This document shows positions 1 through 54,380 of a DNA stretch of 54,380 nt, in pieces. The notes beneath the pieces were generated by a model. That model was not told the origin of the DNA. It saw nothing but the letters and a program-made list of their open reading frames with translations, and ran no database searches. The stretch spans positions 1-54,380 of the forward strand of contig CANSQL010000013.1 in NCBI GenBank assembly GCA_947649125.1, given 5' to 3'. Numbering within the stretch: the stretch's first letter is position 1; each line of letters begins with the position of its first letter. This DNA is from an uncultured Erysipelotrichaceae bacterium. GTDB taxonomy: Bacteria; Bacillota_I; Bacilli_A; Erysipelotrichales; Erysipelotrichaceae. The position numbers and the translations under genes were made by a program.

Positions 1-2
1 AG

Positions 3-875
3 GTACAGTTAGAAGGAAGCTTCGTAACCTTTATCACAGATGAACTCTTACGATATGCGATCAGTAATGACAAACAGGAAATCAATAAAGATGATATGTG
101 TGTCGTAGGACCTGACGGAAAGCCGACTACAGGTGATGAAGTATGCGGTTTACCTAATGATGACGGCAAACAACCTGAGAAAAAACCGGACGGAAGCGTT
201 GAAGTACCTGACGGCGGCAAGGTAGAATTCCCAGACGGAACCGAAATCGATACACCGGATGGCGCAATCATTCATCCTGACGGATCGGTAACATTACCTG
301 ACGGAACGGAATATGATCCTGACGGAAATAAGAAGCCAAGTAAACAATGTAAGCTTGACGGTATTGAAATCAATATCGATACAGACAATGACGGTTTACC
401 TGATATCAATGTAGACTTAAACAAAGACTGTAAACCCGATATCAACATTGATCTTGACGGAGACCGTATTCCCGACTTAAGCATTGACAGTAACGGAGAC
501 GGTAAGCCGGATATCAATATTGATAAGGACGATGACGGTAAACCTGATCTAAACATTTTGAAGCTTAAATCTTGGAAGCCTGATAAGGTAGTTACGATCA
601 ACGGATTTAGCTATGACACAATGTCAGGATTGATCCCCGATGTAAACATTGACTTTGACGGTGACGGCAATCCCGACTACAACATTGATACAAACGGAGA
701 CGGTATTCCCGATAAGAACCTGTTAGATGATAACGGTAATAATTCCGGATTTAAGAATAACTTAGGCGGTGCCAATACCGGTGATAATACGAAGTGGGTT
801 TACTGGTGGATACTGTTAATCATCACGACACTTACGATGATATACGCACAGTATAAGAAAAAAAAGACAAAATAA
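3..875 (+). CDS. C-terminal part of a repeat-rich cell-surface protein (5' end outside window)
   Basis: The reading frame is open from the first bases, so the internal ATG at 96 is not the real start and this is the tail of a larger protein. After about 30 residues come roughly eight PDG-containing short repeats (fragment residues 35-115). Then follow acidic repeats of the type NIDxDGDGxPDxNID (about 120-265), the DxDxDG pattern typical of calcium-binding thrombospondin-type-3 or dockerin-like loops. The end holds ANTGDN, one hydrophobic segment (WVYWWILLIITTLTMIY) and a KKKK tail. This is the layout of a sortase-anchored protein, although a canonical LPxTG is absent and NTGD would be a degenerate site. 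I infer a wall- or membrane-anchored calcium-stabilised stalk. Any ligand-binding domain would lie upstream and cannot be judged. No hairpin terminator follows directly; the first one is at 1053-1080. Confidence 0.8.
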   Translation, partial: VQLEGSFVTFITDELLRYAISNDKQEINKDDMCVVGPDGKPTTGDEVCGLPNDDGKQPEKKPDGSVEVPDGGKVEFPDGTEIDTPDGAIIHPDGSVTLPDGTEYDPDGNKKPSKQCKLDGIEINIDTDNDGLPDINVDLNKDCKPDINIDLDGDRIPDLSIDSNGDGKPDINIDKDDDGKPDLNILKLKSWKPDKVVTINGFSYDTMSGLIPDVNIDFDGDGNPDYNIDTNGDGIPDKNLLDDNGNNSGFKNNLGGANTGDNTKWVYWWILLIITTLTMIYAQYKKKKTK

Positions 876-965
876 AGTAAGTCTAAGGGAAACTGAATTA
901 GTAAAAATATGAAAAATATGTAATTTACTATTGCGTTTTGCTTATTAATGATTTATAATGTTATC

Positions 966-1082
966 GAGTTACAGAGGTTCTGCTTGCTCGTAATATCAAT
1001 TTCCTTTCTTTGATTCTATTACTAGGTAGGTGGAACGTGGTTAATCTCCACGAAAAAGGAACAACTTCGTTGTTCCTTTTTT
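966..1082 (+). ncRNA. Putative ~115 nt small RNA related to the downstream antitoxin RNAs
   Basis: A promoter of the same design as the four downstream units is visible: TTGCGT at 931-936, a 17 bp spacer, and TATAAT at 954-959. The transcript would contain a GTGG/CCAC hairpin (about 1037-1052) and end in an intrinsic terminator with stem AAAAGGAACAA/TTGTTCCTTTT (1054-1080). The order promoter, GTGG hairpin, AAAAAGGA terminator matches the ~60 nt RNAs downstream, but the 5' part is about 60 nt longer and unrelated. I see no partner toxin on the minus strand, so it may be an orphan antitoxin or an independent sRNA. It could also be the 3' end of the surface-protein mRNA. Confidence 0.5.
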
Positions 1083-1214
1083 CTTTAAAGTCTTAGAGAA
1101 GCTTACCTGCTCTGTTTAAATCCTTCAAAAAAACGGACTTGCTTTCTCTTAATAATCTAAGAAAAGCTGAATTTAACAGTTGTATTTTAACCATAAATAT
1201 CATATAATAATGAC

Positions 1215-1270
1215 GATAAGTCGATGGCAAGAGCCACGGAAAAAGGAGCAATCGCACTTGCTCCTTTTTT
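1215..1270 (+). ncRNA. Antitoxin-type small RNA, copy A
   Basis: Promoter: TTGTAT at 1180-1185, 17 bp spacer, TATAAT at 1203-1208. The RNA of about 56 nt starts with a segment (1216-1235) that matches 17 of 20 positions of the plus strand at 1405-1424 inside the toxin transcript region, so it can pair with the toxin mRNA. It ends in a strong terminator with stem AAAAGGAGCAA/TTGCTCCTTTT (1241-1268). The terminator is symmetrical enough to stop the converging toxin transcript too. The layout resembles the par/Fst locus, where RNA I and RNA II share a terminator and short repeats. The antitoxin role is inferred. Confidence 0.7.
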
Positions 1271-1290
1271 TACTATTCAAGGCTCCTAAA

Positions 1291-1362
1291 CTATTTGCTT
1301 ATTTTTTCAAGCTTTTTAATGATAAGTAATAACACAAGCAGTGTTAAAAACTCGGCGTACAT
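1291..1362 (-). CDS. 23-residue hydrophobic peptide, putative type I toxin, copy A
   Basis: The peptide begins MYAEFLTLLVLLLII and ends KKLEKISK: one membrane-spanning hydrophobic stretch with a lysine-rich tail, as in small holin-like and Fst/TxpA-type membrane toxins. An AAAGGAG ribosome site lies 11 nt before this ATG. A longer in-frame reading starts at 1473 (60 residues) behind GGGAGGGG. However, between copies A and C the middle of that long reading (about residues 19-38) is unrelated while the last 23 residues are conserved, so I prefer the short form. The mRNA probably starts near 1503 from an extended -10 box (TGTTATAAT, minus strand, at 1510-1518) and ends at the terminator shared with the converging RNA. 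Ends of the mRNA can pair: 1274-1285 is a perfect 12-nt inverted repeat of 1420-1431. Confidence 0.65.
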   Translation of the reverse strand: MYAEFLTLLVLLLIIKKLEKISK

Positions 1363-1797
1363 AAAGTATGGTACTCCTTTCATTATTAAAGCATGACTTA
1401 TTAAATAAGCCGATAGAAAGAGCCTTGAATAAACCGCCATGTTTGACCTATCGGTGGTATCGTAAGGGAGCATAGCTTCCCCTCCCTGCCGTCCTAAGAT
1501 GGCTCATCCATTATAACACACAAAAGATAAAACGTCCTTTATTTAAAGCATATTTATTAATTTATTTATTAAATTATAATCGTTAAATGAATACATATAG
1601 TCCCTACTTAATTATACGTTCCCTTCATATAGAAATACAAAAAAATATTGATTTTTCACTAAAAAAGCAATTTTATCCCCCCTCATATTCTAACAGTTGA
1701 ATACCAAACTGTACTTCATTCTTTTAAATCCATAATTAATAAGAAAAATCTGAATTTAACTGTTGTGTTTTAACCATAAATATCATATAATAATGAC

Positions 1798-1853
1798 GAT
1801 AAGTCGATGGCAAGAGCCACGGAAAAAGGAGCAATCGCACTTGCTCCTTTTTT
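1798..1853 (+). ncRNA. Antitoxin-type small RNA, copy B
   Basis: This is a near-identical duplicate of the RNA at 1215-1270 (offset 583). The -10 box TATAAT is at 1786-1791 and the -35 is TTGTGT at 1763-1768. Its recognition segment and terminator are the same as in copy A, so the two RNAs should be interchangeable in pairing with both toxin mRNAs. Confidence 0.7.
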
Positions 1854-1873
1854 TACTATTCAAGGCTCCTAAA

Positions 1874-1945
1874 CTATTTGCTTATTTTTTCAAGCTTTTT
1901 AATGATAAGTAATAACACAAGCAGTGTTAAAAACTCGGCGTACAT
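1874..1945 (-). CDS. 23-residue hydrophobic peptide, putative type I toxin, copy B
   Basis: The peptide is identical in sequence to copy A (MYAEFLTLLVLLL... with a KKLEKISK tail). It has the same upstream AAAGGAG, the same extended -10 promoter and the same 12-nt complementary mRNA ends. The 60-codon in-frame extension to 2056 is likewise present. Exact conservation between A and B points to a recent duplication or to gene conversion. Confidence 0.65.
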   Translation of the reverse strand: MYAEFLTLLVLLLIIKKLEKISK

Positions 1946-2335
1946 AAAGTATGGTACTCCTTTCATTATTAAAGCATGACTTATTAAATAAGCCGATAGA
2001 AAGAGCCTTGAATAAACCGCCATGTTTGACCTATCGGTGGTATCGTAAGGGAGCATAGCTTCCCCTCCCTGCCGTCCTAAGATGGCTCATCCATTATAAC
2101 ACACAAAAGATAAAACGTCCTTTATTTAAAGCATATTTATGAATTTATTTATTAAATTATAATCGTTAAATGAATACATATAGTCCCTACTTTATATATA
2201 CGTTTATTTTATATGAATATACAAAAAAATCATTAATTTTTTCATTTTTTTCATATTACCCCCTCCCGGAATAAAAAGATTTTATGTATAATTGAGAAAA
2301 AAGATTGATACACATAAATTCAGGAGGACGGCGTT

Positions 2336-2896
2336 ATGAACCATAAAGGAACTAAGCGCATAGAAACAAATCGATTACTGCTGCGAGAGTTTATTGTAAA
2401 TGATACTGAAGCAATGTTCAAAAACTGGCACAGCGATACTAAGGTTACAGAGTTTTTACGTTGGAAGTCTGTCAGTAACATCAAGGAAACAGAACAGATT
2501 ATTAATGAGTGGATGCAAGGCTATAAACAGGATGACTTTTATCAGTGGGCTATCGTTCTTAAAGAGATCAACGAGCCTATCGGTTCCATCAGTGTAGTAA
2601 ATAAAAATGATGCGCTTGATATCATTCATATCGGATATTGTATCGGCAGTAAATGGTGGCATCAAGGAATTATGAGTGAAGCCTTTCATGCGATTATTCC
2701 GTTTTTATTTACAGAGGTAGGCGCAAACAGAATCGAAGCTCAACACGATCCGAACAATCCGCATTCAGGCAAGGTAATGGAGAAATGCGGCCTTCGTTAT
2801 GAAGGCACGCTTCGTCAAGCAGATTGGAGCAATCAAGGCATCGTTGATGCTTGTATGTACAGCCTGTTGAAATCCGAATGGGAACACAGGCAATAA
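2336..2896 (+). CDS. GNAT-family N-acetyltransferase (RimJ/RimL type)
   Basis: At 186 residues this is the usual size for the RimJ/RimL-type GNAT branch. It opens with the typical IETNRLLLREF strand, has WAIVLKEINEPIGSISV in the core and the acetyl-CoA-binding region around GYCIGSKWWHQGIMSEA (about residues 100-116). It continues with RIEAQHDPNNPHSGKVMEKCGLRYEG, the hallmark C-terminal half of this branch. An AGGAGG site lies 8 nt before the ATG and a TATAAT box is at 2287-2292. Members acetylate amino groups of ribosomal protein N-termini, antibiotics or small molecules; the substrate cannot be told here. It interrupts the toxin-antitoxin array, so it may be a passenger gene maintained by it. 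Confidence 0.88.
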   Translation: MNHKGTKRIETNRLLLREFIVNDTEAMFKNWHSDTKVTEFLRWKSVSNIKETEQIINEWMQGYKQDDFYQWAIVLKEINEPIGSISVVNKNDALDIIHIGYCIGSKWWHQGIMSEAFHAIIPFLFTEVGANRIEAQHDPNNPHSGKVMEKCGLRYEGTLRQADWSNQGIVDACMYSLLKSEWEHRQ

Positions 2897-2966
2897 CGAT
2901 TCATTTTTCATAAAATAAGTGAATTAAGCTGTTGCGTTTCGATATGAAATATCATATAATATAAAC

Positions 2967-3032
2967 GACGAGTTAGACAAGTCAGTGGTCGAAAGCCACG
3001 GAAAAAGGAGCAACGGCTATTGATCCTTTTTT
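2967..3032 (+). ncRNA. Antitoxin-type small RNA, copy C (diverged)
   Basis: Promoter: TTGCGT at 2932-2937, 17 bp spacer, TATAAT at 2955-2960. The recognition segment (2976-2997) differs from copies A and B. It matches the plus strand of its own toxin region (3170-3190) in about 20 of 22 positions, including the changed bases. A GTGG-TCGAAAG-CCAC hairpin follows. The terminator stem near 3002-3029 has one mismatch, and the T-run reaches 3034. The change in the RNA is matched in its target, which supports a cognate pairing role. Confidence 0.68.
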
Positions 3033-3053
3033 TTACTATTCAAGGCCTCTTTA

Positions 3054-3125
3054 CTACTTGTCTAGTTTTTCAAGTCTTTTTATAATAAGAAAGATCATTA
3101 CCAGTATGAGAAATTCCGCATACAT
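3054..3125 (-). CDS. 23-residue hydrophobic peptide, putative type I toxin, copy C
   Basis: The peptide begins MYAEFLILVMIFLII and ends KRLEKLDK, a conservative variant of copies A and B (same MYAEFL start, LIIK-LEK end). An AAAGGAG site lies 14 nt before the ATG, somewhat far. The longer in-frame reading extends to 3239 (61 residues). Its first 18 residues resemble copy A, probably because the RNA structure there is conserved, while residues 19-38 do not. The complementary ends of the mRNA are kept as 10 nt (3037-3046 with 3188-3197). A GACTTGT-CTG-ACAAGTC stem-loop (3161-3177) overlaps the start of the antitoxin pairing site. Confidence 0.62.
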   Translation of the reverse strand: MYAEFLILVMIFLIIKRLEKLDK

Positions 3126-3562
3126 AGTAATCTTTGTTTCTCCTTTCTTTATTACTGATCGACTTGTCTGACAAGTCAGTATCGAAAGCCTTGAATAAAC
3201 CGCCATGTTTAACCTATCGGTGGTATTGTAAGGGAGCATAACTTCCCCTCCCTGCCATCCTTAGACGGCCCATTTATTATAACACATAAAAAGATAAAAT
3301 ACCCTTTATTTAAAGCATATTTATGAATTTATTAATCAAATTAAAATTATTAAATAAATACATACAGTCCCTATTTAATTATACGTTCCCTTCATATAGA
3401 AATACAAAAAAACATTGAATTTTTACTAAAAAAGCAATTTATCCCCCCCCCTCATATTCTAACAGTTGAACACCAAGCCGTACTTCATTCTTTTCCATCC
3501 ATACTTAAAAAATACTGAAATTAACTGTTGTGCATTAACCGTTAATTTCATATAATATGAAG

Positions 3563-3620
3563 GACAAGTCAGTGGTCGAAAGCCACGGAAAAAGGAGCAA
3601 CCCCACTTGCTCCTTTTTTT
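3563..3620 (+). ncRNA. Antitoxin-type small RNA, copy D (no toxin partner)
   Basis: Promoter: TTGTGC at 3528-3533, 17 bp spacer, TATAAT at 3551-3556. The segment GACAAGTCAGTGGTCGAAAG is identical to copy C, and a perfect AAAAGGAGCAA/TTGCTCCTTTT terminator (3590-3617) follows. There is no toxin frame behind it, only short relics of the toxin mRNA leader. Because it shares the copy C recognition sequence it could still act on the copy C toxin in trans. Confidence 0.62.
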
Positions 3621-3905
3621 CTGTTCAAGACCCCTGCATACCCGTAAGCTTCACTCCTTACGGCCGTCCTCAGACGGCTCTACGATCCCCTCATAAAAAG
3701 AATAAAATTCCCCGTATCACCCCTGTACTGAAAGTACAACAGACTGATATCCCAAACCTAATACAATCAATTTCTCCGATAAGAATCCCCCCCCTGCCCC
3801 ACCGCAACAAAAATGCCGCAAATAAATGACCCGTTAGGCAAGTTGAATGTAGATATTTCAACCAAAACATGATAAACTTAGATAGATAAACGGGTTGGTG
3901 ATGAA
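3621..3905. other. Relic of a toxin unit and intergenic region without a gene
   Basis: The sequence after copy D keeps recognisable pieces of the toxin leader (a GTAAG stretch, then GCCGTCC-cAGA-cGGCTC, compare 1487-1505), but the coding part and the extended -10 box are gone. The rest, up to the membrane protein gene, holds no open frame that I can support. A short GTTGAA/TTCAAC dyad lies at 3841-3862, upstream of that gene. Confidence 0.5.
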
Positions 3906-5126
3906 ATGAAGGCTTTGATACAAGACGGAAAAGCAATAATAATGAAAAAAATCGGTATCCTGTGCTGCTGTTTACTGTCAGTACTTTTAATCAGTGCCGT
4001 TATATGGGGACAGGATGTATACTCCCTGCTTCAAGGCACCACAGCCTTCACCGATTATGAACCGGACCTCAAACAGACAGATGCGAAGGACAAGCTGATC
4101 CACGCCTACATTCAAGCCGACATCGAAATGATCACCGGCTCCTATGCACAGCACGGCGCCATCAAAGAGAATGAGATGCAACAGAAAACGGTATACTACC
4201 TGATGCCGATTCAAAACGGCGAATACTTCATAACCGTTATCGCAAACGGAGACATCACCGCAAGCCTTGATCAAATGGAAAACGCCTTCTACAACTCCAT
4301 CGGAACCGACGATAAAAGCTACCCCGAAAAGCTCACTGTCGAAGGCGGCTTCAAGCTCCTGCAAAAGGAAGAAAAACAGCTTGCGCTCGACTACTTCAAG
4401 AGCTACGATGCCAAAATAAAAACGATTGATGATTTAGATCAGCTCTGCAGTCCTTATGCGATTGTCATCGGACAAATCAATCATATCACGACTGCAAGCC
4501 TGTGGACACTGCTGTGGCTGTGGATTTTGGTCTTTTCCGTTCTCGTACTGACCTCTGCCGTATATTTCAGCGGCTATTTGTTGAAAACCCTGAAGGCCGA
4601 TATCCGAAAGCTTTCCGATCGCTGTATCGAATGCTTGGACGAGGATTATAAAAAGGCAACACCGATCGAAGGCTTAAAAATCGGAACCTATTGTCTGTAC
4701 AAAAAAGAACCGCTGACAATGCGCGTCTATGACTATGATAACTTTATCTGGGTCTATCAAAAGGAAACCTTGGCAAAGAAAAAAGGCAGTTTCCAAGTAT
4801 GCGCCTATGACCTGCAGGGAACACAGCACATTCTATGGCAGGGAGATCAACAAAAAACAGCCGAAAAGATCGCTCAGCGAATATTCGATCGTTCCCATAA
4901 TGCCCTGTTAGGCTTTGAAAGCTTTATCTTTGAATACTGGAAGGAAAATCCGAGCGGTCTGTATGAAAAGCTCAAGGAATTATCCTTAATCAACGAAAAG
5001 ATCGCAAGAGACAAGAAACAAAATGAACCGTATCAGAAAAAATATCTGTTTTTAGAACAAAAGGATATCAATAAAGGAAAACACGAAAAAGAAAGAAAAC
5101 GCAAGGTAAGAAAAAAAGGAAGGTGA
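3906..5126 (+). CDS. Two-pass membrane protein of unknown function, upstream of pth
   Basis: I do not recognise the family. The 406 residues contain an N-terminal hydrophobic segment (about 13-35, IGILCCCLLSVLLISAVIWG), an external region of about 160 residues, and a second membrane segment (about 198-225, rich in W and L). A soluble, mostly cytoplasmic C-terminal part of about 180 residues follows, ending in a strongly basic tail (KGKHEKERKRKVRKKGR). The ATG at 3942 (MKKIGILCCC) is an equally good or better start, since it would put the basic residues right before the membrane segment; neither start has a strong ribosome site. The gene ends 4 nt before pth, so the three genes to mfd look co-transcribed. 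A sensor-like or anchor role is possible but not shown. Confidence 0.75.
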   Translation: MKALIQDGKAIIMKKIGILCCCLLSVLLISAVIWGQDVYSLLQGTTAFTDYEPDLKQTDAKDKLIHAYIQADIEMITGSYAQHGAIKENEMQQKTVYYLMPIQNGEYFITVIANGDITASLDQMENAFYNSIGTDDKSYPEKLTVEGGFKLLQKEEKQLALDYFKSYDAKIKTIDDLDQLCSPYAIVIGQINHITTASLWTLLWLWILVFSVLVLTSAVYFSGYLLKTLKADIRKLSDRCIECLDEDYKKATPIEGLKIGTYCLYKKEPLTMRVYDYDNFIWVYQKETLAKKKGSFQVCAYDLQGTQHILWQGDQQKTAEKIAQRIFDRSHNALLGFESFIFEYWKENPSGLYEKLKELSLINEKIARDKKQNEPYQKKYLFLEQKDINKGKHEKERKRKVRKKGR

Positions 5127-5130
5127 TACC

Positions 5131-5703
5131 ATGAAGCTGATCATAGGCTTGGGCAATCCGGGCAAGCAATATGAACAAACACGACATAACGCCGGCTTTC
5201 GCGTGATTGATGAAATCGCAAAAGAATGGAACATTGCCGTTACAAACAAACAATTCCAAGCACTTACGCAAACACATACGATAAACGGTGAAAAGGTAAT
5301 GCTGATGAAGCCGCAGACCTATATGAATCTATCCGGAGATGCGGTACAACAGGCAGTCAATTACTATAAAACGGATATCAGCGATATCCTTGTGATCTAT
5401 GATGACATGGATTTAGCGATCGGAACGATACGATTACGGGAAAGAGGCAGCAGCGGCGGACAAAAGGGCATGAAACACATCATTACCTGTCTGCACAGTG
5501 ATAAAATTGCCCGCATCCGAGTCGGAATCGGTAAAAACAAACAAATCGATACCGTAGATTACGTATTAGGAAAAATCGGCGGTGATGATGCAAAGGCACA
5601 TCAAGAAAGCATTCAAAAAGCGAAGGATGCAGCGATATACAGTATCACACATTCCTTTTCCGATACAATGAATCAATTCAATAAAAAGGATAAAAACAAA
5701 TGA
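5131..5703 (+). CDS. pth: Peptidyl-tRNA hydrolase
   Basis: This enzyme releases the peptide from peptidyl-tRNA that has dropped off the ribosome, so that tRNA is recycled. The 190 residues match the normal family length. The family landmarks are all there: IGLGNPGKQYEQTRHNAGF at the N-terminus with the catalytic histidine (about residue 20), KPQTYMNLSG with the substrate-binding asparagine (about 68), and YDDMDLAIG followed by GSSGGQKGMKHI (about 90-120). The ribosome site AAGGAGGTG lies right upstream. The stop codon overlaps the mfd start (ATGA), a classical translational coupling; pth next to mfd is a common order in Bacillota. Confidence 0.97.
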   Translation: MKLIIGLGNPGKQYEQTRHNAGFRVIDEIAKEWNIAVTNKQFQALTQTHTINGEKVMLMKPQTYMNLSGDAVQQAVNYYKTDISDILVIYDDMDLAIGTIRLRERGSSGGQKGMKHIITCLHSDKIARIRVGIGKNKQIDTVDYVLGKIGGDDAKAHQESIQKAKDAAIYSITHSFSDTMNQFNKKDKNK

Positions 5704-8700
5704 AGCTGTTGAAACGCTTCTATGAGAACCCGGCGGTAGAAGCCGTCTTAAACAAACAACCCGGACTCGGTAACCTCTCCTTGATCGAGGAAGCAGTAAT
5801 ACTTGCCGCAGCCTATCAAAAACAGCCGCAAACGATGCTGATTATAAAAAACAATTTATACAACGCACAGCGCCTATATGAAAAGCTTACCCCCCTAACC
5901 AAAGCACAGGTGCTGCTTTTCGGCGTTGAGGAATCCTTGCGAATGGAAAAAATCGCCGCTTCACCGGAAATGCGGGCGGCACAGATGGAAACAATGGCAG
6001 CCCTGCAGAATCAAAAAGAACCGCTGATCTGTATCACACACAGCGCCGGTGCGATGCGCCTTTTATGCGATCCCAAACAATTTTCGGCACATACACTGAA
6101 GCTGAAGGTAAACGATACCTATGATTTTGAAGAATGTAAAAAGCGCTTATATGAGGCAGGCTATGATTTTGTTTCCCGTGTAGATCGTCCGCTTTGCTAT
6201 GCGGCAAGAGGCGGTATCATTGATGTTTATTCTATGAATTATGATCATCCCGTTCGAATTGAGTTTTTTGATGACAGTATCGAAAGCATTCGCTTTTTTG
6301 ATATATCCACACAGCGCACGGTTCAAACAATCGATTCAGTGGAACTGATTCCGGCAGGTGAAGGCTTATACAGCGAGGCTCAGCTCACAGAAATCAGCGA
6401 ACAGGCCGAAGCGATTATGAATGAAAACATGAAAAAACTCAAGGGTACGGCCGCTCAGCATTTAAAAATGACGGTGGAACAGGAATTGATTGATTTAAAA
6501 GCACATCGGCCTAACAGCGGTCTTTATAAATACGCCGCTCTTTTAAAGCAGCATTATACGATCATAGATTATATGGATCATCCGTATATCATATTCTCCG
6601 CCCAAGAGGAAATCAAGCAGGCAATTTCACATATCCAAGAGGAAACGATTGCCTATATTCAGGAATTGAGTCAAGAGGGTTTGGCCCTGCAGCGCTTTTC
6701 CTTGTTTGCCGACCCTTTTCAAGAGGCAATGAAGCATCCGCATCTTATGATTGCGGTTTTCACGGATATCAAGCATCCGATTGCCTCACAAATTCATATG
6801 CACACCACTGCGGATTTTGATTTTACGCAAATTATGAATCAGCTTTGTAAGGAAGCAGAAAAGCATACCGTACTATGTGCCGTTGATGAAAAGGAAAGCA
6901 AACAGCTTACTGATTATTTTGACGATCATAAAGTGCCTTATTCCTTTTATAATAACAGTTTCGATAAGGACAGCTTCAATATGAAGGATTTCCCAGCATC
7001 CCCGGGCATTCTTATCACCAATTCTGCCTTTCACGAAGGTTTTTTCGCGCTTCGTGAAAAAATCAGTGTGTATACCTCAAAGGAATTATTTCATAAAAAA
7101 GAACGTCGTTCCCGCTATCACAACAAATTCAAGGATGCCGAGGTACTCCATGATTATTTAGAGCTGGAAATCGGCGATTATGTCGTTCATCACCAATACG
7201 GTGTCGGTAAATATATGGGTATCGTAAACAAGGAAATCGACGGTATTCACAAGGATTTTCTGAACCTCGTCTATAAGGGTGATGACGTATTGTTGGTTCC
7301 TTTGGAACAGTTTCATTTCATCAGAAAGTTTATGTCCAAGGAAGGTGCCGTTCCTAAGCTGAATAAGCTCGGCAGCGGTGAATGGGAAAAAACCAAGAAA
7401 AAGGTTTCAGGTAAGGTTGCGGAGCTTGCCGATCGTTTGATTGCGCTATATTCCCTGCGTGAGGATCATATCGGCCATGCCTTTGCCCCGGATACTCCGT
7501 TTCAAAAGCAGTTTGAGGATGACTTTGCCTATGAATTGACACAGGATCAAAAACGGGCGGTAGCTGAAATCAAGCATGATATGGAAGATCGAAAACCGAT
7601 GGATCGTCTGTTGTGCGGCGATGTCGGCTTCGGTAAAACCGAGGTCGCAATACGCGCTGCCTTCAAGGCCGTAACGGATAATAAACAGGTCGCATTTCTT
7701 TGTCCGACTACGATTTTATCGATTCAGCATTACCGCACCTTCAGCGAACGCTTTAAAAACTATCCGGTGCGAATTGCCGTCTTAAATCGCTTTGTTTCTC
7801 CGAGTGATATCAAGGAGATAAAGAAGGATCTGGCTGACGGTAAGATCGATATTTTAATCGGTACTCATCGTATTTTATCAAAGGATATCTGCTTCAAGGA
7901 TTTGGGCTTTTTAGTCATTGATGAGGAACAGCGCTTCGGTGTTGAGCATAAGGAAAAAATTAAGGAGCTGCGTTCCGGTATCGATGTTTTATCGATGAGT
8001 GCTACTCCGATTCCGAGAACGCTTCAAATGTCGCTGATCGGTATCAGAGCCTTATCTCAGCTTGATACTCCGCCGTTAAATCGTATTCCTGTACAGACAT
8101 ATGTAATCGAAAAGGATTTCAGAATGATCAAGGAAATCATTCAGCGCGAGCTTGCGCGCAACGGGCAGGTGTTCTATTTATATAACAATGTCAGTGAAAT
8201 CTATCAGGTCGCAGCCAAGCTGAAGGAGAAATTGCCGGATATCAATATTGCGGTCGCTCACGGCAAGATGAATCGTGAGGATATCGAGGATGTTATGCTT
8301 CAATTTACCGAGAATGAATATCAGGTCTTGGTTTGTACGACCATCATTGAAACAGGCATCGACATTCCGAATGCGAATACGATCATTGTGGATCAAGCGG
8401 ATCGCTTCGGTTTGGCACAGCTGTATCAGATCAAAGGCAGAGTCGGGCGCAGTGATCGCCTTGCCTATGCGTATTTGATGTATTCCCCGCAGAAGCAGCT
8501 CAGTGAGCTGGCAATGAAGCGATTGAAATCAATCAAGGAGTTTACACAACTCGGCAGCGGCTATAAAATAGCGATGCGTGATTTGACGATTCGCGGTGCC
8601 GGTGATATGTTGGGTCCGCAGCAGGCAGGCTTTATCGATACGGTCGGTATCGATATGTATATTGAAATGCTGAACAGTGCGATTGCGCAGCGTAAGGGCA

Positions 8701-9185
8701 CCGATAAGGCACAAGAAGAAAAAAAGACGATCAAAAAAGCAAACGCAAAGGTAGATGCGTATATTCCTTCTGCCTTCGCCCCGCAGGATTATGAAAAAAT
8801 CAAGCTGTATCAACGAATTGATGATATTTCCACAAAGCGTGAGCTTATGAGCTTCGCTGAGGAAATCAAGGATAATTACGGTCATTTGCCTTCCGGCGTA
8901 CAGATGCTGCTGGAAAAGAAGCGCCTTGATATCTTGATTAATGAGCCGCATATTGAGGAATATAAGGAAACGAAGCAGGAAGCTGAGCTTTGTTTCACTC
9001 AGGAGTGGTCTGATAATATTGACGGCGTGATGCTGTTTGAAATGATGACGACACTGTGCAAGGACGCACTGATTCGTTATCGCAATCGCAAAATCACGAT
9101 GCGGATCCCGAAGGATCAGGATTGGCTGGCAATCGTGATTGAAATACTGGAACAGACAAAGCGCGATGATTTGATAAAGCATTAG
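5700..9185 (+). CDS. mfd: Transcription-repair coupling factor
   Basis: Mfd recognises RNA polymerase stalled at a lesion, pushes it off with its translocase and recruits UvrA. The 1161 residues are full length. The N-terminal UvrB-like region spans about 1-350. The CarD-like polymerase-interaction domain begins near 480 ([17 protein letters not shown]). The superfamily 2 helicase follows, with the Walker A motif [12 protein letters not shown] (about 640), the DEEQ box in VIDEEQRFG (about 740) and [12 protein letters not shown]. The second helicase lobe carries [15 protein letters not shown] and QIKGRVGRS. The C-terminal regulatory domain completes it. It overlaps pth by 4 nt and lies in the same unit. 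Nothing looks truncated. Confidence 0.97.
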
Positions 9186-9324
9186 TGATATGTGAGGGGG
9201 ATAGAAATTCTCTTATTGCCTCTGATCTCTTTTATTATGTTAGTCCGTGTACTGTTTTCTCACTTATTCCTATTACCTCATCTTTTTATTAACTTTGACC
9301 GGGTTCATCACAATAACTTCTTTT

Positions 9325-9349
9325 ACCACATGCATAGCATGTGGTATTT
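9325..9349 (+). terminator. Intrinsic terminator downstream of mfd
   Basis: A 9-bp perfect stem ACCACATGC/GCATGTGGT with an ATA loop is followed by ATTTT. It lies 140 nt after the mfd stop and would end the pth-mfd transcript. Confidence 0.7.
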
Positions 9350-9527
9350 TCGTTGCAATAATAATTGCATCGGGCCGTTTCCTTTGAGCATCGGTAGATT
9401 CAATAGATTCATTCAAAATATATCTAACAATGTTGTTTAGAAAAACCTCATCATATCATTCAAGCAAGGAAAGAAGCTTCTTGTCAGATTGTGCGATTTT
9501 TTTATTTTTTTAAGTATCTGTCTTCGC

Positions 9528-9566
9528 AAAAAAAAAATCCTACCCCTCAATAAAGAGAGATAGGAT
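9528..9566 (-). terminator. Intrinsic terminator of the tail/lysis operon
   Basis: Read on the minus strand, an ATCCTA/TAGGAT stem directly follows the amidase stop codon and is followed by a run of ten T residues. It marks the 3' end of the minus-strand locus. Confidence 0.8.
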
Positions 9567-9571
9567 GCTTG

Positions 9572-10411
9572 TTATTTCAGTTTTTGATTTACTTTGTTCT
9601 GTACTGCCGCAGGGTCATACCCTGCTTTTTTCAAACGATCGATTCTGTCTTGTCCGTTTCCCCAATTACCTGCGATTACTTCATCGGCAAGCTGTGAGAT
9701 TGTCTTCGTCGGCTTAGGCATTGTTATCGGCCTTGATGTAACACCGCACAGTTCGTTTACTTTGGCTTGTACCGCGTTGTAGTCATATCCCGCAGCCTTC
9801 AACTTCTGTTTTCGAGTACTACCGTTGCCCCATTTACCTGCCAGCACTTCCTTCGCAATCTGTTCAACGGTTTTCTTGACTGCAGGCTTTGGCTTCGCTG
9901 TAGGCTTACTTGCCGGCTTGCTTCCGTCATACGCCTTTTGAACCATATCAAGGAATCGTTCCCATCCCTTGTCCATAGTACGATGCGGACAGCGTTTTTT
10001 ATCTGTCGCAAAATCATAATGGCGCTTTACCTTGGAAATCGGGATGTTATATTCTTTCATTTTCATAGCGATCAGCTCCGCAGCGTTTTGTTCGGCCTTA
10101 TCAAACTTCACACCGCCGCTTTTACTGAAGCAGATTTCAATCGCGATGCCTTTTCGATTTCCTGTGCCATACGCACCGTCACCTGTATGCCAAGCATTGC
10201 GGTTATCGAGAATTCCTTGGATAACCTCTTTATCATCCACTGCATAGTGGAACGATACTTCGTTATTATTTCTTGTCATGTAGGAAATTTCATTTCTTGC
10301 GCTTGCGTCGTTGGCGGTATTATGCACAACAATATACTCAGGCTTCATCGCATAAGGGCACTTGATATCCCATTTCTCTTTGGGCACTAGGCTTTGAAAA
10401 ATAGATAACAT
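9572..10411 (-). CDS. N-acetylmuramoyl-L-alanine amidase endolysin with two CW_7 repeats
   Basis: The 279-residue protein has an amidase_2 domain (about 20-150): YIVVHNTANDASARNEISYM, HYAVDDKEVIQ, AWHTGDG and HYDFATDKKRCPH supply the zinc-binding histidines and the conserved tail of the fold. A proline/lysine linker is followed by two similar repeats (about 183-221 and 237-275), each with IAKEVLAGKWGNG or LADEVIAGNWGNG and an AAGYDYNAVQ-like half. These match the CW_7 (Cpl-7 lysin) muropeptide-binding repeat. It cleaves the stem peptide from glycan strands and would lyse the cell to release tail particles once the holin opens the membrane. AAGGAGG lies upstream of the ATG. It is the last gene of the locus. 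Confidence 0.93.
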   Translation of the reverse strand: MLSIFQSLVPKEKWDIKCPYAMKPEYIVVHNTANDASARNEISYMTRNNNEVSFHYAVDDKEVIQGILDNRNAWHTGDGAYGTGNRKGIAIEICFSKSGGVKFDKAEQNAAELIAMKMKEYNIPISKVKRHYDFATDKKRCPHRTMDKGWERFLDMVQKAYDGSKPASKPTAKPKPAVKKTVEQIAKEVLAGKWGNGSTRKQKLKAAGYDYNAVQAKVNELCGVTSRPITMPKPTKTISQLADEVIAGNWGNGQDRIDRLKKAGYDPAAVQNKVNQKLK

Positions 10412-10427
10412 TTTATTTGTCCTCCTT

Positions 10428-10718
10428 TTATATAATCCTTAACGCATGAATTTCCTTGTCCATGCCTTCAATCATGCCGTTCCCGCCTAATCGCTTATAG
10501 GCCTCATACATCTCTACCCAATTTCTGAGCGCATAGGACGGAATGGCTTTCTTTTCCATATACTTATCGTGATACTCAATCAGCTTCACTCTCAACAGAC
10601 ACTTGGTTCCTTCGCTGTTGGCACTGCGGATCAGCTTTCCTTCTTTTAACAGCCATACGATATAACCTAATACGATAGGCAAAGCTATCGTATAGGTCGT
10701 CATCAGAAACTCGTTCAT
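10428..10718 (-). CDS. Small one-pass membrane protein of the lysis cassette
   Basis: The 96 residues contain one N-terminal membrane segment (about 7-25, YTIALPIVLGYIVWLLKEG) and a charged cytoplasmic part with LLRVKLIEYHDKYMEKK and YEAYKRLGGNGMIEGMDKEI. Proteins of this shape occur next to holins in Gram-positive phages. It could be a second holin component or antiholin; the exact role is unknown. The start has a GGAG site, and the gene lies 2 nt after the holin stop and 16 nt before the amidase. Confidence 0.75.
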   Translation of the reverse strand: MNEFLMTTYTIALPIVLGYIVWLLKEGKLIRSANSEGTKCLLRVKLIEYHDKYMEKKAIPSYALRNWVEMYEAYKRLGGNGMIEGMDKEIHALRII

Positions 10719-10720
10719 GA

Positions 10721-10954
10721 TTATCGCTCCGCTTCCGGAATACCGGCAAGCGATGTCAGCACGGACAACATTCCCGCAAGAACAGAGGCAGAAACAACCA
10801 TACCGACATTGACCTCTGACAGTAACGCTGCACAGCCGATCGTAGCTACCGCTGTCTGCGCCATTGTTTTAACAGCGCGTATCATAACTGCATACAGCCA
10901 TGTATGATTTTTTTTAAACTGACTCAGTTTACTGTTTCTCGTTGTTGTCTCCAT
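10721..10954 (-). CDS. Holin, r1t type
   Basis: The 77 residues carry a charged N-terminus, then two hydrophobic segments (about 27-48 and 50-70) around TAVATIGCAALLSEVNVGMVVSAS and LAGMLSVLTSLAGIPE. The alanine/glycine-rich two-segment layout and LTSLAGIPE end match the r1t holin family. It would form the membrane lesions that let the amidase reach the wall. A GGAGG site is 8 nt before the ATG. The start overlaps the end of the preceding glycosyltransferase-domain gene by 26 nt. Confidence 0.85.
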   Translation of the reverse strand: METTTRNSKLSQFKKNHTWLYAVMIRAVKTMAQTAVATIGCAALLSEVNVGMVVSASVLAGMLSVLTSLAGIPEAER

Positions 10955-12134
10955 TCGTTTGTCCTCCTTCTTGATAAGACTGTTCCCTTTCTTCTTCCAT
11001 TAGATAAGACATTTCAGGATTATATTTGAAAAAATCATTTAATTTCCGTTTGTATTCAGGATCGCAGGAGCCTCTTGTTAAGATTTTCTCTTTCCATTCC
11101 TCCCAGCTTTTGGTATAGTAATGCTCTATGACAAACAAGTCTTTATTGATGCTTTCATTTCTGTAGCATCGACCCTTGCTTTCATCATAATAGGCATAAT
11201 GTCGATGAAATCGATCGATTCGATTCACCTGTATGAAATTTTTCCAATAATACATTTCGTATTCATTGAATTTCTCGGTGAAGCGCTCTCTTACCGGTTT
11301 ATCCTCGTATGCTTCCTGTCCGTCGGCATTATACTCCTCCAAATAACCCCATACCTCTGTATAATCCTCGTAGCTCTTTAAAAAGCGATTCACATCGGTT
11401 TCACCGTTCGTAAAGCGCAGGAATTCATCAGAATCAGCAAATAAGCACCATCTGCATTGCTTCCCGTAGGCATCAAGAAAATGGTTATAGGCTTCTTCTT
11501 GAATATTTTCGTATGTATCCTGCCATTCAATTATCGTTATGTTGTTTTGAATATCTTTATCTAATGTGGTGATAACCTCACTCACTCTTTCTTTTTGACC
11601 GTTATCATAGATAAAAATATGGTGAAGGTTAAGCTTGTGATACCATTTCAACCATTCGCTCAAATATCTGTTTTCATCCTTGATCAGTAATACAACAGCG
11701 GAATAATATTGAAAATTCATCTGTGCTTCTTTTTCTTTATACTCCTTTGCGTAATAGCTGTAGATATCCTCTTGGTGTTGATTGCTTAACTGCTCGTATT
11801 CCTTTTCCAAGCGCTGCTTTTCCAAAAGCTTCTGTACAAGCTGTTCTCTTGCGAATTCTAAGGTTGAGCCGTTTTTGACAAGGTCAAAGAAATAATTCTG
11901 TTCATTGAAGCTGTTGAATTCGAACAGCTTGGCTTCCAATTCATCCATTGCTTTTTCATAATCACTCTTTTCTGACGAGACGATTTTCCCGTCGATGAAG
12001 TATTTATCAAGGTCCATAGCAGGAACCATCACATCATCAAGCAGAATGTCATCTTTGTATAGAGGGGTAGAGGACATAACCTTCGAATAAGAAATTATTC
12101 TGCGAGTTATTGGGTCGATTTCTATTTTTATCAT
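10929..12134 (-). CDS. Tail-locus protein with a GT92/GT2-like glycosyltransferase domain
   Basis: The 401 residues fall into two parts. Residues 1-140 resemble the small accessory proteins found after phage fibres (MIKIEIDPITRRIISYSK...) followed by a glutamate/lysine-rich coiled coil. Residues about 145-385 look like a glycosyltransferase of the GT92/DUF23 or GT2 type: SAVVLLIKDENRYLSEWLKW, IFIYDNGQKERV, then CRWCLFADSDEFLRF carrying the D-x-D metal site. Later come RFHRHY and VIEHYYTKSWEEWKEK, which resemble the end of this family. The gene follows fibre gene 2 and overlaps the holin. It may glycosylate the fibre or the cell's own receptor; that is inference. An AAGGAG site lies 8 nt before the start. 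The domain call is from motifs only. Confidence 0.78.
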   Translation of the reverse strand: MIKIEIDPITRRIISYSKVMSSTPLYKDDILLDDVMVPAMDLDKYFIDGKIVSSEKSDYEKAMDELEAKLFEFNSFNEQNYFFDLVKNGSTLEFAREQLVQKLLEKQRLEKEYEQLSNQHQEDIYSYYAKEYKEKEAQMNFQYYSAVVLLIKDENRYLSEWLKWYHKLNLHHIFIYDNGQKERVSEVITTLDKDIQNNITIIEWQDTYENIQEEAYNHFLDAYGKQCRWCLFADSDEFLRFTNGETDVNRFLKSYEDYTEVWGYLEEYNADGQEAYEDKPVRERFTEKFNEYEMYYWKNFIQVNRIDRFHRHYAYYDESKGRCYRNESINKDLFVIEHYYTKSWEEWKEKILTRGSCDPEYKRKLNDFFKYNPEMSYLMEEEREQSYQEGGQTNGDNNEKQ

Positions 12135-12147
12135 TTCTTATTTCTCC

Positions 12148-13620
12148 TTAATCCTTCGGCACAACCACAAATACATCACTGATGTAACAGTAATTGGCTT
12201 TAGCGCCATAGTTATGAGTAATTTGTAATGTATCATCGCTATTATTATCATTATATATAACGCATAACATAGATACATCAATTTTAGCTAAAGTCGATTC
12301 TGCAATTGAACCATATAATGTTTCATAAACATATGTTGCATTCATAGTGCCCCTCGAATAAACAATATCACCATAGCCGTTTAGATCATTATATATATTT
12401 ACAAATACCAACTTAGGACCTTCATAAGTACAAGAACTGTTTGCGGGTGTTCGGTGTATATTCAGACCTAAAGTTAAAACTCGCAAATTTCCACTGCTTG
12501 TATAATAATACCAATCAGGATCTATAGATATATTCACTTTGGTTAAATCTGTTCTTACATGTCCGCTCCATACGCGCTTTAAGCCACCGTTATTACTGCT
12601 TCCACTGCTCATTCCTTGTATTGCTTCATAAACCGCCTTGCTTTGAATCGGATTTGTAGAAGAAGCACTTAATGTGGATTCCACATCCGCAACATTTACC
12701 TTAGTATCCAACGCATATCTAACTCTGCTGTTTCGTGCCGGCGACGTAGACCCATAGCTTAACTGCTCATCTGAATTTTCTATCCAGCCTGCCCACAATC
12801 CTCTATTGGGATTCGGCCCGATAAACATATTCGTAAATTCCTTCATCTGCAGTTGGATACCGTCCTTGCCCCCCAAATCATTAATAACCTTTAGTGTACA
12901 ATAAATAGTATCCTTATCATACCTGACTACAGTCAGATAGGCGCCTAAAACATTACAATACCCCGATTCCGAGTCAGAATCCGGATTAATTGCCGGCGCA
13001 TCACCGGCATTGGCCATTGCCTCAGTTATTACATCCTTATCTACCGGATAAAAGCCTGTTTCAAGATTGAAAATCGTGGAATCTCCTAAGCTTGTCAGCA
13101 TTCGATTCGCTTTTTTATCAATTTTACCGTCAGCGATCTCTCTGATTTCATCCAGCATTGTCACCGTCGCATATGCACCGGGTGTAACATCAAGTGATAC
13201 CTGATCTGCATTTCCTACCGTGACATATAAATCAAAAATTGCGCTTGACGCTCCGACATTGTTATACGGCGGCATCCAAGCAGCCATTTTGGCACTCATT
13301 ACACCGTATAAAACCTCTGTATCTTCTGCGGTATCTTTCGCAAACAAACCCATTGTCTGCATATGATAACCAACCTCAAGCGCCTCATTTGTCACCGCAG
13401 CTTCAAGCTTGACCGCAATTTCATTGATTCGTGTTGTTTTACTGATTACAACACTTTGCTTCACATCAGCCAACGACACAAGCTCCTCTAATTGATCATC
13501 ATTATAAGCTTTATCAGAAATATCGAGTCTTGTGAAATTAATACTCCCGATGCCGCTGAGTGCCTTTGCCATTAAGGCTTGTCCCTGCTTGGTTATTACT
13601 ATATTTTTAAATTCTGCCAT
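12148..13620 (-). CDS. Tail fibre protein 2 (collar-fibre N-terminus, unique C-terminus)
   Basis: Of 490 residues, the first ~165 (MAEFKNIVITKQGQALMAKA ... SSAIFDLYVTVGNADQVS) are the DUF3751-type tail-collar fibre domain that fixes fibres to the baseplate. They are clearly homologous to fibre 1. The rest (about 170-490) is unrelated to fibre 1 and should hold the receptor-binding part. The nucleotides just before the start (GAAAGGCAGTGATAAA) are the same as before fibre 1, showing that the duplication included the ribosome site. It is separated from fibre 1 by a plus-strand metallopeptidase gene and a terminator, so it may belong to its own transcript with the glycosyltransferase, holin and amidase genes. 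Confidence 0.88.
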   Translation of the reverse strand: MAEFKNIVITKQGQALMAKALSGIGSINFTRLDISDKAYNDDQLEELVSLADVKQSVVISKTTRINEIAVKLEAAVTNEALEVGYHMQTMGLFAKDTAEDTEVLYGVMSAKMAAWMPPYNNVGASSAIFDLYVTVGNADQVSLDVTPGAYATVTMLDEIREIADGKIDKKANRMLTSLGDSTIFNLETGFYPVDKDVITEAMANAGDAPAINPDSDSESGYCNVLGAYLTVVRYDKDTIYCTLKVINDLGGKDGIQLQMKEFTNMFIGPNPNRGLWAGWIENSDEQLSYGSTSPARNSRVRYALDTKVNVADVESTLSASSTNPIQSKAVYEAIQGMSSGSSNNGGLKRVWSGHVRTDLTKVNISIDPDWYYYTSSGNLRVLTLGLNIHRTPANSSCTYEGPKLVFVNIYNDLNGYGDIVYSRGTMNATYVYETLYGSIAESTLAKIDVSMLCVIYNDNNSDDTLQITHNYGAKANYCYISDVFVVVPKD

Positions 13621-13764
13621 TTTATCACTGCCTTTCTATATATATTCAATATCATTTAACAGTACACTGATACTTCCATAATTTCTGTTTCCCAATCGCA
13701 TAACGAATAAACAAAGCTGCAGACATTCAAACCGATTTTTATTACCATTTTTTGGAATAATCAT

Positions 13765-13799
13765 TTAGACTTACATACATAATGTCATATAACATGTTA
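13765..13799 (+). promoter_or_regulatory. Promoter with palindromic site for the metallopeptidase gene
   Basis: TTAGAC (13765-13770), a 17 bp spacer and TATAAC (13788-13793) form a plausible promoter. The perfect palindrome TAACATGTTA (13790-13799) overlaps the -10 box and is a likely operator. Confidence 0.5.
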
Positions 13800-13825
13800 A
13801 AGTTATTACGTCGGGAGGTATCATT

Positions 13826-14254
13826 ATGAATTTTCATAAGGTCTATTGTTTAGTAAATGATAAGGTTGGGATGGATATCAACACTCTTTTAAAAGAATGT
13901 CATGCGGAAATCATAAGGGATGATGATATGATGCGTGGATTTGAAGCAAGAAGCATGGAGATAGACGGTGTATTGCTTATCTTTTTAAAAGAAGGCTTAC
14001 CTGAAGTAAGGGAGCATTATTTAATACTCCATGAAATCGGCCACTATTACTGCGGAAGCAGTGAGCGTTATGCCGATTTATTTGCCTGTCTTTATCTCAT
14101 TGAGAATCGCATCTGGGAAGCATGCTATTTCCATCAGTACTTGATGTGCAACGGCGTTGATCGTCATATTGCACATCGCGTAAATGACGATATTTATCGC
14201 TATAAGCTTACGGTCCAAGAGGAAATCGGATGGCGTGTACTGGAGCTGCAGTAA
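13826..14254 (+). CDS. ImmA/IrrE-type zinc metallopeptidase
   Basis: The 142 residues include the zinc motif in LILHEIGHYYCG (about 67-78, HExxH) and a downstream acidic stretch ERYADLFACLYLI (about 81-93), the arrangement of ImmA/IrrE (DUF955) peptidases. In ICEBs1 and phages such peptidases cleave an XRE repressor to start induction. The gene is the only plus-strand gene inside the minus-strand tail locus, placed between the two fibre genes, with its own promoter and a GGGAGG site before the ATG. No XRE gene is adjacent, but one sits at the head of the locus (26138-26359), which could be its target (inference). It looks like an inserted cargo or regulatory gene. Confidence 0.85.
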   Translation: MNFHKVYCLVNDKVGMDINTLLKECHAEIIRDDDMMRGFEARSMEIDGVLLIFLKEGLPEVREHYLILHEIGHYYCGSSERYADLFACLYLIENRIWEACYFHQYLMCNGVDRHIAHRVNDDIYRYKLTVQEEIGWRVLELQ

Positions 14255-14327
14255 CCGCTCATTCAGATTTTCAAAAGTAAGTATTACAAGCGATAACTAT
14301 TTCTGAACAAAAATTCAGCCCAAAATT

Positions 14328-14370
14328 AAAGAGCTGCTATTGTAATCTTATTACGATATACAGCTCTTTT
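14328..14370. terminator. Bidirectional terminator between the metallopeptidase gene and fibre gene 1
   Basis: A 9-bp perfect stem AAAGAGCTG (14328-14336) / CAGCTCTTT (14361-14369) has a run of T on the plus side and A residues before it that give T on the minus side. It can end both converging transcripts, so fibre 2 and the lysis genes probably need their own promoter or readthrough. Confidence 0.65.
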
Positions 14371-14399
14371 CAGCAATTATTCAGCACTTTCTAAGCCAT

Positions 14400-15419
14400 C
14401 TAGATATAATAATTTTCATCCATTAAATATTCAACCGCCTTCTTCACGGTCGTTGTGTAGGTCATAGGAATTTCAATCCAGATTTCAGCAACTTTACCGG
14501 GCGCATCACACTTCAACTTCATATTCTCATTGAAAATATGAAACATATTGAACGGCGATTCTGTTGAAAATTCTAATATCTTCAACCCCGGGTCTCTCGG
14601 ATGTACATAATAGTCAGCAGTTACATAATAAGGGTCTTCCTTATTAACAGACAATTGCATCGATAATGTCTGATTACTTAAACCTCTGACAATCAGTCTT
14701 GCACCGCCGCACTCTCTGATATAAATTTTGAATGTTCCTCGCATATGAGAGATGCTTGAGATAATAAGTGATGTTACCTCAGTGGCAGCATCGGCAGTAA
14801 CTGATACCCATTTTTTATTTTTTGCTTCATATATACCTGCGGCAATATTGGAATTCGTACACTCTGCATCAAACATATACTCTTTGCTGTAATAGTTTCT
14901 TTGGATGCTTCCGCCATCCTTATTCTGCAGCGCAATATCTCTGACATCCTCCAACATCGTGATCGTTGCGTAAGCGCCCGAATTAATTTCCACTGATACA
15001 TTCTCTGCATTTCCGACCGTCACATACAGATCAAACATCGCACTGGACACACCGATTCCGTTATATGCCGGCATCCACCCTGCTTTTTCCGCAATCATCA
15101 CCCCATACAACACTTCCTCATCGCCGTCCCCGTCGCTCGCATACAATCCGACCGTCTGCATATGATAGCCTGCAGCCAGCTCCTCATTCGTTATAACGGC
15201 CTCCAGCTTCACCGCCACCTCATTAACTTTAGAAACATGATTGATCGCCGTACTCTGTTTTACATCCGATACAGCGGTAAGTGCTTCCAGTTCCTCATCC
15301 GCATAAGTCTTATCCGAAACATCAAGCCTTGTAAATCTGATATTGCCTGAACCCGACAGGGCATTTGCCATCAAAGCCTGTCCCTGCTTGGTTATGATTA
15401 CACTTTTAAATTCTGCCAT
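14400..15419 (-). CDS. Tail fibre protein 1
   Basis: I place the start at MAEFKSVIITKQGQAL (15419), because the longer open frame runs into the upstream gene and the same start context exists at fibre 2; this gives 339 residues. The first ~165 residues are the DUF3751-type collar-fibre domain (FTRLDVSDKTYADEEL, GYHMQTVGLYAS, SSAMFDLYVTVGNAENVSVE), about two thirds identical to fibre 2. The C-terminal half is unrelated to fibre 2 and is presumably the receptor-binding part. It follows the XkdU-like gene directly, the normal place for fibres, and is the last gene before a terminator. Confidence 0.88.
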   Translation of the reverse strand: MAEFKSVIITKQGQALMANALSGSGNIRFTRLDVSDKTYADEELEALTAVSDVKQSTAINHVSKVNEVAVKLEAVITNEELAAGYHMQTVGLYASDGDGDEEVLYGVMIAEKAGWMPAYNGIGVSSAMFDLYVTVGNAENVSVEINSGAYATITMLEDVRDIALQNKDGGSIQRNYYSKEYMFDAECTNSNIAAGIYEAKNKKWVSVTADAATEVTSLIISSISHMRGTFKIYIRECGGARLIVRGLSNQTLSMQLSVNKEDPYYVTADYYVHPRDPGLKILEFSTESPFNMFHIFNENMKLKCDAPGKVAEIWIEIPMTYTTTVKKAVEYLMDENYYI

Positions 15420-15423
15420 TTTA

Positions 15424-16050
15424 TCACTGCCTTTCCTTCGTATCGATAATAAAAAGCGATGAAACCGCACCGCCGAAACCATGATTTCCTTCACAGCTGA
15501 ATCTCTCTTTAAAGTTATCCGAACAGATAAAGCGCTCGGTAAACGCACCGATTACCTTCATGCCGCACGCCCCCTTCGCACCCCAATCCATCTCATTAGA
15601 TAAATGCAGCACCAAATTACACGGAAGCATATAATCAATCACATGCTCCAGCTCCGCCATTTCATCACACGCCCTCAAATCAGTATGGATTTCCAACTCA
15701 TACTGCTTAAAGCGCTCCACAATTTGATAATTGTCCGCCCCGCAAATAAGCTCAAGCTTTTTCAGAAAAGTAGAATATGTATAGCTCTCCTGATCATTCC
15801 ATTTAGCCAATACCTTTTTTCTTCTGCTCTCCAAGGTCTCATTGGGAACCACCGCTATCCCCAACAGCTTTTCAAACCGCTTCAGGCCGTCAGAATCTGC
15901 CGTTAGGATAAATTGATTATTATCGATTTTATGCAGCTCATTCAACACTGCTTGAAGCACTTCAGCCTCAGCATCACCGATCAATCTCAGCGATACATAT
16001 TCCTGCATAAACTCAGGAAGATTCTTAATCAAATCAATCTCGCGCTTCAT
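15424..16050 (-). CDS. Baseplate wedge protein, DUF2313/XkdU (YmfQ) family
   Basis: I choose the start MKREIDLIKNLPEFMQEY (16050), which matches how this family begins; an upstream frame extension to 16086 lies inside the preceding gene. The 208 residues contain the family segments EVLQAVLNELHKIDNNQF, FEKLLGI and RRKKVLAKWN. In PBSX-like tails XkdU (the counterpart of Mu gp48/P2 gpI) joins the wedge to the fibres. The start overlaps the baseplate J gene by 17 nt and the gene ends 4 nt before fibre 1, so the order J, XkdU, fibre is the standard one. Confidence 0.85.
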   Translation of the reverse strand: MKREIDLIKNLPEFMQEYVSLRLIGDAEAEVLQAVLNELHKIDNNQFILTADSDGLKRFEKLLGIAVVPNETLESRRKKVLAKWNDQESYTYSTFLKKLELICGADNYQIVERFKQYELEIHTDLRACDEMAELEHVIDYMLPCNLVLHLSNEMDWGAKGACGMKVIGAFTERFICSDNFKERFSCEGNHGFGGAVSSLFIIDTKERQ

Positions 16051-17107
16051 TTTCAATCGATCCGAAAATCGGAATTTCAAACTCACTTAAATTCAGATTT
16101 TCTGCCTTTCTGTTGATTCTTGTTTCACCGATATCGATAATGCCGTCCACCGACAACAATCTTGTTTCGATTTGCGAGATACGAACTGTAAGAGCTTCAG
16201 AGGATGCCCATGTTTTACGAAGTGCCGATAAGTATTCCGCGATTAAGGCTGTGCATGCCTCAGATACCTGTTCAAATGTATATGACGGCTCCAGCAGCAT
16301 GCTTGTCGTAATATCCACAGTAACAGTTTCCGCTGTCTGCACCGTTACCACATGACCGATCGGAGCGATACCCGAACCGGTACCGTAAGGCATCGGATCG
16401 ACAGCACGCTTTACCGTCTCAACCAATGTACTGCTTGCCTTGTTGAACTGAGAATCGAGGATCGTCAACAGTACGGTACCGCCGCCGTTATACACCGGCT
16501 TTACCTTCGTTGCGCCGACCCCCGCAATACTGTTTGTTTTTTGAATATAATCCTTTTTATTGCCGCCGAAAATCCTTGTTTCAAAGGTTTGAAAATAACG
16601 CTTTCTGAGGCTCTCCGTATCCTCCTCGTCCTCGCCGGGAATCAACAGTTCACTCAGAGTCGCCCTTTCCAAACCGGGAATGTATTGAATCGGAATCAAG
16701 CTGCCGAAATACGAATTACCGATCGTACCGGCACTTTCACATTCCAGCTTATACGTGGTATCAGCGATCTTTTCAATCACGACATAATTCAAATCATCTA
16801 AAGAAAAGCGCGAACCGATCGCTACCTCAATATTAAATTCACCCTTTAATATTGCCTTTGTGGCTGCCTCAGGCACAATCCCTCGCTCCGCACAGCGGCG
16901 TATCAAATACTCTCTTGATGCACTGTCCGCAAACGTATCATTCATGATACCGTTCATTTCCATATACAAATTCATGATCTCTAAAGCCGCAGGCGCAAGG
17001 GCATCATAAATCACCGAACCCTCCCGTATATCTATTTCACTGTTTTTCTCCGCAACACGATTCAACATTCCTTCTAATATGCTTTCAAAGCTGTATTTTT
17101 CATACAT
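16034..17107 (-). CDS. Baseplate J-like protein (XkdT)
   Basis: The 357 residues match baseplate assembly protein J/gp47-type wedge proteins. Supporting segments are the N-terminal RVAEKNSEIDIREGSVIYDA, then ASREYLIRRCAERGI, IPGEDEEDTESLRKRYFQ and AGVGATKVKPVYNGGGTV. These are the usual conserved positions of the family in PBSX, P2 and C. difficile phage tails. The protein forms the baseplate ring that triggers sheath contraction. I use the ATG at 17107 rather than the TTG one codon upstream. It overlaps the neighbouring genes on both sides by a few bases, as expected for a tightly packed late operon. Confidence 0.92.
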   Translation of the reverse strand: MYEKYSFESILEGMLNRVAEKNSEIDIREGSVIYDALAPAALEIMNLYMEMNGIMNDTFADSASREYLIRRCAERGIVPEAATKAILKGEFNIEVAIGSRFSLDDLNYVVIEKIADTTYKLECESAGTIGNSYFGSLIPIQYIPGLERATLSELLIPGEDEEDTESLRKRYFQTFETRIFGGNKKDYIQKTNSIAGVGATKVKPVYNGGGTVLLTILDSQFNKASSTLVETVKRAVDPMPYGTGSGIAPIGHVVTVQTAETVTVDITTSMLLEPSYTFEQVSEACTALIAEYLSALRKTWASSEALTVRISQIETRLLSVDGIIDIGETRINRKAENLNLSEFEIPIFGSIENEARD

Positions 17108-17514
17108 CAATAATCCACCTGCCTTTCTGCCTCAATATCACCGAAAACGGTATGTACGATAAAGCTTACATGAATCCTGCTTTTATCAATGACAAAATCA
17201 AAAGTATCCACTTCTTTGATGCGTGTATCCTGAATCAAAGCCTCAATGATTCTGCGCTCTAATTCGGGACATACCCATGCGGGATCCTCTCCGTACAGAT
17301 CATAAAGCTCAATACCGTAGTTTTGCGAATAAATCGGATATTCAAATCGCTCGGTATTCAATATCTTATAAACAGCCTGCTTCATTGCCTCTAAGCCGTC
17401 TGTTTTACCGTTTATCGTTTTACTTGTCAGATTCATTTTATAAGTCAACGAGGATTCATTTTCCGCTACTTCAAAATCACTGTCTGTAAGATCAATCAAA
17501 TGATTCGGTATCAT
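17107..17514 (-). CDS. Baseplate protein, DUF2634/XkdS (gp25-like lysozyme fold)
   Basis: The 135 residues show the DUF2634 pattern: a short acidic N-terminus, then KMNLTSKTINGKTDGLEAMK, a KILNTERFEYPIYSQNYGIE core and ERRIIEALIQDTRIKEVDTFD. This corresponds to XkdS of PBSX and to the gp25/gpW baseplate wedge proteins. It sits between XkdR and XkdT, its normal place. It has a GGTGG site and touches both neighbours. Confidence 0.88.
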   Translation of the reverse strand: MIPNHLIDLTDSDFEVAENESSLTYKMNLTSKTINGKTDGLEAMKQAVYKILNTERFEYPIYSQNYGIELYDLYGEDPAWVCPELERRIIEALIQDTRIKEVDTFDFVIDKSRIHVSFIVHTVFGDIEAERQVDY

Positions 17515-18033
17515 TTAAAACACCACCCTGTCTACTACCAAAAATCGCTGTCCGCCTGAAAACCTGATTAAAATCACCTTTTCACCTAATGTTAAACCGT
17601 TATGAACACGATACTTCTTTTTTCCCGTATATCGATGAAAATGAGATGCCGCAAGCTCAGCCTGTTTGATTACGGTATTGAAACTACCGCTTAAGGTCGT
17701 TTTTGCGCTGCTTTCCACTGTTGTCGTATCAGGCTCTACCTCATTGATGATATCAGTTTTGATATCACCGTCGAATGCAGTTTCTGCCTCATGGGAATGA
17801 TGAAAGCTGATTGATGCCGGCTCTGTATCATGATCGATACTCATATAGGCATCATAATCACTGACAGCTCTTGTCAACACAAGAAATTCCTTCGTCAATT
17901 TCAGCTTTTGATCCACTGTAATTTCCAAAGGCTCACAACCGGTAACCTCACCATACAATACAGCAGAGGGCTTAGCCTCATCAACCGCCGCAAGCGCAAT
18001 CTGTTTGATTACCTCATTCATATTCTCAGCCAT
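17515..18033 (-). CDS. Baseplate-associated protein, DUF2577/XkdR
   Basis: The start MAENMNEVIKQIALAAVDEA (18033) follows a GGCGGTG site better than the ATG three codons upstream; the protein has 172 residues. DUF2577 proteins are short beta-rich proteins that lie between XkdQ and XkdS. The family pattern is seen in AKPSAVLYGEVTGCEPLEITVDQKLKLTKEF at the N-terminus and GEKVILIRFSGGQRFLVVDRV at the end. The middle has an unusual acidic insertion (about 65-115). A role in the spike or hub is inferred from position. Confidence 0.82.
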   Translation of the reverse strand: MAENMNEVIKQIALAAVDEAKPSAVLYGEVTGCEPLEITVDQKLKLTKEFLVLTRAVSDYDAYMSIDHDTEPASISFHHSHEAETAFDGDIKTDIINEVEPDTTTVESSAKTTLSGSFNTVIKQAELAASHFHRYTGKKKYRVHNGLTLGEKVILIRFSGGQRFLVVDRVVF

Positions 18034-18991
18034 TGAATACACCGCCTTTCAAATCTAAGTCCATGAAGTGCTCATTTTCTTTAAAAATATGCTTTACCTT
18101 TTCAACGATCAAATAATTCGCAAGCTTGATATCATTCAAGGTCAAGGATACAATTACTGAGCTTCCTGCACGAACCCGTGTATCTCCTAAAACATTGTTT
18201 ATACGAAGCGACTTTGTTTTTTTATTGTATAAGCTGAGCAGTGCATCTGCCTTTGCCTTGCCGTTTGTCTTTTCATCAATTTTTTCATAATATTGAAGCA
18301 ATCCCCACTGATTGATATTGTTTGAATCCCGTGTGAGATAGACCTCTCTTTTTCCGGTCTTATCATTATCATATACTAGCTTTATTTGATTATAGGTATC
18401 TGAATCAATGCTGGATGAATATTCATAATCCTCACTTGTATCTTCATCAATCAAAAGATTTAAGCGCATATCCTCTATATTGTTCAGTGTGATTTTACCG
18501 AAATCATCATATAAAACAAATATCTTTTTGGTGCTTTGAAGTGTAATATCTAAAGCATTTTGAATCATATCAATCAATGCCTTATCCTCTTCAACCCGAT
18601 TCGCAATGCGATATTTCGTATCACAAAGCTTTCCTGTTTGTAAGTGAAAATCATCCGCTATTGTTTTGATCAGCTCATTGGCTGTTTTTCCCGAATATAC
18701 ATAGGTTTCTTTGTTTTTTAAATAGCGAAGCTGATCGTAACAGGTGATGGAAAGCTCCTTTGATTTATCTGTCTTTTTTTGAAAGATAAAGCCGTAGAAA
18801 ATATTTTTATTATGATATCTGAATCTTACTGCATTTCCTTCCTGTACATTGATATGTCCGTCATCAAGTATTTTAAAGCTCAATTTCCCGGGGACGCCTT
18901 TTCGTTCGGTGGACCATTCGATGCCTTCCTCTACGATCGGTACATATACCTTATCACCGTTTTGGATAATCAGTTCAACTGCATCGCTCAT
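18026..18991 (-). CDS. Baseplate hub protein, XkdQ/YqbQ family
   Basis: The 321-residue protein begins with a small beta domain (VELIIQNGDKVYVPIVEEGIEWSTERKGVPGKLSF), continues with a YDQLRYLKNKETYVYSGKTANELI segment and has a KADALLSLYNKKTKSL repeat near the end. This is the pattern of XkdQ/YqbQ-type hub proteins, related in fold to gp27/gpD that hold the membrane-piercing spike. It directly follows the XkdP-like gene and overlaps XkdR by a few bases. Confidence 0.85.
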   Translation of the reverse strand: MSDAVELIIQNGDKVYVPIVEEGIEWSTERKGVPGKLSFKILDDGHINVQEGNAVRFRYHNKNIFYGFIFQKKTDKSKELSITCYDQLRYLKNKETYVYSGKTANELIKTIADDFHLQTGKLCDTKYRIANRVEEDKALIDMIQNALDITLQSTKKIFVLYDDFGKITLNNIEDMRLNLLIDEDTSEDYEYSSSIDSDTYNQIKLVYDNDKTGKREVYLTRDSNNINQWGLLQYYEKIDEKTNGKAKADALLSLYNKKTKSLRINNVLGDTRVRAGSSVIVSLTLNDIKLANYLIVEKVKHIFKENEHFMDLDLKGGVFNG

Positions 18992-19696
18992 TTAGACCAC
19001 CGTTACGGCTGAGGCAACGACCCAGCCGAGCCAACCGCCGTTCATATCGGTTACATGATAAGGATGACTGCCCTTGTTGTTGATGAAATTGACCTTGCCC
19101 TTGAAATTTTTGCGCAATTGTCCCGGTCCCGATCCATAGGAATCGCGATGAAGCTGTCCGTTTACGATAACGGTACAGCCCTTTGTGACCGCTTTTTTAC
19201 TGACGGGGCGCGGCTTGGATTCTTTACGGACGATCGGTTTCGGTTTATTTGTATCCAGCTTGATTTTTGCGGTCTTTGTCGCATAATCTCGGTATTGTAA
19301 AAGGGTGATATCGACTGATATGCAGTCGCCTTCCTTGGCATCTTCACTGATTTTATAATCCTCAAGTGATACCTTGATATTGGTATCGAACAAAAGCTTT
19401 TTTCCGTATACGCGAGATATGATAAATTGAAACGGTTTTTTTGATGTTTTCAAATTTTCAAGCTTTTTTAAATAGTAGTCTGCCCCTTTCCAGCCGTTTT
19501 GATAAACCGCAAACGGATAATGATTGACACAGGGCAACTCTGCCGTAAAGCTGATTTCGGTAAGTCCGGCATTTTTTAAGATATTGATTTCACCCTCATT
19601 GATTAACACTAAGGTTTTATTCTTGTTTTTGATTGACATTTCTGCCTTTGCCGGTGTTACGGGCAGCAGCATTTTATCTAAATAAAATTTATACAT
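18992..19696 (-). CDS. XkdP-like tail protein with a C-terminal SH3-like domain
   Basis: The 234 residues have an XkdP-type N-terminal domain (about 1-140: LDKMLLPVTPAKAEMSIKNK, PFQFIISRVYGKKLLFDTN, VDITLLQYRDYATKT) and a lysine/proline-rich linker. They end in a small domain of about 65 residues with VIVNGQLHRDSYGSGPG and SHPYHVT...GWLGWV. PBSX XkdP ends in a LysM domain; here the end resembles the bacterial SH3-like domain found in clostridial amidases. It probably binds peptidoglycan or the hub during penetration. It lies directly after the tape measure gene with a GGAAGGAG site. Confidence 0.82.
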   Translation of the reverse strand: MYKFYLDKMLLPVTPAKAEMSIKNKNKTLVLINEGEINILKNAGLTEISFTAELPCVNHYPFAVYQNGWKGADYYLKKLENLKTSKKPFQFIISRVYGKKLLFDTNIKVSLEDYKISEDAKEGDCISVDITLLQYRDYATKTAKIKLDTNKPKPIVRKESKPRPVSKKAVTKGCTVIVNGQLHRDSYGSGPGQLRKNFKGKVNFINNKGSHPYHVTDMNGGWLGWVVASAVTVV

Positions 19697-19697
19697 A

Positions 19698-21821
19698 TCA
19701 GTGTACTCCTTCCGCAGCGATTTCCATCTGTTCTCTCAGCTTTAAGGAAAGATGATCGACGATACCGTCAAGGTCCATCGTGCTGTTGATTTGATTGCTG
19801 TTATTCATTTCAACCTTAATTTCGGCTGTTGTAAAGCGATTGATGGCATCACGTTCGGCCAAGTCGCGCATGTATTTCAGATCCTCTTGTGTAATATCTA
19901 AGGAGTCCTTGATATTTGAGGTGTTATCGGCAATGCCTGCGATATTGGAATTCATCGCCGAATCGTTTAACAGATTGTTTATATCCTCGTTTTGCGGAAT
20001 CTCTTGTTCCTGCTTTGAACCTGAACCAAATAAACCGTCAAAGGATGAGGAAAGATTATCAACAACACCGTCGCCCCATGCGGCACCGGAAGCAAATGCT
20101 TCTTCCATCCAGCCGTCCTTGTACGCATCATAAGTGTGCAGACCTTTATCGAATTCCTTGCCGATATTGGAATATTTCTCTTTGCTGTTTCGTGCCTTTT
20201 CCGCTTTATCGCGATAATCCTGTGCGGCGTTTTCAACACCTGAATAATCGATTTCGACAAAAGGAATTTTATTTAATTTCTCGGCAATCGCTGCCGCAAC
20301 ATCACAGACAGTGGCTAATAAATCATACCACCATGATTGGATGTTGCATATTGCATTATGGAATGCGACTCTTATATTGTTGGCTGTGGCACACAGTGCG
20401 TTCCAGATTGCCAAAGCGACATTGGCAACTGCCAGACAAAGATTCCAAAAGAATTGAATTACTACATTGATTCCGCCTGTAATCATCCCAAACCCGGAGC
20501 TTGAAAGTCCTGTCAGATTGGCAATCCACTGACATAATGCCATGACTCCCAATACAATTGCGGTGACAGCTAATGCGAACATTCCCGCCGGGCTTGTCAG
20601 CAAGGCAAGATTAAAGCCGTTTTGCGCAGCAGTGGCTATACCGGTAACCAAGCTATATAAGCCGAAAGCTGTGGTAAACACACCCAGTGCGATTGCTGCC
20701 GTAGTAAGCAGCGGTTCAATAAATGACCAATTTTCATAAAGAAAGCCGGCTATTGAGGAAATAAGCTCCAGTATGCCGGCAAAAGTCGATCCGACAACAC
20801 TCAGCGCAGCTATTACCCCGTTTATGATCATGGCGAATGCAGGACTGTTCGCAATCTCAATGATTTTCTGTAAAACCGGCTGAAACGCAAACATAGCACC
20901 GTTTTTTATGCTTGTCCACATTTGTTCAAATGTCATCGGAAATGACGAAAAGCGTTCACTGATTGCATCTGACGAGCTCAGCATCGCATCCTTGAATATA
21001 CCGGCTGTGATTTCACCGTTGGCTGCCATTTCCATCAGCTTTTCATTCGAAACGTTCAAATACCCTGCCAGTGAAGAAACGGCACTCGGAGCTGTTTCAC
21101 TTAATGTAGTTAAAGCACCGTCGGAAATCGTTCCCGTGCTCATTGATTCAGTAAGTGCGGACAGTTGACTGCTTGCCTGCTCCTGAGAAGCTCCGCCCAT
21201 CAAATACTCCATATTCATAATTCCCGCAAACTCCATCGCATCCTCATTCGAACTGAATGCTCCTGTCTGCAGCTTAAGGTCTGATACTGCACTCATAGCG
21301 TTCATATAATCCATGCCTGACTGCTGTGCCGAAGCATAGATTTTCTCCTGCAGTGCAGTTACGCTTCCACCGTCATCAACGATCATATTCAATTTGGCTG
21401 TTGTCTGCAGATATTGATCAGACATATCCATAAGCTTGCCGACATTCTCCGGCTTCACATAGCCCATCACTTTTCCTTGGATCTTGTCCATTAACGAAGG
21501 TTTCTTAGCTTCCTCTTTCTTATCTTTATTTTCATCTTTCGTAATATCAGTTTCGGTAAATTCTGCATCAATGACATCCTTAGGACCTGCTGCTATATCA
21601 CTCGGTACCATTTCATAGGCTTCACTCATACTCATTAAAGCATGGGTCGTCTTTTCTGCCATATGACAAACTGCCTGCAGCTCATTACACTGAAAACTCA
21701 TGGAAAACGCTCTTTCCACTACTTCACACGATACTGCTATCTCTTTGATACTTTCGGTAACTTCCATCAAGCTTTGTTTCGCAGAAACTACCGGCGGATT
21801 TAATTTTATCGGACTGCTCAT
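19698..21821 (-). CDS. Tail tape measure protein (XkdO)
   Basis: The 707 residues begin with a helical region, then a segment with MNAMSAVSDLKLQTGAFSSN and FAGIMNMEYLMGGASQEQA typical of tape measure N-domains. A long alanine/glycine-rich hydrophobic middle follows (about 330-480, with LEIIEIANSPAF-like helices and AAIALGVFTTAFGLYSL). The end is a helical C-terminus with KVEMNNSNQINSTMDLDGIVDHL. Using the known ~1.5 angstrom per residue, the predicted tail is about 105 nm. Position after the chaperone frames is standard. A weak hairpin (AGCCTG-ATT-CAGGCT, 21855-21870) with a T-rich tail precedes it and may tune expression. Confidence 0.92.
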   Translation of the reverse strand: MSSPIKLNPPVVSAKQSLMEVTESIKEIAVSCEVVERAFSMSFQCNELQAVCHMAEKTTHALMSMSEAYEMVPSDIAAGPKDVIDAEFTETDITKDENKDKKEEAKKPSLMDKIQGKVMGYVKPENVGKLMDMSDQYLQTTAKLNMIVDDGGSVTALQEKIYASAQQSGMDYMNAMSAVSDLKLQTGAFSSNEDAMEFAGIMNMEYLMGGASQEQASSQLSALTESMSTGTISDGALTTLSETAPSAVSSLAGYLNVSNEKLMEMAANGEITAGIFKDAMLSSSDAISERFSSFPMTFEQMWTSIKNGAMFAFQPVLQKIIEIANSPAFAMIINGVIAALSVVGSTFAGILELISSIAGFLYENWSFIEPLLTTAAIALGVFTTAFGLYSLVTGIATAAQNGFNLALLTSPAGMFALAVTAIVLGVMALCQWIANLTGLSSSGFGMITGGINVVIQFFWNLCLAVANVALAIWNALCATANNIRVAFHNAICNIQSWWYDLLATVCDVAAAIAEKLNKIPFVEIDYSGVENAAQDYRDKAEKARNSKEKYSNIGKEFDKGLHTYDAYKDGWMEEAFASGAAWGDGVVDNLSSSFDGLFGSGSKQEQEIPQNEDINNLLNDSAMNSNIAGIADNTSNIKDSLDITQEDLKYMRDLAERDAINRFTTAEIKVEMNNSNQINSTMDLDGIVDHLSLKLREQMEIAAEGVH

Positions 21822-21868
21822 TAAATCACCTTCTTTCTGAGTAAAAAGAAGAAACAGCCTGAATCAGG

Positions 21869-22057
21869 CTATCTCCTCTTACTTTTTCTTTCAATGTCTT
21901 TCTGCCTTTTCTTTTCAGCTTCATTTCTTATTTCAATCGAAGCGATAATAAAGGCTTTTTCATTATCATCAAGCTCAAGATATTGAGAAGGTAAAATATG
22001 CAATTTATGAAGGCAATAGTAAGCGATATTAGCCTCACTATCACCTTCATTGATTAG
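21869..22057 (-). CDS. Second tail-assembly chaperone frame, reached by -1 frameshift (no own start)
   Basis: A 62-codon open frame without a start codon lies between the chaperone and the tape measure genes. It reads LINEGDSEANIAYYCLHKLH, then ILPSQYLELDDNEKAFIIAS and a strongly basic end (KKRQKDIERKSKRR). It can only be reached from the upstream frame by a -1 slip at A AAA AAC (plus positions 22057-22063), which lies immediately before the upstream stop codon. The product would be a 204-residue fusion. This is the conserved gpG/gpGT strategy of tailed phages, here as one continuous reading in the predicted frame with plausible amino acids. Confidence 0.8.
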   Translation of the reverse strand, partial: LINEGDSEANIAYYCLHKLHILPSQYLELDDNEKAFIIASIEIRNEAEKKRQKDIERKSKRR

Positions 22058-22482
22058 TTTTTTGCCGTATCTACCTTATCTTGAAGTGTTTTATCCAAAT
22101 TATTGAATTTCTGGATGAATGATGCGAAAGCATTGTATTCACCCGGATCATCAATCATTTGTTGAAGCAGCTCCTCCGGTGTTTTTACTCCGTAGGAATC
22201 CTGCAGCTCAACATCATATAAATCAGGGGAAACGACTGATGCACAAATCAAGCCCTTCATATATTTGGAAGCATTGATTTTGGTGCGGAATACATTGGGC
22301 TTACCGGTCGGAATTTCCATTGTACATTCATCTTGAATATGATCGACCTCTTTGGTCGTCAACGGACGAATTTCCCATTCCAGCGGATTGCCCTTTTCAT
22401 CGGTAAGCGATGCTGTTGCGGGATAGAACGTATTGGCACGAACTACCTTGTTTGCTTTCATAAATTTAGAAAATTTAGACAT
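22054..22482 (-). CDS. Tail assembly chaperone (XkdN-like)
   Basis: The 142 residues match the XkdN-type chaperone: LEWEIRPLTTKEVDHIQDEC, NASKYMKGLICASVVSPDLYD, DSYGVKTPEELLQQMIDDPGEYNAFASFIQKFN. It keeps the tape measure soluble while the tube polymerises. The last codons ACG GCA AAA AAC TAA contain the slippery heptamer A AAA AAC right at the stop. A CGGAG site precedes the ATG. It lies between the tube gene and the tape measure gene as in all PBSX-like tails. Confidence 0.88.
   Translation of the reverse strand: MSKFSKFMKANKVVRANTFYPATASLTDEKGNPLEWEIRPLTTKEVDHIQDECTMEIPTGKPNVFRTKINASKYMKGLICASVVSPDLYDVELQDSYGVKTPEELLQQMIDDPGEYNAFASFIQKFNNLDKTLQDKVDTAKN
22057..22063 (-). promoter_or_regulatory. 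Programmed -1 frameshift site A AAA AAC
   Basis: On the minus strand the heptamer A AAA AAC sits in the X XXY YYZ register of the upstream gene and is directly followed by TAA. A stop next to the slip site, and a 62-codon open frame in exactly the -1 frame, are what programmed frameshifting needs. Confidence 0.8.
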
Positions 22483-22500
22483 AGTTTATTCGCTCCGTTT

Positions 22501-22980
22501 CTAAATCATACCGTTCAAAAGCTTGAATTTTTCAGGCATTTCAAAATCCTCAAATGTGAAATCCATTTCTTCGTCCAGATATTCACCGTCAGCATCGAAT
22601 TTAGCTAAAACACCGCCGTCGATATTGCAGTCCATCAAAACGACTGTTTGTCTGCCTGCAGCTGAAGTCGGGTCTTCATTGGTGATCTGAATTTCAAAAT
22701 AGATGTCCTCGCCGGTATTTTTATACTGCAGCATCATTTCACGGAAAATAGAGGTATTGTAGTGGAACGTCGCGGAACCGGTACCCTTCCATCCGGTGGT
22801 ACGATTTCCTTTTCCGGTTTTGCCTAATAAAGGCACCTCGGTTTTATTGCGCTCAAATTTTGCCTCTAAATTGATTGCCTGCATCAGGTTATAGCGCTTG
22901 CCCTTAATTGTCACAAAGCACTCTGCCAAGGAAGCGGATAAGGTATCCTTGGCCTTCATCGTAATGTTTTTATTTGCCAT
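22501..22980 (-). CDS. Tail tube protein (XkdM)
   Basis: I choose the ATG at 22980 (MANKNITMKAKDTLSASLAE), since the AAAGGAG site is only 1 nt from the upstream ATG at 22989; length 159 residues. The pattern matches XkdM-type tube proteins: GKRYNLMQAINLEAKFERNKTEVPLLGKTGKGNRTTGWKGTGSATFHYNTSIFREMM and a DFTFEDFEMPEKFKLLNGMI end. Hexameric rings of this protein form the inner tube of the contractile tail. It follows the sheath gene by 15 nt. Confidence 0.92.
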   Translation of the reverse strand: MANKNITMKAKDTLSASLAECFVTIKGKRYNLMQAINLEAKFERNKTEVPLLGKTGKGNRTTGWKGTGSATFHYNTSIFREMMLQYKNTGEDIYFEIQITNEDPTSAAGRQTVVLMDCNIDGGVLAKFDADGEYLDEEMDFTFEDFEMPEKFKLLNGMI

Positions 22981-22995
22981 TTTATTCATTCTCCT

Positions 22996-24306
22996 TTACT
23001 GTATTGTTGTAGTCATATATAGCTGTGCCATCGCATTTACTACATTACATGCGCTTGTAATTACAACGGAGCGCTTTGTATCGCCCTGTTCTACTGTAAT
23101 ATCATCAGCGGTGAAGTCCTCGATAGCGCGAATTGTCATTAAATCATTAAAGATTTTCACAATGTCTGTCCATAAAGAAACCTGTCCGCTCTTATCATTG
23201 GGAACTACACCGAGATAGCGTTCATTGAACAAGGATGCGACATCATTCGCAATTACATCGATAACGCGAATCGTTTGGTTGTCCTTGAATACCTCACCCT
23301 TATTGTCATCTGTGGTAACTAAGGAATTGATGTCCAACAGAACGCGAAGATTTGCGCCTACCTGATGTAACACGAACTCGCCGCTGTCAATACATGTCTC
23401 CAGCTCTGCCTGTGTAAAATCGCTTATGATCGTAAGCTCTCCGTTATATACCTTGTTTGTATTGGATTTGTTTACCTCACAGGATGCGATCAAGCCGCAT
23501 ACCCAATAGCACAGACCGGCTTTGCCCAAATCGCTGTCCTTTGTTTCGTTTTTGACATTGACACTGCCTTCGTGATCTGCGGCATTGTGCCATGTGACCG
23601 CTTGAAATTTCACACCGCGCTCCTCACGCATGCGCTTTGCGTATTCTGAGTACAGCTTGTTGATTGCTTCATCCTCACTTACGATGCCGATCGCATTGAA
23701 GGAATAGGATTCTGCCTTATCCAAGAATGCCTGATGCTCGGCTGCAGTGACTTCAGTACCGTTGGTACCGCCGCTTAACAGGGTTGCGGCTGTTTCAGCT
23801 AACACCGCATCGCTTTTAAATGTAACATAGTCATTGGGAATCAGCTCCTGTGCCGTCGCAACGCTTTGCACATCTACCTGTGTAGCATCAAGATATGTCA
23901 ATACATCGAATTTTGTTTCATCATCGATATTTTTGCGAATTACGATTTTCAAATCATTGCCGCGTACTCCGGAGTATTTCGCAACTGCGAAATCATTGGA
24001 TGCCTTACCGCCTGACGAATTCAGCTTATATGCGTATAAGGTTTTCAGATTCAAAAATAATTCACGCAGACCCTTCATTTTCGGATGTCCGTATTCATAG
24101 CCGAATAATTTCACCGAATCCTTTTTGAATTGTTCATTGGTTACGGTAAAAATCTCATTATCACAACCCCAGTCTAATGTAAATGCCATTGCGGCATAGC
24201 CTCTGTCAGATAATGATGATTCTGCATTTGCCGCTGATGCGAAGTTGATATATGCACCCGGCAGTTTCTTGTTTTGCGTTGTAAATGTTCCGCCTCCTAA
24301 AGCCAT
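22996..24306 (-). CDS. Contractile tail sheath protein (XkdK)
   Basis: The 436 residues are the usual length of PBSX/diffocin-type sheaths. Characteristic segments are GGGTFTTQNKKLPGAYINFAS at the start, AYKLNSSGGKAS, then LSGGTNGTEVTAAEHQAFLD, VKFQAVTWHNAADHEG and CYWVCGLIASCEVNKSNTN. FVLHQVGANLRVLLDINSL with DIVKIFNDLMTIRAIEDF lies in the conserved C-terminal domain that locks around the tube. The presence of a sheath makes this a contractile (R-type) tail rather than a flexible one. Confidence 0.95.
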   Translation of the reverse strand: MALGGGTFTTQNKKLPGAYINFASAANAESSLSDRGYAAMAFTLDWGCDNEIFTVTNEQFKKDSVKLFGYEYGHPKMKGLRELFLNLKTLYAYKLNSSGGKASNDFAVAKYSGVRGNDLKIVIRKNIDDETKFDVLTYLDATQVDVQSVATAQELIPNDYVTFKSDAVLAETAATLLSGGTNGTEVTAAEHQAFLDKAESYSFNAIGIVSEDEAINKLYSEYAKRMREERGVKFQAVTWHNAADHEGSVNVKNETKDSDLGKAGLCYWVCGLIASCEVNKSNTNKVYNGELTIISDFTQAELETCIDSGEFVLHQVGANLRVLLDINSLVTTDDNKGEVFKDNQTIRVIDVIANDVASLFNERYLGVVPNDKSGQVSLWTDIVKIFNDLMTIRAIEDFTADDITVEQGDTKRSVVITSACNVVNAMAQLYMTTTIQ

Positions 24307-24308
24307 AA

Positions 24309-24503
24309 TTATTGCACCTTCCTTTTCATAAATTCTTCCAGTATCTGTGATACCTCTGTTAATGTATAGCTTTTTTGTTCCTCTAAGAGAATATGTAATG
24401 CGTCTCTTGATTGCTTGAAGTCCTTCGCTGCTAAAATCTGTTCTTTAGTGAATCTTGCAGCCTGCTGCTCCGTTTTTTTCGTTTGCTTTTTGGTTTTTTC
24501 CAT
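24309..24503 (-). CDS. Small conserved tail-locus protein before the sheath gene
   Basis: This is a 64-residue protein with a basic N-terminus (MEKTKKQTKKTEQQ) and a helical rest (FTKEQILAAKDFKQSRDALHILLEEQKSYTLTEVSQILEEFMKRKVQ). Small proteins with FTKEQIL-xSxxF and a YTLxEV end occur immediately before XkdK-type sheath genes in Bacillota tails; the function is unknown. An AAAGGGTGAG site precedes the ATG, and it is packed between the terminator and sheath genes. Confidence 0.8.
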   Translation of the reverse strand: MEKTKKQTKKTEQQAARFTKEQILAAKDFKQSRDALHILLEEQKSYTLTEVSQILEEFMKRKVQ

Positions 24504-24509
24504 TCGCGC

Positions 24510-24932
24510 TCACCCTTTCATTTTTGTTTTGCTTACAGCCTGTTCCATGGAGTCTGCTGTATCATCGCTCATCGTAAAGAAATTGTAATTTACCGTAAAA
24601 TGTAATACCTCGTCTGTGATTTCAGCTTTACTGCCGGTTGCACTCAGAATATTTTCACCTTCGTTGATATATTCTAAGCATTCAAACATCCGCTGCAGCA
24701 CTGCATTGATCTCTGAAATCGGTGCTTGTGATGAGGGCAGGTATTGTATCTCAAAGGTATATTGACAATAACAGCGTTTGCCTTGATATCGCTTTTGTTC
24801 AAGGCTTACGCCCGATACAAGAAAACAAGGTGTTTCGGGGCTTTGCAGCTTTTGTCTGATGTAGATTGTATATTCGTTTCCGAATTCATCATTTAATGCT
24901 TTGCATATTGCGTCAATAACATTGTTGATCAT
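24510..24932 (-). CDS. Tail terminator / completion-like protein (XkdJ-type)
   Basis: The 140-residue protein contains IDAICKALNDEFGNEYTIYIRQKLQSPETPCFLVSGV, YQGKRCYCQYTFEIQYLPSS and VNAVLQRMFECLEYI-like segments. They follow the alpha/beta layout of tail terminator proteins (DUF6838 type) that cap the tail tube. It is the first structural gene of the locus. In a headless tail this protein would cap the end that otherwise joins the head. An AGAGGT site lies upstream. Confidence 0.75.
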   Translation of the reverse strand: MINNVIDAICKALNDEFGNEYTIYIRQKLQSPETPCFLVSGVSLEQKRYQGKRCYCQYTFEIQYLPSSQAPISEINAVLQRMFECLEYINEGENILSATGSKAEITDEVLHFTVNYNFFTMSDDTADSMEQAVSKTKMKG

Positions 24933-25376
24933 GTGGTATACCTCTTTTGTGCAGGCTGAATATGACCTGCCGGTTTTCTTTTTTCTTTGTTTGCTTACAG
25001 TGGTTCACTTGTCTTTGGCGGCATCGTTCGCTGTGTAAGGCTTTGTCTGCCTCGTTTCTCAATGGTGTATGTGCCGTCGGTTGCTTGCGGCGGATGCTGA
25101 TTCTTCATTTTTCGTATGTGACGTTTCTCTTTTTGAAGCCTGTTATGCACGATTGCCGCGTTCGGCGTTCCTTTTCTTTAGGTAAGATCAACAGGTGTAT
25201 TGTTTGTGCATGCTTCAAGGTTCAAAGCTGAGCGGTGATTGGTTCAGTATCCGCATTGTTTCATTGGAGAAGGGGCTTGTCTTTGCCGGTGCACAGTGAC
25301 TTGCACTTGCTTCTGTTTGCTGTAAGCTGTTTAACTGTTTGGCGGATCGTTCATGGCTTTCCCTCTTTTCTTGAAT
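24933..25376. other. Region of ~440 bp without a supportable gene, upstream of the tail terminator gene
   Basis: Two open frames here (plus strand 24947-25231; minus strand 25215-25436) have improbable composition and no ribosome sites. A minus-strand frame of about 75 codons without ATG near its start (about 25230-25000, containing YEKMKNQHPP and GTYTIEKRGRQSL) might be a decayed gene. I see no clear structure, and it could be the remnant of lost head-connector genes (speculative). Confidence 0.35.
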
Positions 25377-25511
25377 AAAAAAAGCATTTAATCGCTTAAA
25401 TGCCATGCGTCTGCAGCCTGCGTTTTTTAGAAACACAGGCTTTCCGGTGCCTCTTTATTCGGCATCAGATCGTTGTAGAGTAACAGGTCATCTCTCCCCT
25501 GTACTTCCACA
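25377..25511 (-). ncRNA. Untranslated leader or small RNA ending in two stacked hairpins
   Basis: On the minus strand an extended -10 box TGCTAGAAT lies at 25517-25525, so transcription would begin near 25511. The RNA of about 135 nt ends in a 9-bp hairpin CCTGTGTTT/AAACGCAGG (25417-25439). Then comes a perfect terminator GCATTTAA-GCGA-TTAAATGC with seven T (25377-25403). No gene lies inside. It separates the regulator genes from the structural genes, so readthrough or antitermination here could control the late operon. Confidence 0.5.
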
Positions 25512-25516
25512 CTAAC

Positions 25517-25550
25517 ATTCTAGCATGACTCTTGTACCCACCCGGTGTAC
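25517..25550 (-). promoter_or_regulatory. Putative late promoter of the tail locus with an imperfect dyad
   Basis: An extended -10 TGCTAGAAT is preceded, where a -35 would be, by the imperfect dyad GTACACCGGGTGGGTAC instead of a TTGACA-like box. This is what one expects of an activator-dependent promoter, and the sigma-like activator gene lies just upstream. Confidence 0.45.
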
Positions 25551-25553
25551 TGT

Positions 25554-26021
25554 TCAGAAAATTTTATTGAACTTCTTTTGAATTCGCTTCAGAATACGAT
25601 CGGTATAGGCTTTGATCGTATCCTGTGCATAGTTGAGCTCCAGTGATGCGCCGTATGCGTCCTTGCATTGATATTGGCAGATGTATACGACCGCAATCTG
25701 ATATTGAATATCGGTCAAGGAACTGAGCCATCGATCCAATTCCGCAATCCGGCTTTCATAGTATTTCAAATTGCTTTCTAAGTCGGCCAACTGATATTCT
25801 AAGCGCATCACGATATTCTGTTTTTCACTGTTGTTTTTTTGAACATTGATGATACTGCCGCCGATATGAGGGTTGTTGAGCACTTCTTGGTAGTGCTGCT
25901 TGAATTGTATGATGTCGTTTTGGATTTCCTGAATCTTATCCTTGTACATGTAGTAGCGCATCAATTCCTCTTTGATGTACATTCTTTCTCTTTCTTCCTT
26001 GCTGATTCTTAATTTCTGCAT
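25554..26021 (-). CDS. Phage late-gene activator, sigma-like (ArpU/RinA/Xpf type)
   Basis: The 155 residues have a charged N-terminus, a long coiled-coil stretch (about 25-100), and a C-terminal DNA-binding-like segment. The latter has ITDIQYQIAVVYICQYQCKDAYGASLELNYAQDTIKAYTDRILKRIQKKF, the form of the sigma-70 region-4-like helix-turn-helix in ArpU, RinA and PBSX Xpf activators. It probably turns on the late promoter 30 nt beyond its stop codon. GAGGTGAG precedes the ATG. It lies in a small cluster with the XRE gene and a 29-residue membrane peptide. Confidence 0.72.
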   Translation of the reverse strand: MQKLRISKEERERMYIKEELMRYYMYKDKIQEIQNDIIQFKQHYQEVLNNPHIGGSIINVQKNNSEKQNIVMRLEYQLADLESNLKYYESRIAELDRWLSSLTDIQYQIAVVYICQYQCKDAYGASLELNYAQDTIKAYTDRILKRIQKKFNKIF

Positions 26022-26034
26022 TGTCTCACCTCAT

Positions 26035-26124
26035 TTACTTCTTTCGGTATTGATGTGCCATGTATGAGATAAATGCGCACATACTGAGTAAGCCTGTGAA
26101 TACGCCTAATAAAAATTCTGCCAT
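26035..26124 (-). CDS. 29-residue one-pass membrane peptide
   Basis: The frame begins MAEFLLGVFTGLLSMCAFIS and ends YMAHQYRKK: a single membrane segment with a basic tail. AGGAGG lies 9 nt before the ATG. The stop is 13 nt before the activator gene, so the two are co-transcribed. Function unknown; it could be a small membrane regulator, a toxin-like peptide or a holin accessory. Its MAEFL start happens to resemble the MYAEFL of the toxins at 1291-3125, which I take as coincidence. Confidence 0.55.
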   Translation of the reverse strand: MAEFLLGVFTGLLSMCAFISYMAHQYRKK

Positions 26125-26137
26125 CGATGAATTCCTC

Positions 26138-26359
26138 CTAACTGTGTTGATTATTGCTATTTGTAATGTTATGGAATAAAAAAATATCGGTTATCGGTAC
26201 ATTCAGTTCATTTCCTACCGCAAGCAGGGACTTGATTTCACATGCGGCAGGATTTTGTTCGATCTTTCGATAAGCATATAAGGACATATTCAGCCTTTCT
26301 GCCATGTCCTTTTGCGTGATACCCTTGCTTCTTCGCAGCTGCTTGATCGTTTGCTTCAT
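26138..26359 (-). CDS. XRE-family transcriptional regulator of the tail locus
   Basis: I use the ATG at 26359, because the predicted transcription start (from the promoter at 26378-26406) lies downstream of the longer frame's ATG, and GGAGG is 7 nt before this one. The 73 residues are almost only a helix-turn-helix: IKQLRRSKGITQKDMAERLNMSLYAYRKIEQNP, then SLLAVGNELNVPITDIFLF. It is short for a phage repressor and has no oligomerisation domain. It heads the locus with its own strong promoter, so it may control the activator gene or be the substrate of the ImmA-type peptidase. Confidence 0.85.
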   Translation of the reverse strand: MKQTIKQLRRSKGITQKDMAERLNMSLYAYRKIEQNPAACEIKSLLAVGNELNVPITDIFLFHNITNSNNQHS

Positions 26360-26377
26360 ACCACCACCTCCGGTACA

Positions 26378-26406
26378 ATCATACATTACATTTAGCAATG
26401 TGTCAA
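26378..26406 (-). promoter_or_regulatory. Strong promoter of the XRE regulator gene
   Basis: On the minus strand TTGACA (26401-26406), a 17 bp spacer and TATGAT (26378-26383) form a near-consensus promoter. The transcript would have a short leader of about 15-20 nt to the AUG at 26359. Confidence 0.8.
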
Positions 26407-26458
26407 TCGCATATTACAAATAATTATCTCGCTTATGATTTTTAATGGCAGTCATCGA

Positions 26459-26593
26459 TTAGATTGATAATCCCGCAATCCCGGATAAGACGGCCGTTAA
26501 AACAAAAAAAGCATTCAAGCCTATTACAGCCCAAATGCTTTTGAATACTTGTATATGACGATAACTGATTATCTGTTCAATCACACTCTTCAT
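26459..26593 (-). CDS. 44-residue hydrophobic peptide
   Basis: The frame begins MKSVIEQIISYRHIQVFKS and has one membrane segment (IWAVIGLNAFFVLTAVLSG). AGAGGTG lies 7 nt before the ATG, and a promoter TTCAAT-17 bp-TATAAC is visible upstream on the minus strand. The coding part contains a hairpin with T-run (AAAGCATT ... AATGCTTTTTTT, about 26508-26542) that could terminate transcription inside the gene. That may mean it is regulated by attenuation or that the frame is not real. Function unknown; a small membrane toxin is one possibility. Confidence 0.4.
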   Translation of the reverse strand: MKSVIEQIISYRHIQVFKSIWAVIGLNAFFVLTAVLSGIAGLSI

Positions 26594-26769
26594 AACTAGT
26601 CACCTCTTATAAAGTTATATATTAAAATGGTCAGACATTGAATTCATGATAAAATTTTTTACATTCAAAATGAATAAGGTAGAAAAATTTGTGAATACAA
26701 CATAAGTTTTTTCTTTTGCATACTATCACCTTTTGTGTATTCATTAGATTTTAAATAAAGGTGTTAACT
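26594..26769. other. AT-rich intergenic stretch at the end of the polysaccharide operon
   Basis: There is no clear terminator and no supported gene. The upstream part (26605-26650) holds the likely promoter of the 44-residue peptide. Confidence 0.5.
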
Positions 26770-27834
26770 CTATTCATAAATTGAATCATAGTCATAAGTT
26801 GAATAGAATTCATAAATCTCTTTTAAATATTCTTGATAATTATTTTCAGTAAGTCTATTCTCATCCCTACTCATTTTCTCCAACATATATCTGTTTATAT
26901 CTTCACTATAGTGGATTAGATCTTTATAATTATTGAAATCTGTTATGATATCAAAATCATTACTGAAAGAAAACAAGTGAACATTATCATATTGGATAAG
27001 TGCTTCAATAATCATCCGCTCTCCATACAAATGTTTTTCTAATTTATTCTCTTGACTGACAGAATCCCACCAACATATACTATACGGTGTTAAAAAGTAA
27101 TAAAACTGTATATCGGGATTTTTTTGTACCGTTTCTACAAGATTAACATTTATATTCTTTTTAAAGTCTAAAATTTCTTGTTGAGAAGGTGACTGTTGAT
27201 CTGGAATTTTATCCTTTCTTTTAAACTGAGAGAGGACCGCTTTTTTGCCAAATACAACCCGATCATTCCAGTTATATATTTCATCAAAATTTATTTCAAA
27301 GTTTCTACTTTTACTATAAGTCATGAAAATTTTCAACGTGTTTTCAAACACTGATTTATTAAACAAATAATAAACATCATCAATAATACTTTCATTGGTT
27401 AAATATGTGGGATAAAATTCATCAGATTCTCTCATTGCATCTGCTTTATCATAAAATTTTGAATAATCTAAACCTCGAATAATGTATTTTATATTTGGAT
27501 TATAAACTAATGCTCTTTTTATATTATCGTCTATTTCTTTATATGTAGCTCCGGGAAACGGAACTTTAATGGAAGTTACATTAAATAGCTTATCAAATTC
27601 ACTAGTTTTAAAATTTTCAGTCATTGAAGTTCCTGTTATTATTGCATCATATTTATAATGACGCATTAATCCGTCATTATTATATCTACTATCATACATA
27701 TAATATCTAAAATTTTTATTTGGAAGATGATAGTGGGAGAAAGGGTCAACGTAGATAGTCAATCCAGCAACAATTAATAGGCATATAGAAGCAACTCCTA
27801 ATAAAATCAAACTATATTTTTTGTTCTTATCCAT
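26770..27834 (-). CDS. AlgX/DltD-like SGNH-family protein for polysaccharide O-acylation
   Basis: The 354 residues have an N-terminal membrane segment (about 8-28) and an external SGNH-hydrolase-like domain. The serine motif is in YDAIITGTSMTENFKTSEF (about 60-78, GTS) and the C-terminal Asp/His pair is in YKDLIHYSEDINRYM. Such proteins partner with MBOAT acyltransferases (AlgI-AlgX/AlgJ, DltB-DltD, PatA-PatB) and place the acyl group on the exported glycan. It is the last gene of the operon, 12 nt after the MBOAT gene. Confidence 0.82.
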   Translation of the reverse strand: MDKNKKYSLILLGVASICLLIVAGLTIYVDPFSHYHLPNKNFRYYMYDSRYNNDGLMRHYKYDAIITGTSMTENFKTSEFDKLFNVTSIKVPFPGATYKEIDDNIKRALVYNPNIKYIIRGLDYSKFYDKADAMRESDEFYPTYLTNESIIDDVYYLFNKSVFENTLKIFMTYSKSRNFEINFDEIYNWNDRVVFGKKAVLSQFKRKDKIPDQQSPSQQEILDFKKNINVNLVETVQKNPDIQFYYFLTPYSICWWDSVSQENKLEKHLYGERMIIEALIQYDNVHLFSFSNDFDIITDFNNYKDLIHYSEDINRYMLEKMSRDENRLTENNYQEYLKEIYEFYSTYDYDSIYE

Positions 27835-27846
27835 ATATATCCCTCC

Positions 27847-29304
27847 CTAAAAGTTAAAGTACAAAAATGTACTTACTCCTGATAACGATATGATTGAATA
27901 GAATAACAAGAGCCCGGATACCAATGCGCTTTTTATTGTTGGAGTAAACCGGTTAATTCTCTCATTAGTATTTTTGAAAAATAGCATTGCGAATACTGCA
28001 CAGATAAACAAAATAACAGGATAAACTGCCAGTAAATATGAGCCAACATATCCTAAGCGTTTTAAAACAAATTCAATTCCGATGCAATTTAAGCTATTAG
28101 CAATCTCACTTGATAACGGTTTAAAATTAAATAATAAGATTTCCTTGATCAACATAATAGCATCATTTAATGAATCGGCTCTAAATATAATCCATGTTAG
28201 ATTTATGAAAATAAACATAATCATCCAAGATAAAGCCGGATGAATTGTTTTTATTTTATCCTTAAAAATTCTTTCAACCACCATCATTAATCCGTGTAAG
28301 ACTCCCCATACAATAAATGTGTAATTAGCACCATGCCATATTCCTGATATCAGAAATACAATAAAAAGATTGATATATGTTCTTATTTTGCCTTTTCTAT
28401 TTCCACCTAAAGGAAAATACACATAAGTACGTAAAAACCTTGTAAGTGTAATATGCCACCTTTTCCAAAATTCTGTTACTGTTAATGCTTTATATGGTGA
28501 ATTAAAATTCATAGGAAGATCAATATTAAACATTTTTGCTATTCCCGTCGCCATATCACAATACCCACTAAAATCAAAATAAATTTGGGTCGTATATGCA
28601 AGTGCTACAAAAATTGCATTCGTAGTTCCCAATTTGCCAATGCTGGAAAATCCCCAATTTGCAACATTTCCAAATGTATCTGCAATCAACACCTTTTTTG
28701 CTAAACCAAAAGAAAAAGCCATTAGACCAACTGAAAAATTATTCCAATTAAACTTCTTTTTGTCAAGATTATCAAATTGAGGAATGGTTTCATTGTGCAA
28801 CACAATAGGTCCTGCAATTAGTTGAGGAAAAAAACAAACAAAAAGAGCATACTGTCTAAAAGAATATTCCTCAATATTATTTTTGTAATTATCAATTACA
28901 TAGCTTAACTGTTGAAAAGTAAAGAAACTAATTCCTAAAGGAAGTAGAATGTTAGTAATGTTAAAATTTGTTCTAAATAAAATATTGAGATTTTGGACAA
29001 AGAATCCCATGTATTTATAATAGAAAAGTACCCCAACGTTGCCGACACATCCAATAACGAGTAGCAATAGTTTTGTCTTTTTATCTTGAGTGCTGTTCAT
29101 CATTTTTCCCAAGCCAAAGTTTAAAAAAATGCTACAGATAATAATTGGAAGATAATTGATATTGAAATAGGCATAGAACCACAGTGACATTACAATTAAA
29201 AAATACTCAGCAAGCGAGTATCTTTTAATATAATTAAGTATGTAATATCCTATCAAAGAAATAGGAAGAAAAGCAAATATAAATACATATGAATTAAATA
29301 ACAT
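27847..29304 (-). CDS. MBOAT O-acyltransferase (AlgI/DltB family)
   Basis: The 485 residues contain about eleven hydrophobic segments. The membrane-bound O-acyltransferase signature is clear: LPLGISFFTFQQLSYVID, FFPQLIAGPIV, then FWKRWHITLTRFLRTYVYFPLGGN and SGIWHGANYTFIVWGVLHG with the catalytic histidine (about residue 320). It carries an acyl group across the membrane for O-acetylation of the surface polysaccharide. The SGNH partner is encoded directly downstream. Confidence 0.92.
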   Translation of the reverse strand: MLFNSYVFIFAFLPISLIGYYILNYIKRYSLAEYFLIVMSLWFYAYFNINYLPIIICSIFLNFGLGKMMNSTQDKKTKLLLLVIGCVGNVGVLFYYKYMGFFVQNLNILFRTNFNITNILLPLGISFFTFQQLSYVIDNYKNNIEEYSFRQYALFVCFFPQLIAGPIVLHNETIPQFDNLDKKKFNWNNFSVGLMAFSFGLAKKVLIADTFGNVANWGFSSIGKLGTTNAIFVALAYTTQIYFDFSGYCDMATGIAKMFNIDLPMNFNSPYKALTVTEFWKRWHITLTRFLRTYVYFPLGGNRKGKIRTYINLFIVFLISGIWHGANYTFIVWGVLHGLMMVVERIFKDKIKTIHPALSWMIMFIFINLTWIIFRADSLNDAIMLIKEILLFNFKPLSSEIANSLNCIGIEFVLKRLGYVGSYLLAVYPVILFICAVFAMLFFKNTNERINRFTPTIKSALVSGLLLFYSIISLSGVSTFLYFNF

Positions 29305-29362
29305 ATTAACAAATCCCTACCTTCTATAGTTTTTTAAATTATTTCACCCTAAGAATTTGAAA

Positions 29363-30430
29363 TTACTTATAAAACTCCACATACCACTCGGCAAATGCTC
29401 TCAGTCCGGTCCTTAAATCCGTACTTGGCTTAAACCCAAAATCCTGTTCTAACGGAGCTGTATCGGCATATGTCACAGGGACATCACCCGGCTGCATTGC
29501 CACCAACTCTTTATGCGCTTCAAAATCATAGCTTTCAGGCAATACCTTTGCGGCTATCAGCTCCTGCTGCAGAATATCGACAAATTCCAGTAAATTCTCA
29601 GGGTGGTTATTACCGATGTTATAAACCTTATACGGCGGTATCGGCAATCCATCCGCTCCAAGCTTCCTATCCGGCGCTTTCTGCATTACTCTGACAATTC
29701 CCTCCACAATATCATCAATATAAGTGAAATCTCTTTGACAGTTTCCATAATTGAATATTTTAATTGTCTCATTATTTCTCAATTTATCCGTAAATCCGAA
29801 ATATGCCATATCCGGTCTGCCCGCAGGTCCGTATACGGTAAAAAAACGCAATCCCGTAGAAGGTATATTATATAGCTTACTATAGGCATGTGCCATCAAT
29901 TCATTTGATTTCTTGGTTGCCGCATAAAGTGATACCGGATTATCAACTTGATCCTCTGTAGAATACGGCACCTTTTTATTCGATCCGTATACACTCGATG
30001 ATGAAGCATAGACGAAATGCTGAACACCCAGCTTTCCGTTATCATAGCTGTGTCTGCATTCCTCTAAAAGATTATAAAAGCCGATCACATTGCTTTGTAT
30101 ATAAGCATCAGGATTGGTAATCGAATATCTGACACCTGCTTGCGCAGCCATATTGATAACGATATCAAACGAATATTTTTCAAATAAAGAATGAATAAAA
30201 TCTCTGTCGGAAATATCGTTTTTATAAAATATAAATTTTTCAAATTTCTTTAGTTCATCCAGTCGATATTCCTTAATTCTCACATCATAATAATCATTGA
30301 CATTGTCAACACCGATAACTGTAACATTAAATTCCGTCAGAAGTCTTTTACATAAATTAGAACCGATAAAGCCTGCAGCTCCTGTCACTAATACTACTTT
30401 ATCTGTTAAATCAATATTATACTTTAACAT
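29363..30430 (-). CDS. UDP-glucuronate 4-epimerase (NAD-dependent epimerase)
   Basis: The 355 residues form a short-chain dehydrogenase-type epimerase: GAAGFIGSNLCKRLL (NAD site, about 17-31), a long DVRIKEYRLDEL insertion typical of glucuronate epimerases, then ASSSSVYGSNKKVPYS and YAATKKSNELMAHAYS with the YxxxK pair. TGLRFFTVYGPAGRPDMAYF and RDFTYIDDIVEGI complete the pattern. It converts UDP-glucuronate to UDP-galacturonate, using the product of the dehydrogenase encoded just upstream. The gene is less AT-rich than its neighbours. Confidence 0.88.
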   Translation of the reverse strand: MLKYNIDLTDKVVLVTGAAGFIGSNLCKRLLTEFNVTVIGVDNVNDYYDVRIKEYRLDELKKFEKFIFYKNDISDRDFIHSLFEKYSFDIVINMAAQAGVRYSITNPDAYIQSNVIGFYNLLEECRHSYDNGKLGVQHFVYASSSSVYGSNKKVPYSTEDQVDNPVSLYAATKKSNELMAHAYSKLYNIPSTGLRFFTVYGPAGRPDMAYFGFTDKLRNNETIKIFNYGNCQRDFTYIDDIVEGIVRVMQKAPDRKLGADGLPIPPYKVYNIGNNHPENLLEFVDILQQELIAAKVLPESYDFEAHKELVAMQPGDVPVTYADTAPLEQDFGFKPSTDLRTGLRAFAEWYVEFYK

Positions 30431-30435
30431 AATAT

Positions 30436-31668
30436 CTAGTCCCTTCTAAAGATATCTCTTGTATAAACTTTTTCTTGAACATCATCAAGACATGAATCGT
30501 ATCGATTCGCTACGATTGCCTGTGCCTTTTGTTTAAATTTATTTAGATCATTGATAACCTCACTTCCAAAGAAGGTGGTTCCGTCTTCTAAGGATGGCTC
30601 ATATATGATAACCTTGGCTCCCTTTGCCTTGATTCTTTTCATGACCCCTTGAATCGAGGATTGTCTGAAATTATCACTGTTTGATTTCATCGTTAAACGG
30701 TAGATTCCGACCACGATTTCCTTTTCCTTGGCCGAATCATAGAAATCGTTTGACTGATAACCACCGGCAATTTCTAAAACCTTATCGGCAATATAATCCT
30801 TTCTCGTTCTGTTTGATTGAACAATTGCGCTCATCATCTCCTGCGGTACATCTTCGTAATTAGCGAGTAATTGCTTTGTATCCTTCGGTAGACAGTATCC
30901 GCCGTAACCAAAAGATGGATTGTTGTAGTGGGTTCCGATGCGCGGATCGAGGCATACGCCGTTAATGATCTCTTGAGTATTAAGTCCCTTCATTTCACAA
31001 TATGTATCCAATTCATTAAAATAGGATACCCTTAATGCCAGATAGGTATTCGCAAACAGCTTAACAGCTTCTGCTTCCGTAAAGCCCATAAATAACGTAT
31101 CGATATCTTTTTTTATCGCTCCCTCTTGTAGCAGTTCGGCAAACGTATGTGCTGCCTTTAATAACTTATCATCGTTTAAGTCAGTTCCGACGATGATTCT
31201 TGACGGATACAGATTATCGTAAAGCGCCTTTGATTCTCTTAAAAACTCCGGCGAGAAAAGAATATTGTTTGTGCCGTATTTTTTTCTTATGCTTTCTGTA
31301 TAGCCGACCGGAATTGTACTCTTAATAATCATAACAGCATCGGGATTTATTCGCATAACTGTTTCAATTACATTTTCTACTGCGCTTGTATCAAAGAAAT
31401 TCTTTTTTGAATCATAGTTGGTGGGTGCGGCAATCACAACAAATTCAGCATCCTTATAAGCTTTTTCTGCATCCAATGTCGCATTTAGATTCAAATCCTT
31501 TGTACTTAAAAAGGCTTCGATTTCATTATCTTGAATCGGAGACCTTCTTGCGTTTATCATATTCACTTTTTCTTCAATAATATCAACTGCCGTAACTTCA
31601 TGGTGCTGTGCTAATAAAGTGGCTATGCTTAAGCCTACATAGCCCGTTCCTGCGACTGCGATTTTCAT
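30436..31668 (-). CDS. ugd: UDP-glucose 6-dehydrogenase family protein
   Basis: The 410-residue protein starts [20 protein letters not shown] (Rossmann site). It has [65 protein letters not shown] and the catalytic-cysteine motif [14 protein letters not shown] (about residue 255). The length, and the order of NAD-binding, central and UDP-binding domains, fit UDP-glucose/GDP-mannose dehydrogenases. With the epimerase next to it, UDP-glucose is the likely substrate, giving UDP-glucuronate for the polysaccharide. It lies 5 nt upstream of the epimerase gene. Confidence 0.92.
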
Positions 31669-31671
31669 AAT

Positions 31672-33150
31672 TTACTCTCCTCTTTTCCATTTAAATCTTA
31701 AAAAATCTTTATTAAAGACATAAAATACCGCTGTAATTGTAACCAATGAAATCACTGATACTTTCAATGCAAAAATAATCCAAGAAATATACGTATAATT
31801 TATAAAATCAATTTCCGATGATAAAAGCAGAATAAGCCCAACACAAACACTGTCTAACAGAATCAACTTAATAAATCTAATATATTTCCTACTTAAAATA
31901 TTATTTCTTAAATAATATACAGATGATAATATTCGGAATGACACCGAAACACAGGTACCGATCGCTACACCGATCAAACCTAATCTATTCACAAAATAAA
32001 TCGAAATGATGATATTTAAGATACACTCAATTAAACTGTACATTTGAGTTTGCTTAAAATGACCGGCTGAAAAAATAATCGTTGTATAGGGATATCTCAG
32101 AACATATACTGCATAGCTGATTACAATCCAGTATGCAAAGGCAGGGTTAAAATAATCCACATCGGTAACTCCCTTTGTATAAACTAAAACGAATGGAACA
32201 ATTGTATTAATAGTAATGCTGAAAATTAACGTAACTATGTAGTGAAAAAAGCACTCGAATTTATTAAAGCTTGAGTAAAGCAGTTGATAATCATCACTTG
32301 CTAATATTTTACCAAAGTAAGATTTATAACCTGTAGTAAATGAAATCAAAATACTTTTTAAATTATTCAACGGCATCGCATAAATGTTATAGATTGAAAC
32401 ATTTGCCAATGATGAAAAAACAGTCAGAACAAAAATATCTATATTATTCGCAATAACCGTAGACATGTGCTGAAACATGCCGCTCCATTTATTAGGAAGA
32501 TAATCTTTACCATCATCCTTAAAATTAAAGTTATAATGATGATGTACATAATAGCTTAAACAAATCGGTCTGGCTAAAAATATTATTGATGATGTCAGTT
32601 TAACAAATTGAATACTGAAATCCAGATTGATCAACAAAATAGAAATAAATATATTAAATATGAGTGTTAATGAATTTATCGTTAAAGAGATGTATTCCTT
32701 TTGATCTGAATTTAATATCAAAGAATTACAGATTCCGAAGTAATATTGCGCAAACGAACTGACAGATAATGAAAGCAATAAAGTAGCTGTAAATAAGAAC
32801 CCAAAACCTGAATTGTTCACGTAATTATAAAAAAACATTAATACTGCTATGTAAACAATCAAGATATATGCTACTTTTTTAAAATATCTTTGTGCACTCT
32901 TATATATTCTAAATATTGTTTCATCATCTTTTTCCGCCATAGGTTTATAAAGAGTAGATTGTACAACTGAGCCTACACCTAAATCTAATAAAGAAATACT
33001 CGAGAGCATTTGAGTCATTGAAGTTGATAAGCCGTAAACTAAAGAGCCGTATTTATTCAAGAATAAATTAGGAATAATTAGACCGGAAACTATTGCTATA
33101 AATTGATAAAACAGAGAGATTAAATTATTAATGTATAATTTCTTTTTCAT
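31672..33150 (-). CDS. wzx: Polysaccharide flippase (Wzx, MOP superfamily)
   Basis: The 492-residue protein starts at MKKKLYINNLISLFYQFIAI behind GAGGG; the longer frame uses TTG inside the previous gene. It has 12-14 hydrophobic segments, with LIIPNLFLNKYGSLVYGLSTSMTQMLSSISLLDLGVGSVVQ in the first third, the pattern of Wzx/O-antigen exporters. It carries lipid-linked repeat units across the membrane for the polymerase encoded at 34392. The start overlaps the end of the upstream glycosyltransferase gene. Confidence 0.88.
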   Translation of the reverse strand: MKKKLYINNLISLFYQFIAIVSGLIIPNLFLNKYGSLVYGLSTSMTQMLSSISLLDLGVGSVVQSTLYKPMAEKDDETIFRIYKSAQRYFKKVAYILIVYIAVLMFFYNYVNNSGFGFLFTATLLLSLSVSSFAQYYFGICNSLILNSDQKEYISLTINSLTLIFNIFISILLINLDFSIQFVKLTSSIIFLARPICLSYYVHHHYNFNFKDDGKDYLPNKWSGMFQHMSTVIANNIDIFVLTVFSSLANVSIYNIYAMPLNNLKSILISFTTGYKSYFGKILASDDYQLLYSSFNKFECFFHYIVTLIFSITINTIVPFVLVYTKGVTDVDYFNPAFAYWIVISYAVYVLRYPYTTIIFSAGHFKQTQMYSLIECILNIIISIYFVNRLGLIGVAIGTCVSVSFRILSSVYYLRNNILSRKYIRFIKLILLDSVCVGLILLLSSEIDFINYTYISWIIFALKVSVISLVTITAVFYVFNKDFLRFKWKRGE

Positions 33151-34375
33151 ATGATCCCTCAATAACTGAAATCCATTCAGCTACTATTTTTTCTGCTGTA
33201 AAATCATTTTTTCTTTCTTGTAGCTTTTGCTTGTAATGAAGCTGCATGCTTTCGTTCTGCAATAGATCAACAATACCTTGTGCCATGGTTAATTCTGCAT
33301 TAGTTAACGGATCATCATAGTTATATTTATTACCGTCAAAACAAGGGACAATCACTCCATATTCCCCATGCACTATTTCATCCACTTTATCAACTTTTAA
33401 ATTCGGATCAAGCAACTCCCTGGCTCCTGCTGTATAATCGGTAGAAATAATCGGAACTTGACAATAAATAGCTTCAACTACAGCATTTCCTAACCCTTCA
33501 TCAAGTGACGAGAAAGCAAAAATTTCACAGTTATCATAATAGTATTTAGGATTACCCACAAAACCGACTAAATATATGTTATTCTGCAAGTTATAATCGA
33601 TAATCAGCTTATTTAAATATTCGTTCAACGGTCCCACTCCTAATATATACAATTTAGCTGTAGGTATAGCTTTTATGACTTCTGAAAAGGCTCGGATTAG
33701 GTGCCATTGACCTTTACAATTGGACAAGCGACCTACATTTAAAATGTTATTATTTCCTTCAATTTTCAAATAGTTACTATTTTCAGTAGTAAATTCATTG
33801 ATTACACAAGCATTATAAATAACTTTAAATTTACTTTCCGGAATTTTATATGTAAAAGACGCATCTTTTTTTACTCCTTCGGAAATCGCAATGATCTGAT
33901 CACATTTTTTAAGATTAAACCTTATCGCATAGTTTTTCAAAAATCCTGATTCTCTTATACTGGTATAATTTCTTAAAGAAATAATATTTTTTTCTTTAGT
34001 TTTTGAAAGAACATTCAATATATCAGCGGGAAATAAAAAACTTATCGCCGCATGTATATTGTATTGTTTTTTTAACCTTTTCAAAATGATTACTCTGAGA
34101 ATAAGTTTAATTACCCTTTTTACAAAAGGTATCCGCAATAGAATATTACTATGAGCGTAGTTTTCTTCTATTTCTTTTTTCAGCGATATTAATTGGCCTT
34201 TGTAATCATAAAAATGTTCACTTGGACTTTCAATAATTGTTAGATAAACATTATAAAATTTGCTTAATTCAATACTCAAATTTCCGACTGTTTTTTCCGC
34301 TCCGCCACCGACCATGTTTGGAATTATAAACATAATATTCTTCTTAACGCTTGTTTCTTTTTTATTTGCTGACAT
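33128..34375 (-). CDS. Glycosyltransferase family 4
   Basis: The 415 residues show the GT-B fold of GT4 enzymes: IPNMVGGGAEKTVGNLSIEL at the N-terminus, GRLSNCKGQWHLIRAFSEVI, LYILGVGPLNEYL and the C-terminal SSLDEGLGNAVVEAIYCQVPIISTDYTAGARELL with the E-x7-E nucleotide-sugar motif. It adds one sugar to the lipid-linked repeat unit on the cytoplasmic face. The sugar cannot be predicted. It lies between the polymerase and flippase genes. Confidence 0.9.
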   Translation of the reverse strand: MSANKKETSVKKNIMFIIPNMVGGGAEKTVGNLSIELSKFYNVYLTIIESPSEHFYDYKGQLISLKKEIEENYAHSNILLRIPFVKRVIKLILRVIILKRLKKQYNIHAAISFLFPADILNVLSKTKEKNIISLRNYTSIRESGFLKNYAIRFNLKKCDQIIAISEGVKKDASFTYKIPESKFKVIYNACVINEFTTENSNYLKIEGNNNILNVGRLSNCKGQWHLIRAFSEVIKAIPTAKLYILGVGPLNEYLNKLIIDYNLQNNIYLVGFVGNPKYYYDNCEIFAFSSLDEGLGNAVVEAIYCQVPIISTDYTAGARELLDPNLKVDKVDEIVHGEYGVIVPCFDGNKYNYDDPLTNAELTMAQGIVDLLQNESMQLHYKQKLQERKNDFTAEKIVAEWISVIEGSYEKEIIH

Positions 34376-34391
34376 ACTATTTCCCTCACTT

Positions 34392-36482
34392 TTATTTTAC
34401 AGCAGGTAATTTTATATACTCACCTAATTTATAATCCCATTCTTCAGGTTCAAATGGTACAAAACCGGAGAAATGAAAAAATGTCATCTCACCAAAATAA
34501 ACTTTTCCGTCTATCTCATAAAAATCCACCCTAACCTGAGAAATACCTTTCGATAATTTTGATGCCAATTCTTTCATCAGTTCAAAATGAATCGGTTTTT
34601 CAGGCAAAGCTGCAGAATTGGGATGACCGTTTCTGATATCTAAAAAATTGTAATCCATATCAAAAAAATCAAATTTAGTTTCTTCATTTTCGTTGTTGCG
34701 ATCAGAAGCAACAAACATTAACTTAGGATCTCCGTCAAAACAGAAAAATTTATAATCCTTCAAATCGGATTTATTGCTGTCTTCTAAATATTTCTCTGCA
34801 AATACTAACGGTTTTACATTTTTATACGGCCACTCTCTATGGTCGTAATAATAATTAGTTTCCAATTGATTTTTCAAAAATTGTTTTGCTTCGTCTAAAT
34901 TGAAAGTTTTCTTATCTTTACAGATTCTGATTCCGCCGCAATCATGTGAACATTTCAACACAAATTGCTCCGGCAAATTCTCGATATCAATTTCTTGTAC
35001 AGAATCCCACACTCCTAATAAAGGAACAACATATTCTTCTCCAATTACTTTTTCAACATACTGTTTTACTTTGTATTTATCAACCAGTGTTGTATAGAAA
35101 GGATTTCTGTCATATAATTTTAACCATTGTAATTTTTCGTTGTAAGTTACAGGGTTATTTAAATCTAATTTTTTATGGAAGAAAATTCTATATTTTAATT
35201 TTATATAATATTTATCAGGGAGAATTTTCAACATTTTCTTTATGACTGATTTTATATTTATCTTTTTTTTCATTTGATCGGTGCTTGAAGCTTCAATCTC
35301 ATTAACATGCAATATCCCGCCGTAATAAATAACAAAATAAAAGAATAAAAATATCAACGGTCGTTGTATTGCCGACATAAAGAACAAGGCTATAAAAATA
35401 ATTGAATGCTGACTCTTATTTGATAATCTGATTCCTGTATAAATATAAGCTGCAATTAAAACCAGGAAACCAACAATTCCAAATTCATAAATGATCGACT
35501 TATATGAAGAAGCCATAGCATTTTCAATCTGTTTCACTGAATTAAATCCTTTACCGAAAAGAACTTCATTACTGTTTAACAAATCATCATAAGCCGTATC
35601 AAATTCTTTGTTGGTTCTGTTGTTTCCTATAATAAGACTTGATTCTGTCAATTCAAATCTACTAAAAAAGCTGTTTAATGTTTGATTATGGAAATCTATA
35701 GAAGGAGCAACAAGTAAGAAACTTACTAATGCTAAACTTATTAAGACAGTCAGCTTTTTATTGAACATAAACAGCTTTGCAAAGTAATAAATTAAAATCA
35801 ATACGAAAAATGAAAAAGAAGTTGATAAAATACCGCCGATTAACAATATAAATTTATCAAATTTTGGTGCATCAGAGCCTTTAATAATATATAATAGTGC
35901 AAGATATGTTCCCAGTTTTCCGGGCTCATTGAACAGTCCACATAATCTAATTTCATTTCCGTGTTTATAAATTGCTAAAACAAACCACTTTATGTACTTA
36001 TCAATGCCTGTTCCATAATCTCTGTAATATTCGACTTCTTCAAATCCAATATTTATATTTAAAACATAAAACACATATACAAGGATTGAAATTGCGGTAG
36101 TAACTAATACAATGTAATAGTAATATTTAAAAATACGTATTTTGATTTCCTTTGGAGATAATAAGAATGAACATGATAATATAAATGCTGTTAAATAATA
36201 GCCATGATACCCTCCGTATGTATTTAATATTAATAACAATAAATATATACATGGCACAGAAATTAAATAAAGATTATGTAACAGCAGTTTTTTTGTAAAC
36301 AATAAATATAATACAAATAAGATAGTAGTAGCGTAAGTGCATAATGTTGATAGATTTCCAAGTAATGGTTCATATTTTACATTAATGAACGCGGTCATAC
36401 TTAGAAAAACAGCAACTAACGCTACAAAAAAACAAATAATTCTCCCTGCTTTATCTTCATATTTATTTAGTAAACTTTGCAT
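34392..36482 (-). CDS. Fusion of a Wzy-like polymerase with a TupA-like ATP-grasp domain
   Basis: The 696 residues combine two proteins. Residues 1-395 hold about ten to eleven membrane segments and an external loop between 255 and 320, like O-antigen/capsule polymerases (Wzy); RLCGLFNEPGKLGTYLALL is typical for that family. Residues about 400-696 are soluble and match the TupA-like ATP-grasp family: NPVTYNEKLQWLKLYDRNP, YTTLVDKYKVKQYVEKVIGEEY, FVLKCSHDCGGIRICKDK, FAEKYLEDSNKSDLKDYKFFCFDG and VRVDFYEIDGKVYFGEMTFF. TupA-type enzymes are linked to amino-acid ligation onto uronic acids in teichuronopeptide. The fusion suggests coupling of polymerisation with decoration. The reading frame is continuous with no sign of an error. 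Confidence 0.85.
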   Translation of the reverse strand: MQSLLNKYEDKAGRIICFFVALVAVFLSMTAFINVKYEPLLGNLSTLCTYATTILFVLYLLFTKKLLLHNLYLISVPCIYLLLLILNTYGGYHGYYLTAFILSCSFLLSPKEIKIRIFKYYYYIVLVTTAISILVYVFYVLNINIGFEEVEYYRDYGTGIDKYIKWFVLAIYKHGNEIRLCGLFNEPGKLGTYLALLYIIKGSDAPKFDKFILLIGGILSTSFSFFVLILIYYFAKLFMFNKKLTVLISLALVSFLLVAPSIDFHNQTLNSFFSRFELTESSLIIGNNRTNKEFDTAYDDLLNSNEVLFGKGFNSVKQIENAMASSYKSIIYEFGIVGFLVLIAAYIYTGIRLSNKSQHSIIFIALFFMSAIQRPLIFLFFYFVIYYGGILHVNEIEASSTDQMKKKINIKSVIKKMLKILPDKYYIKLKYRIFFHKKLDLNNPVTYNEKLQWLKLYDRNPFYTTLVDKYKVKQYVEKVIGEEYVVPLLGVWDSVQEIDIENLPEQFVLKCSHDCGGIRICKDKKTFNLDEAKQFLKNQLETNYYYDHREWPYKNVKPLVFAEKYLEDSNKSDLKDYKFFCFDGDPKLMFVASDRNNENEETKFDFFDMDYNFLDIRNGHPNSAALPEKPIHFELMKELASKLSKGISQVRVDFYEIDGKVYFGEMTFFHFSGFVPFEPEEWDYKLGEYIKLPAVK

Positions 36483-36518
36483 TCTTATACCTCCACATGA
36501 ATATATGCTAATTCGGCA

Positions 36519-37595
36519 TCATAACCTTTTCAAATAGTTAATTAACTTATCAATTGAATTTTCACTGTTAATTTGTATAATCTTTTTTCTGGCTGATCGC
36601 CCTATTTCTTCTGAAAATTCTTTCTTGTTTAAACAAGAAAGAATAGCCTGTGTTAAACCTTTCACATCATTATTATTAATCAAAATACCATTCATACCGC
36701 TGTCAATTAAATCACTTGGCCCGGTAGGACATGCGGTTGATATACATGGTAATCCGCATGACATTGCTTCCATCAATGAGTTAGGCATGCCTTCAAAATT
36801 TGAAGTTAAGACATATAGATCGGCATCAGTCAATAATTCCCCTACATTATTCGATCTCCCATACAGATATACACAATCTTCCAAATTAAGTTCTTGAATC
36901 ATGTTTTTAATGTTATTTTGTTCCGGTCCGTCTCCGACTATAGTTAATAAGAATGAATGATTATTTTCTTTCAAAGTATATAGTGCATGCAACATTAAGG
37001 AATGATTTTTCTGCTTCGTCAATCTGCTGATCATTATGATATTTTTGATTTCTCTATACTCCCTTTTTTCATGTTTTTCTAAAAATTCTTTAGGTACTGT
37101 ATTAAAGATAATAATGCCTCGATTTCTCACTTTTTTAGGAAAATAATCCATTTGTTCTTTATTTTGAAAAATACAACCATCTGCCAAGTATACCGATATA
37201 TTTCTCAAAACTCTAAATACCTTATTTTGAGGAGAAAATTGCGGAGCTGCTCTTATTGTTTCAATCAAATAATTGTTCAAGCCTAAATTTGCTAATGTGC
37301 ACTGCAGTCCAATATGCGGAATAAATGGAATTATATATAGATGATTTCCTTGTTCTTTTAGGTATGATCTAATTTTTAATATAGTCTTTACCTTTGAAGA
37401 AGCATTATAATCTTGCTCGCTATCAAATAATGCTTTTACGGGAATCTTTGATGCAATATCGTATTCATTTTCGATTCTGTAATGAACTAATATATTTGCA
37501 TTTATACCTTTTTCAACTAAATCATAACACCATTTAGCTGCCATTTTTTCAGCGCCGCCGTTTGAAAGGAAAGGTACTACAATAATAACTCTCAT
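36519..37595 (-). CDS. Glycosyltransferase family 4
   Basis: I start at MRVIIVVPFLSNGGAEKMA (37595), whose ATG overlaps the stop of the upstream gene (ATGA) and follows GAGG; length 358. The GT4 features are SNGGAEKMAAKW at the start, MISRLTKQKNHSLMLHALYTL, LTIVGDGPEQNNIK, then LTSNFEGMPNSLMEAMSCGLPCISTACPTGPSDLI with the E-x7-E motif and a short helical end. It transfers a sugar to the growing repeat unit. Confidence 0.9.
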   Translation of the reverse strand: MRVIIVVPFLSNGGAEKMAAKWCYDLVEKGINANILVHYRIENEYDIASKIPVKALFDSEQDYNASSKVKTILKIRSYLKEQGNHLYIIPFIPHIGLQCTLANLGLNNYLIETIRAAPQFSPQNKVFRVLRNISVYLADGCIFQNKEQMDYFPKKVRNRGIIIFNTVPKEFLEKHEKREYREIKNIIMISRLTKQKNHSLMLHALYTLKENNHSFLLTIVGDGPEQNNIKNMIQELNLEDCVYLYGRSNNVGELLTDADLYVLTSNFEGMPNSLMEAMSCGLPCISTACPTGPSDLIDSGMNGILINNNDVKGLTQAILSCLNKKEFSEEIGRSARKKIIQINSENSIDKLINYLKRL

Positions 37596-39820
37596 AAACT
37601 TCCTCTTTCTTTTATTAAAATTTTTCTCCATGCTTCTAAAACTTTTTCCGGGTCATATTTTTTCAAAAAATCTTTCGCATTTTCTACGATTGTTGTATTG
37701 TCATTTGATAAAGCAAAATCAATTACTCGAATTAAGTCATCTAAATCTTCGTTTTTAAATATATATCCATTTTTATTATGAGTAATGATTTCATTGCTTC
37801 CCGGATAGTTGCTGGTTACACAGGGTATTTCTAACATCATTGCTTCTAATAACGCATTAGAAACTCCTTCAAATCTTGAAGGAAGAACAAATAAAGCTGA
37901 ACTTTTTATATGATTATAAATATCGTCAACTTGCCCTTTTAAACAAACGAAAGATTGCGCGCCTAAATCATTGATCTGCTTATTCAGCTCTTTTTCCAAA
38001 GTTCCCTTTCCATATATTTCAAGTACAAATTCAGGATATTTTTCATGCAAATTTGAAACAGCATCGATTAGTAATTTATGATTCTTTTGGTATTCTAATC
38101 TCCCAACCGTAACTATCTTATTTTCTATCTTACTTCCGGAAATATTTGATAATTCCGGATTTATCGGATTAGGAATGATTAAAGACTTTCCTTGCACTTT
38201 TTTACTAAAAACAGACTTTGCATATTCTGTCTGAAACACTACTATATCAGCTACATTATATAGTAAGTTTGTTAAAAAAATGAGTGAACGACTGCGCCCA
38301 TCATTATTTGGATCATTTCTTTCAGAAACTATCAAATTATTTTTAATACCTAAGTTTGAAATAATTGTCAGAATGTTGATTCTTCCCGCAAAACTTAAAA
38401 TAGTATCCGGCTGATATAATCGAATAGTTTTTCTGATATTTTTAGCCCAATAAAAAACATTCTTAAAATAAGAACCTGTTTGGGATAAATCGATTATTTG
38501 CACGTTTGAATTCAAAGCGTAGTCACTATTGAAGTTCAGCAATGTCAGAATATAGATATCGCACTCAGTTAAATAATTGGCGATGTTGGATAAAACCCGT
38601 TCAGCTCCACCTTTTGACATACTTCCGCAAACAAAAAAGAGCCTTTTTCTTTCGATATTAGGAATCCCTTCTTCACTTTTTGTATATATTTTCAGCATTT
38701 CTTTTTCTATTTTTTTTAAATCATATTCTTTGATAATGTTTTGGTTGTTAACTCCAAATTGCGATTTTATTTTATTAACATAAACCGCTAATTGAAAAGA
38801 TATTTCTTTTGTATTTAACAGATATCCACCATAATAATTTTTTATCAGATCATTATTCCCTCTGATATTTGAAGCAATGCAAGGTAATCCACATGCCATA
38901 GCTTCCATCAGTGCTACCGACAGTCCTTCTCTTTTAGAAGGGAATACAAATACATTACATGACTTCATAATTCTAATCACATCACTTCTATATCCAAGAA
39001 GGTGTAATCTTTCTTCTACATGTAATTCTTTAGCTAAACGCTCATACTGTTCTTTTAACGGACCTGTTCCACAGATTACATAGTGAATATTGTTAGGTAA
39101 TTCCGGCAATGATTTTATAATTGCCTTATGGTTCTTATTGTCATTTAATTCTCCTACTGAAAGTAATAAAAAGGAATCATTGGGAATGCCTAATTCTTTA
39201 CATAATTCTTCCTTGCTTCCTTGGATTGAATTTATCTTTTCAATATCAATCCCAACTCCGGGGATATATTCAACGATTCCGTTTTTCTTTAGTTTAAAGT
39301 TCTTTGCTGCTGCATAATCTTCTTTATTGATCGTTATTAAGACATCTGTATATTTGGCAGCACACTTTTCAATGTTTTTAAAAATGAAATTCTTAATTGG
39401 ATTATTTCCTTTAAAAAAGTGAAAACCGTGGGCTGTATAAATCATTCTGCACGTATCATATATATTACTTTTTTTGTATGCCAAACGAGTTATAAAACTT
39501 GAAATAGGAGTATGTGTATGAATTAGAGTATATTTTTGTTCATTCATTAATTGTTTCATTTGCTTAAATGATCTGATATGAGCACCAATTTTAAGCATAC
39601 CTCTTTCAAAATCTATTTGATGAATTTGAATATATTCATTTTCTAAATATTCTTTTAGCTTCTGTAATTCTTTCTCTGAAATAACATCAAAAGTCTGAAA
39701 ATTAGTAGCTACATCGATCTCGTATCCTAAATTTTGAAGTACTTTTATATCATTAAGCAAAAATTGTTTTATCATATAAGGGGTCGTTGCTGTAATTAAA
39801 GCTTTTTTTCTATCTTTCAT
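37592..39820 (-). CDS. Double glycosyltransferase: two GT4 domains in one chain
   Basis: The 742 residues contain two complete GT4 modules. The first (1-375) has a TATTPYMIKQFLLNDIKVLQ start, LLSVGELNDNKNHKAIIKSL, YVICGTGPLKEQYERL and FPSKREGLSVALMEAMACGLP. The second (about 395-742) has FVCGSMSKGGAERVLSNIAN, TVGRLEYQKNHKLLIDAV, LEIYGKGTLEKEL and LPSRFEGVSNALLEAMMLEIP. Each has its own E-x7-E. The enzyme could add two consecutive sugars. The order of modules fits a fusion of two neighbouring genes of such a cluster. It overlaps both neighbours by a few nucleotides. Confidence 0.9.
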   Translation of the reverse strand: MKDRKKALITATTPYMIKQFLLNDIKVLQNLGYEIDVATNFQTFDVISEKELQKLKEYLENEYIQIHQIDFERGMLKIGAHIRSFKQMKQLMNEQKYTLIHTHTPISSFITRLAYKKSNIYDTCRMIYTAHGFHFFKGNNPIKNFIFKNIEKCAAKYTDVLITINKEDYAAAKNFKLKKNGIVEYIPGVGIDIEKINSIQGSKEELCKELGIPNDSFLLLSVGELNDNKNHKAIIKSLPELPNNIHYVICGTGPLKEQYERLAKELHVEERLHLLGYRSDVIRIMKSCNVFVFPSKREGLSVALMEAMACGLPCIASNIRGNNDLIKNYYGGYLLNTKEISFQLAVYVNKIKSQFGVNNQNIIKEYDLKKIEKEMLKIYTKSEEGIPNIERKRLFFVCGSMSKGGAERVLSNIANYLTECDIYILTLLNFNSDYALNSNVQIIDLSQTGSYFKNVFYWAKNIRKTIRLYQPDTILSFAGRINILTIISNLGIKNNLIVSERNDPNNDGRSRSLIFLTNLLYNVADIVVFQTEYAKSVFSKKVQGKSLIIPNPINPELSNISGSKIENKIVTVGRLEYQKNHKLLIDAVSNLHEKYPEFVLEIYGKGTLEKELNKQINDLGAQSFVCLKGQVDDIYNHIKSSALFVLPSRFEGVSNALLEAMMLEIPCVTSNYPGSNEIITHNKNGYIFKNEDLDDLIRVIDFALSNDNTTIVENAKDFLKKYDPEKVLEAWRKILIKERGSL

Positions 39821-40595
39821 AAACCAAATCTCCGAAACATTTTGTTATTAGTCCGACTTTTCCAATCATTAACTTAATGATTGGATTAAAAAAAGGAATA
39901 TAAAGTACTTTTACATTCTCTGCATTCATTTGTTCTCTGACTATATCTACTGTACACATATACTTGTTATTTTGAGGAAGGTAAATTCCTCCGACATTTT
40001 CATCAATATAGCCTTTAATACATTCGCACAGCTTTTCTACAGTAATTGAACTTCTTTGATTTTTGATTGTAGGAAATACGTGAAACTTTCTTACTGCACT
40101 AAATAATTTTCCTAGATTACCCGGTGCTCCTTCACCGTATACCATCGGTGGTCTTACAACACATATTGTAAAAGAAGTATCTTCCAGTTCTTTAATTTGT
40201 TGTTCAGCTTGATACTTGCTAATTCCATAATAGGTATTTGGTTTGCATTCTGTCTCTTTTGTTATAAATTTATGAGAATGGTTTAGACCATATACACTCA
40301 TTGAACTCATAAAAATAAACTGTTTTACTCCGGATTCTTTCGCTTTTTTTGCGACTTCAACCACTAAATCACGATTCACTTTATAATATAATTGTTTATT
40401 TTCGAGCACTTCTTTCATATGTGCAATACCGGCCACATGATAAACGACATCATACTGTGAAAAATCATGTTGTTTCCAACTTTCATCTCTCATTTCAAGT
40501 TCATTTGCTTGATATTTATCCGGATACTTTGAAAGCTCTTCAATGAAATGAGTTCCGATATAACTGCCTTTTCCTGTTACGAGTATTCTTTTCAT
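39810..40595 (-). CDS. NAD-dependent sugar epimerase/dehydratase (short)
   Basis: The 261 residues are clearly an extended short-chain dehydrogenase: MKRILVTGKGSYIGTHFIEE (a GxGSYIG variant of the GxxGxxG motif), VVYHVAGIAHM, IFMSSMSVYG and YYGISKYQAEQQI with the YxxxK pair, then CVVRPPMVYGEGAPGN. It lacks the longer C-terminal domain of many epimerases. Proteins of this type sit beside the priming sugar transferase in Gram-positive polysaccharide clusters and make the first nucleotide sugar. The substrate is unknown. It overlaps the sugar transferase stop by 4 nt. Confidence 0.85.
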   Translation of the reverse strand: MKRILVTGKGSYIGTHFIEELSKYPDKYQANELEMRDESWKQHDFSQYDVVYHVAGIAHMKEVLENKQLYYKVNRDLVVEVAKKAKESGVKQFIFMSSMSVYGLNHSHKFITKETECKPNTYYGISKYQAEQQIKELEDTSFTICVVRPPMVYGEGAPGNLGKLFSAVRKFHVFPTIKNQRSSITVEKLCECIKGYIDENVGGIYLPQNNKYMCTVDIVREQMNAENVKVLYIPFFNPIIKLMIGKVGLITKCFGDLVYER

Positions 40596-41206
40596 TGTTG
40601 AACCTCTTTCTTTATTTCACCGGTTCCTCCTTCAACAACGCCGTCTGATTTAAGAACAGATGTTATTGTTCCAAGGAAGCATTTACAATCAAATAGGAAA
40701 GAGATATGTTCCGCATAATAACCATCTAATTGTGCTTTCACATCAATTTCAAGTTCGTCTCTGCCGTTGATTTGTGCCCAACCTGTTAATCCCGGTTTGA
40801 TATCATTCGCTTTATATTTATCTCTTTCTTCAATTAAATCATACTGATTCCATAAGGCCGGGCGCGGTCCTATAACAGCCATATCTCCTTTTAAGATATT
40901 GATGATCTGCGGCAGTTCATCCAAAGAGGTTTTTCTTAAGAATCTCCCGATAGAAGTAATATACTGATCCGGATTTGACAACAAATGAGTCGGACAATCC
41001 TTAGGTGTATCTGTTCTCATTGTTCTGAATTTCAAGATATTAAAATATTCTTTATTCTTGCCTACACGCTTTTGTTTGAAAAAAACAGGACCGCTTGAAG
41101 TCCCTTTTATAATGAGCGCTATTACTATGAATAAAGGCGATAATACGATAAGTCCGATAAGACTTAACATAAAATCAATCCCTCTTTTCAAACCGTTTTG
41201 ATACAT
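40592..41206 (-). CDS. Priming sugar-phosphate transferase (bacterial sugar transferase)
   Basis: The 204 residues include one N-terminal membrane segment (about 12-32, FMLSLIGLIVLSPLFIVIALI) and the conserved catalytic part: GPVFFKQKRVGKNKEYFNILKFRTM, FLRKTSLDELPQIINILKGDMAVIGPRPAL and PGLTGWAQINGRDELE. It moves a sugar-1-phosphate to undecaprenyl phosphate and so starts the repeat unit. It is the first enzyme gene of the operon and directly follows the terminator at 41228-41253. An AAAGGAATGAG site precedes the ATG. Confidence 0.94.
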   Translation of the reverse strand: MYQNGLKRGIDFMLSLIGLIVLSPLFIVIALIIKGTSSGPVFFKQKRVGKNKEYFNILKFRTMRTDTPKDCPTHLLSNPDQYITSIGRFLRKTSLDELPQIINILKGDMAVIGPRPALWNQYDLIEERDKYKANDIKPGLTGWAQINGRDELEIDVKAQLDGYYAEHISFLFDCKCFLGTITSVLKSDGVVEGGTGEIKKEVQQ

Positions 41207-41227
41207 ACTCTCATTCCTTTCTTACGC

Positions 41228-41253
41228 AAAAAAACATACATTTTCTGTATGTT
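41228..41253 (-). terminator. Second intrinsic terminator in the polysaccharide leader
   Basis: On the minus strand AACATACA-GAAAA-TGTATGTT is followed by seven T (including paired ones). It lies only ~20 nt before the first enzyme gene, so the operon can only be transcribed if this stop is overridden. Confidence 0.8.
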
Positions 41254-41318
41254 CTTTCACTCAGCTTTGCCTTTCGATTTAACGAAACAAATCTATCTCA
41301 TATGCTTCCGTGATTCAC

Positions 41319-41378
41319 TTAATTCATCCTCGTACAGAGTCGAACCGGATAACCGAGCTTTGTTTTAAAACCATCCAT
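41319..41378 (-). CDS. 19-residue leader peptide in the polysaccharide leader
   Basis: MDGFKTKLGYPVRLCTRMN is encoded between the two leader terminators with a GGAGGG site 6 nt before the ATG. It could be a regulatory upstream frame, where translation changes folding of the downstream terminator, or a relic of a longer gene. The strong ribosome site favours translation. I know no family. Confidence 0.45.
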   Translation of the reverse strand: MDGFKTKLGYPVRLCTRMN

Positions 41379-41394
41379 TTTCAACCCTCCAAAC

Positions 41395-41453
41395 AAAAAA
41401 AGTATAGCTCCCCTTACCCATAGGAATCCCTTTCCTACGGCAGAGAAGCTATA
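41395..41453 (-). terminator. First intrinsic terminator in the polysaccharide leader
   Basis: On the minus strand TATAGCT/AGCTATA (extended by wobble pairs to about 11 bp) encloses a second small hairpin TAGGAA/TTCCTA and is followed by CTTTTTTT. It lies 50 nt after the second nusG-like gene. Confidence 0.75.
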
Positions 41454-41458
41454 ATCAA

Positions 41459-41500
41459 GCAATCCGCTGACGGCAGCGAATCCACACGCATCAGCTGACT
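41459..41500 (-). promoter_or_regulatory. Leader hairpins, candidate recognition element for the NusG-like antiterminators
   Basis: Between the stop of the second nusG-like gene and the first terminator lies CGCTG-CCGT-CAGCG (41465-41478), extended outward by wobble pairs. A TCAGCTGA palindrome (41491-41498) lies before it. Known LoaP proteins need an RNA hairpin in the leader; this is the place where one would be. The assignment is inference. Confidence 0.4.
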
Positions 41501-41503
41501 GCT

Positions 41504-41992
41504 TTATTTTAATAAAATACCCGCCTTTATATTGCGATCAAGAAAGGTCAGTTTTAAAACCGCCACCATATCCCGCTTATCCGTTGCGATGATTTCCTCT
41601 TGAAACAACAACAGCGGTCCCTTCGTCACAATCGTTTTCCCGTTTTCCTTATACCCTTCACTCATTTCCAATATTCCGTTTTGATTCCACAGTCGTTGAT
41701 ATAAATCAATTTCATCCTTCGTCAAAGCGGATACCTCGCTTTTCTTTAATTCTTTGATAATGCCGTTTCTTTCATCACTCAAGCTGCTCAATAAAGCATC
41801 AAATTCTCTCTGATTCAGCTCTGATTTGATAAACACATATCCGGGAAACATTGTTTTCAACAAAATTTGATTACTTAATCGATGATAGCTTTCCATTTGC
41901 GGTATAAAGGCTTGAAGCTTGCCTTTCCCGTTTAATCTTCGGCAGACACCTTCACACTTTAATGTCTGACAATACAGCACATAATAATTCAT
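41504..41992 (-). CDS. NusG-family specialised antiterminator, second copy (diverged)
   Basis: The 162 residues have an NGN domain (MNYYVLYCQTLKCEGVCRRL, QAFIPQMESYHRLSNQILLKTMFPGYVFIK) and a shortened, degenerate KOW part (TIVTKGPLLLFQEEIIATDKRDMVAVLKL) lacking the usual glycines after GPL. NusG paralogues of the LoaP/RfaH type let RNA polymerase read through terminators of long polysaccharide operons. It begins 4 nt within the preceding small gene and ends 50 nt before the first leader terminator. A tandem pair of such genes is unusual; the changed KOW could mean a different partner or a competitor role. Confidence 0.85.
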   Translation of the reverse strand: MNYYVLYCQTLKCEGVCRRLNGKGKLQAFIPQMESYHRLSNQILLKTMFPGYVFIKSELNQREFDALLSSLSDERNGIIKELKKSEVSALTKDEIDLYQRLWNQNGILEMSEGYKENGKTIVTKGPLLLFQEEIIATDKRDMVAVLKLTFLDRNIKAGILLK

Positions 41993-42213
41993 TTGCCTGA
42001 CCGCCTTAAAGCGCGATGCTTCAGATATGTATAGATCTGTTTATGAGTTCGACAGATCTTTCCGTCATCCACAAGCCAAATATCGCTTTCCGCACCGATT
42101 TCACTCAGCTCCTCAATCGCAATTTCCAACATTTCTTTGATAAGCGTGTTATCAGGCTCAGCTCTCCGTTTAACATTGCCTGTTTTCGGGTCTGCATATC
42201 CTTGCCTTGTCAT
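41989..42213 (-). CDS. Small basic protein between the two nusG-like genes
   Basis: I do not recognise these 74 residues. They are basic at both ends (MTRQGYADPKTGNVKRRAEP; THKQIYTYLKHRALRRSGK) with an acidic helix in the middle (LIKEMLEIAIEELSEIGAESDIW). Its ATG overlaps the stop of the first nusG-like gene, and its stop overlaps the start of the second, so the three are translated as one unit. A role as co-factor of the antiterminators is possible (inference). Confidence 0.7.
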   Translation of the reverse strand: MTRQGYADPKTGNVKRRAEPDNTLIKEMLEIAIEELSEIGAESDIWLVDDGKICRTHKQIYTYLKHRALRRSGK

Positions 42214-42728
42214 AACGATACGCTTCCCTTGCGATTGATTACCTCAAGCGGCAGTACCATTTTTTGTCCGAGAAATGTATTACCTAACAGCGCTGTGCGT
42301 TTATGACGATCTATCTTTACGATCTGATTTTCCAGCCCCTGAAGCGGGCCTTCAATCACTGTCAGCTCCTCATTTTCATACCTGCCCAAGGAATGTCGTA
42401 TCACTCCGTTATGGTTAAACAATAAGGAAAGTGAATGCTCCTCCTGCCGATCTAAAGCACTGAATTGATGATTACCCAGTAATACACCGATTCCCCGAAT
42501 GGCCTGAAAAAAGGCTTTATACTTTTCCTGCAGAGCTTCCTCATCAAGAGCGCTTTTAATAAATATATAATCGGGATAAAGCTTTTTCAGCTGATACTCA
42601 CGAATGCCTTTGCCTTGAAACCATTTTTCCACCATCGGAATAAAGGCCTGCATATCCTCACAGCGATTGATCGCCTCCAACAGCTTTTGATTCGCAGTCT
42701 GCTTCGTATGTAATACATACCAGAACAT
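42210..42728 (-). CDS. NusG-family specialised antiterminator (LoaP-like), first copy
   Basis: The 172 residues start MFWYVLHTKQTANQKLLEAI and continue QAFIPMVEKWFQGKGIREYQLKKLYPDYIFIK (NGN domain). They end with a well-kept KOW domain: LTVIEGPLQGLENQIVKIDRHKRTALL. The IDRHKR segment is typical of LoaP-like proteins. It is the first gene of the polysaccharide transcription unit, and its ATG lies only 17 nt from the inverted repeat of the invertible segment. Its expression therefore depends on the orientation of that segment. GGAGGG precedes the ATG. Confidence 0.9.
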   Translation of the reverse strand: MFWYVLHTKQTANQKLLEAINRCEDMQAFIPMVEKWFQGKGIREYQLKKLYPDYIFIKSALDEEALQEKYKAFFQAIRGIGVLLGNHQFSALDRQEEHSLSLLFNHNGVIRHSLGRYENEELTVIEGPLQGLENQIVKIDRHKRTALLGNTFLGQKMVLPLEVINRKGSVSL

Positions 42729-42745
42729 CGCTACCCTCCTAAATT

Positions 42746-42769
42746 ATCATAGATTAGGTTAATCTACGA
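42746..42769. repeat. Left inverted repeat of the invertible segment (24 bp)
   Basis: The core TAGATTAGGTTAATCTA is itself a dyad of two 7-bp arms around GGT. The full 24 bp is repeated exactly, in reverse orientation, at 43866-43889. This is the form of a tyrosine recombinase crossover site. Confidence 0.9.
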
Positions 42770-42774
42770 CTTTA

Positions 42775-42803
42775 TTTATACCACATTTAAGCATAAAAAT
42801 CCA
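42775..42803 (-). promoter_or_regulatory. Outward promoter inside the invertible segment, driving nusG and polysaccharide genes
   Basis: On the minus strand TGGATT (42798-42803), a 17 bp spacer and an extended -10 TGGTATAAA (TATAAA at 42775-42780) point toward the nusG-like gene. The transcription start would fall in the inverted repeat. Between repeat and gene there is room only for a ribosome site, so no other promoter exists on that side. Confidence 0.65.
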
Positions 42804-42890
42804 GTTATTTTTAATTCAGAGGTCATCGCCAAATCTTTTTTCAAATAGACTGATACAACAACAAACATATATCATTTATTACATTTTCTT

Positions 42891-42941
42891 TTGCTTTTCC
42901 TCTTTCCATGATGTCTAATATAGAAATATATAGGAAAGAGG
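42891..42941 (+). promoter_or_regulatory. Recombinase promoter with a 9-bp inverted repeat
   Basis: TTGCTT (42891-42896), 17 bp and TCTAAT (42914-42919) form a plausible promoter. CCTCTTTCC (42899-42907) and GGAAAGAGG (42933-42941) are perfect complements lying in the spacer and at the ribosome site, a likely operator or, for a longer transcript, a ribosome-site hairpin. Confidence 0.5.
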
Positions 42942-42949
42942 TATTAAGT

Positions 42950-43876
42950 ATGGAACAAATCACTTTTAATGAGCTGACTTATGAATGGCTGAGCTGCAGA
43001 AGGCTGTATATCAAGCGCTCAACCTTTGTCAAATATGAAGCGGTTATCACAAAGCACATATTTCCTTATTTCAGTGCAATACCGCCGAAAGAAATCAAAA
43101 GTCAAACGCTTATGTCATTTTTTGAATTGAAAATACAGCAAGAGCTTTCCTACAGTCTGTTGTGCTCAATCAAAAATATTCTTGTTTCTATTCTTGAATA
43201 CGGGATAGAAAATTATTCATTAAGGCAAATGAATTTTAAACAAATTCGCTTTGCTTCAAAAGTACAGGCAAAAGCGATACTATCCGGAAGCGAGCGAAAT
43301 AAGATTATACAGTATACAAGAAAAAACCGTAACTCCTTGTCACTTGCCATGCTTTTGGCCTTATACGGTGGACTTCGCTTAGGGGAAATTTGCGCTTTGA
43401 AATGGGACGATGTTGATTTTGATAATCAAGTGATCAAGGTTATGGGAACTGCTGTAAGACTGAAGTGCTTTGATACAAAGGATAAGAAAACGGAATTGGT
43501 TATTTTACCGCCGAAATCACAGGCTTCCTATCGCGAAGTGCCTTTATCAAGCTTTTTATCCGGTTATTTAAAGAGATGCTTTAATAAAAAGGGAAGATAT
43601 TTACTCTCAAACAGCGAAAAAATATATGAGCCGCGACGTTTGGAAAGACAATTCAAGACGTTTTGTATCGGTAATGATATTAACTGTACTTTTCACGGCT
43701 TAAGACACAGCTTCGCTACTGCTTGTGTCAGAAGCAATGTGGAAATAAAGGCATTAAGTGAAATATTGGGTCATTCTAATGTTTCGATCACCTTGAATGT
43801 TTATGTTCATACATCATTGGAACAGAAAAAAAGAGAAATAGAGAAGCTTATGACACCTGATATTATCGTAGATTAA
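42950..43876 (+). CDS. Tyrosine site-specific recombinase of the invertible switch
   Basis: I take the ATG at 42950 behind GGAAAGAGG; the longer frame lacks a site. The 308 residues have a SAM-like N-terminal core-binding domain (1-110) and a catalytic domain with ALYGGLRLGEICALKWDDV (Arg), the TCTFHGLRHSFATACV box (HxxR), LGHSNVSITLNVYVHTS (His and the Tyr nucleophile). All key residues are visible. The last four codons and stop lie in the right inverted repeat, so gene and sites form one 1.1 kb unit. It should invert the segment and thus switch the polysaccharide operon. It could also act on other sites elsewhere in the genome. Confidence 0.92.
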   Translation: MEQITFNELTYEWLSCRRLYIKRSTFVKYEAVITKHIFPYFSAIPPKEIKSQTLMSFFELKIQQELSYSLLCSIKNILVSILEYGIENYSLRQMNFKQIRFASKVQAKAILSGSERNKIIQYTRKNRNSLSLAMLLALYGGLRLGEICALKWDDVDFDNQVIKVMGTAVRLKCFDTKDKKTELVILPPKSQASYREVPLSSFLSGYLKRCFNKKGRYLLSNSEKIYEPRRLERQFKTFCIGNDINCTFHGLRHSFATACVRSNVEIKALSEILGHSNVSITLNVYVHTSLEQKKREIEKLMTPDIIVD

Positions 43877-43889
43877 CCTAATCTATGAT
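43866..43889. repeat. Right inverted repeat of the invertible segment (24 bp)
   Basis: This is the exact reverse complement of 42746-42769. It covers the end of the recombinase gene and lies 15 bp before the -35 box of the mntP promoter. Confidence 0.9.
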
Positions 43890-43904
43890 TTATTACTAAA
43901 AACA

Positions 43905-43933
43905 TTGTAATTCCACTCCTTTTTTGATATCAT
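43905..43933 (+). promoter_or_regulatory. Promoter of the mntP transcript
   Basis: TTGTAA (43905-43910), 17 bp spacer and TATCAT (43928-43933). The start would be near 43940, just before the riboswitch. Confidence 0.65.
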
Positions 43934-43939
43934 GTTTAC

Positions 43940-44035
43940 GATGTTATAAGGGAGTAGTTGGCTCAAAGAGTCGCTGTGCCGACATACTGACAGATCAATC
44001 AATCAAGGTCTGTCCGGTAAGCGTTAAACGACAAG
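43940..44035 (+). promoter_or_regulatory. yybP-ykoY manganese riboswitch aptamer
   Basis: The conserved pieces of the yybP-ykoY class are present in order: TATAAGGGAGTAGTTGGC, then GTGCCGACATACTGACAG, GTCCGGTAAGCG and AACGACAAGAC. P1 would form between TATAAG (43945-43950) and CTTATA (44037-44042), and the latter is also the base of the terminator stem, so both cannot exist together. Manganese binding should favour P1 and so allow transcription of the manganese exporter gene behind it. Confidence 0.92.
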
Positions 44036-44075
44036 ACTTATACATGTATTTTTATACGTGTATAAGTTTTTTTAT
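44036..44075 (+). terminator. Riboswitch-controlled terminator before mntP
   Basis: A 14-bp stem from ACTTATACATGTAT (44036-44049) and TATACGTGTATAAGT (44053-44067) is followed by a T-rich run. Its 5' arm contains the P1 strand of the riboswitch, making it the expression platform. Confidence 0.88.
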
Positions 44076-44089
44076 TCAGGAGGTAGTTT

Positions 44090-44653
44090 ATGAGCATGTT
44101 ATCAGTATTTTTTATCGGTGTCGGGCTTTCCATGGATGCCTGCGCCGTATCCTTTGCGAAAGGCATGTGCCTAAAGGAAAAGGCCAAGCGATATGCGGTG
44201 CTGCTTGGCTTTGCGTTCGGTCTTTTTCAAGCCGGTATGCCGTTGTTGGGATGGTGGATCGGCCATTATTTTGAAGGCTTTATTACCGTGATCGATCATT
44301 GGATCGCCTTTGTTTTATTAGGCGCGATCGGTTATCATATGATTCAAGAGGCAAAAGAAAATGAGAATGAAACCATCAGTCATACCTCGCATATTCCGCT
44401 TAAGGATATCATCGTCCTTGCGATTGCCACAAGTATCGATGCGCTTGCGGTAGGTATCAGCTTTGCGTTTCTACAGGTCGATATTCTTACGGCAATTCTT
44501 TTGATCGGCAGTACGACCTTTGTGATCAGCTTCGCCGCGGTCATCATCGGTAATCGCTGCGGCGGCTATCTGGGCAAATATGCGGAAATGATCGGCGGTA
44601 TTATTCTTATCGCTATCGGCTTAAAAATTCTGATTGAGCATTTGTTGAGCTGA
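44090..44653 (+). CDS. mntP: Manganese efflux pump MntP
   Basis: The 187 residues have six membrane segments in two related halves. The conserved acidic motifs are MDACAVSFAKGM (about 16-27) and SIDALAVGISFAF (about 123-135), the paired MDA/IDA signatures of MntP. It exports Mn(II) to prevent toxicity. GGAGGTAG lies before the ATG, directly after the riboswitch terminator. The neighbouring invertible segment would, in its other orientation, aim its outward promoter at this leader. Confidence 0.94.
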   Translation: MSMLSVFFIGVGLSMDACAVSFAKGMCLKEKAKRYAVLLGFAFGLFQAGMPLLGWWIGHYFEGFITVIDHWIAFVLLGAIGYHMIQEAKENENETISHTSHIPLKDIIVLAIATSIDALAVGISFAFLQVDILTAILLIGSTTFVISFAAVIIGNRCGGYLGKYAEMIGGIILIAIGLKILIEHLLS

Positions 44654-44753
44654 GCCTTTATCGAATACTTTCGTAAAAAAACACATGGAAGCATGATCCT
44701 TGCTGTCGATGCAAACTTAACCTATACTTCATAGCTGCCGTAAAAAAGGCAGT

Positions 44754-45293
44754 CTATTCGACTACCTCCATTTCTACACTTTTACTTGTTTTATTTCCGC
44801 TGGAATCCTCTACATAACATGTAATTGTTTGCTTACCCAATTGATTTGTATCCACACTGTCGCAATGCAGCGACTTTTTTAACAGATCGCCGCTATCATA
44901 ATTATCACTGATTTGCGGCTTCAGCTTATTCAAGCTTTCCTCGTTCCACGTAAACACTACGCCGCGCTTCACTTGAAAGCCGACGATCGAAAGCGTCGGT
45001 GCTTCATCATCATAGATTGTTACATGCAGGCTCAACCCGTATTCAGGGAAAGTAAACACCGTTTTTCCGACCGTATTCATATCGATCTTTGCGCCTGTTT
45101 TGATTTTTGCGCGATCTCCTTCATCTAACGGCTCCCCATCCTTCAATAAATAATCCAACGGATCAAATTCGGTTTCATGTACCTTGATTTTGACCTCATC
45201 TTTAGACAGTGTATAAACACTTTCCTCGCTGCATCCGCCTAATATGCACAACCCTGCGACTGCGAAACAAGCCCATAAACGCTTTTTATTCAT
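44754..45293 (-). CDS. Lipoprotein with an Ig-like (DUF5011-type) domain
   Basis: The 179 residues begin with a signal peptide and lipobox (MNKKRLWACFAVAGLCILGGC, Cys at about 21). The C-terminal ~80 residues (EAPTLSIVGFQVKRGVVFTW ... LGKQTITCYVEDSSGNKTSKSVEMEV) match the bacterial Ig-like DUF5011 fold, with a likely disulfide between two cysteines (LHCDS, TITCYV). Anchored on the outer face of the membrane, its ligand is unknown. It is a single gene facing mntP; no clear terminator is seen, apart from a weak CTGCC/GGCAG hairpin at about 44733-44750. Confidence 0.82.
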   Translation of the reverse strand: MNKKRLWACFAVAGLCILGGCSEESVYTLSKDEVKIKVHETEFDPLDYLLKDGEPLDEGDRAKIKTGAKIDMNTVGKTVFTFPEYGLSLHVTIYDDEAPTLSIVGFQVKRGVVFTWNEESLNKLKPQISDNYDSGDLLKKSLHCDSVDTNQLGKQTITCYVEDSSGNKTSKSVEMEVVE

Positions 45294-45437
45294 TATTTCA
45301 CTCCCGTTTCATTTGTTTTACTGCCCCTATTATATCAAATTATCCGCAAATTAAAAGCGCTGTTGTCATGGAAATTTTATCAAATTCTCCGATCCGGCCG
45401 CTGCCTCATTTATTTATGAAATTTACAGGTAAAAGAA

Positions 45438-45466
45438 TTGTATTATCCTTTAAAAGGTATTAAAAT
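45438..45466 (+). promoter_or_regulatory. nagA promoter with a palindrome in the spacer
   Basis: TTGTAT (45438-45443), 17 bp spacer and TAAAAT (45461-45466). The spacer holds the dyad CCTTTAAAAGG, a candidate operator. Confidence 0.6.
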
Positions 45467-45489
45467 GTTAGATAAACGGAGGGATTACC

Positions 45490-46599
45490 ATGACAATCTT
45501 GATACAGGACGTGCGCTTTATCCAACGAGGTACGATGTGCTTCGGCGATTTATATCTTGAGGATGGCTTTGTCGAGCGAATCGACTATAAGACACCGAAG
45601 CCTTACAGCGATATAGCCGTCAACGGCTTTGTGGATATACATACCCACGGCTTTCGCGGCTGTTCTGCCGAAAGCAATGATATCAATGTCCTGCATCAGC
45701 TCGCAATCCAATATGCGAAAAGAGGTACGGTAGGCTTCTTGGCAACGCTTGATCCCATGCCGCTGAAGGACTATGAGCCGATTTTACAAGGCTATCGAGA
45801 AGCATTCAAGGGAGAATATCCCGGCGCTCGCTTTTACGGTGTGCATTTAGAGGGACCGTATCTAAACCCGAAACGAGCCAACGATTTAGACCCGGATTGC
45901 CTGCAGCCGATTGATTTACAGGAGCTCGAACATTTTTTATTTCACTACAGCGATTTGATTAAAATTATGAGCATTGCCCCTGAATTAGAAAACGGCTTAG
46001 AGGCCGTCGCAATGCTGAAGCGTTTCGGTATCATTGCGTCTGTCGCTCACAGCGAATGCAGCTTTGAACAATCGAAACAGGCAATTTCATTCGGTATTAC
46101 ACAGGCAACACATTTATGCAACGCAATGCCTGATTTCGACCATCATCAGGCAGGTATATTAGATGCAATCATTGAATCTGATATCCTATGTGAATTAAAT
46201 ATGGACGGTGTTCACATTCAACGGCCGATGCTTCAATGGCTCATCAGGCTGTTAGGGCCGCAGCGCATTATGGCAATCTCCGACGGCTCTGCCTACAGCG
46301 GCTATGAATATCCGCAAGGATATCAGTTGGATCATAAGCATATCGTTCAAAACAATGCGATTTACGCAAACGGCCACTTAGCCAATTCATTTCAAGATTT
46401 ATCGGATGCCTTTCGCTATCTGTATTTAGAGCTTCACTATCCGCTTGAGGACTGTATCGCTATGACAAGCACCAATGCGGGACGACTGATCAATACCTTA
46501 AATTATGAAATCGGCTTAGGTAAAAAAGCTGATCTTGTGGTTATGGACCATAATATCGAGCTGAAGGATGTAATCATCAGCGGAAAGCATTCGCTTTGA
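45490..46599 (+). CDS. nagA: N-acetylglucosamine-6-phosphate deacetylase
   Basis: The 369 residues form an amidohydrolase: the metal HxH in GFVDIHTHGFRG (51 and 53), GVHLEGPYLNPKRA with the metal glutamate (about 120), VAHSECSFEQ (about 187), ATHLCNAMPD (about 210), LNMDGVHI and the catalytic aspartate in MAISDGSAYSGY (about 265). It turns GlcNAc-6-P into glucosamine-6-P for glycolysis or wall synthesis. GGAGGG lies before the ATG. It stands alone here; nagB is not in the window. Confidence 0.93.
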   Translation: MTILIQDVRFIQRGTMCFGDLYLEDGFVERIDYKTPKPYSDIAVNGFVDIHTHGFRGCSAESNDINVLHQLAIQYAKRGTVGFLATLDPMPLKDYEPILQGYREAFKGEYPGARFYGVHLEGPYLNPKRANDLDPDCLQPIDLQELEHFLFHYSDLIKIMSIAPELENGLEAVAMLKRFGIIASVAHSECSFEQSKQAISFGITQATHLCNAMPDFDHHQAGILDAIIESDILCELNMDGVHIQRPMLQWLIRLLGPQRIMAISDGSAYSGYEYPQGYQLDHKHIVQNNAIYANGHLANSFQDLSDAFRYLYLELHYPLEDCIAMTSTNAGRLINTLNYEIGLGKKADLVVMDHNIELKDVIISGKHSL

Positions 46600-46700
46600 T
46601 AGTCTCTTTAATCACATGATTTCTTTATCAGAAACCGATGTCTGTTTTTATTATTCTAGCATGTTTCATTTCAATCAAGCACTCTCACAGACAAATAATT

Positions 46701-48125
46701 TTAATTGCGACTTACATAGCGTTGTTTGGGACTCTTTGGCTTATCAGGTATTGTCAGCATCAGCTTTCCGCTCTCCACAAGCGGCATTACAATTTTTGCC
46801 ATCGTATAGTTTTTTGATTTACCGACAAACGCTATAATTTCTTCTCTTGAACGTGCTGTAGAACAAAAATCGATAAGAGACTCTTCCGGCATCATTTCCT
46901 CAAACATGCCGTTTTTCATCGTAACCTTAAATTCGCCGTGCTTTACTGAGAACTGCGGAGCGGGAAGTCCGGCATTCGCAAGCTCTGTTCTCATTGTCGG
47001 TATACCGGAATATCGATTTTCTGTTACATTCAGAAGTTCAAGCATATTCGCCAATACCGCATTTCTTGTTTCAGGTCGCACCTTGCCGAGCGCATCAATC
47101 GAAATTTTTCCGTATAAACCGCCGCAGTTGACAATTTCAATCCGATCACGATACATTTCGATACGAATGGGAATATTCTCTGTATGAATACTGTAATCAC
47201 GATGGACTAACGCATTTAAAATTGCTTCACGCACTGCCTTGATCGGATATTCCGCCTTATCTGCTCTACGGCCGTAATCATCAATAATTGTTTTTGTCCG
47301 GCTGTTTTTGCGCACAAATTCAACTGCTTCCTCAAGCATATCGGGGATAGCACCGGTTATACGCTTATTATCAATAAAACGCTCTCCGTCTGACCCGACA
47401 CTGCCATGTTCAGTTCCCGGCAAACAAACTGCCGTTATACATAGCTGCGGAAAATATGCCTGCGGATATTTTGAAAACGTCATAAGGCCTGCAAGTGTCG
47501 GCAGTGAATCTACCGTTATTCCCATCAGCTCCAACAGCTCCGCTTCTGAAACATTTTCGGCAAGATTCTTGCGCTCTCGCACCACTGCACTGAGATATTC
47601 AGACATTCTTTTTTCATCGATTAAGCTCAGCTTAGCGTTTTCTACTGTTCGTACATCATCACGTATTCTTTTTCTGAATGCCTCATAGCTATATATCTCA
47701 TACTCGCTCATAAGCTCATCGGCTTCACCGACGCGAACATATGAACCCTTTATACGACCGACTCCTTTATAGAAAACAGGACGATCAGAAATATCAACAC
47801 CGGGTATTTCTGCGGATACTATCGTTTTACCGTCTATCTCACACATTGTAAACAGCGCACGAACTGACGGTTCCATCTGTTTACACTGTTCGCCTACCTT
47901 CTTTTGCAGATCCCAAGCATCATATACCCCCTTTATCGCATAATTATCAGCTTCATCGATACCGAATATAATAACGCCTCCTTCATCTTGATTGGAAAAA
48001 GAGGATAATGTATCAAACAGCCTTGTCGGGCACCCCTTTCCCGCTGCTTTCAGCTCAATTGTTTGTGATTCAGCCTTTTGTTTTTTAATATCTGATACAA
48101 GTTTCAATAAAGTTTCCGATTGCAT
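46701..48125 (-). CDS. AlbA_2/ATPase-domain putative transcriptional regulator
   Basis: The 474 residues have a Schlafen-type AlbA_2 domain (about 15-140: IELKAAGKGCPTRLFDTLSSFSNQDEGGVIIFGID). A GHKL-like ATPase module follows (about 270-365: AVREAILNALVHRDYSIHTENIPIRIEMYRDRIEIVNCGGLYG, HATPase_c_4 type). The C-terminal winged helix covers about 415-474. This is the layout of proteins annotated as ATP-binding transcriptional regulators. GGAGG precedes the ATG and a near-consensus promoter lies upstream. Seven phased 11-bp repeats overlap that promoter, so I infer autoregulation by this DNA-binding protein. What it regulates or senses is not known. Confidence 0.85.
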   Translation of the reverse strand: MQSETLLKLVSDIKKQKAESQTIELKAAGKGCPTRLFDTLSSFSNQDEGGVIIFGIDEADNYAIKGVYDAWDLQKKVGEQCKQMEPSVRALFTMCEIDGKTIVSAEIPGVDISDRPVFYKGVGRIKGSYVRVGEADELMSEYEIYSYEAFRKRIRDDVRTVENAKLSLIDEKRMSEYLSAVVRERKNLAENVSEAELLELMGITVDSLPTLAGLMTFSKYPQAYFPQLCITAVCLPGTEHGSVGSDGERFIDNKRITGAIPDMLEEAVEFVRKNSRTKTIIDDYGRRADKAEYPIKAVREAILNALVHRDYSIHTENIPIRIEMYRDRIEIVNCGGLYGKISIDALGKVRPETRNAVLANMLELLNVTENRYSGIPTMRTELANAGLPAPQFSVKHGEFKVTMKNGMFEEMMPEESLIDFCSTARSREEIIAFVGKSKNYTMAKIVMPLVESGKLMLTIPDKPKSPKQRYVSRN

Positions 48126-48174
48126 AGCAATACCTCCTGATCGCAGTTATCTTCTTAAGAAATTCTCTATCTAT

Positions 48175-48203
48175 AGTATATACAAATTAACGATAGAGTT
48201 CAA
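48175..48203 (-). promoter_or_regulatory. Promoter of the AlbA/ATPase gene
   Basis: On the minus strand TTGAAC (48198-48203), 17 bp and TATACT (48175-48180). Repeat 1 lies in the spacer and repeat 2 abuts the -35 box. Confidence 0.75.
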
Positions 48204-48317
48204 GTTTGAACGCTATTTTTTAAGAATTAACGATAATAAACATAGAATTAACGATGATTTATATAAGTTGAACGATTTTTTGATAGAATTAATGCTTTTT
48301 CAATAAGAATCAACGAT
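48184..48317. repeat. Seven 11-bp direct repeats (GAATTAACGAT type) spaced 20-21 bp
   Basis: Copies begin at 48184, 48204, 48224, 48245, 48266, 48286 and 48307. The exact forms are AAATTAACGAT, GTTTGAACGCT, GAATTAACGAT (twice), AGTTGAACGAT, GAATTAATGCT and GAATCAACGAT. The period is two helical turns, so a protein would bind all on one face of the DNA. The sequence between copies is not conserved. Confidence 0.88.
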
Positions 48318-48414
48318 TACCGTAAATCTGCACCCCTTCCTTCAAAACCATAGCGATATGCCTTAAATATCACCCCCGCTCATCCCGTTTCCGCTCATTT
48401 CCCTCAACATCCTG

Positions 48415-48460
48415 TTGACAATTCCCGATGATTGTTGTACTGTATTATCATAAATAGTAC
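48415..48460 (+). promoter_or_regulatory. Promoter and GntR-type operator of the ABC transporter operon
   Basis: TTGACA (48415-48420), 17 bp, TACTGT (48438-48443). The inverted repeat GTACTGTATTAT ... AAATAGTAC (48437-48460) covers the -10 box and start site. The operon encodes a YtrA-type GntR repressor, the likely binder. Confidence 0.75.
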
Positions 48461-48476
48461 AGTTGGAGGGATTGTC

Positions 48477-49364
48477 ATGCTGAAAGTATGCGATTTAGAG
48501 AAAAGACTGCAGCAGCATCTTGTATTACAAGATTTTCAAATGGAACTGCCGGATGGCTGCATTTTCGGTCTGATCGGAGAAAACGGAGCCGGTAAATCTA
48601 CACTGCTTCGTATTTTGGCAGGTGTTTATGAATGTGATAAGGGCTGCGTTATGATTGATGAGCTAAAGCTTCATGAGCATGCGGAAAAGAAAGCGGAAAT
48701 CTTATTGATTCCCGACGAACCGTTTTATTTTCATAACGCAACACTATCCGATATGAAGCAATTTTATCGCATCGCCCATCCTGAGCTTGATGAATCCTAC
48801 TATCACCGTTTGATTACGCTGTTTGATTTAAACGATAAGCAGCCCCTGCAGAAATACTCTAAGGGAATGAAACGCCAAGCCTTCCTCATTCTCGGCCTAT
48901 GTATCGCTCCTCGTTATTTGTTGCTGGATGAAGCCTTTGACGGCTTAGACCCGCATATGCGTATGCGGTTTAAAAAAGAAATCGCAAACCGCATTGAGGA
49001 AAAGAAAATGAGTGTTGTGATATCCTCACATAACCTTAAGGAAATGGAAGAGGTATGCGATCGCTTCGGTATATTAGAAAACGGAAGGCTGACGACCTCC
49101 GGCTCAATGAGTGAACAGCTCCATGAGATCCATCGCTTTCAGTTGGCCTTCGCCAAGCCGATAAGTGAAGCGGAATTTAACGATTTACAGCTTCTGTCGC
49201 TTCAAATAGATTCACGCATCGTAAACTTAGTCGCACAAGGTGATGAAACTGAAATCCAAGCTTTTCTGAAGGAAAAACAGCCGTTGATGATGGAAATGCT
49301 TCCGGTCAGCCTTGAGGAGATGTTCGTATTTCAAATGCTGAAAAAAGCGGAGGTGAAGGAATGA
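48477..49364 (+). CDS. ABC transporter ATP-binding protein 1
   Basis: I start at MLKVCDLEKRLQQHL (48477), behind GGAGGG. The 295 residues carry the Walker A motif GLIGENGAGKSTLLRILAG (about 32-50), the signature YSKGMKRQ (about 133), Walker B YLLLDEAFDGLDP and the switch histidine in VVISSHNLKEMEE. The C-terminal 70 residues resemble the second ATPase of this operon. With the permease it forms one of two related exporters, of the kind YtrA-type repressors control in response to wall-active compounds. The stop overlaps the permease start. Confidence 0.92.
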   Translation: MLKVCDLEKRLQQHLVLQDFQMELPDGCIFGLIGENGAGKSTLLRILAGVYECDKGCVMIDELKLHEHAEKKAEILLIPDEPFYFHNATLSDMKQFYRIAHPELDESYYHRLITLFDLNDKQPLQKYSKGMKRQAFLILGLCIAPRYLLLDEAFDGLDPHMRMRFKKEIANRIEEKKMSVVISSHNLKEMEEVCDRFGILENGRLTTSGSMSEQLHEIHRFQLAFAKPISEAEFNDLQLLSLQIDSRIVNLVAQGDETEIQAFLKEKQPLMMEMLPVSLEEMFVFQMLKKAEVKE

Positions 49365-50842
49365 AGCAATTATTATTAAGTAAAAGCGAAGCAGTCTATG
49401 TGAAGCACTACTTTCAAAAGGAAGCACGCTTAGGGGCTGCCGTACTTATCATACTGGGACTGCTTGTACTCGGATATATTCTTCCGACACCGATTCTGTA
49501 TTTCGGATTGAGCCTGTTCGGAGGTACCTTCGATATCTTCGGTGATACAAACAGCGGGAATCTTTCGCTTGTATTTCTTGCGATATGTATTCTGGCATAT
49601 GTACTGCCCCTCTATCTATTCCGCTTTTTAATGAGCCGCAGCGGCAATGACCTCTATCTGTCCCTGCCCATTGAACGCAAGCGTTTATTTTATGTTCATT
49701 ATTTGATCGGTCTGATCTATTTGGTTTCTGTATCCTTTTTCCTGTTGATCATCTTTTGTATGTTCAGCGGAATCGATATCGTTTCAAAAGTAACCGGCGG
49801 TTATATCTCCAATATAATGATTTACTTTCTGTTAAACTGCGGCTTTATTCTGTTGGGGTGCTGCTTGTACACGTTCTTTACCTATATCATCGTTCGCTGT
49901 CATACATTGTTAGACGGAATCATCATGGGACTTATTTATACCGTGCTGCCTTTATTTTTCTACTATGCCGCATCTGCGCTTTGCGATCGTGTGATAAATA
50001 ATACGCTTGTTTCTGTTGCGGGCAATGATAATACCATCGAAGGCTTCCTTGATCTTTTGGTCGCTGCGCTGAGTATTCCTTGGCAGATGAATCTATGGAT
50101 CAAGCTGTATTGTTATCATGAGCTGACGGGTATCTATACCCTTGAGCTGCTTATGTTGTGCGGCATCGTATGGCTGATTATTGCGGCAGCCTGCCTGAAC
50201 GGCGCAGCCAAGCGCTTTATGCGCATTCGCAGTGAACAAAGCGGACAGACAACAAGCGCCTTTATCACTTATCCGCTGCTGATTCCCTTGATTACGTTTT
50301 TCCTGCTGATCGGCTTTCAGGGAGAAGCTCCGGTTTCGATTACGACGGCAGCGATCGCCGTATGCTATCTGTTGGCTGATTTCTTCGCTGCGCGTAAAAT
50401 TCATTTTTCAATCAAGCGGCTGCTGCTCTTTCCTGCCCTTGCCTTGTCAAGCTATCTGCTGTTTACAATGTTAAACAGTACACAGATGTTCGGCACCCTG
50501 CAAGAGGTCCCGAGCGCGGAACAAGTCGAAAGCGTTGTCTTTGATATCATACAGGATTATCAAGGTGATACGAATCACTATCCGAGCTACACGGGCCTAA
50601 GCAGCGATCCGCAGAAAATCGCTTCCTTCATTGATTGCCACCGTCAGCTCGCAGCTCTTGCGAAGCAGCACAACAGTGACTCCTATTTGGATTGGCGTTA
50701 TTACATCAGCTTCACCTACACAACCAAGAATCATCAAACCATCGAACGTATGTATCTATTCCGCGAACAGGATATGGAGCACATTAACACGCTGTTAAAG
50801 GAATGGCATAAACAAGCATTGATTCAGAAAATCACGGAATAG
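49361..50842 (+). CDS. ABC transporter permease 1
   Basis: The 493-residue protein has an N-terminal soluble bit, six or more membrane segments up to about residue 370, and a C-terminal domain of about 110 residues. It shares the SGNDLYLSLPIERKRLF pattern with permease 2 (RSVDLFYPLPIKKTRLFG), so the two permeases are paralogues. Its ATG overlaps the stop of the ATPase gene. The substrate is unknown. The end is 10 nt before the regulator gene. Confidence 0.85.
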   Translation: MKQLLLSKSEAVYVKHYFQKEARLGAAVLIILGLLVLGYILPTPILYFGLSLFGGTFDIFGDTNSGNLSLVFLAICILAYVLPLYLFRFLMSRSGNDLYLSLPIERKRLFYVHYLIGLIYLVSVSFFLLIIFCMFSGIDIVSKVTGGYISNIMIYFLLNCGFILLGCCLYTFFTYIIVRCHTLLDGIIMGLIYTVLPLFFYYAASALCDRVINNTLVSVAGNDNTIEGFLDLLVAALSIPWQMNLWIKLYCYHELTGIYTLELLMLCGIVWLIIAAACLNGAAKRFMRIRSEQSGQTTSAFITYPLLIPLITFFLLIGFQGEAPVSITTAAIAVCYLLADFFAARKIHFSIKRLLLFPALALSSYLLFTMLNSTQMFGTLQEVPSAEQVESVVFDIIQDYQGDTNHYPSYTGLSSDPQKIASFIDCHRQLAALAKQHNSDSYLDWRYYISFTYTTKNHQTIERMYLFREQDMEHINTLLKEWHKQALIQKITE

Positions 50843-50852
50843 GGGGTGTACC

Positions 50853-51227
50853 ATGTTTATCTTAAAACCGCAAAGTCGATTGCCGATCTTTGAACAATTA
50901 AAAGCACAGATTTTAGAATTTATTTCACTGGGAATCTTGGCACCGAATGATAAGCTGCCGTCGGTACGCTCCTTAGCCAATGAGCTTGCGATCAATCCCA
51001 ATACGGTAGCCAAGGCCTATCAGGAATTAGAGCTGCAGGGCTATGTATATACGATGCCCGGCAAAGGCTGCTTCGTCAATGACAATCATTTAGACGATCA
51101 AATCAAGCAGTTAAAGCTGAAGGAATTTGAACAGGCAGTAACGGAAATGAAGCGCCATCAAATCAAGCAGGAGGCTCTGACTGAGGTAATCACTCAGATA
51201 TATAAGGGAGATGATAACGATGATTGA
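50853..51227 (+). CDS. GntR-family repressor, YtrA subfamily
   Basis: The 124 residues fit the short YtrA branch that has only a winged helix-turn-helix and a small dimerising helix. SRLPIFEQLKAQILEFISLGILAPNDKLPSVRSLANELAINPNTVAKAYQELELQGYVYTMPGKGCFV is the full GntR DNA-binding domain. The gene sits between the two transporter pairs. The dyad at 48437-48460 is its probable operator. A GGGGTG site precedes the ATG. Confidence 0.92.
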   Translation: MFILKPQSRLPIFEQLKAQILEFISLGILAPNDKLPSVRSLANELAINPNTVAKAYQELELQGYVYTMPGKGCFVNDNHLDDQIKQLKLKEFEQAVTEMKRHQIKQEALTEVITQIYKGDDNDD

Positions 51228-52113
51228 ATTTCAGCATGTATATAAATTTCTCGGTAAAAAACAAGTGCTTCAGGACGTCAATCTTACCGTACCGGATGGC
51301 TCCGTATTCGGTCTTATCGGTGAAAACGGTGCCGGAAAATCTACTTTATTGCGTTTGTTAAGCGGTATTTATCAATGCGACGGCGGTAAGGTGCTCTTAG
51401 ACGGAGAGCGTATTTATGACAATCGAAGCTGTAAACAACAGATTCTTTTTATCAGCGACGATCCGTTTCAGTTTTTTCATTCGACCTTAGCCGATATGAA
51501 GCGCTTCTATCAAGATTGGTATGATATTGATGAAGCACTGTATTACCGATACCTAAAGCTGTTTCAGTTAGATGAACATGAGCCGCTGACTAATTTCTCC
51601 AAGGGCATGAAGCGACAGGCGTTTATTCTGTTGGGACTAGCCGCCGCTCCGCGCTATTTATTATTAGATGAAGCGTTTGACGGTCTAGACCCGATCATGC
51701 GCAGACATTTCAAACAGATCATTGCCGATCAAATCGCCGATAAGAAAATGAGTGTTATTATCTCATCTCACGATCTAAAGGAATTACAGGATTTTTGTGA
51801 CAGCTTTGCGATGCTTGAAAACGGAACGATTCAAACAAGCGGTCTGATGAACGAAGCCCTGTCAGATATTCATCATATTCAAATGGCATTTCTTACTGAA
51901 GTCAACCCGGAATGGTTTCAAGAGCTTGATATTATCACAATGCAGATCAATTCTCGTGTGGTCAAGCTTTATGTAAAGGGAGATGAAGCTCGTATCCGCA
52001 CTTATTTGGAATCACTGAAGCCGCTTGTATTGGAGCTGCTTCCGGTTCAATTAGAGGAGATGTTCATTCAAGAGGTTATTCATAATAAGGAGGCAGTTCA
52101 TCATGAGCTATGA
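51220..52113 (+). CDS. ABC transporter ATP-binding protein 2
   Basis: I start at MIEFQHVYKFLGKKQ (51220), 9 nt after GGGAG; an upstream ATG at 51211 is too close to that site. The 297 residues have GLIGENGAGKSTLLRLLSG, the signature FSKGMKRQ, YLLLDEAFDGLDP and IISSHDLKEL. It is a clear paralogue of ATPase 1, with the same C-terminal part ending LPVQLEEMF. The start overlaps the GntR stop and the end overlaps permease 2, so all five genes form one operon. Confidence 0.93.
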   Translation: MIEFQHVYKFLGKKQVLQDVNLTVPDGSVFGLIGENGAGKSTLLRLLSGIYQCDGGKVLLDGERIYDNRSCKQQILFISDDPFQFFHSTLADMKRFYQDWYDIDEALYYRYLKLFQLDEHEPLTNFSKGMKRQAFILLGLAAAPRYLLLDEAFDGLDPIMRRHFKQIIADQIADKKMSVIISSHDLKELQDFCDSFAMLENGTIQTSGLMNEALSDIHHIQMAFLTEVNPEWFQELDIITMQINSRVVKLYVKGDEARIRTYLESLKPLVLELLPVQLEEMFIQEVIHNKEAVHHEL

Positions 52114-53557
52114 GATTGCTTATTGTAAATGGATTTGGCGGCACAACAAGCGATTGTTTTTCACTTATCTGCTTACAGCCGTGACATTGCTTTTACTGCC
52201 GCAGCTGTTATTCCCTTATCAGTCAAACAGAAATTCGTTTCCGCCGCTGTATTGGTCGTGCATGGCTATGCTGCTTATCAATATGGCTTTAGCGATGCTG
52301 ATGCCGCTATATCAGTTTCGCTATTTGATGAATAAGCGCTCGGTTGATTTGTTTTATCCGCTGCCGATCAAGAAAACAAGGCTGTTTGGGCTGAATTATG
52401 CGTTCGGTGCAGCTTGTATCTGTATTCCTAATGTGTTGTTTTTATTCAGCTTTTTATGGACATCGGAAATCAATGCGTATATTCCGACGTATTTAGTGCT
52501 GACGGCAATGTTTGCGCTGATGAGCTTGATGCTTTATGCAACCATAACCTTCTTTGTGATGAAGTGTAATTCATTTTTGGATGCTTGCTTTGCCGCTGTT
52601 GCCGTGGTGCTTGTACAGCTGCTGTTGGTAACGTCCTGTATGGCCCTGTTGAACAATGTCATCCGAGAAATCTCACGTAGCGGCGGGAATATCAATGAAT
52701 TTTTCCAAACGGGGTATCTCGGCTTCTCACCGATCATGATCGGGTTTGAATGGCTGAGCGACCTTCCTGAAGCCGCGACTGATTATATGCAAAACGGCGG
52801 GAATATTTTAGCGCTTTGGCTGAAGGAAGCAGACTTCAACAGCTTCCAACCGATTGTTTATCTGTTTGTGACGGTGGGCTTCAGTATTGCCGCATGTCGT
52901 GCTTATGGAAAGCGCAAAGGAGAGGACAGTGAACAAAAAACGACCTCAAAGCTTGTATATCCGATGTTTTCTTCCTTGATTACATGTTCGTTGCTGTTGT
53001 ATGACAGCTTGAGCGCAAGCTTTTTCTGGTTTGCGGCCGTCTTGTTTTTCGTGATGAATTCATTGGCAGAGCGTAAGCTCACAATACGCCCTAAAATGCT
53101 CGGCTTTCTGTTCTACGGCGGAATGCTGTTTCTTGTGTCGAACCTGATGATTGAAACGAACGGCTTCGGCAGAATTCGTGAATTTTATGAGCCGGAGGAC
53201 ATACAGTCGGTGCTGGTGGAGTTTCATTTTTATGAGGATAGGGAAAACGATTTTGATGCGAGCTATGAAACCTCTTATTTGTTGATGGATGAATATCAAG
53301 AGGATCAAAAGCTGATTGAACAGGTTACGGCGCTGCATCGTCAGGCAACGAAGGAAACGGAGAACGGGGAAATTAATTATATGAACGGTACGGTTATGGT
53401 GAATTATGTATTGAAAAACGGCAGAAATGCTTATCGTTATTTCAGCATCTCCGAACGCGAGGAAGCAACGGTTGCGCGGTTGAAGCAGTATCTTAAGCAA
53501 CAAAAATATTCACAGGGGGAGATTATCATCGACGAGTCCTATGGCGAAGATGAGTAA
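52103..53557 (+). CDS. ABC transporter permease 2
   Basis: The 484-residue protein has six or more membrane segments in residues 20-350 and a C-terminal soluble domain of about 120 residues rich in acidic residues (EFYEPEDIQSVLVEFHFYED). It is paralogous to permease 1 in order and in the DLFYPLPIKKTRLF motif. It pairs with ATPase 2. The start overlaps the ATPase gene. No hairpin terminator is obvious behind it. Confidence 0.85.
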   Translation: MSYEIAYCKWIWRHNKRLFFTYLLTAVTLLLLPQLLFPYQSNRNSFPPLYWSCMAMLLINMALAMLMPLYQFRYLMNKRSVDLFYPLPIKKTRLFGLNYAFGAACICIPNVLFLFSFLWTSEINAYIPTYLVLTAMFALMSLMLYATITFFVMKCNSFLDACFAAVAVVLVQLLLVTSCMALLNNVIREISRSGGNINEFFQTGYLGFSPIMIGFEWLSDLPEAATDYMQNGGNILALWLKEADFNSFQPIVYLFVTVGFSIAACRAYGKRKGEDSEQKTTSKLVYPMFSSLITCSLLLYDSLSASFFWFAAVLFFVMNSLAERKLTIRPKMLGFLFYGGMLFLVSNLMIETNGFGRIREFYEPEDIQSVLVEFHFYEDRENDFDASYETSYLLMDEYQEDQKLIEQVTALHRQATKETENGEINYMNGTVMVNYVLKNGRNAYRYFSISEREEATVARLKQYLKQQKYSQGEIIIDESYGEDE

Positions 53558-53631
53558 TAATTTATTTCGTAATTCATGGCTTACTACCGTCAGGTCATTA
53601 CAGAAACGGCTGTTTTAGGAAATACGTGCAT

Positions 53632-53711
53632 TTGACATCGTGTATCATTTTGTTTACAATACCCTTATGTAATTAAGCATAGCGATAGTTTCATGTATCC
53701 GGCTATGCTTA
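53632..53711 (+). promoter_or_regulatory. Promoter and leader hairpin of the phosphatase gene
   Basis: TTGACA (53632-53637), 17 bp, TACAAT (53655-53660). The leader of ~80 nt begins with a 9-bp stem AAGCATAGC/GCTATGCTT (53675-53710) with an inner GATA/TATC pair. I do not match it to a known riboswitch. Confidence 0.65.
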
Positions 53712-53746
53712 CATCGCAGTGAAAGAGTAGGTATAAGGAGACGGGT

Positions 53747-54283
53747 ATGAAGCTTTTTATCACAAGACACGGACAAACGGATTGGAATCTGCGCGGTATT
53801 ATTCAAGGCACAACAGATATTACATTAAATGACACCGGTCGTGCACAGGCACTGACTGTCGCAGAAGAATTGAAAGAGGAAAAGCTGGATGCGATCATTG
53901 TTTCTCCGCTGAAGCGCGCAGTGGAAACTGCGGAAATCATCAATCAATGGCATCAGCATCCGATTCAATGTGATGAGCGATTGGCTGAAAGATGCTTCGG
54001 TGATTATGAGGGGACACCCATTGCCGATTTTGATTTCTGCGGCTTTTGGAATCAAGAAAAAGAGGCGGACTTTCCCTCTTGTGAAAAAACCTCTGATTTC
54101 TTTCTGCGTGTTCATTCGTTTATTGAGGAATGCCGTGTGAAATATGCGAAGCAAGCTGTACTGGTCGTCGCTCACGGCGGTGTTTCTCTGCCGTTTTATA
54201 CGTACTTCAAGGAAATTGAGAACGATCACGATATGCGCCGTTATATGCTAAATAACTGCGAGGTTGCGTGTTATGAGCTTTAG
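53747..54283 (+). CDS. Histidine phosphatase, phosphoglycerate mutase-like
   Basis: The 178 residues start MKLFITRHGQTDWNLRGIIQG, the RHG motif with the phosphate-accepting histidine at 8. IIVSPLKRAVETAEII holds the second arginine (about 57), DERLAERCFGDYEG the acid (about 82), and VLVVAHGGVSLPF the second histidine (about 146). It is short, as in CobC/GpmB-like members that act on sugar phosphates or cobalamin intermediates rather than in glycolysis. The substrate cannot be told. AAGGAG precedes the ATG. Confidence 0.9.
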   Translation: MKLFITRHGQTDWNLRGIIQGTTDITLNDTGRAQALTVAEELKEEKLDAIIVSPLKRAVETAEIINQWHQHPIQCDERLAERCFGDYEGTPIADFDFCGFWNQEKEADFPSCEKTSDFFLRVHSFIEECRVKYAKQAVLVVAHGGVSLPFYTYFKEIENDHDMRRYMLNNCEVACYEL

Positions 54284-54334
54284 TCAGTTAACAGCTTTCT
54301 GTCATTAATGAGTTCGAATAGATCTAATAAACAT

Positions 54335-54358
54335 CCACCAGCCTAGCTGGTGGTTTTT
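54335..54358 (+). terminator. Strong hairpin CCACCAGC-CTA-GCTGGTGG with T-run
   Basis: An 8-bp perfect stem with a CTA loop is followed by TTTTT. It may simply terminate the phosphatase transcript. Such hairpins also mark ends of IS200/IS605-type elements, and the window stops 22 nt later, so this cannot be settled. Confidence 0.6.
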
Positions 54359-54380
54359 ACGTAATCGCCCCAAGGGGCTC

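Follow-up and report, generated by a model that had tools for sequence, protein, structure and literature searches.

A probable invertible switch carrying its own tyrosine recombinase in front of LoaP-like genes and a polysaccharide operon

The window (the whole 54,380-nucleotide stretch of DNA analysed here, from a gut-type bacterium) includes a segment, 42746-43889, bounded by two 24-nt inverted repeats that are 100% complementary and separated by 1096 nt, the left one at 42746..42769 and the right one at 43866..43889 (neither is assigned a strand). These repeats are beyond chance, as 200 Markov shuffles of this 5-kb region produce no perfect inverted repeat of more than 14 nt. Between them lies a gene of 308 amino acids (42950..43876, plus strand) whose last codons and stop codon fall within the right repeat. 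The open reading frame is intact and has Pfam matches to Phage_integrase (PF00589, 6e-27) and to a SAM_3 N-domain, and residues R143, H249, R252, H275 and Y285 are invariant in the recombinase alignment, which gives the R, H-x-x-R, H and Y of a tyrosine recombinase catalytic domain. The protein does not qualify as a Xer recombinase, with 92.4 bits for XerA, 66.7 for XerC and 54.1 for XerD against NCBIfam cut-offs of 220, 335 and 330 bits. The first-pass annotation, made from the sequence alone, had proposed perfect 24-bp inverted repeats around a complete tyrosine recombinase gene that sits inside the inverting DNA, and both parts are borne out. Upstream of the gene, a block at 42880..42949 (plus strand) is kept in three species and presumably holds its promoter and ribosome site. 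A candidate hairpin hiding that ribosome site (CCTCTTTCC..GGAAAGAGG) was rejected, as the fold of 42904-42952, a stretch that covered part of the 5' arm only, is no better than those of shuffled sequences.

Each repeat has the internal dyad that the first-pass annotation described as that of a crossover site. The dyad is odd-centred, and 65 of the 72 repeats of the wider family (see below) share both this centring and common arms, with the consensus TNTCGYAGANT-N5-ANTCTRCGAAA (also written TTTCGYAGANT-N5-ANTCTRCGAAA). Arms of about 11 bp around a variable centre, as found here, are what is expected of tyrosine recombinase sites. The 2.4-Mb genome has a single site pair matching the family consensus: the core 17-mer of the repeat has no further copy at up to 2 mismatches, and looser matches across the genome are not commoner than those of a reversed-pattern control. 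These counts rule out a master invertase with many sites. From the position of the gene, the co-conservation of gene and site and the absence of other sites, we infer that the recombinase acts on its own repeats, and probably it is this embedded enzyme that flips the segment.

On the left, the segment adjoins two tandem NusG paralogues on the minus strand, the first at 42210..42728, with a ribosome site that abuts the left repeat, and the second at 41504..41992. LoaP is the best-scoring family for both, at 104.6 and 88.9 bits; these scores are below the curated cut-off of 125 bits (NCBIfam NF033641), and we therefore call the genes LoaP-like. The housekeeping NusG is located elsewhere in the genome, and a further NusG paralogue lies outside the window (G000:C26:4143-4643). 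After the second paralogue comes a structured leader (z of -6.1 for the fold) with two hairpins, both on the minus strand and both with paired stem changes: a UUCG-loop hairpin at 41458..41503, a candidate LoaP-type recognition hairpin, and a hairpin followed by a T run at 41392..41453, an intrinsic terminator that precedes the polysaccharide genes. Relatives keep both hairpin and terminator, 7 of 22 pairs having changed on both sides, and the loop of the leader hairpin differs in more distant relatives. This succession of a UNCG-type leader hairpin and an intrinsic terminator is the one seen in Bacillus velezensis, where LoaP antitermination at the next terminator requires a UNCG-type hairpin (PMC12691694). 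Beyond the leader, the polysaccharide operon (26770..41206, minus strand) includes a sugar transferase, epimerases, glycosyltransferases, a TupA ATP-grasp protein, a UDP-sugar dehydrogenase and an MBOAT acyltransferase. Domain matches agree with the first-pass annotation in making a polysaccharide operon the target of control; this operon is led by antiterminator genes, and the architecture suggests antitermination as the means. Directly downstream of the operon, at about 13000-26000, the window carries a cluster of phage tail genes (sheath, tube, tape measure, tail terminator) that is either a prophage or a tailocin.

The other neighbour of the segment, beyond the right repeat, is mntP (44090..44653, plus strand, by domain match). 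The region before it, 43940-44075, looks like a structured leader with a terminator-like hairpin at 44033-44070 and is reminiscent of a manganese riboswitch; a known riboswitch was rejected there, as Rfam gives no match even at an E-value of 1.

The promoter facing the LoaP-like genes is read from sequence at 42775..42803 (minus strand), on the inner side of the left repeat. It has an extended -10, TGGTATAAA, at 42775-42783 and a -35, TGGATT, at 42798-42803, with a spacer of 17 nt, and the predicted transcription start is near 42768, at the inner edge of the repeat. The distance from the repeat to the nusG-like ATG is just 17 nt (AATTTAGGAGGGTAGCG, minus strand), which confirms that only a ribosome site fits there. 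Three species of the genus have one and the same sequence over about 50 columns in the block that holds the promoter; they vary in the middle part of the upstream region. Of 18 nusG-linked cassettes, 16 have an outward extended -10 lying 3-13 nt inside the left repeat, against 2.75 expected from shuffles. Such a motif occurs at the right end in 2 of the 18 (against 1.2 expected) and at a mid-gene control position in 4 (against about 1.8). The outward extended -10 of the first-pass annotation thus holds as a predicted promoter, which sequence conservation places inside the segment and aims at the flanking gene. Outward promoters at both ends were rejected for the family, given that the right end is not above chance. 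The window and one sister species (G002) do have a weaker outward extended -10, TGATATTAT, at the right end, so the opposite orientation might own a promoter; its TG is lost in a second sister species (G003). In most relatives a terminator-like hairpin sits just outside the far-side repeat, where it would stop the outward promoter in the other orientation. The window's genus has no terminator directly at that repeat, which counts against the explanation we prefer, although the window does have the terminator-like hairpin further on, before mntP.

Both of these other species of the genus carry the cassette, inverted between the same flanks. For G002, the flanks align to the window in one direction (6060 bp at 96.2% and 1375 bp at 95.7%) and the segment aligns in the opposite direction (1144 bp at 96.2%), with breakpoints within the repeats, which are perfect in both genomes. 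With 42746-43889 inverted in silico, a single alignment to G002 (4610 bp, 95.4%, 5 gaps) takes the place of the three. G003 has the same arrangement as G002. The window thus represents the divergent form, with the promoter towards nusG, and the other two the co-directional form, so that both orientations occur with the same flanks in a comparison between species, each represented by one sequence. A repeat of 24 nt is shorter than the usual assembly k-mers, which makes it unlikely that the orientation is a repeat artefact. The invertible segment proposed by the first-pass annotation is supported by this exact inversion. A search of viral contigs for the junction found none. In the in-silico inversion, the junction that joins the recombinase end to nusG reads CCTGATATTATCGTAGATTAACCTAATCTATGATAATTTAGG. 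The homology with G002, and with the sister-species loci L041 and L042, ends at 41395, at the leader terminator, with a different polysaccharide operon beyond, which suggests that the regulatory module is common and the sugar operon is exchanged. An independent case comes from a Lachnospiraceae genome with two paralogous loci (L130 and L138), where cassettes 95% identical are inverted relative to flanks 92-94% identical. These two cassettes adjoin a helicase gene.

A scan of the species genomes plus 316 genomes of the order gives 152 distinct recombinases, of which 76 have flanking inverted repeats. About 19 loci are nusG-linked, the window and some 18 others in the order; they adjoin the tandem LoaP-like pair, and both orientations occur. 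The divergent loci are the window, Beduini massiliensis (L083), L207 in genome G074 and L193 in genome G073, and the remaining 14 to 16 are co-directional, two of them (L185 and L186) with no flanking repeat detected. On the recombinase tree, in which L207 is a long branch of unsure placement, orientation needs 3 changes, at least 2 of them forced by well-supported branches. In L193, a TAG stop breaks the recombinase and the repeats are still there, in divergent orientation, possibly a locked switch; this locus also counts against our preferred explanation. Cassettes of like build occur before FctA pilin-like or DUF7601 surface proteins, a D12/N6-N4 DNA methylase, a LytTR response regulator and FHA proteins (L051, L160, L062, L063, L089, L058 and L095). 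At two loci (L091 and L124), recombinases of this family lie between far longer inverted repeats, of 39-84 nt, and these loci are perhaps a gene-shuffling system and not a promoter switch.

We are confident, if short of certain, that 42746-43889 is an autonomous invertible switch with a self-encoded recombinase and an outward promoter that acts through LoaP-like antitermination of a polysaccharide operon. The first-pass interpretation is supported and largely right. The recombinase would recognise the dyad site in both repeats and invert the segment that bears its own gene. In the orientation of the window, the extended -10 at the left repeat would fire outward into the two LoaP-like genes, and the antiterminators would enable RNA polymerase to read through the leader terminator into the polysaccharide operon; we infer promoter activity and phenotype and, from the architecture, antitermination. 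The state with the promoter towards nusG would then be one of high antiterminator and polysaccharide expression. In the opposite orientation, the promoter would face away and the antiterminators would be reached by recombinase read-through only, with expression lower or differently regulated. Very probably, the cell's sugar coat is switched up and down in this way by DNA flipping.

How far down is a question on which a second reading bears. In the co-directional state, the recombinase stop lies in the repeat and the nusG start follows about 30-33 nt on with no terminator between, which suggests that the opposite state may be one of reduced expression and not of none. The first-pass annotation had called the window orientation ON, which is a reading from the sequence; a simple OFF for the opposite orientation does not stand, as transcription of the recombinase gene would then run on directly into that of the antiterminator. 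It is quite possible, at somewhat less than an even chance, that both orientations express the antiterminators, one from the outward promoter and the other by recombinase read-through, with the flip altering the level and coupling recombinase transcription to the operon. This variant is compatible with the explanation we prefer, and the terminator-free junction and the predominance of co-directional loci among the nusG-linked set speak for it. Against it, recombinase genes usually have weak expression, and the outward promoter is probably the strong one, to judge by the insulating terminators on the far side. With recombinase and antiterminators on one transcript in the co-directional state, a flip may alter the link between flipping and expression. 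We offer still more tentatively the generalisation that a wide Bacillota family of self-contained tyrosine-recombinase switches uses own variants of one site and has no silent orientation, a strong outward promoter alternating with a recombinase-antiterminator fusion transcript, so that flipping rewires feedback.

It is unlikely that the difference between the sister species is an old fixed inversion in a switch that is now immobile. A single sequence per species and the decayed recombinase of L193 fit such a history, against which the recombinase and its sites show no decay and are under constraint (98% and 93% identity, with catalytic residues retained), the repeats are perfect in the window and in G002, and orientation changes several times on the tree. 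A mobile element with terminal repeats, simply inserted upstream of nusG and with no regulatory role, is very improbable, and we reject it on the precise inversion and the conserved location: the same recombinase family does occur with flanking repeats at many other loci and in other families, but the cassette is kept beside the tandem LoaP-like genes across many species, its outward promoter is conserved, nusG has no room for another promoter, and the inversion leaves the flanks intact.

An autonomous switch of this kind combines features of several known systems. In Bacteroides fragilis, UpxY is a NusG paralogue leading a polysaccharide operon, and the Mpi/UpxY capsule promoters are like the present locus in having an invertible promoter before such an operon. 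The Hin segment of Salmonella carries an outward promoter and so resembles the cassette in combining one with an embedded recombinase; Hin differs in belonging to the serine recombinases, in using a Fis-bound enhancer and in controlling flagellin. The Hin gene lies within its inverting segment, and Mpi is a serine recombinase that acts in trans on many regions (PMC5903667). Unlike Mpi, with its many genomic sites, the present system has a single site pair and a tyrosine recombinase that lies inside the one segment that it presumably inverts. RecV of Clostridioides difficile is closer in being a tyrosine recombinase of Bacillota with invertible regulatory segments, but one RecV is needed for several separate switches (PMC5903667) and is not embedded in the segment. 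LoaP of the Bacillus velezensis dfn and mln operons shares the NusG paralogue and the UNCG-type hairpin followed by a leader terminator (PMC12691694); no invertible promoter is described there, and here there are two tandem LoaP-like genes, both under the cut-off. For gut Clostridia, the part of PMC11892184 available to us links inverton group 139 to tyrosine invertase group 35 by proximity (intersecting or within 5 kb), similarly tying a tyrosine invertase to a site family in Bacillota. By its description in that part, the invertase is proximal, not embedded, and carries no LoaP link; compared on this description, the group 139 family possibly overlaps with the present one. We found no literature linking LoaP with invertible promoters, which is weak evidence because subscription journals are mostly outside the coverage. 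The locus is known in kind, as an inverton with a Hin-like layout, and new in that the switch embeds a tyrosine recombinase, sits on a LoaP-type circuit and belongs to a common site family.

The finding extends phase-variable surface polysaccharides in the style of Bacteroides to Bacillota (relatives in the Coprobacillaceae and Erysipelotrichaceae), with a different class of enzyme and in a self-contained form, and connects DNA inversion with LoaP-type antitermination. As site and layout are conserved, such switches can be found from assemblies alone, and cassettes of this type also precede pilin-like surface proteins and DNA methylases. If neither orientation is silent, flipping would rewire how flipping rate and surface-polysaccharide expression feed back on each other.

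Follow-up and report, generated by a model that had tools for sequence, protein, structure and literature searches.

The locus analysed here raises the question of which protein reads a series of regularly spaced direct repeats, and what this reading does to the gene whose promoter they cover. The window, i.e. the whole stretch of 54,380 nucleotides from an uncultured Erysipelotrichaceae bacterium, carries on its minus strand an uncharacterised gene of this gut bacterium (46701–48125, stop codon at 46701–46703) that encodes a 474-aa protein. Its near-consensus promoter, TTGAAC-17-TATACT, comprises a −35 element at 48198–48203 and a −10 element at 48175–48180 (both on the minus strand, separated by a 17-bp spacer) and is covered by seven AATTAACGAT-like repeats in one orientation. 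The repeats start at 48185, 48205, 48225, 48246, 48267, 48287 and 48308 (window coordinates, plus strand), with steps of 20, 20, 21, 21, 20 and 21 bp (mean 20.5 bp). Copy 1 (48185–48194, AATTAACGAT) lies in the promoter spacer and copy 2 (48205–48214, TTTGAACGCT) begins 2 bp past the −35 element, followed upstream by copies 3 (48225–48234, AATTAACGAT), 4 (48246–48255, AATTAACGAT), 5 (48267–48276, GTTGAACGAT), 6 (48287–48296, AATTAATGCT) and 7 (48308–48317, AATCAACGAT). Three copies match AATTAACGAT exactly, one has one mismatch and one has two; the two GAACG copies are 3–4 bases off the common word. All seven are recovered by a word matrix built from sites of this motif class, those of the window included. 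Seen from the minus-strand gene, they are ATCGTTAATT-like words located at −192, −171, −151, −130, −109, −89 and −69 relative to the start codon.

A blind phased-array score, counting words that recur at 19–22 or 40–42 bp, reaches 12 for this region, a value equalled by none of 1000 dinucleotide shuffles (maximum 9) and the highest among 1083 sliding windows of 250 bp across the 54 kb. The second-best score (11, windows starting at 101–251) overlaps a tandem-repetitive coding region. The sequence-only reading, which had described seven regularly spaced direct repeats at 48184–48317, one in the spacer, one at the −35 element and five upstream, is therefore borne out both in its count and in its geometry.

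Homologues were found (E-value of 1e-30 or better) in 26 of the family's 272 genomes, a count that includes the own genome, and 65 loci were taken from the genome collection. Starting from 88 loci with an early match, 79 were retained (start at residue ≤10, identity ≥44%), 78 of which had 150 bp of upstream sequence; removal of near-copies left 66 non-redundant upstream regions, and 40 of them entered the distance test described below. Within the 66 regions, near-identical pairs of 9-mers accumulate at distances of 20 bp (215 versus 6.0 ± 3.7 in shuffled sequences) and 21 bp (416 versus 7.1 ± 4.0), with further peaks at 41–42, 62, 83 and 104 bp. An array that beats all 20 of its own shuffles was detected blindly in 47 of the 66 homologue promoters (46 in a rerun; 56 of 78 with near-copies kept), compared to 8 of 150 control promoters from other genes of the same loci, and a blind score of at least 9 was reached by 40/66 homologue promoters compared to 1/150 controls. 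A lack of conservation upstream of homologues, which would have refuted the initial interpretation, was thus not observed. The blind test was failed by 19–20 of the 66 promoters; a scan with the word matrix of seven failures belonging to motif class A (six of them among the 66) found at least two copies in six and a single copy in the last one (L045). When one- and three-turn steps were also allowed, arrays were found in seven members of a fresh set of nine unused homologues, the blind test giving none for the other two (L119 and L120), and in none of six relatives or paralogues sharing 24–34% identity. Arrays are conserved upstream of homologues down to about 44% identity. Upstream of a distant paralogue of the own genome (L004, contig C3), two ATCGGTTCA words lie 22 bp apart with an inverted copy nearby; this pair does not rise above shuffles in the blind test.

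The refined arrays contain 2 to 11 copies. Steps of 20 or 21 bp make up 128 of 167, most of the remaining ones corresponding to one, three or four turns, and the helical-spacing analysis gives 133 two-turn steps out of 164, with a mean of 10.31 bp per turn (sd 0.13) over 44 arrays. The conserved feature is the spacing and the register, while the word itself changes between subfamilies: words found across homologues include ATCGTTAATT, AGTTATCAAA, TTGCCAAACT, GTGTGCAAACTT, GTTGCTCTAA, TCCGGAT, AATATCGATATT and TTTGCTAAA. When 16 word labels given by hand are placed on a tree of the protein core (residues 1–400, 54 rows), 16 changes are required, 15 being the minimum; the words thus keep mostly to clades, although the label TTRTCAAA by itself requires five changes and CGTTAATT two. 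Motif classes were defined by regular expression, and one locus (L081), which fell in class A and was left out there by the identity filter, was relabelled by hand for this tree. Upstream of position 3001 in L081 and L082, GTTGCTCTAA returns at intervals of roughly 10 bp in addition to those of 21 bp, so that the same protein family also shows one-turn packing. A TCCGGA-word array has steps of 11, 20 and 31 bp in L026 and of about 20 bp in L027, and both of these loci encode a recognition helix that opens with the unusual residues WD.

The 474-aa protein consists of an SLFN_AlbA_2 domain (residues 19–139, 47709–48071 on the minus strand; 48.9 bits for a Pfam cut-off of 25.3), a GHKL-type HATPase_c_4 domain (residues 319–403, 46917–47171, minus strand; 80.3 bits for a cut-off of 26) and a C-terminal winged helix known from structure prediction (residues 414–474, 46704–46886, minus strand). 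AlphaFold modelling of the full protein (32 sequences) gave a mean pLDDT of 79, with C-terminal helices at residues 414–420, 427–434 and 438–451 and strands at 455–457 and 469–472; residues 405–474 folded alone (AF2, 31 sequences) reached a pLDDT of 88.6. The PDB matches of this C-terminal model are mostly winged-helix domains, with probabilities near 1 but E-values of at least 0.02, and a Fic-like_C match at residues 444–470 is weak and below the cut-off. According to these models, the C-terminus folds as a winged helix, whose predicted recognition helix is formed by residues 438–451 (46773–46814, minus strand). In the N-terminal domain, E19, E24 and K26 are invariant in 32 aligned homologues, whereas a third acid near 57–58 is not; E19 and E24 may correspond to acidic catalytic residues of animal Schlafens. 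The closest named record, from an Erysipelotrichales bacterium, is 99% identical. The solved structures nearest to the whole protein by fold and sequence are DIP2311 (PDB 3lmm) and 2kyy, whose entry titles give neither a tested function nor an operator.

Comparison of protein and word distances over the 40 loci indicates which part of the protein goes with the word. The best correlation was obtained with residues 427–449 (0.389) and persisted after partialling out the core (0.377, with p = 0.001, the lowest value that 999 permutations allow); conversely, once the winged helix was partialled out, neither the core (−0.137) nor the AlbA_2 domain (−0.121) tracked the word. When windows of 11 residues were scanned, the fifteen best had their centres at residues 430–444, and the best one centred before residue 412 reached 0.15. 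Taken one by one, columns 438, 439, 430, 434 and 441 perform best, with columns 169, 407 and 413, which lie outside the helix, coming next; co-variation peaks at residues 438–441, where the recognition helix begins. Loci with N at residue 439 (n = 25) carry CGTTAA-type words twice or more in 17 cases and GTGCAAA in four, those with T (n = 15) carry TTRTCAA in 14 cases and those with Y (n = 10) carry TTGS-type words in nine; words are mixed with F (n = 4), and none of these four types is present with A or S (n = 3). As these patterns were picked after the motifs had been seen and the tree offers only one or two independent pairs for the main contrast, too few for a sign test, the link between residue 439 and the word is a strong association and not a proof, and the co-variation inferred from these alignments is not phylogeny-proof. 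It ties the protein to the array, since the word co-varies with the protein's own recognition helix. The proposal that the AlbA/ATPase regulator reads its own promoter is thus supported by the homologue arrays and by this co-variation, and is refined as to the part that does the reading: in the absence of binding data, the reader appears most likely to be the C-terminal winged helix and not the AlbA_2 domain.

Because the words in the equally spaced arrays of related genes track the DNA-reading part of their own proteins, the array of the window is very probably the place through which the protein controls its own gene. From comparative sequence evidence and without binding data, we consider it likely that the array serves its own gene as a dedicated auto-operator, to which the encoded protein binds with its winged helix, most likely for cooperative self-repression. 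The winged helix of the 46701–48125 product would read each asymmetric 10–11 bp word. As the words share one orientation and lie two turns apart, successive protomers would be aligned along a single face of the helix; their binding would be cooperative and extend from far upstream as far as the promoter spacer, both binding and cooperativity being inferred. The strong promoter would be shut off until the protein releases DNA, possibly when the GHKL/AlbA core senses ATP or a ligand, a role for ATP that is deduced from the GHKL domain alone. In the window, the spacer copy would seal the promoter.

That repression rather than activation takes place is also an inference, and the main rival is that the protein activates its own promoter through the array (positive feedback), the copy adjacent to the −35 element contacting RNA polymerase. 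Activators too sit abutting the −35 element from upstream, and in most homologues the nearest copy does so on that side; of the 38 loci whose promoter is good, 26 have this copy starting 10–16 bp upstream of the −35 hexamer. In addition, the register of the arrays to the −35 element is conserved in these 38 loci (locus-level R 0.61, p about 7e-7), the 14-bp site frame used for this calculation differing by a few bp among loci. However, activator-dependent promoters are typically not near consensus, and those of the homologues are (median score 15.2 versus 8.8 in controls, a comparison confounded by AT contents of 0.73 versus 0.57). Furthermore, copy 1 of the window lies within the spacer, where bound protein should block the polymerase. 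Among 208 sites in 44 arrays, 158 are upstream, 25 straddle the −35 boundary, 21 are in the spacer and four are downstream, and in 34 of the 44 arrays a site falls between the −35 boundary and the −10 element. Activation seems unlikely to us without being dismissed.

Other explanations concern the reader itself. Binding of the array by a different protein, for instance a global regulator or the product of the neighbouring ORF 50853–51227 (about 2.5 kb away), which we take to be a GntR-like gene, is not excluded by any binding data. It is nonetheless very improbable, since the word tracks the recognition helix of the encoded protein and the arrays accompany homologues in unrelated neighbourhoods, where the gene is solitary and the largest shared flank cluster includes 10 of 79 loci. 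The AT-richness of the upstream regions (0.73) and the helical phasing of the repeats would also fit intrinsically curved DNA without any sequence-specific reader; this is hardly credible given that the words hold conserved GC-bearing cores (TCCGGAT, GTTGCTCTAA, GTGTGCAAACTT), vary by subfamily in step with recognition-helix residues and are not reproduced by dinucleotide shuffles. Lastly, plasmid iterons typically consist of phased direct repeats to which winged-helix proteins bind, but a function as iteron or centromere in the replication or partition of an element is scarcely tenable for a solitary gene with no Rep or Par family among the commonest 25 of the 97 Pfam families found in 84 flanking ORFs.

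Self-repression through the array, which remains our preferred reading, also raises the question of other targets. A degenerate two-site pattern gave three further hits in the own genome (C5:32906, C20:20900 and C20:27399) and none with the reversed control; C20:27399 (L110) was rejected as a second operator since it falls within a coding gene. A stricter three-site pattern retrieved the window array alone in this 98.7% complete genome, and the search for other arrays of the motif that the sequence-only reading had proposed thus found no second one. The 84 flanking ORFs, from 43 of the 66 loci, match Type III methyltransferase models (n = 3), PDC-S01 (n = 3) and AbiEi (n = 2), without a control for comparison, and no BREX protein is among the 25 commonest hits of the homologues' neighbours. 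With neither a second array nor a regular neighbour, the protein appears to act mainly on its own gene; this suggests an additional role as an effector, with a nuclease activity that is at most putative. As to a viral origin, no relative was found in viral_contigs, and the phage collection contains one short unannotated metagenomic record that is 76% identical and two that are 53–55% identical. Two genomes of the same genus lack the gene and match the window up to about 46595 on one side, presumably the nagA-like side, and from about 48412 or 48436 on the other (ABC); their flanks are far apart or on separate contigs, so that no empty site could be shown.

Several features near the gene lie outside the array. 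Within 48416–48460, a promoter-like TTGACA belongs to the divergent ABC-transporter gene itself, and an imperfect palindrome around 48439–48462 is, we assume, perhaps a GntR-type operator. Further away, perfect 24-nt inverted repeats (42746–42769 and 43866–43889) flank a tyrosine recombinase ORF (42908–43876) that adjoins a polysaccharide locus and two ORFs, presumably NusG-like; this is a probable phase-variable invertible segment with its own recombinase.

Autoregulation or regulation through direct repeats is already known. The available passages on BldC of Streptomyces (PMC5859096) describe a winged-helix regulator that forms a cooperative head-to-tail filament on variable numbers of asymmetric direct repeats; this 68-residue MerR-like protein leaves about one turn between protomers, unlike the 474-aa AlbA/GHKL protein with mostly two turns, and the diversification of the word between subfamilies is a further feature that sets the present arrays apart from what these passages report. 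A one-turn filament of a small MerR-like protein of the BldC type was rejected here, as the protein family is another one and two-turn steps predominate. RptR (PMC12255303), encoded in a defence island and linked to defence genes, likewise uses several direct repeats to repress its own promoter; it is, however, a small dimer without GHKL or Schlafen domains, and its three repeats of 9 bp contain the conserved 6-bp palindrome TAGCTA. RdfS (PMC11963761) is also a winged-helix protein that oligomerises on DNA but, as far as the excerpts tell, it is a recombination directionality factor with no consensus motif. Fusions of a Schlafen RNase, a minimal histidine kinase and a wHTH near BREX, suggested to be defence effectors (PMC12839542), have the same domain order as the protein studied here, and the passages at hand describe no operator for them. 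In agreement with the initial statement that no operator of this form was known for the family, none was found in the openly licensed literature, which does not prove its absence; the same holds for the two-turn array, for this family as its reader and for the co-diversifying word. The operator predictor Snowprint, as presented in part of its publication (PMC10858194), seeks inverted repeats, and direct-repeat operators like these could therefore be overlooked.

A broader possibility, which we put forward tentatively and with more doubt than conviction, is that one protein is both a GHKL-gated effector (a Schlafen-type nuclease) and its own repressor polymerising on the promoter array, that array and helix co-diversify and thereby insulate copies from each other, and that one residue largely sets the word. 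Proteins of the SLFN_AlbA_2-HATPase_c_4-wHTH type are widespread; their annotations go no further than putative DNA-binding, RNA-binding or RecG-like, and roles in defence have been suggested for them. For this family, the arrays provide a probable binding site and point to the domain that reads it. They also offer a readable relation between residue and word, which could be tested by one substitution at residue 439 (N, T or Y) against CGTTAATT, TTATCAAA and TTGCCAAA arrays.
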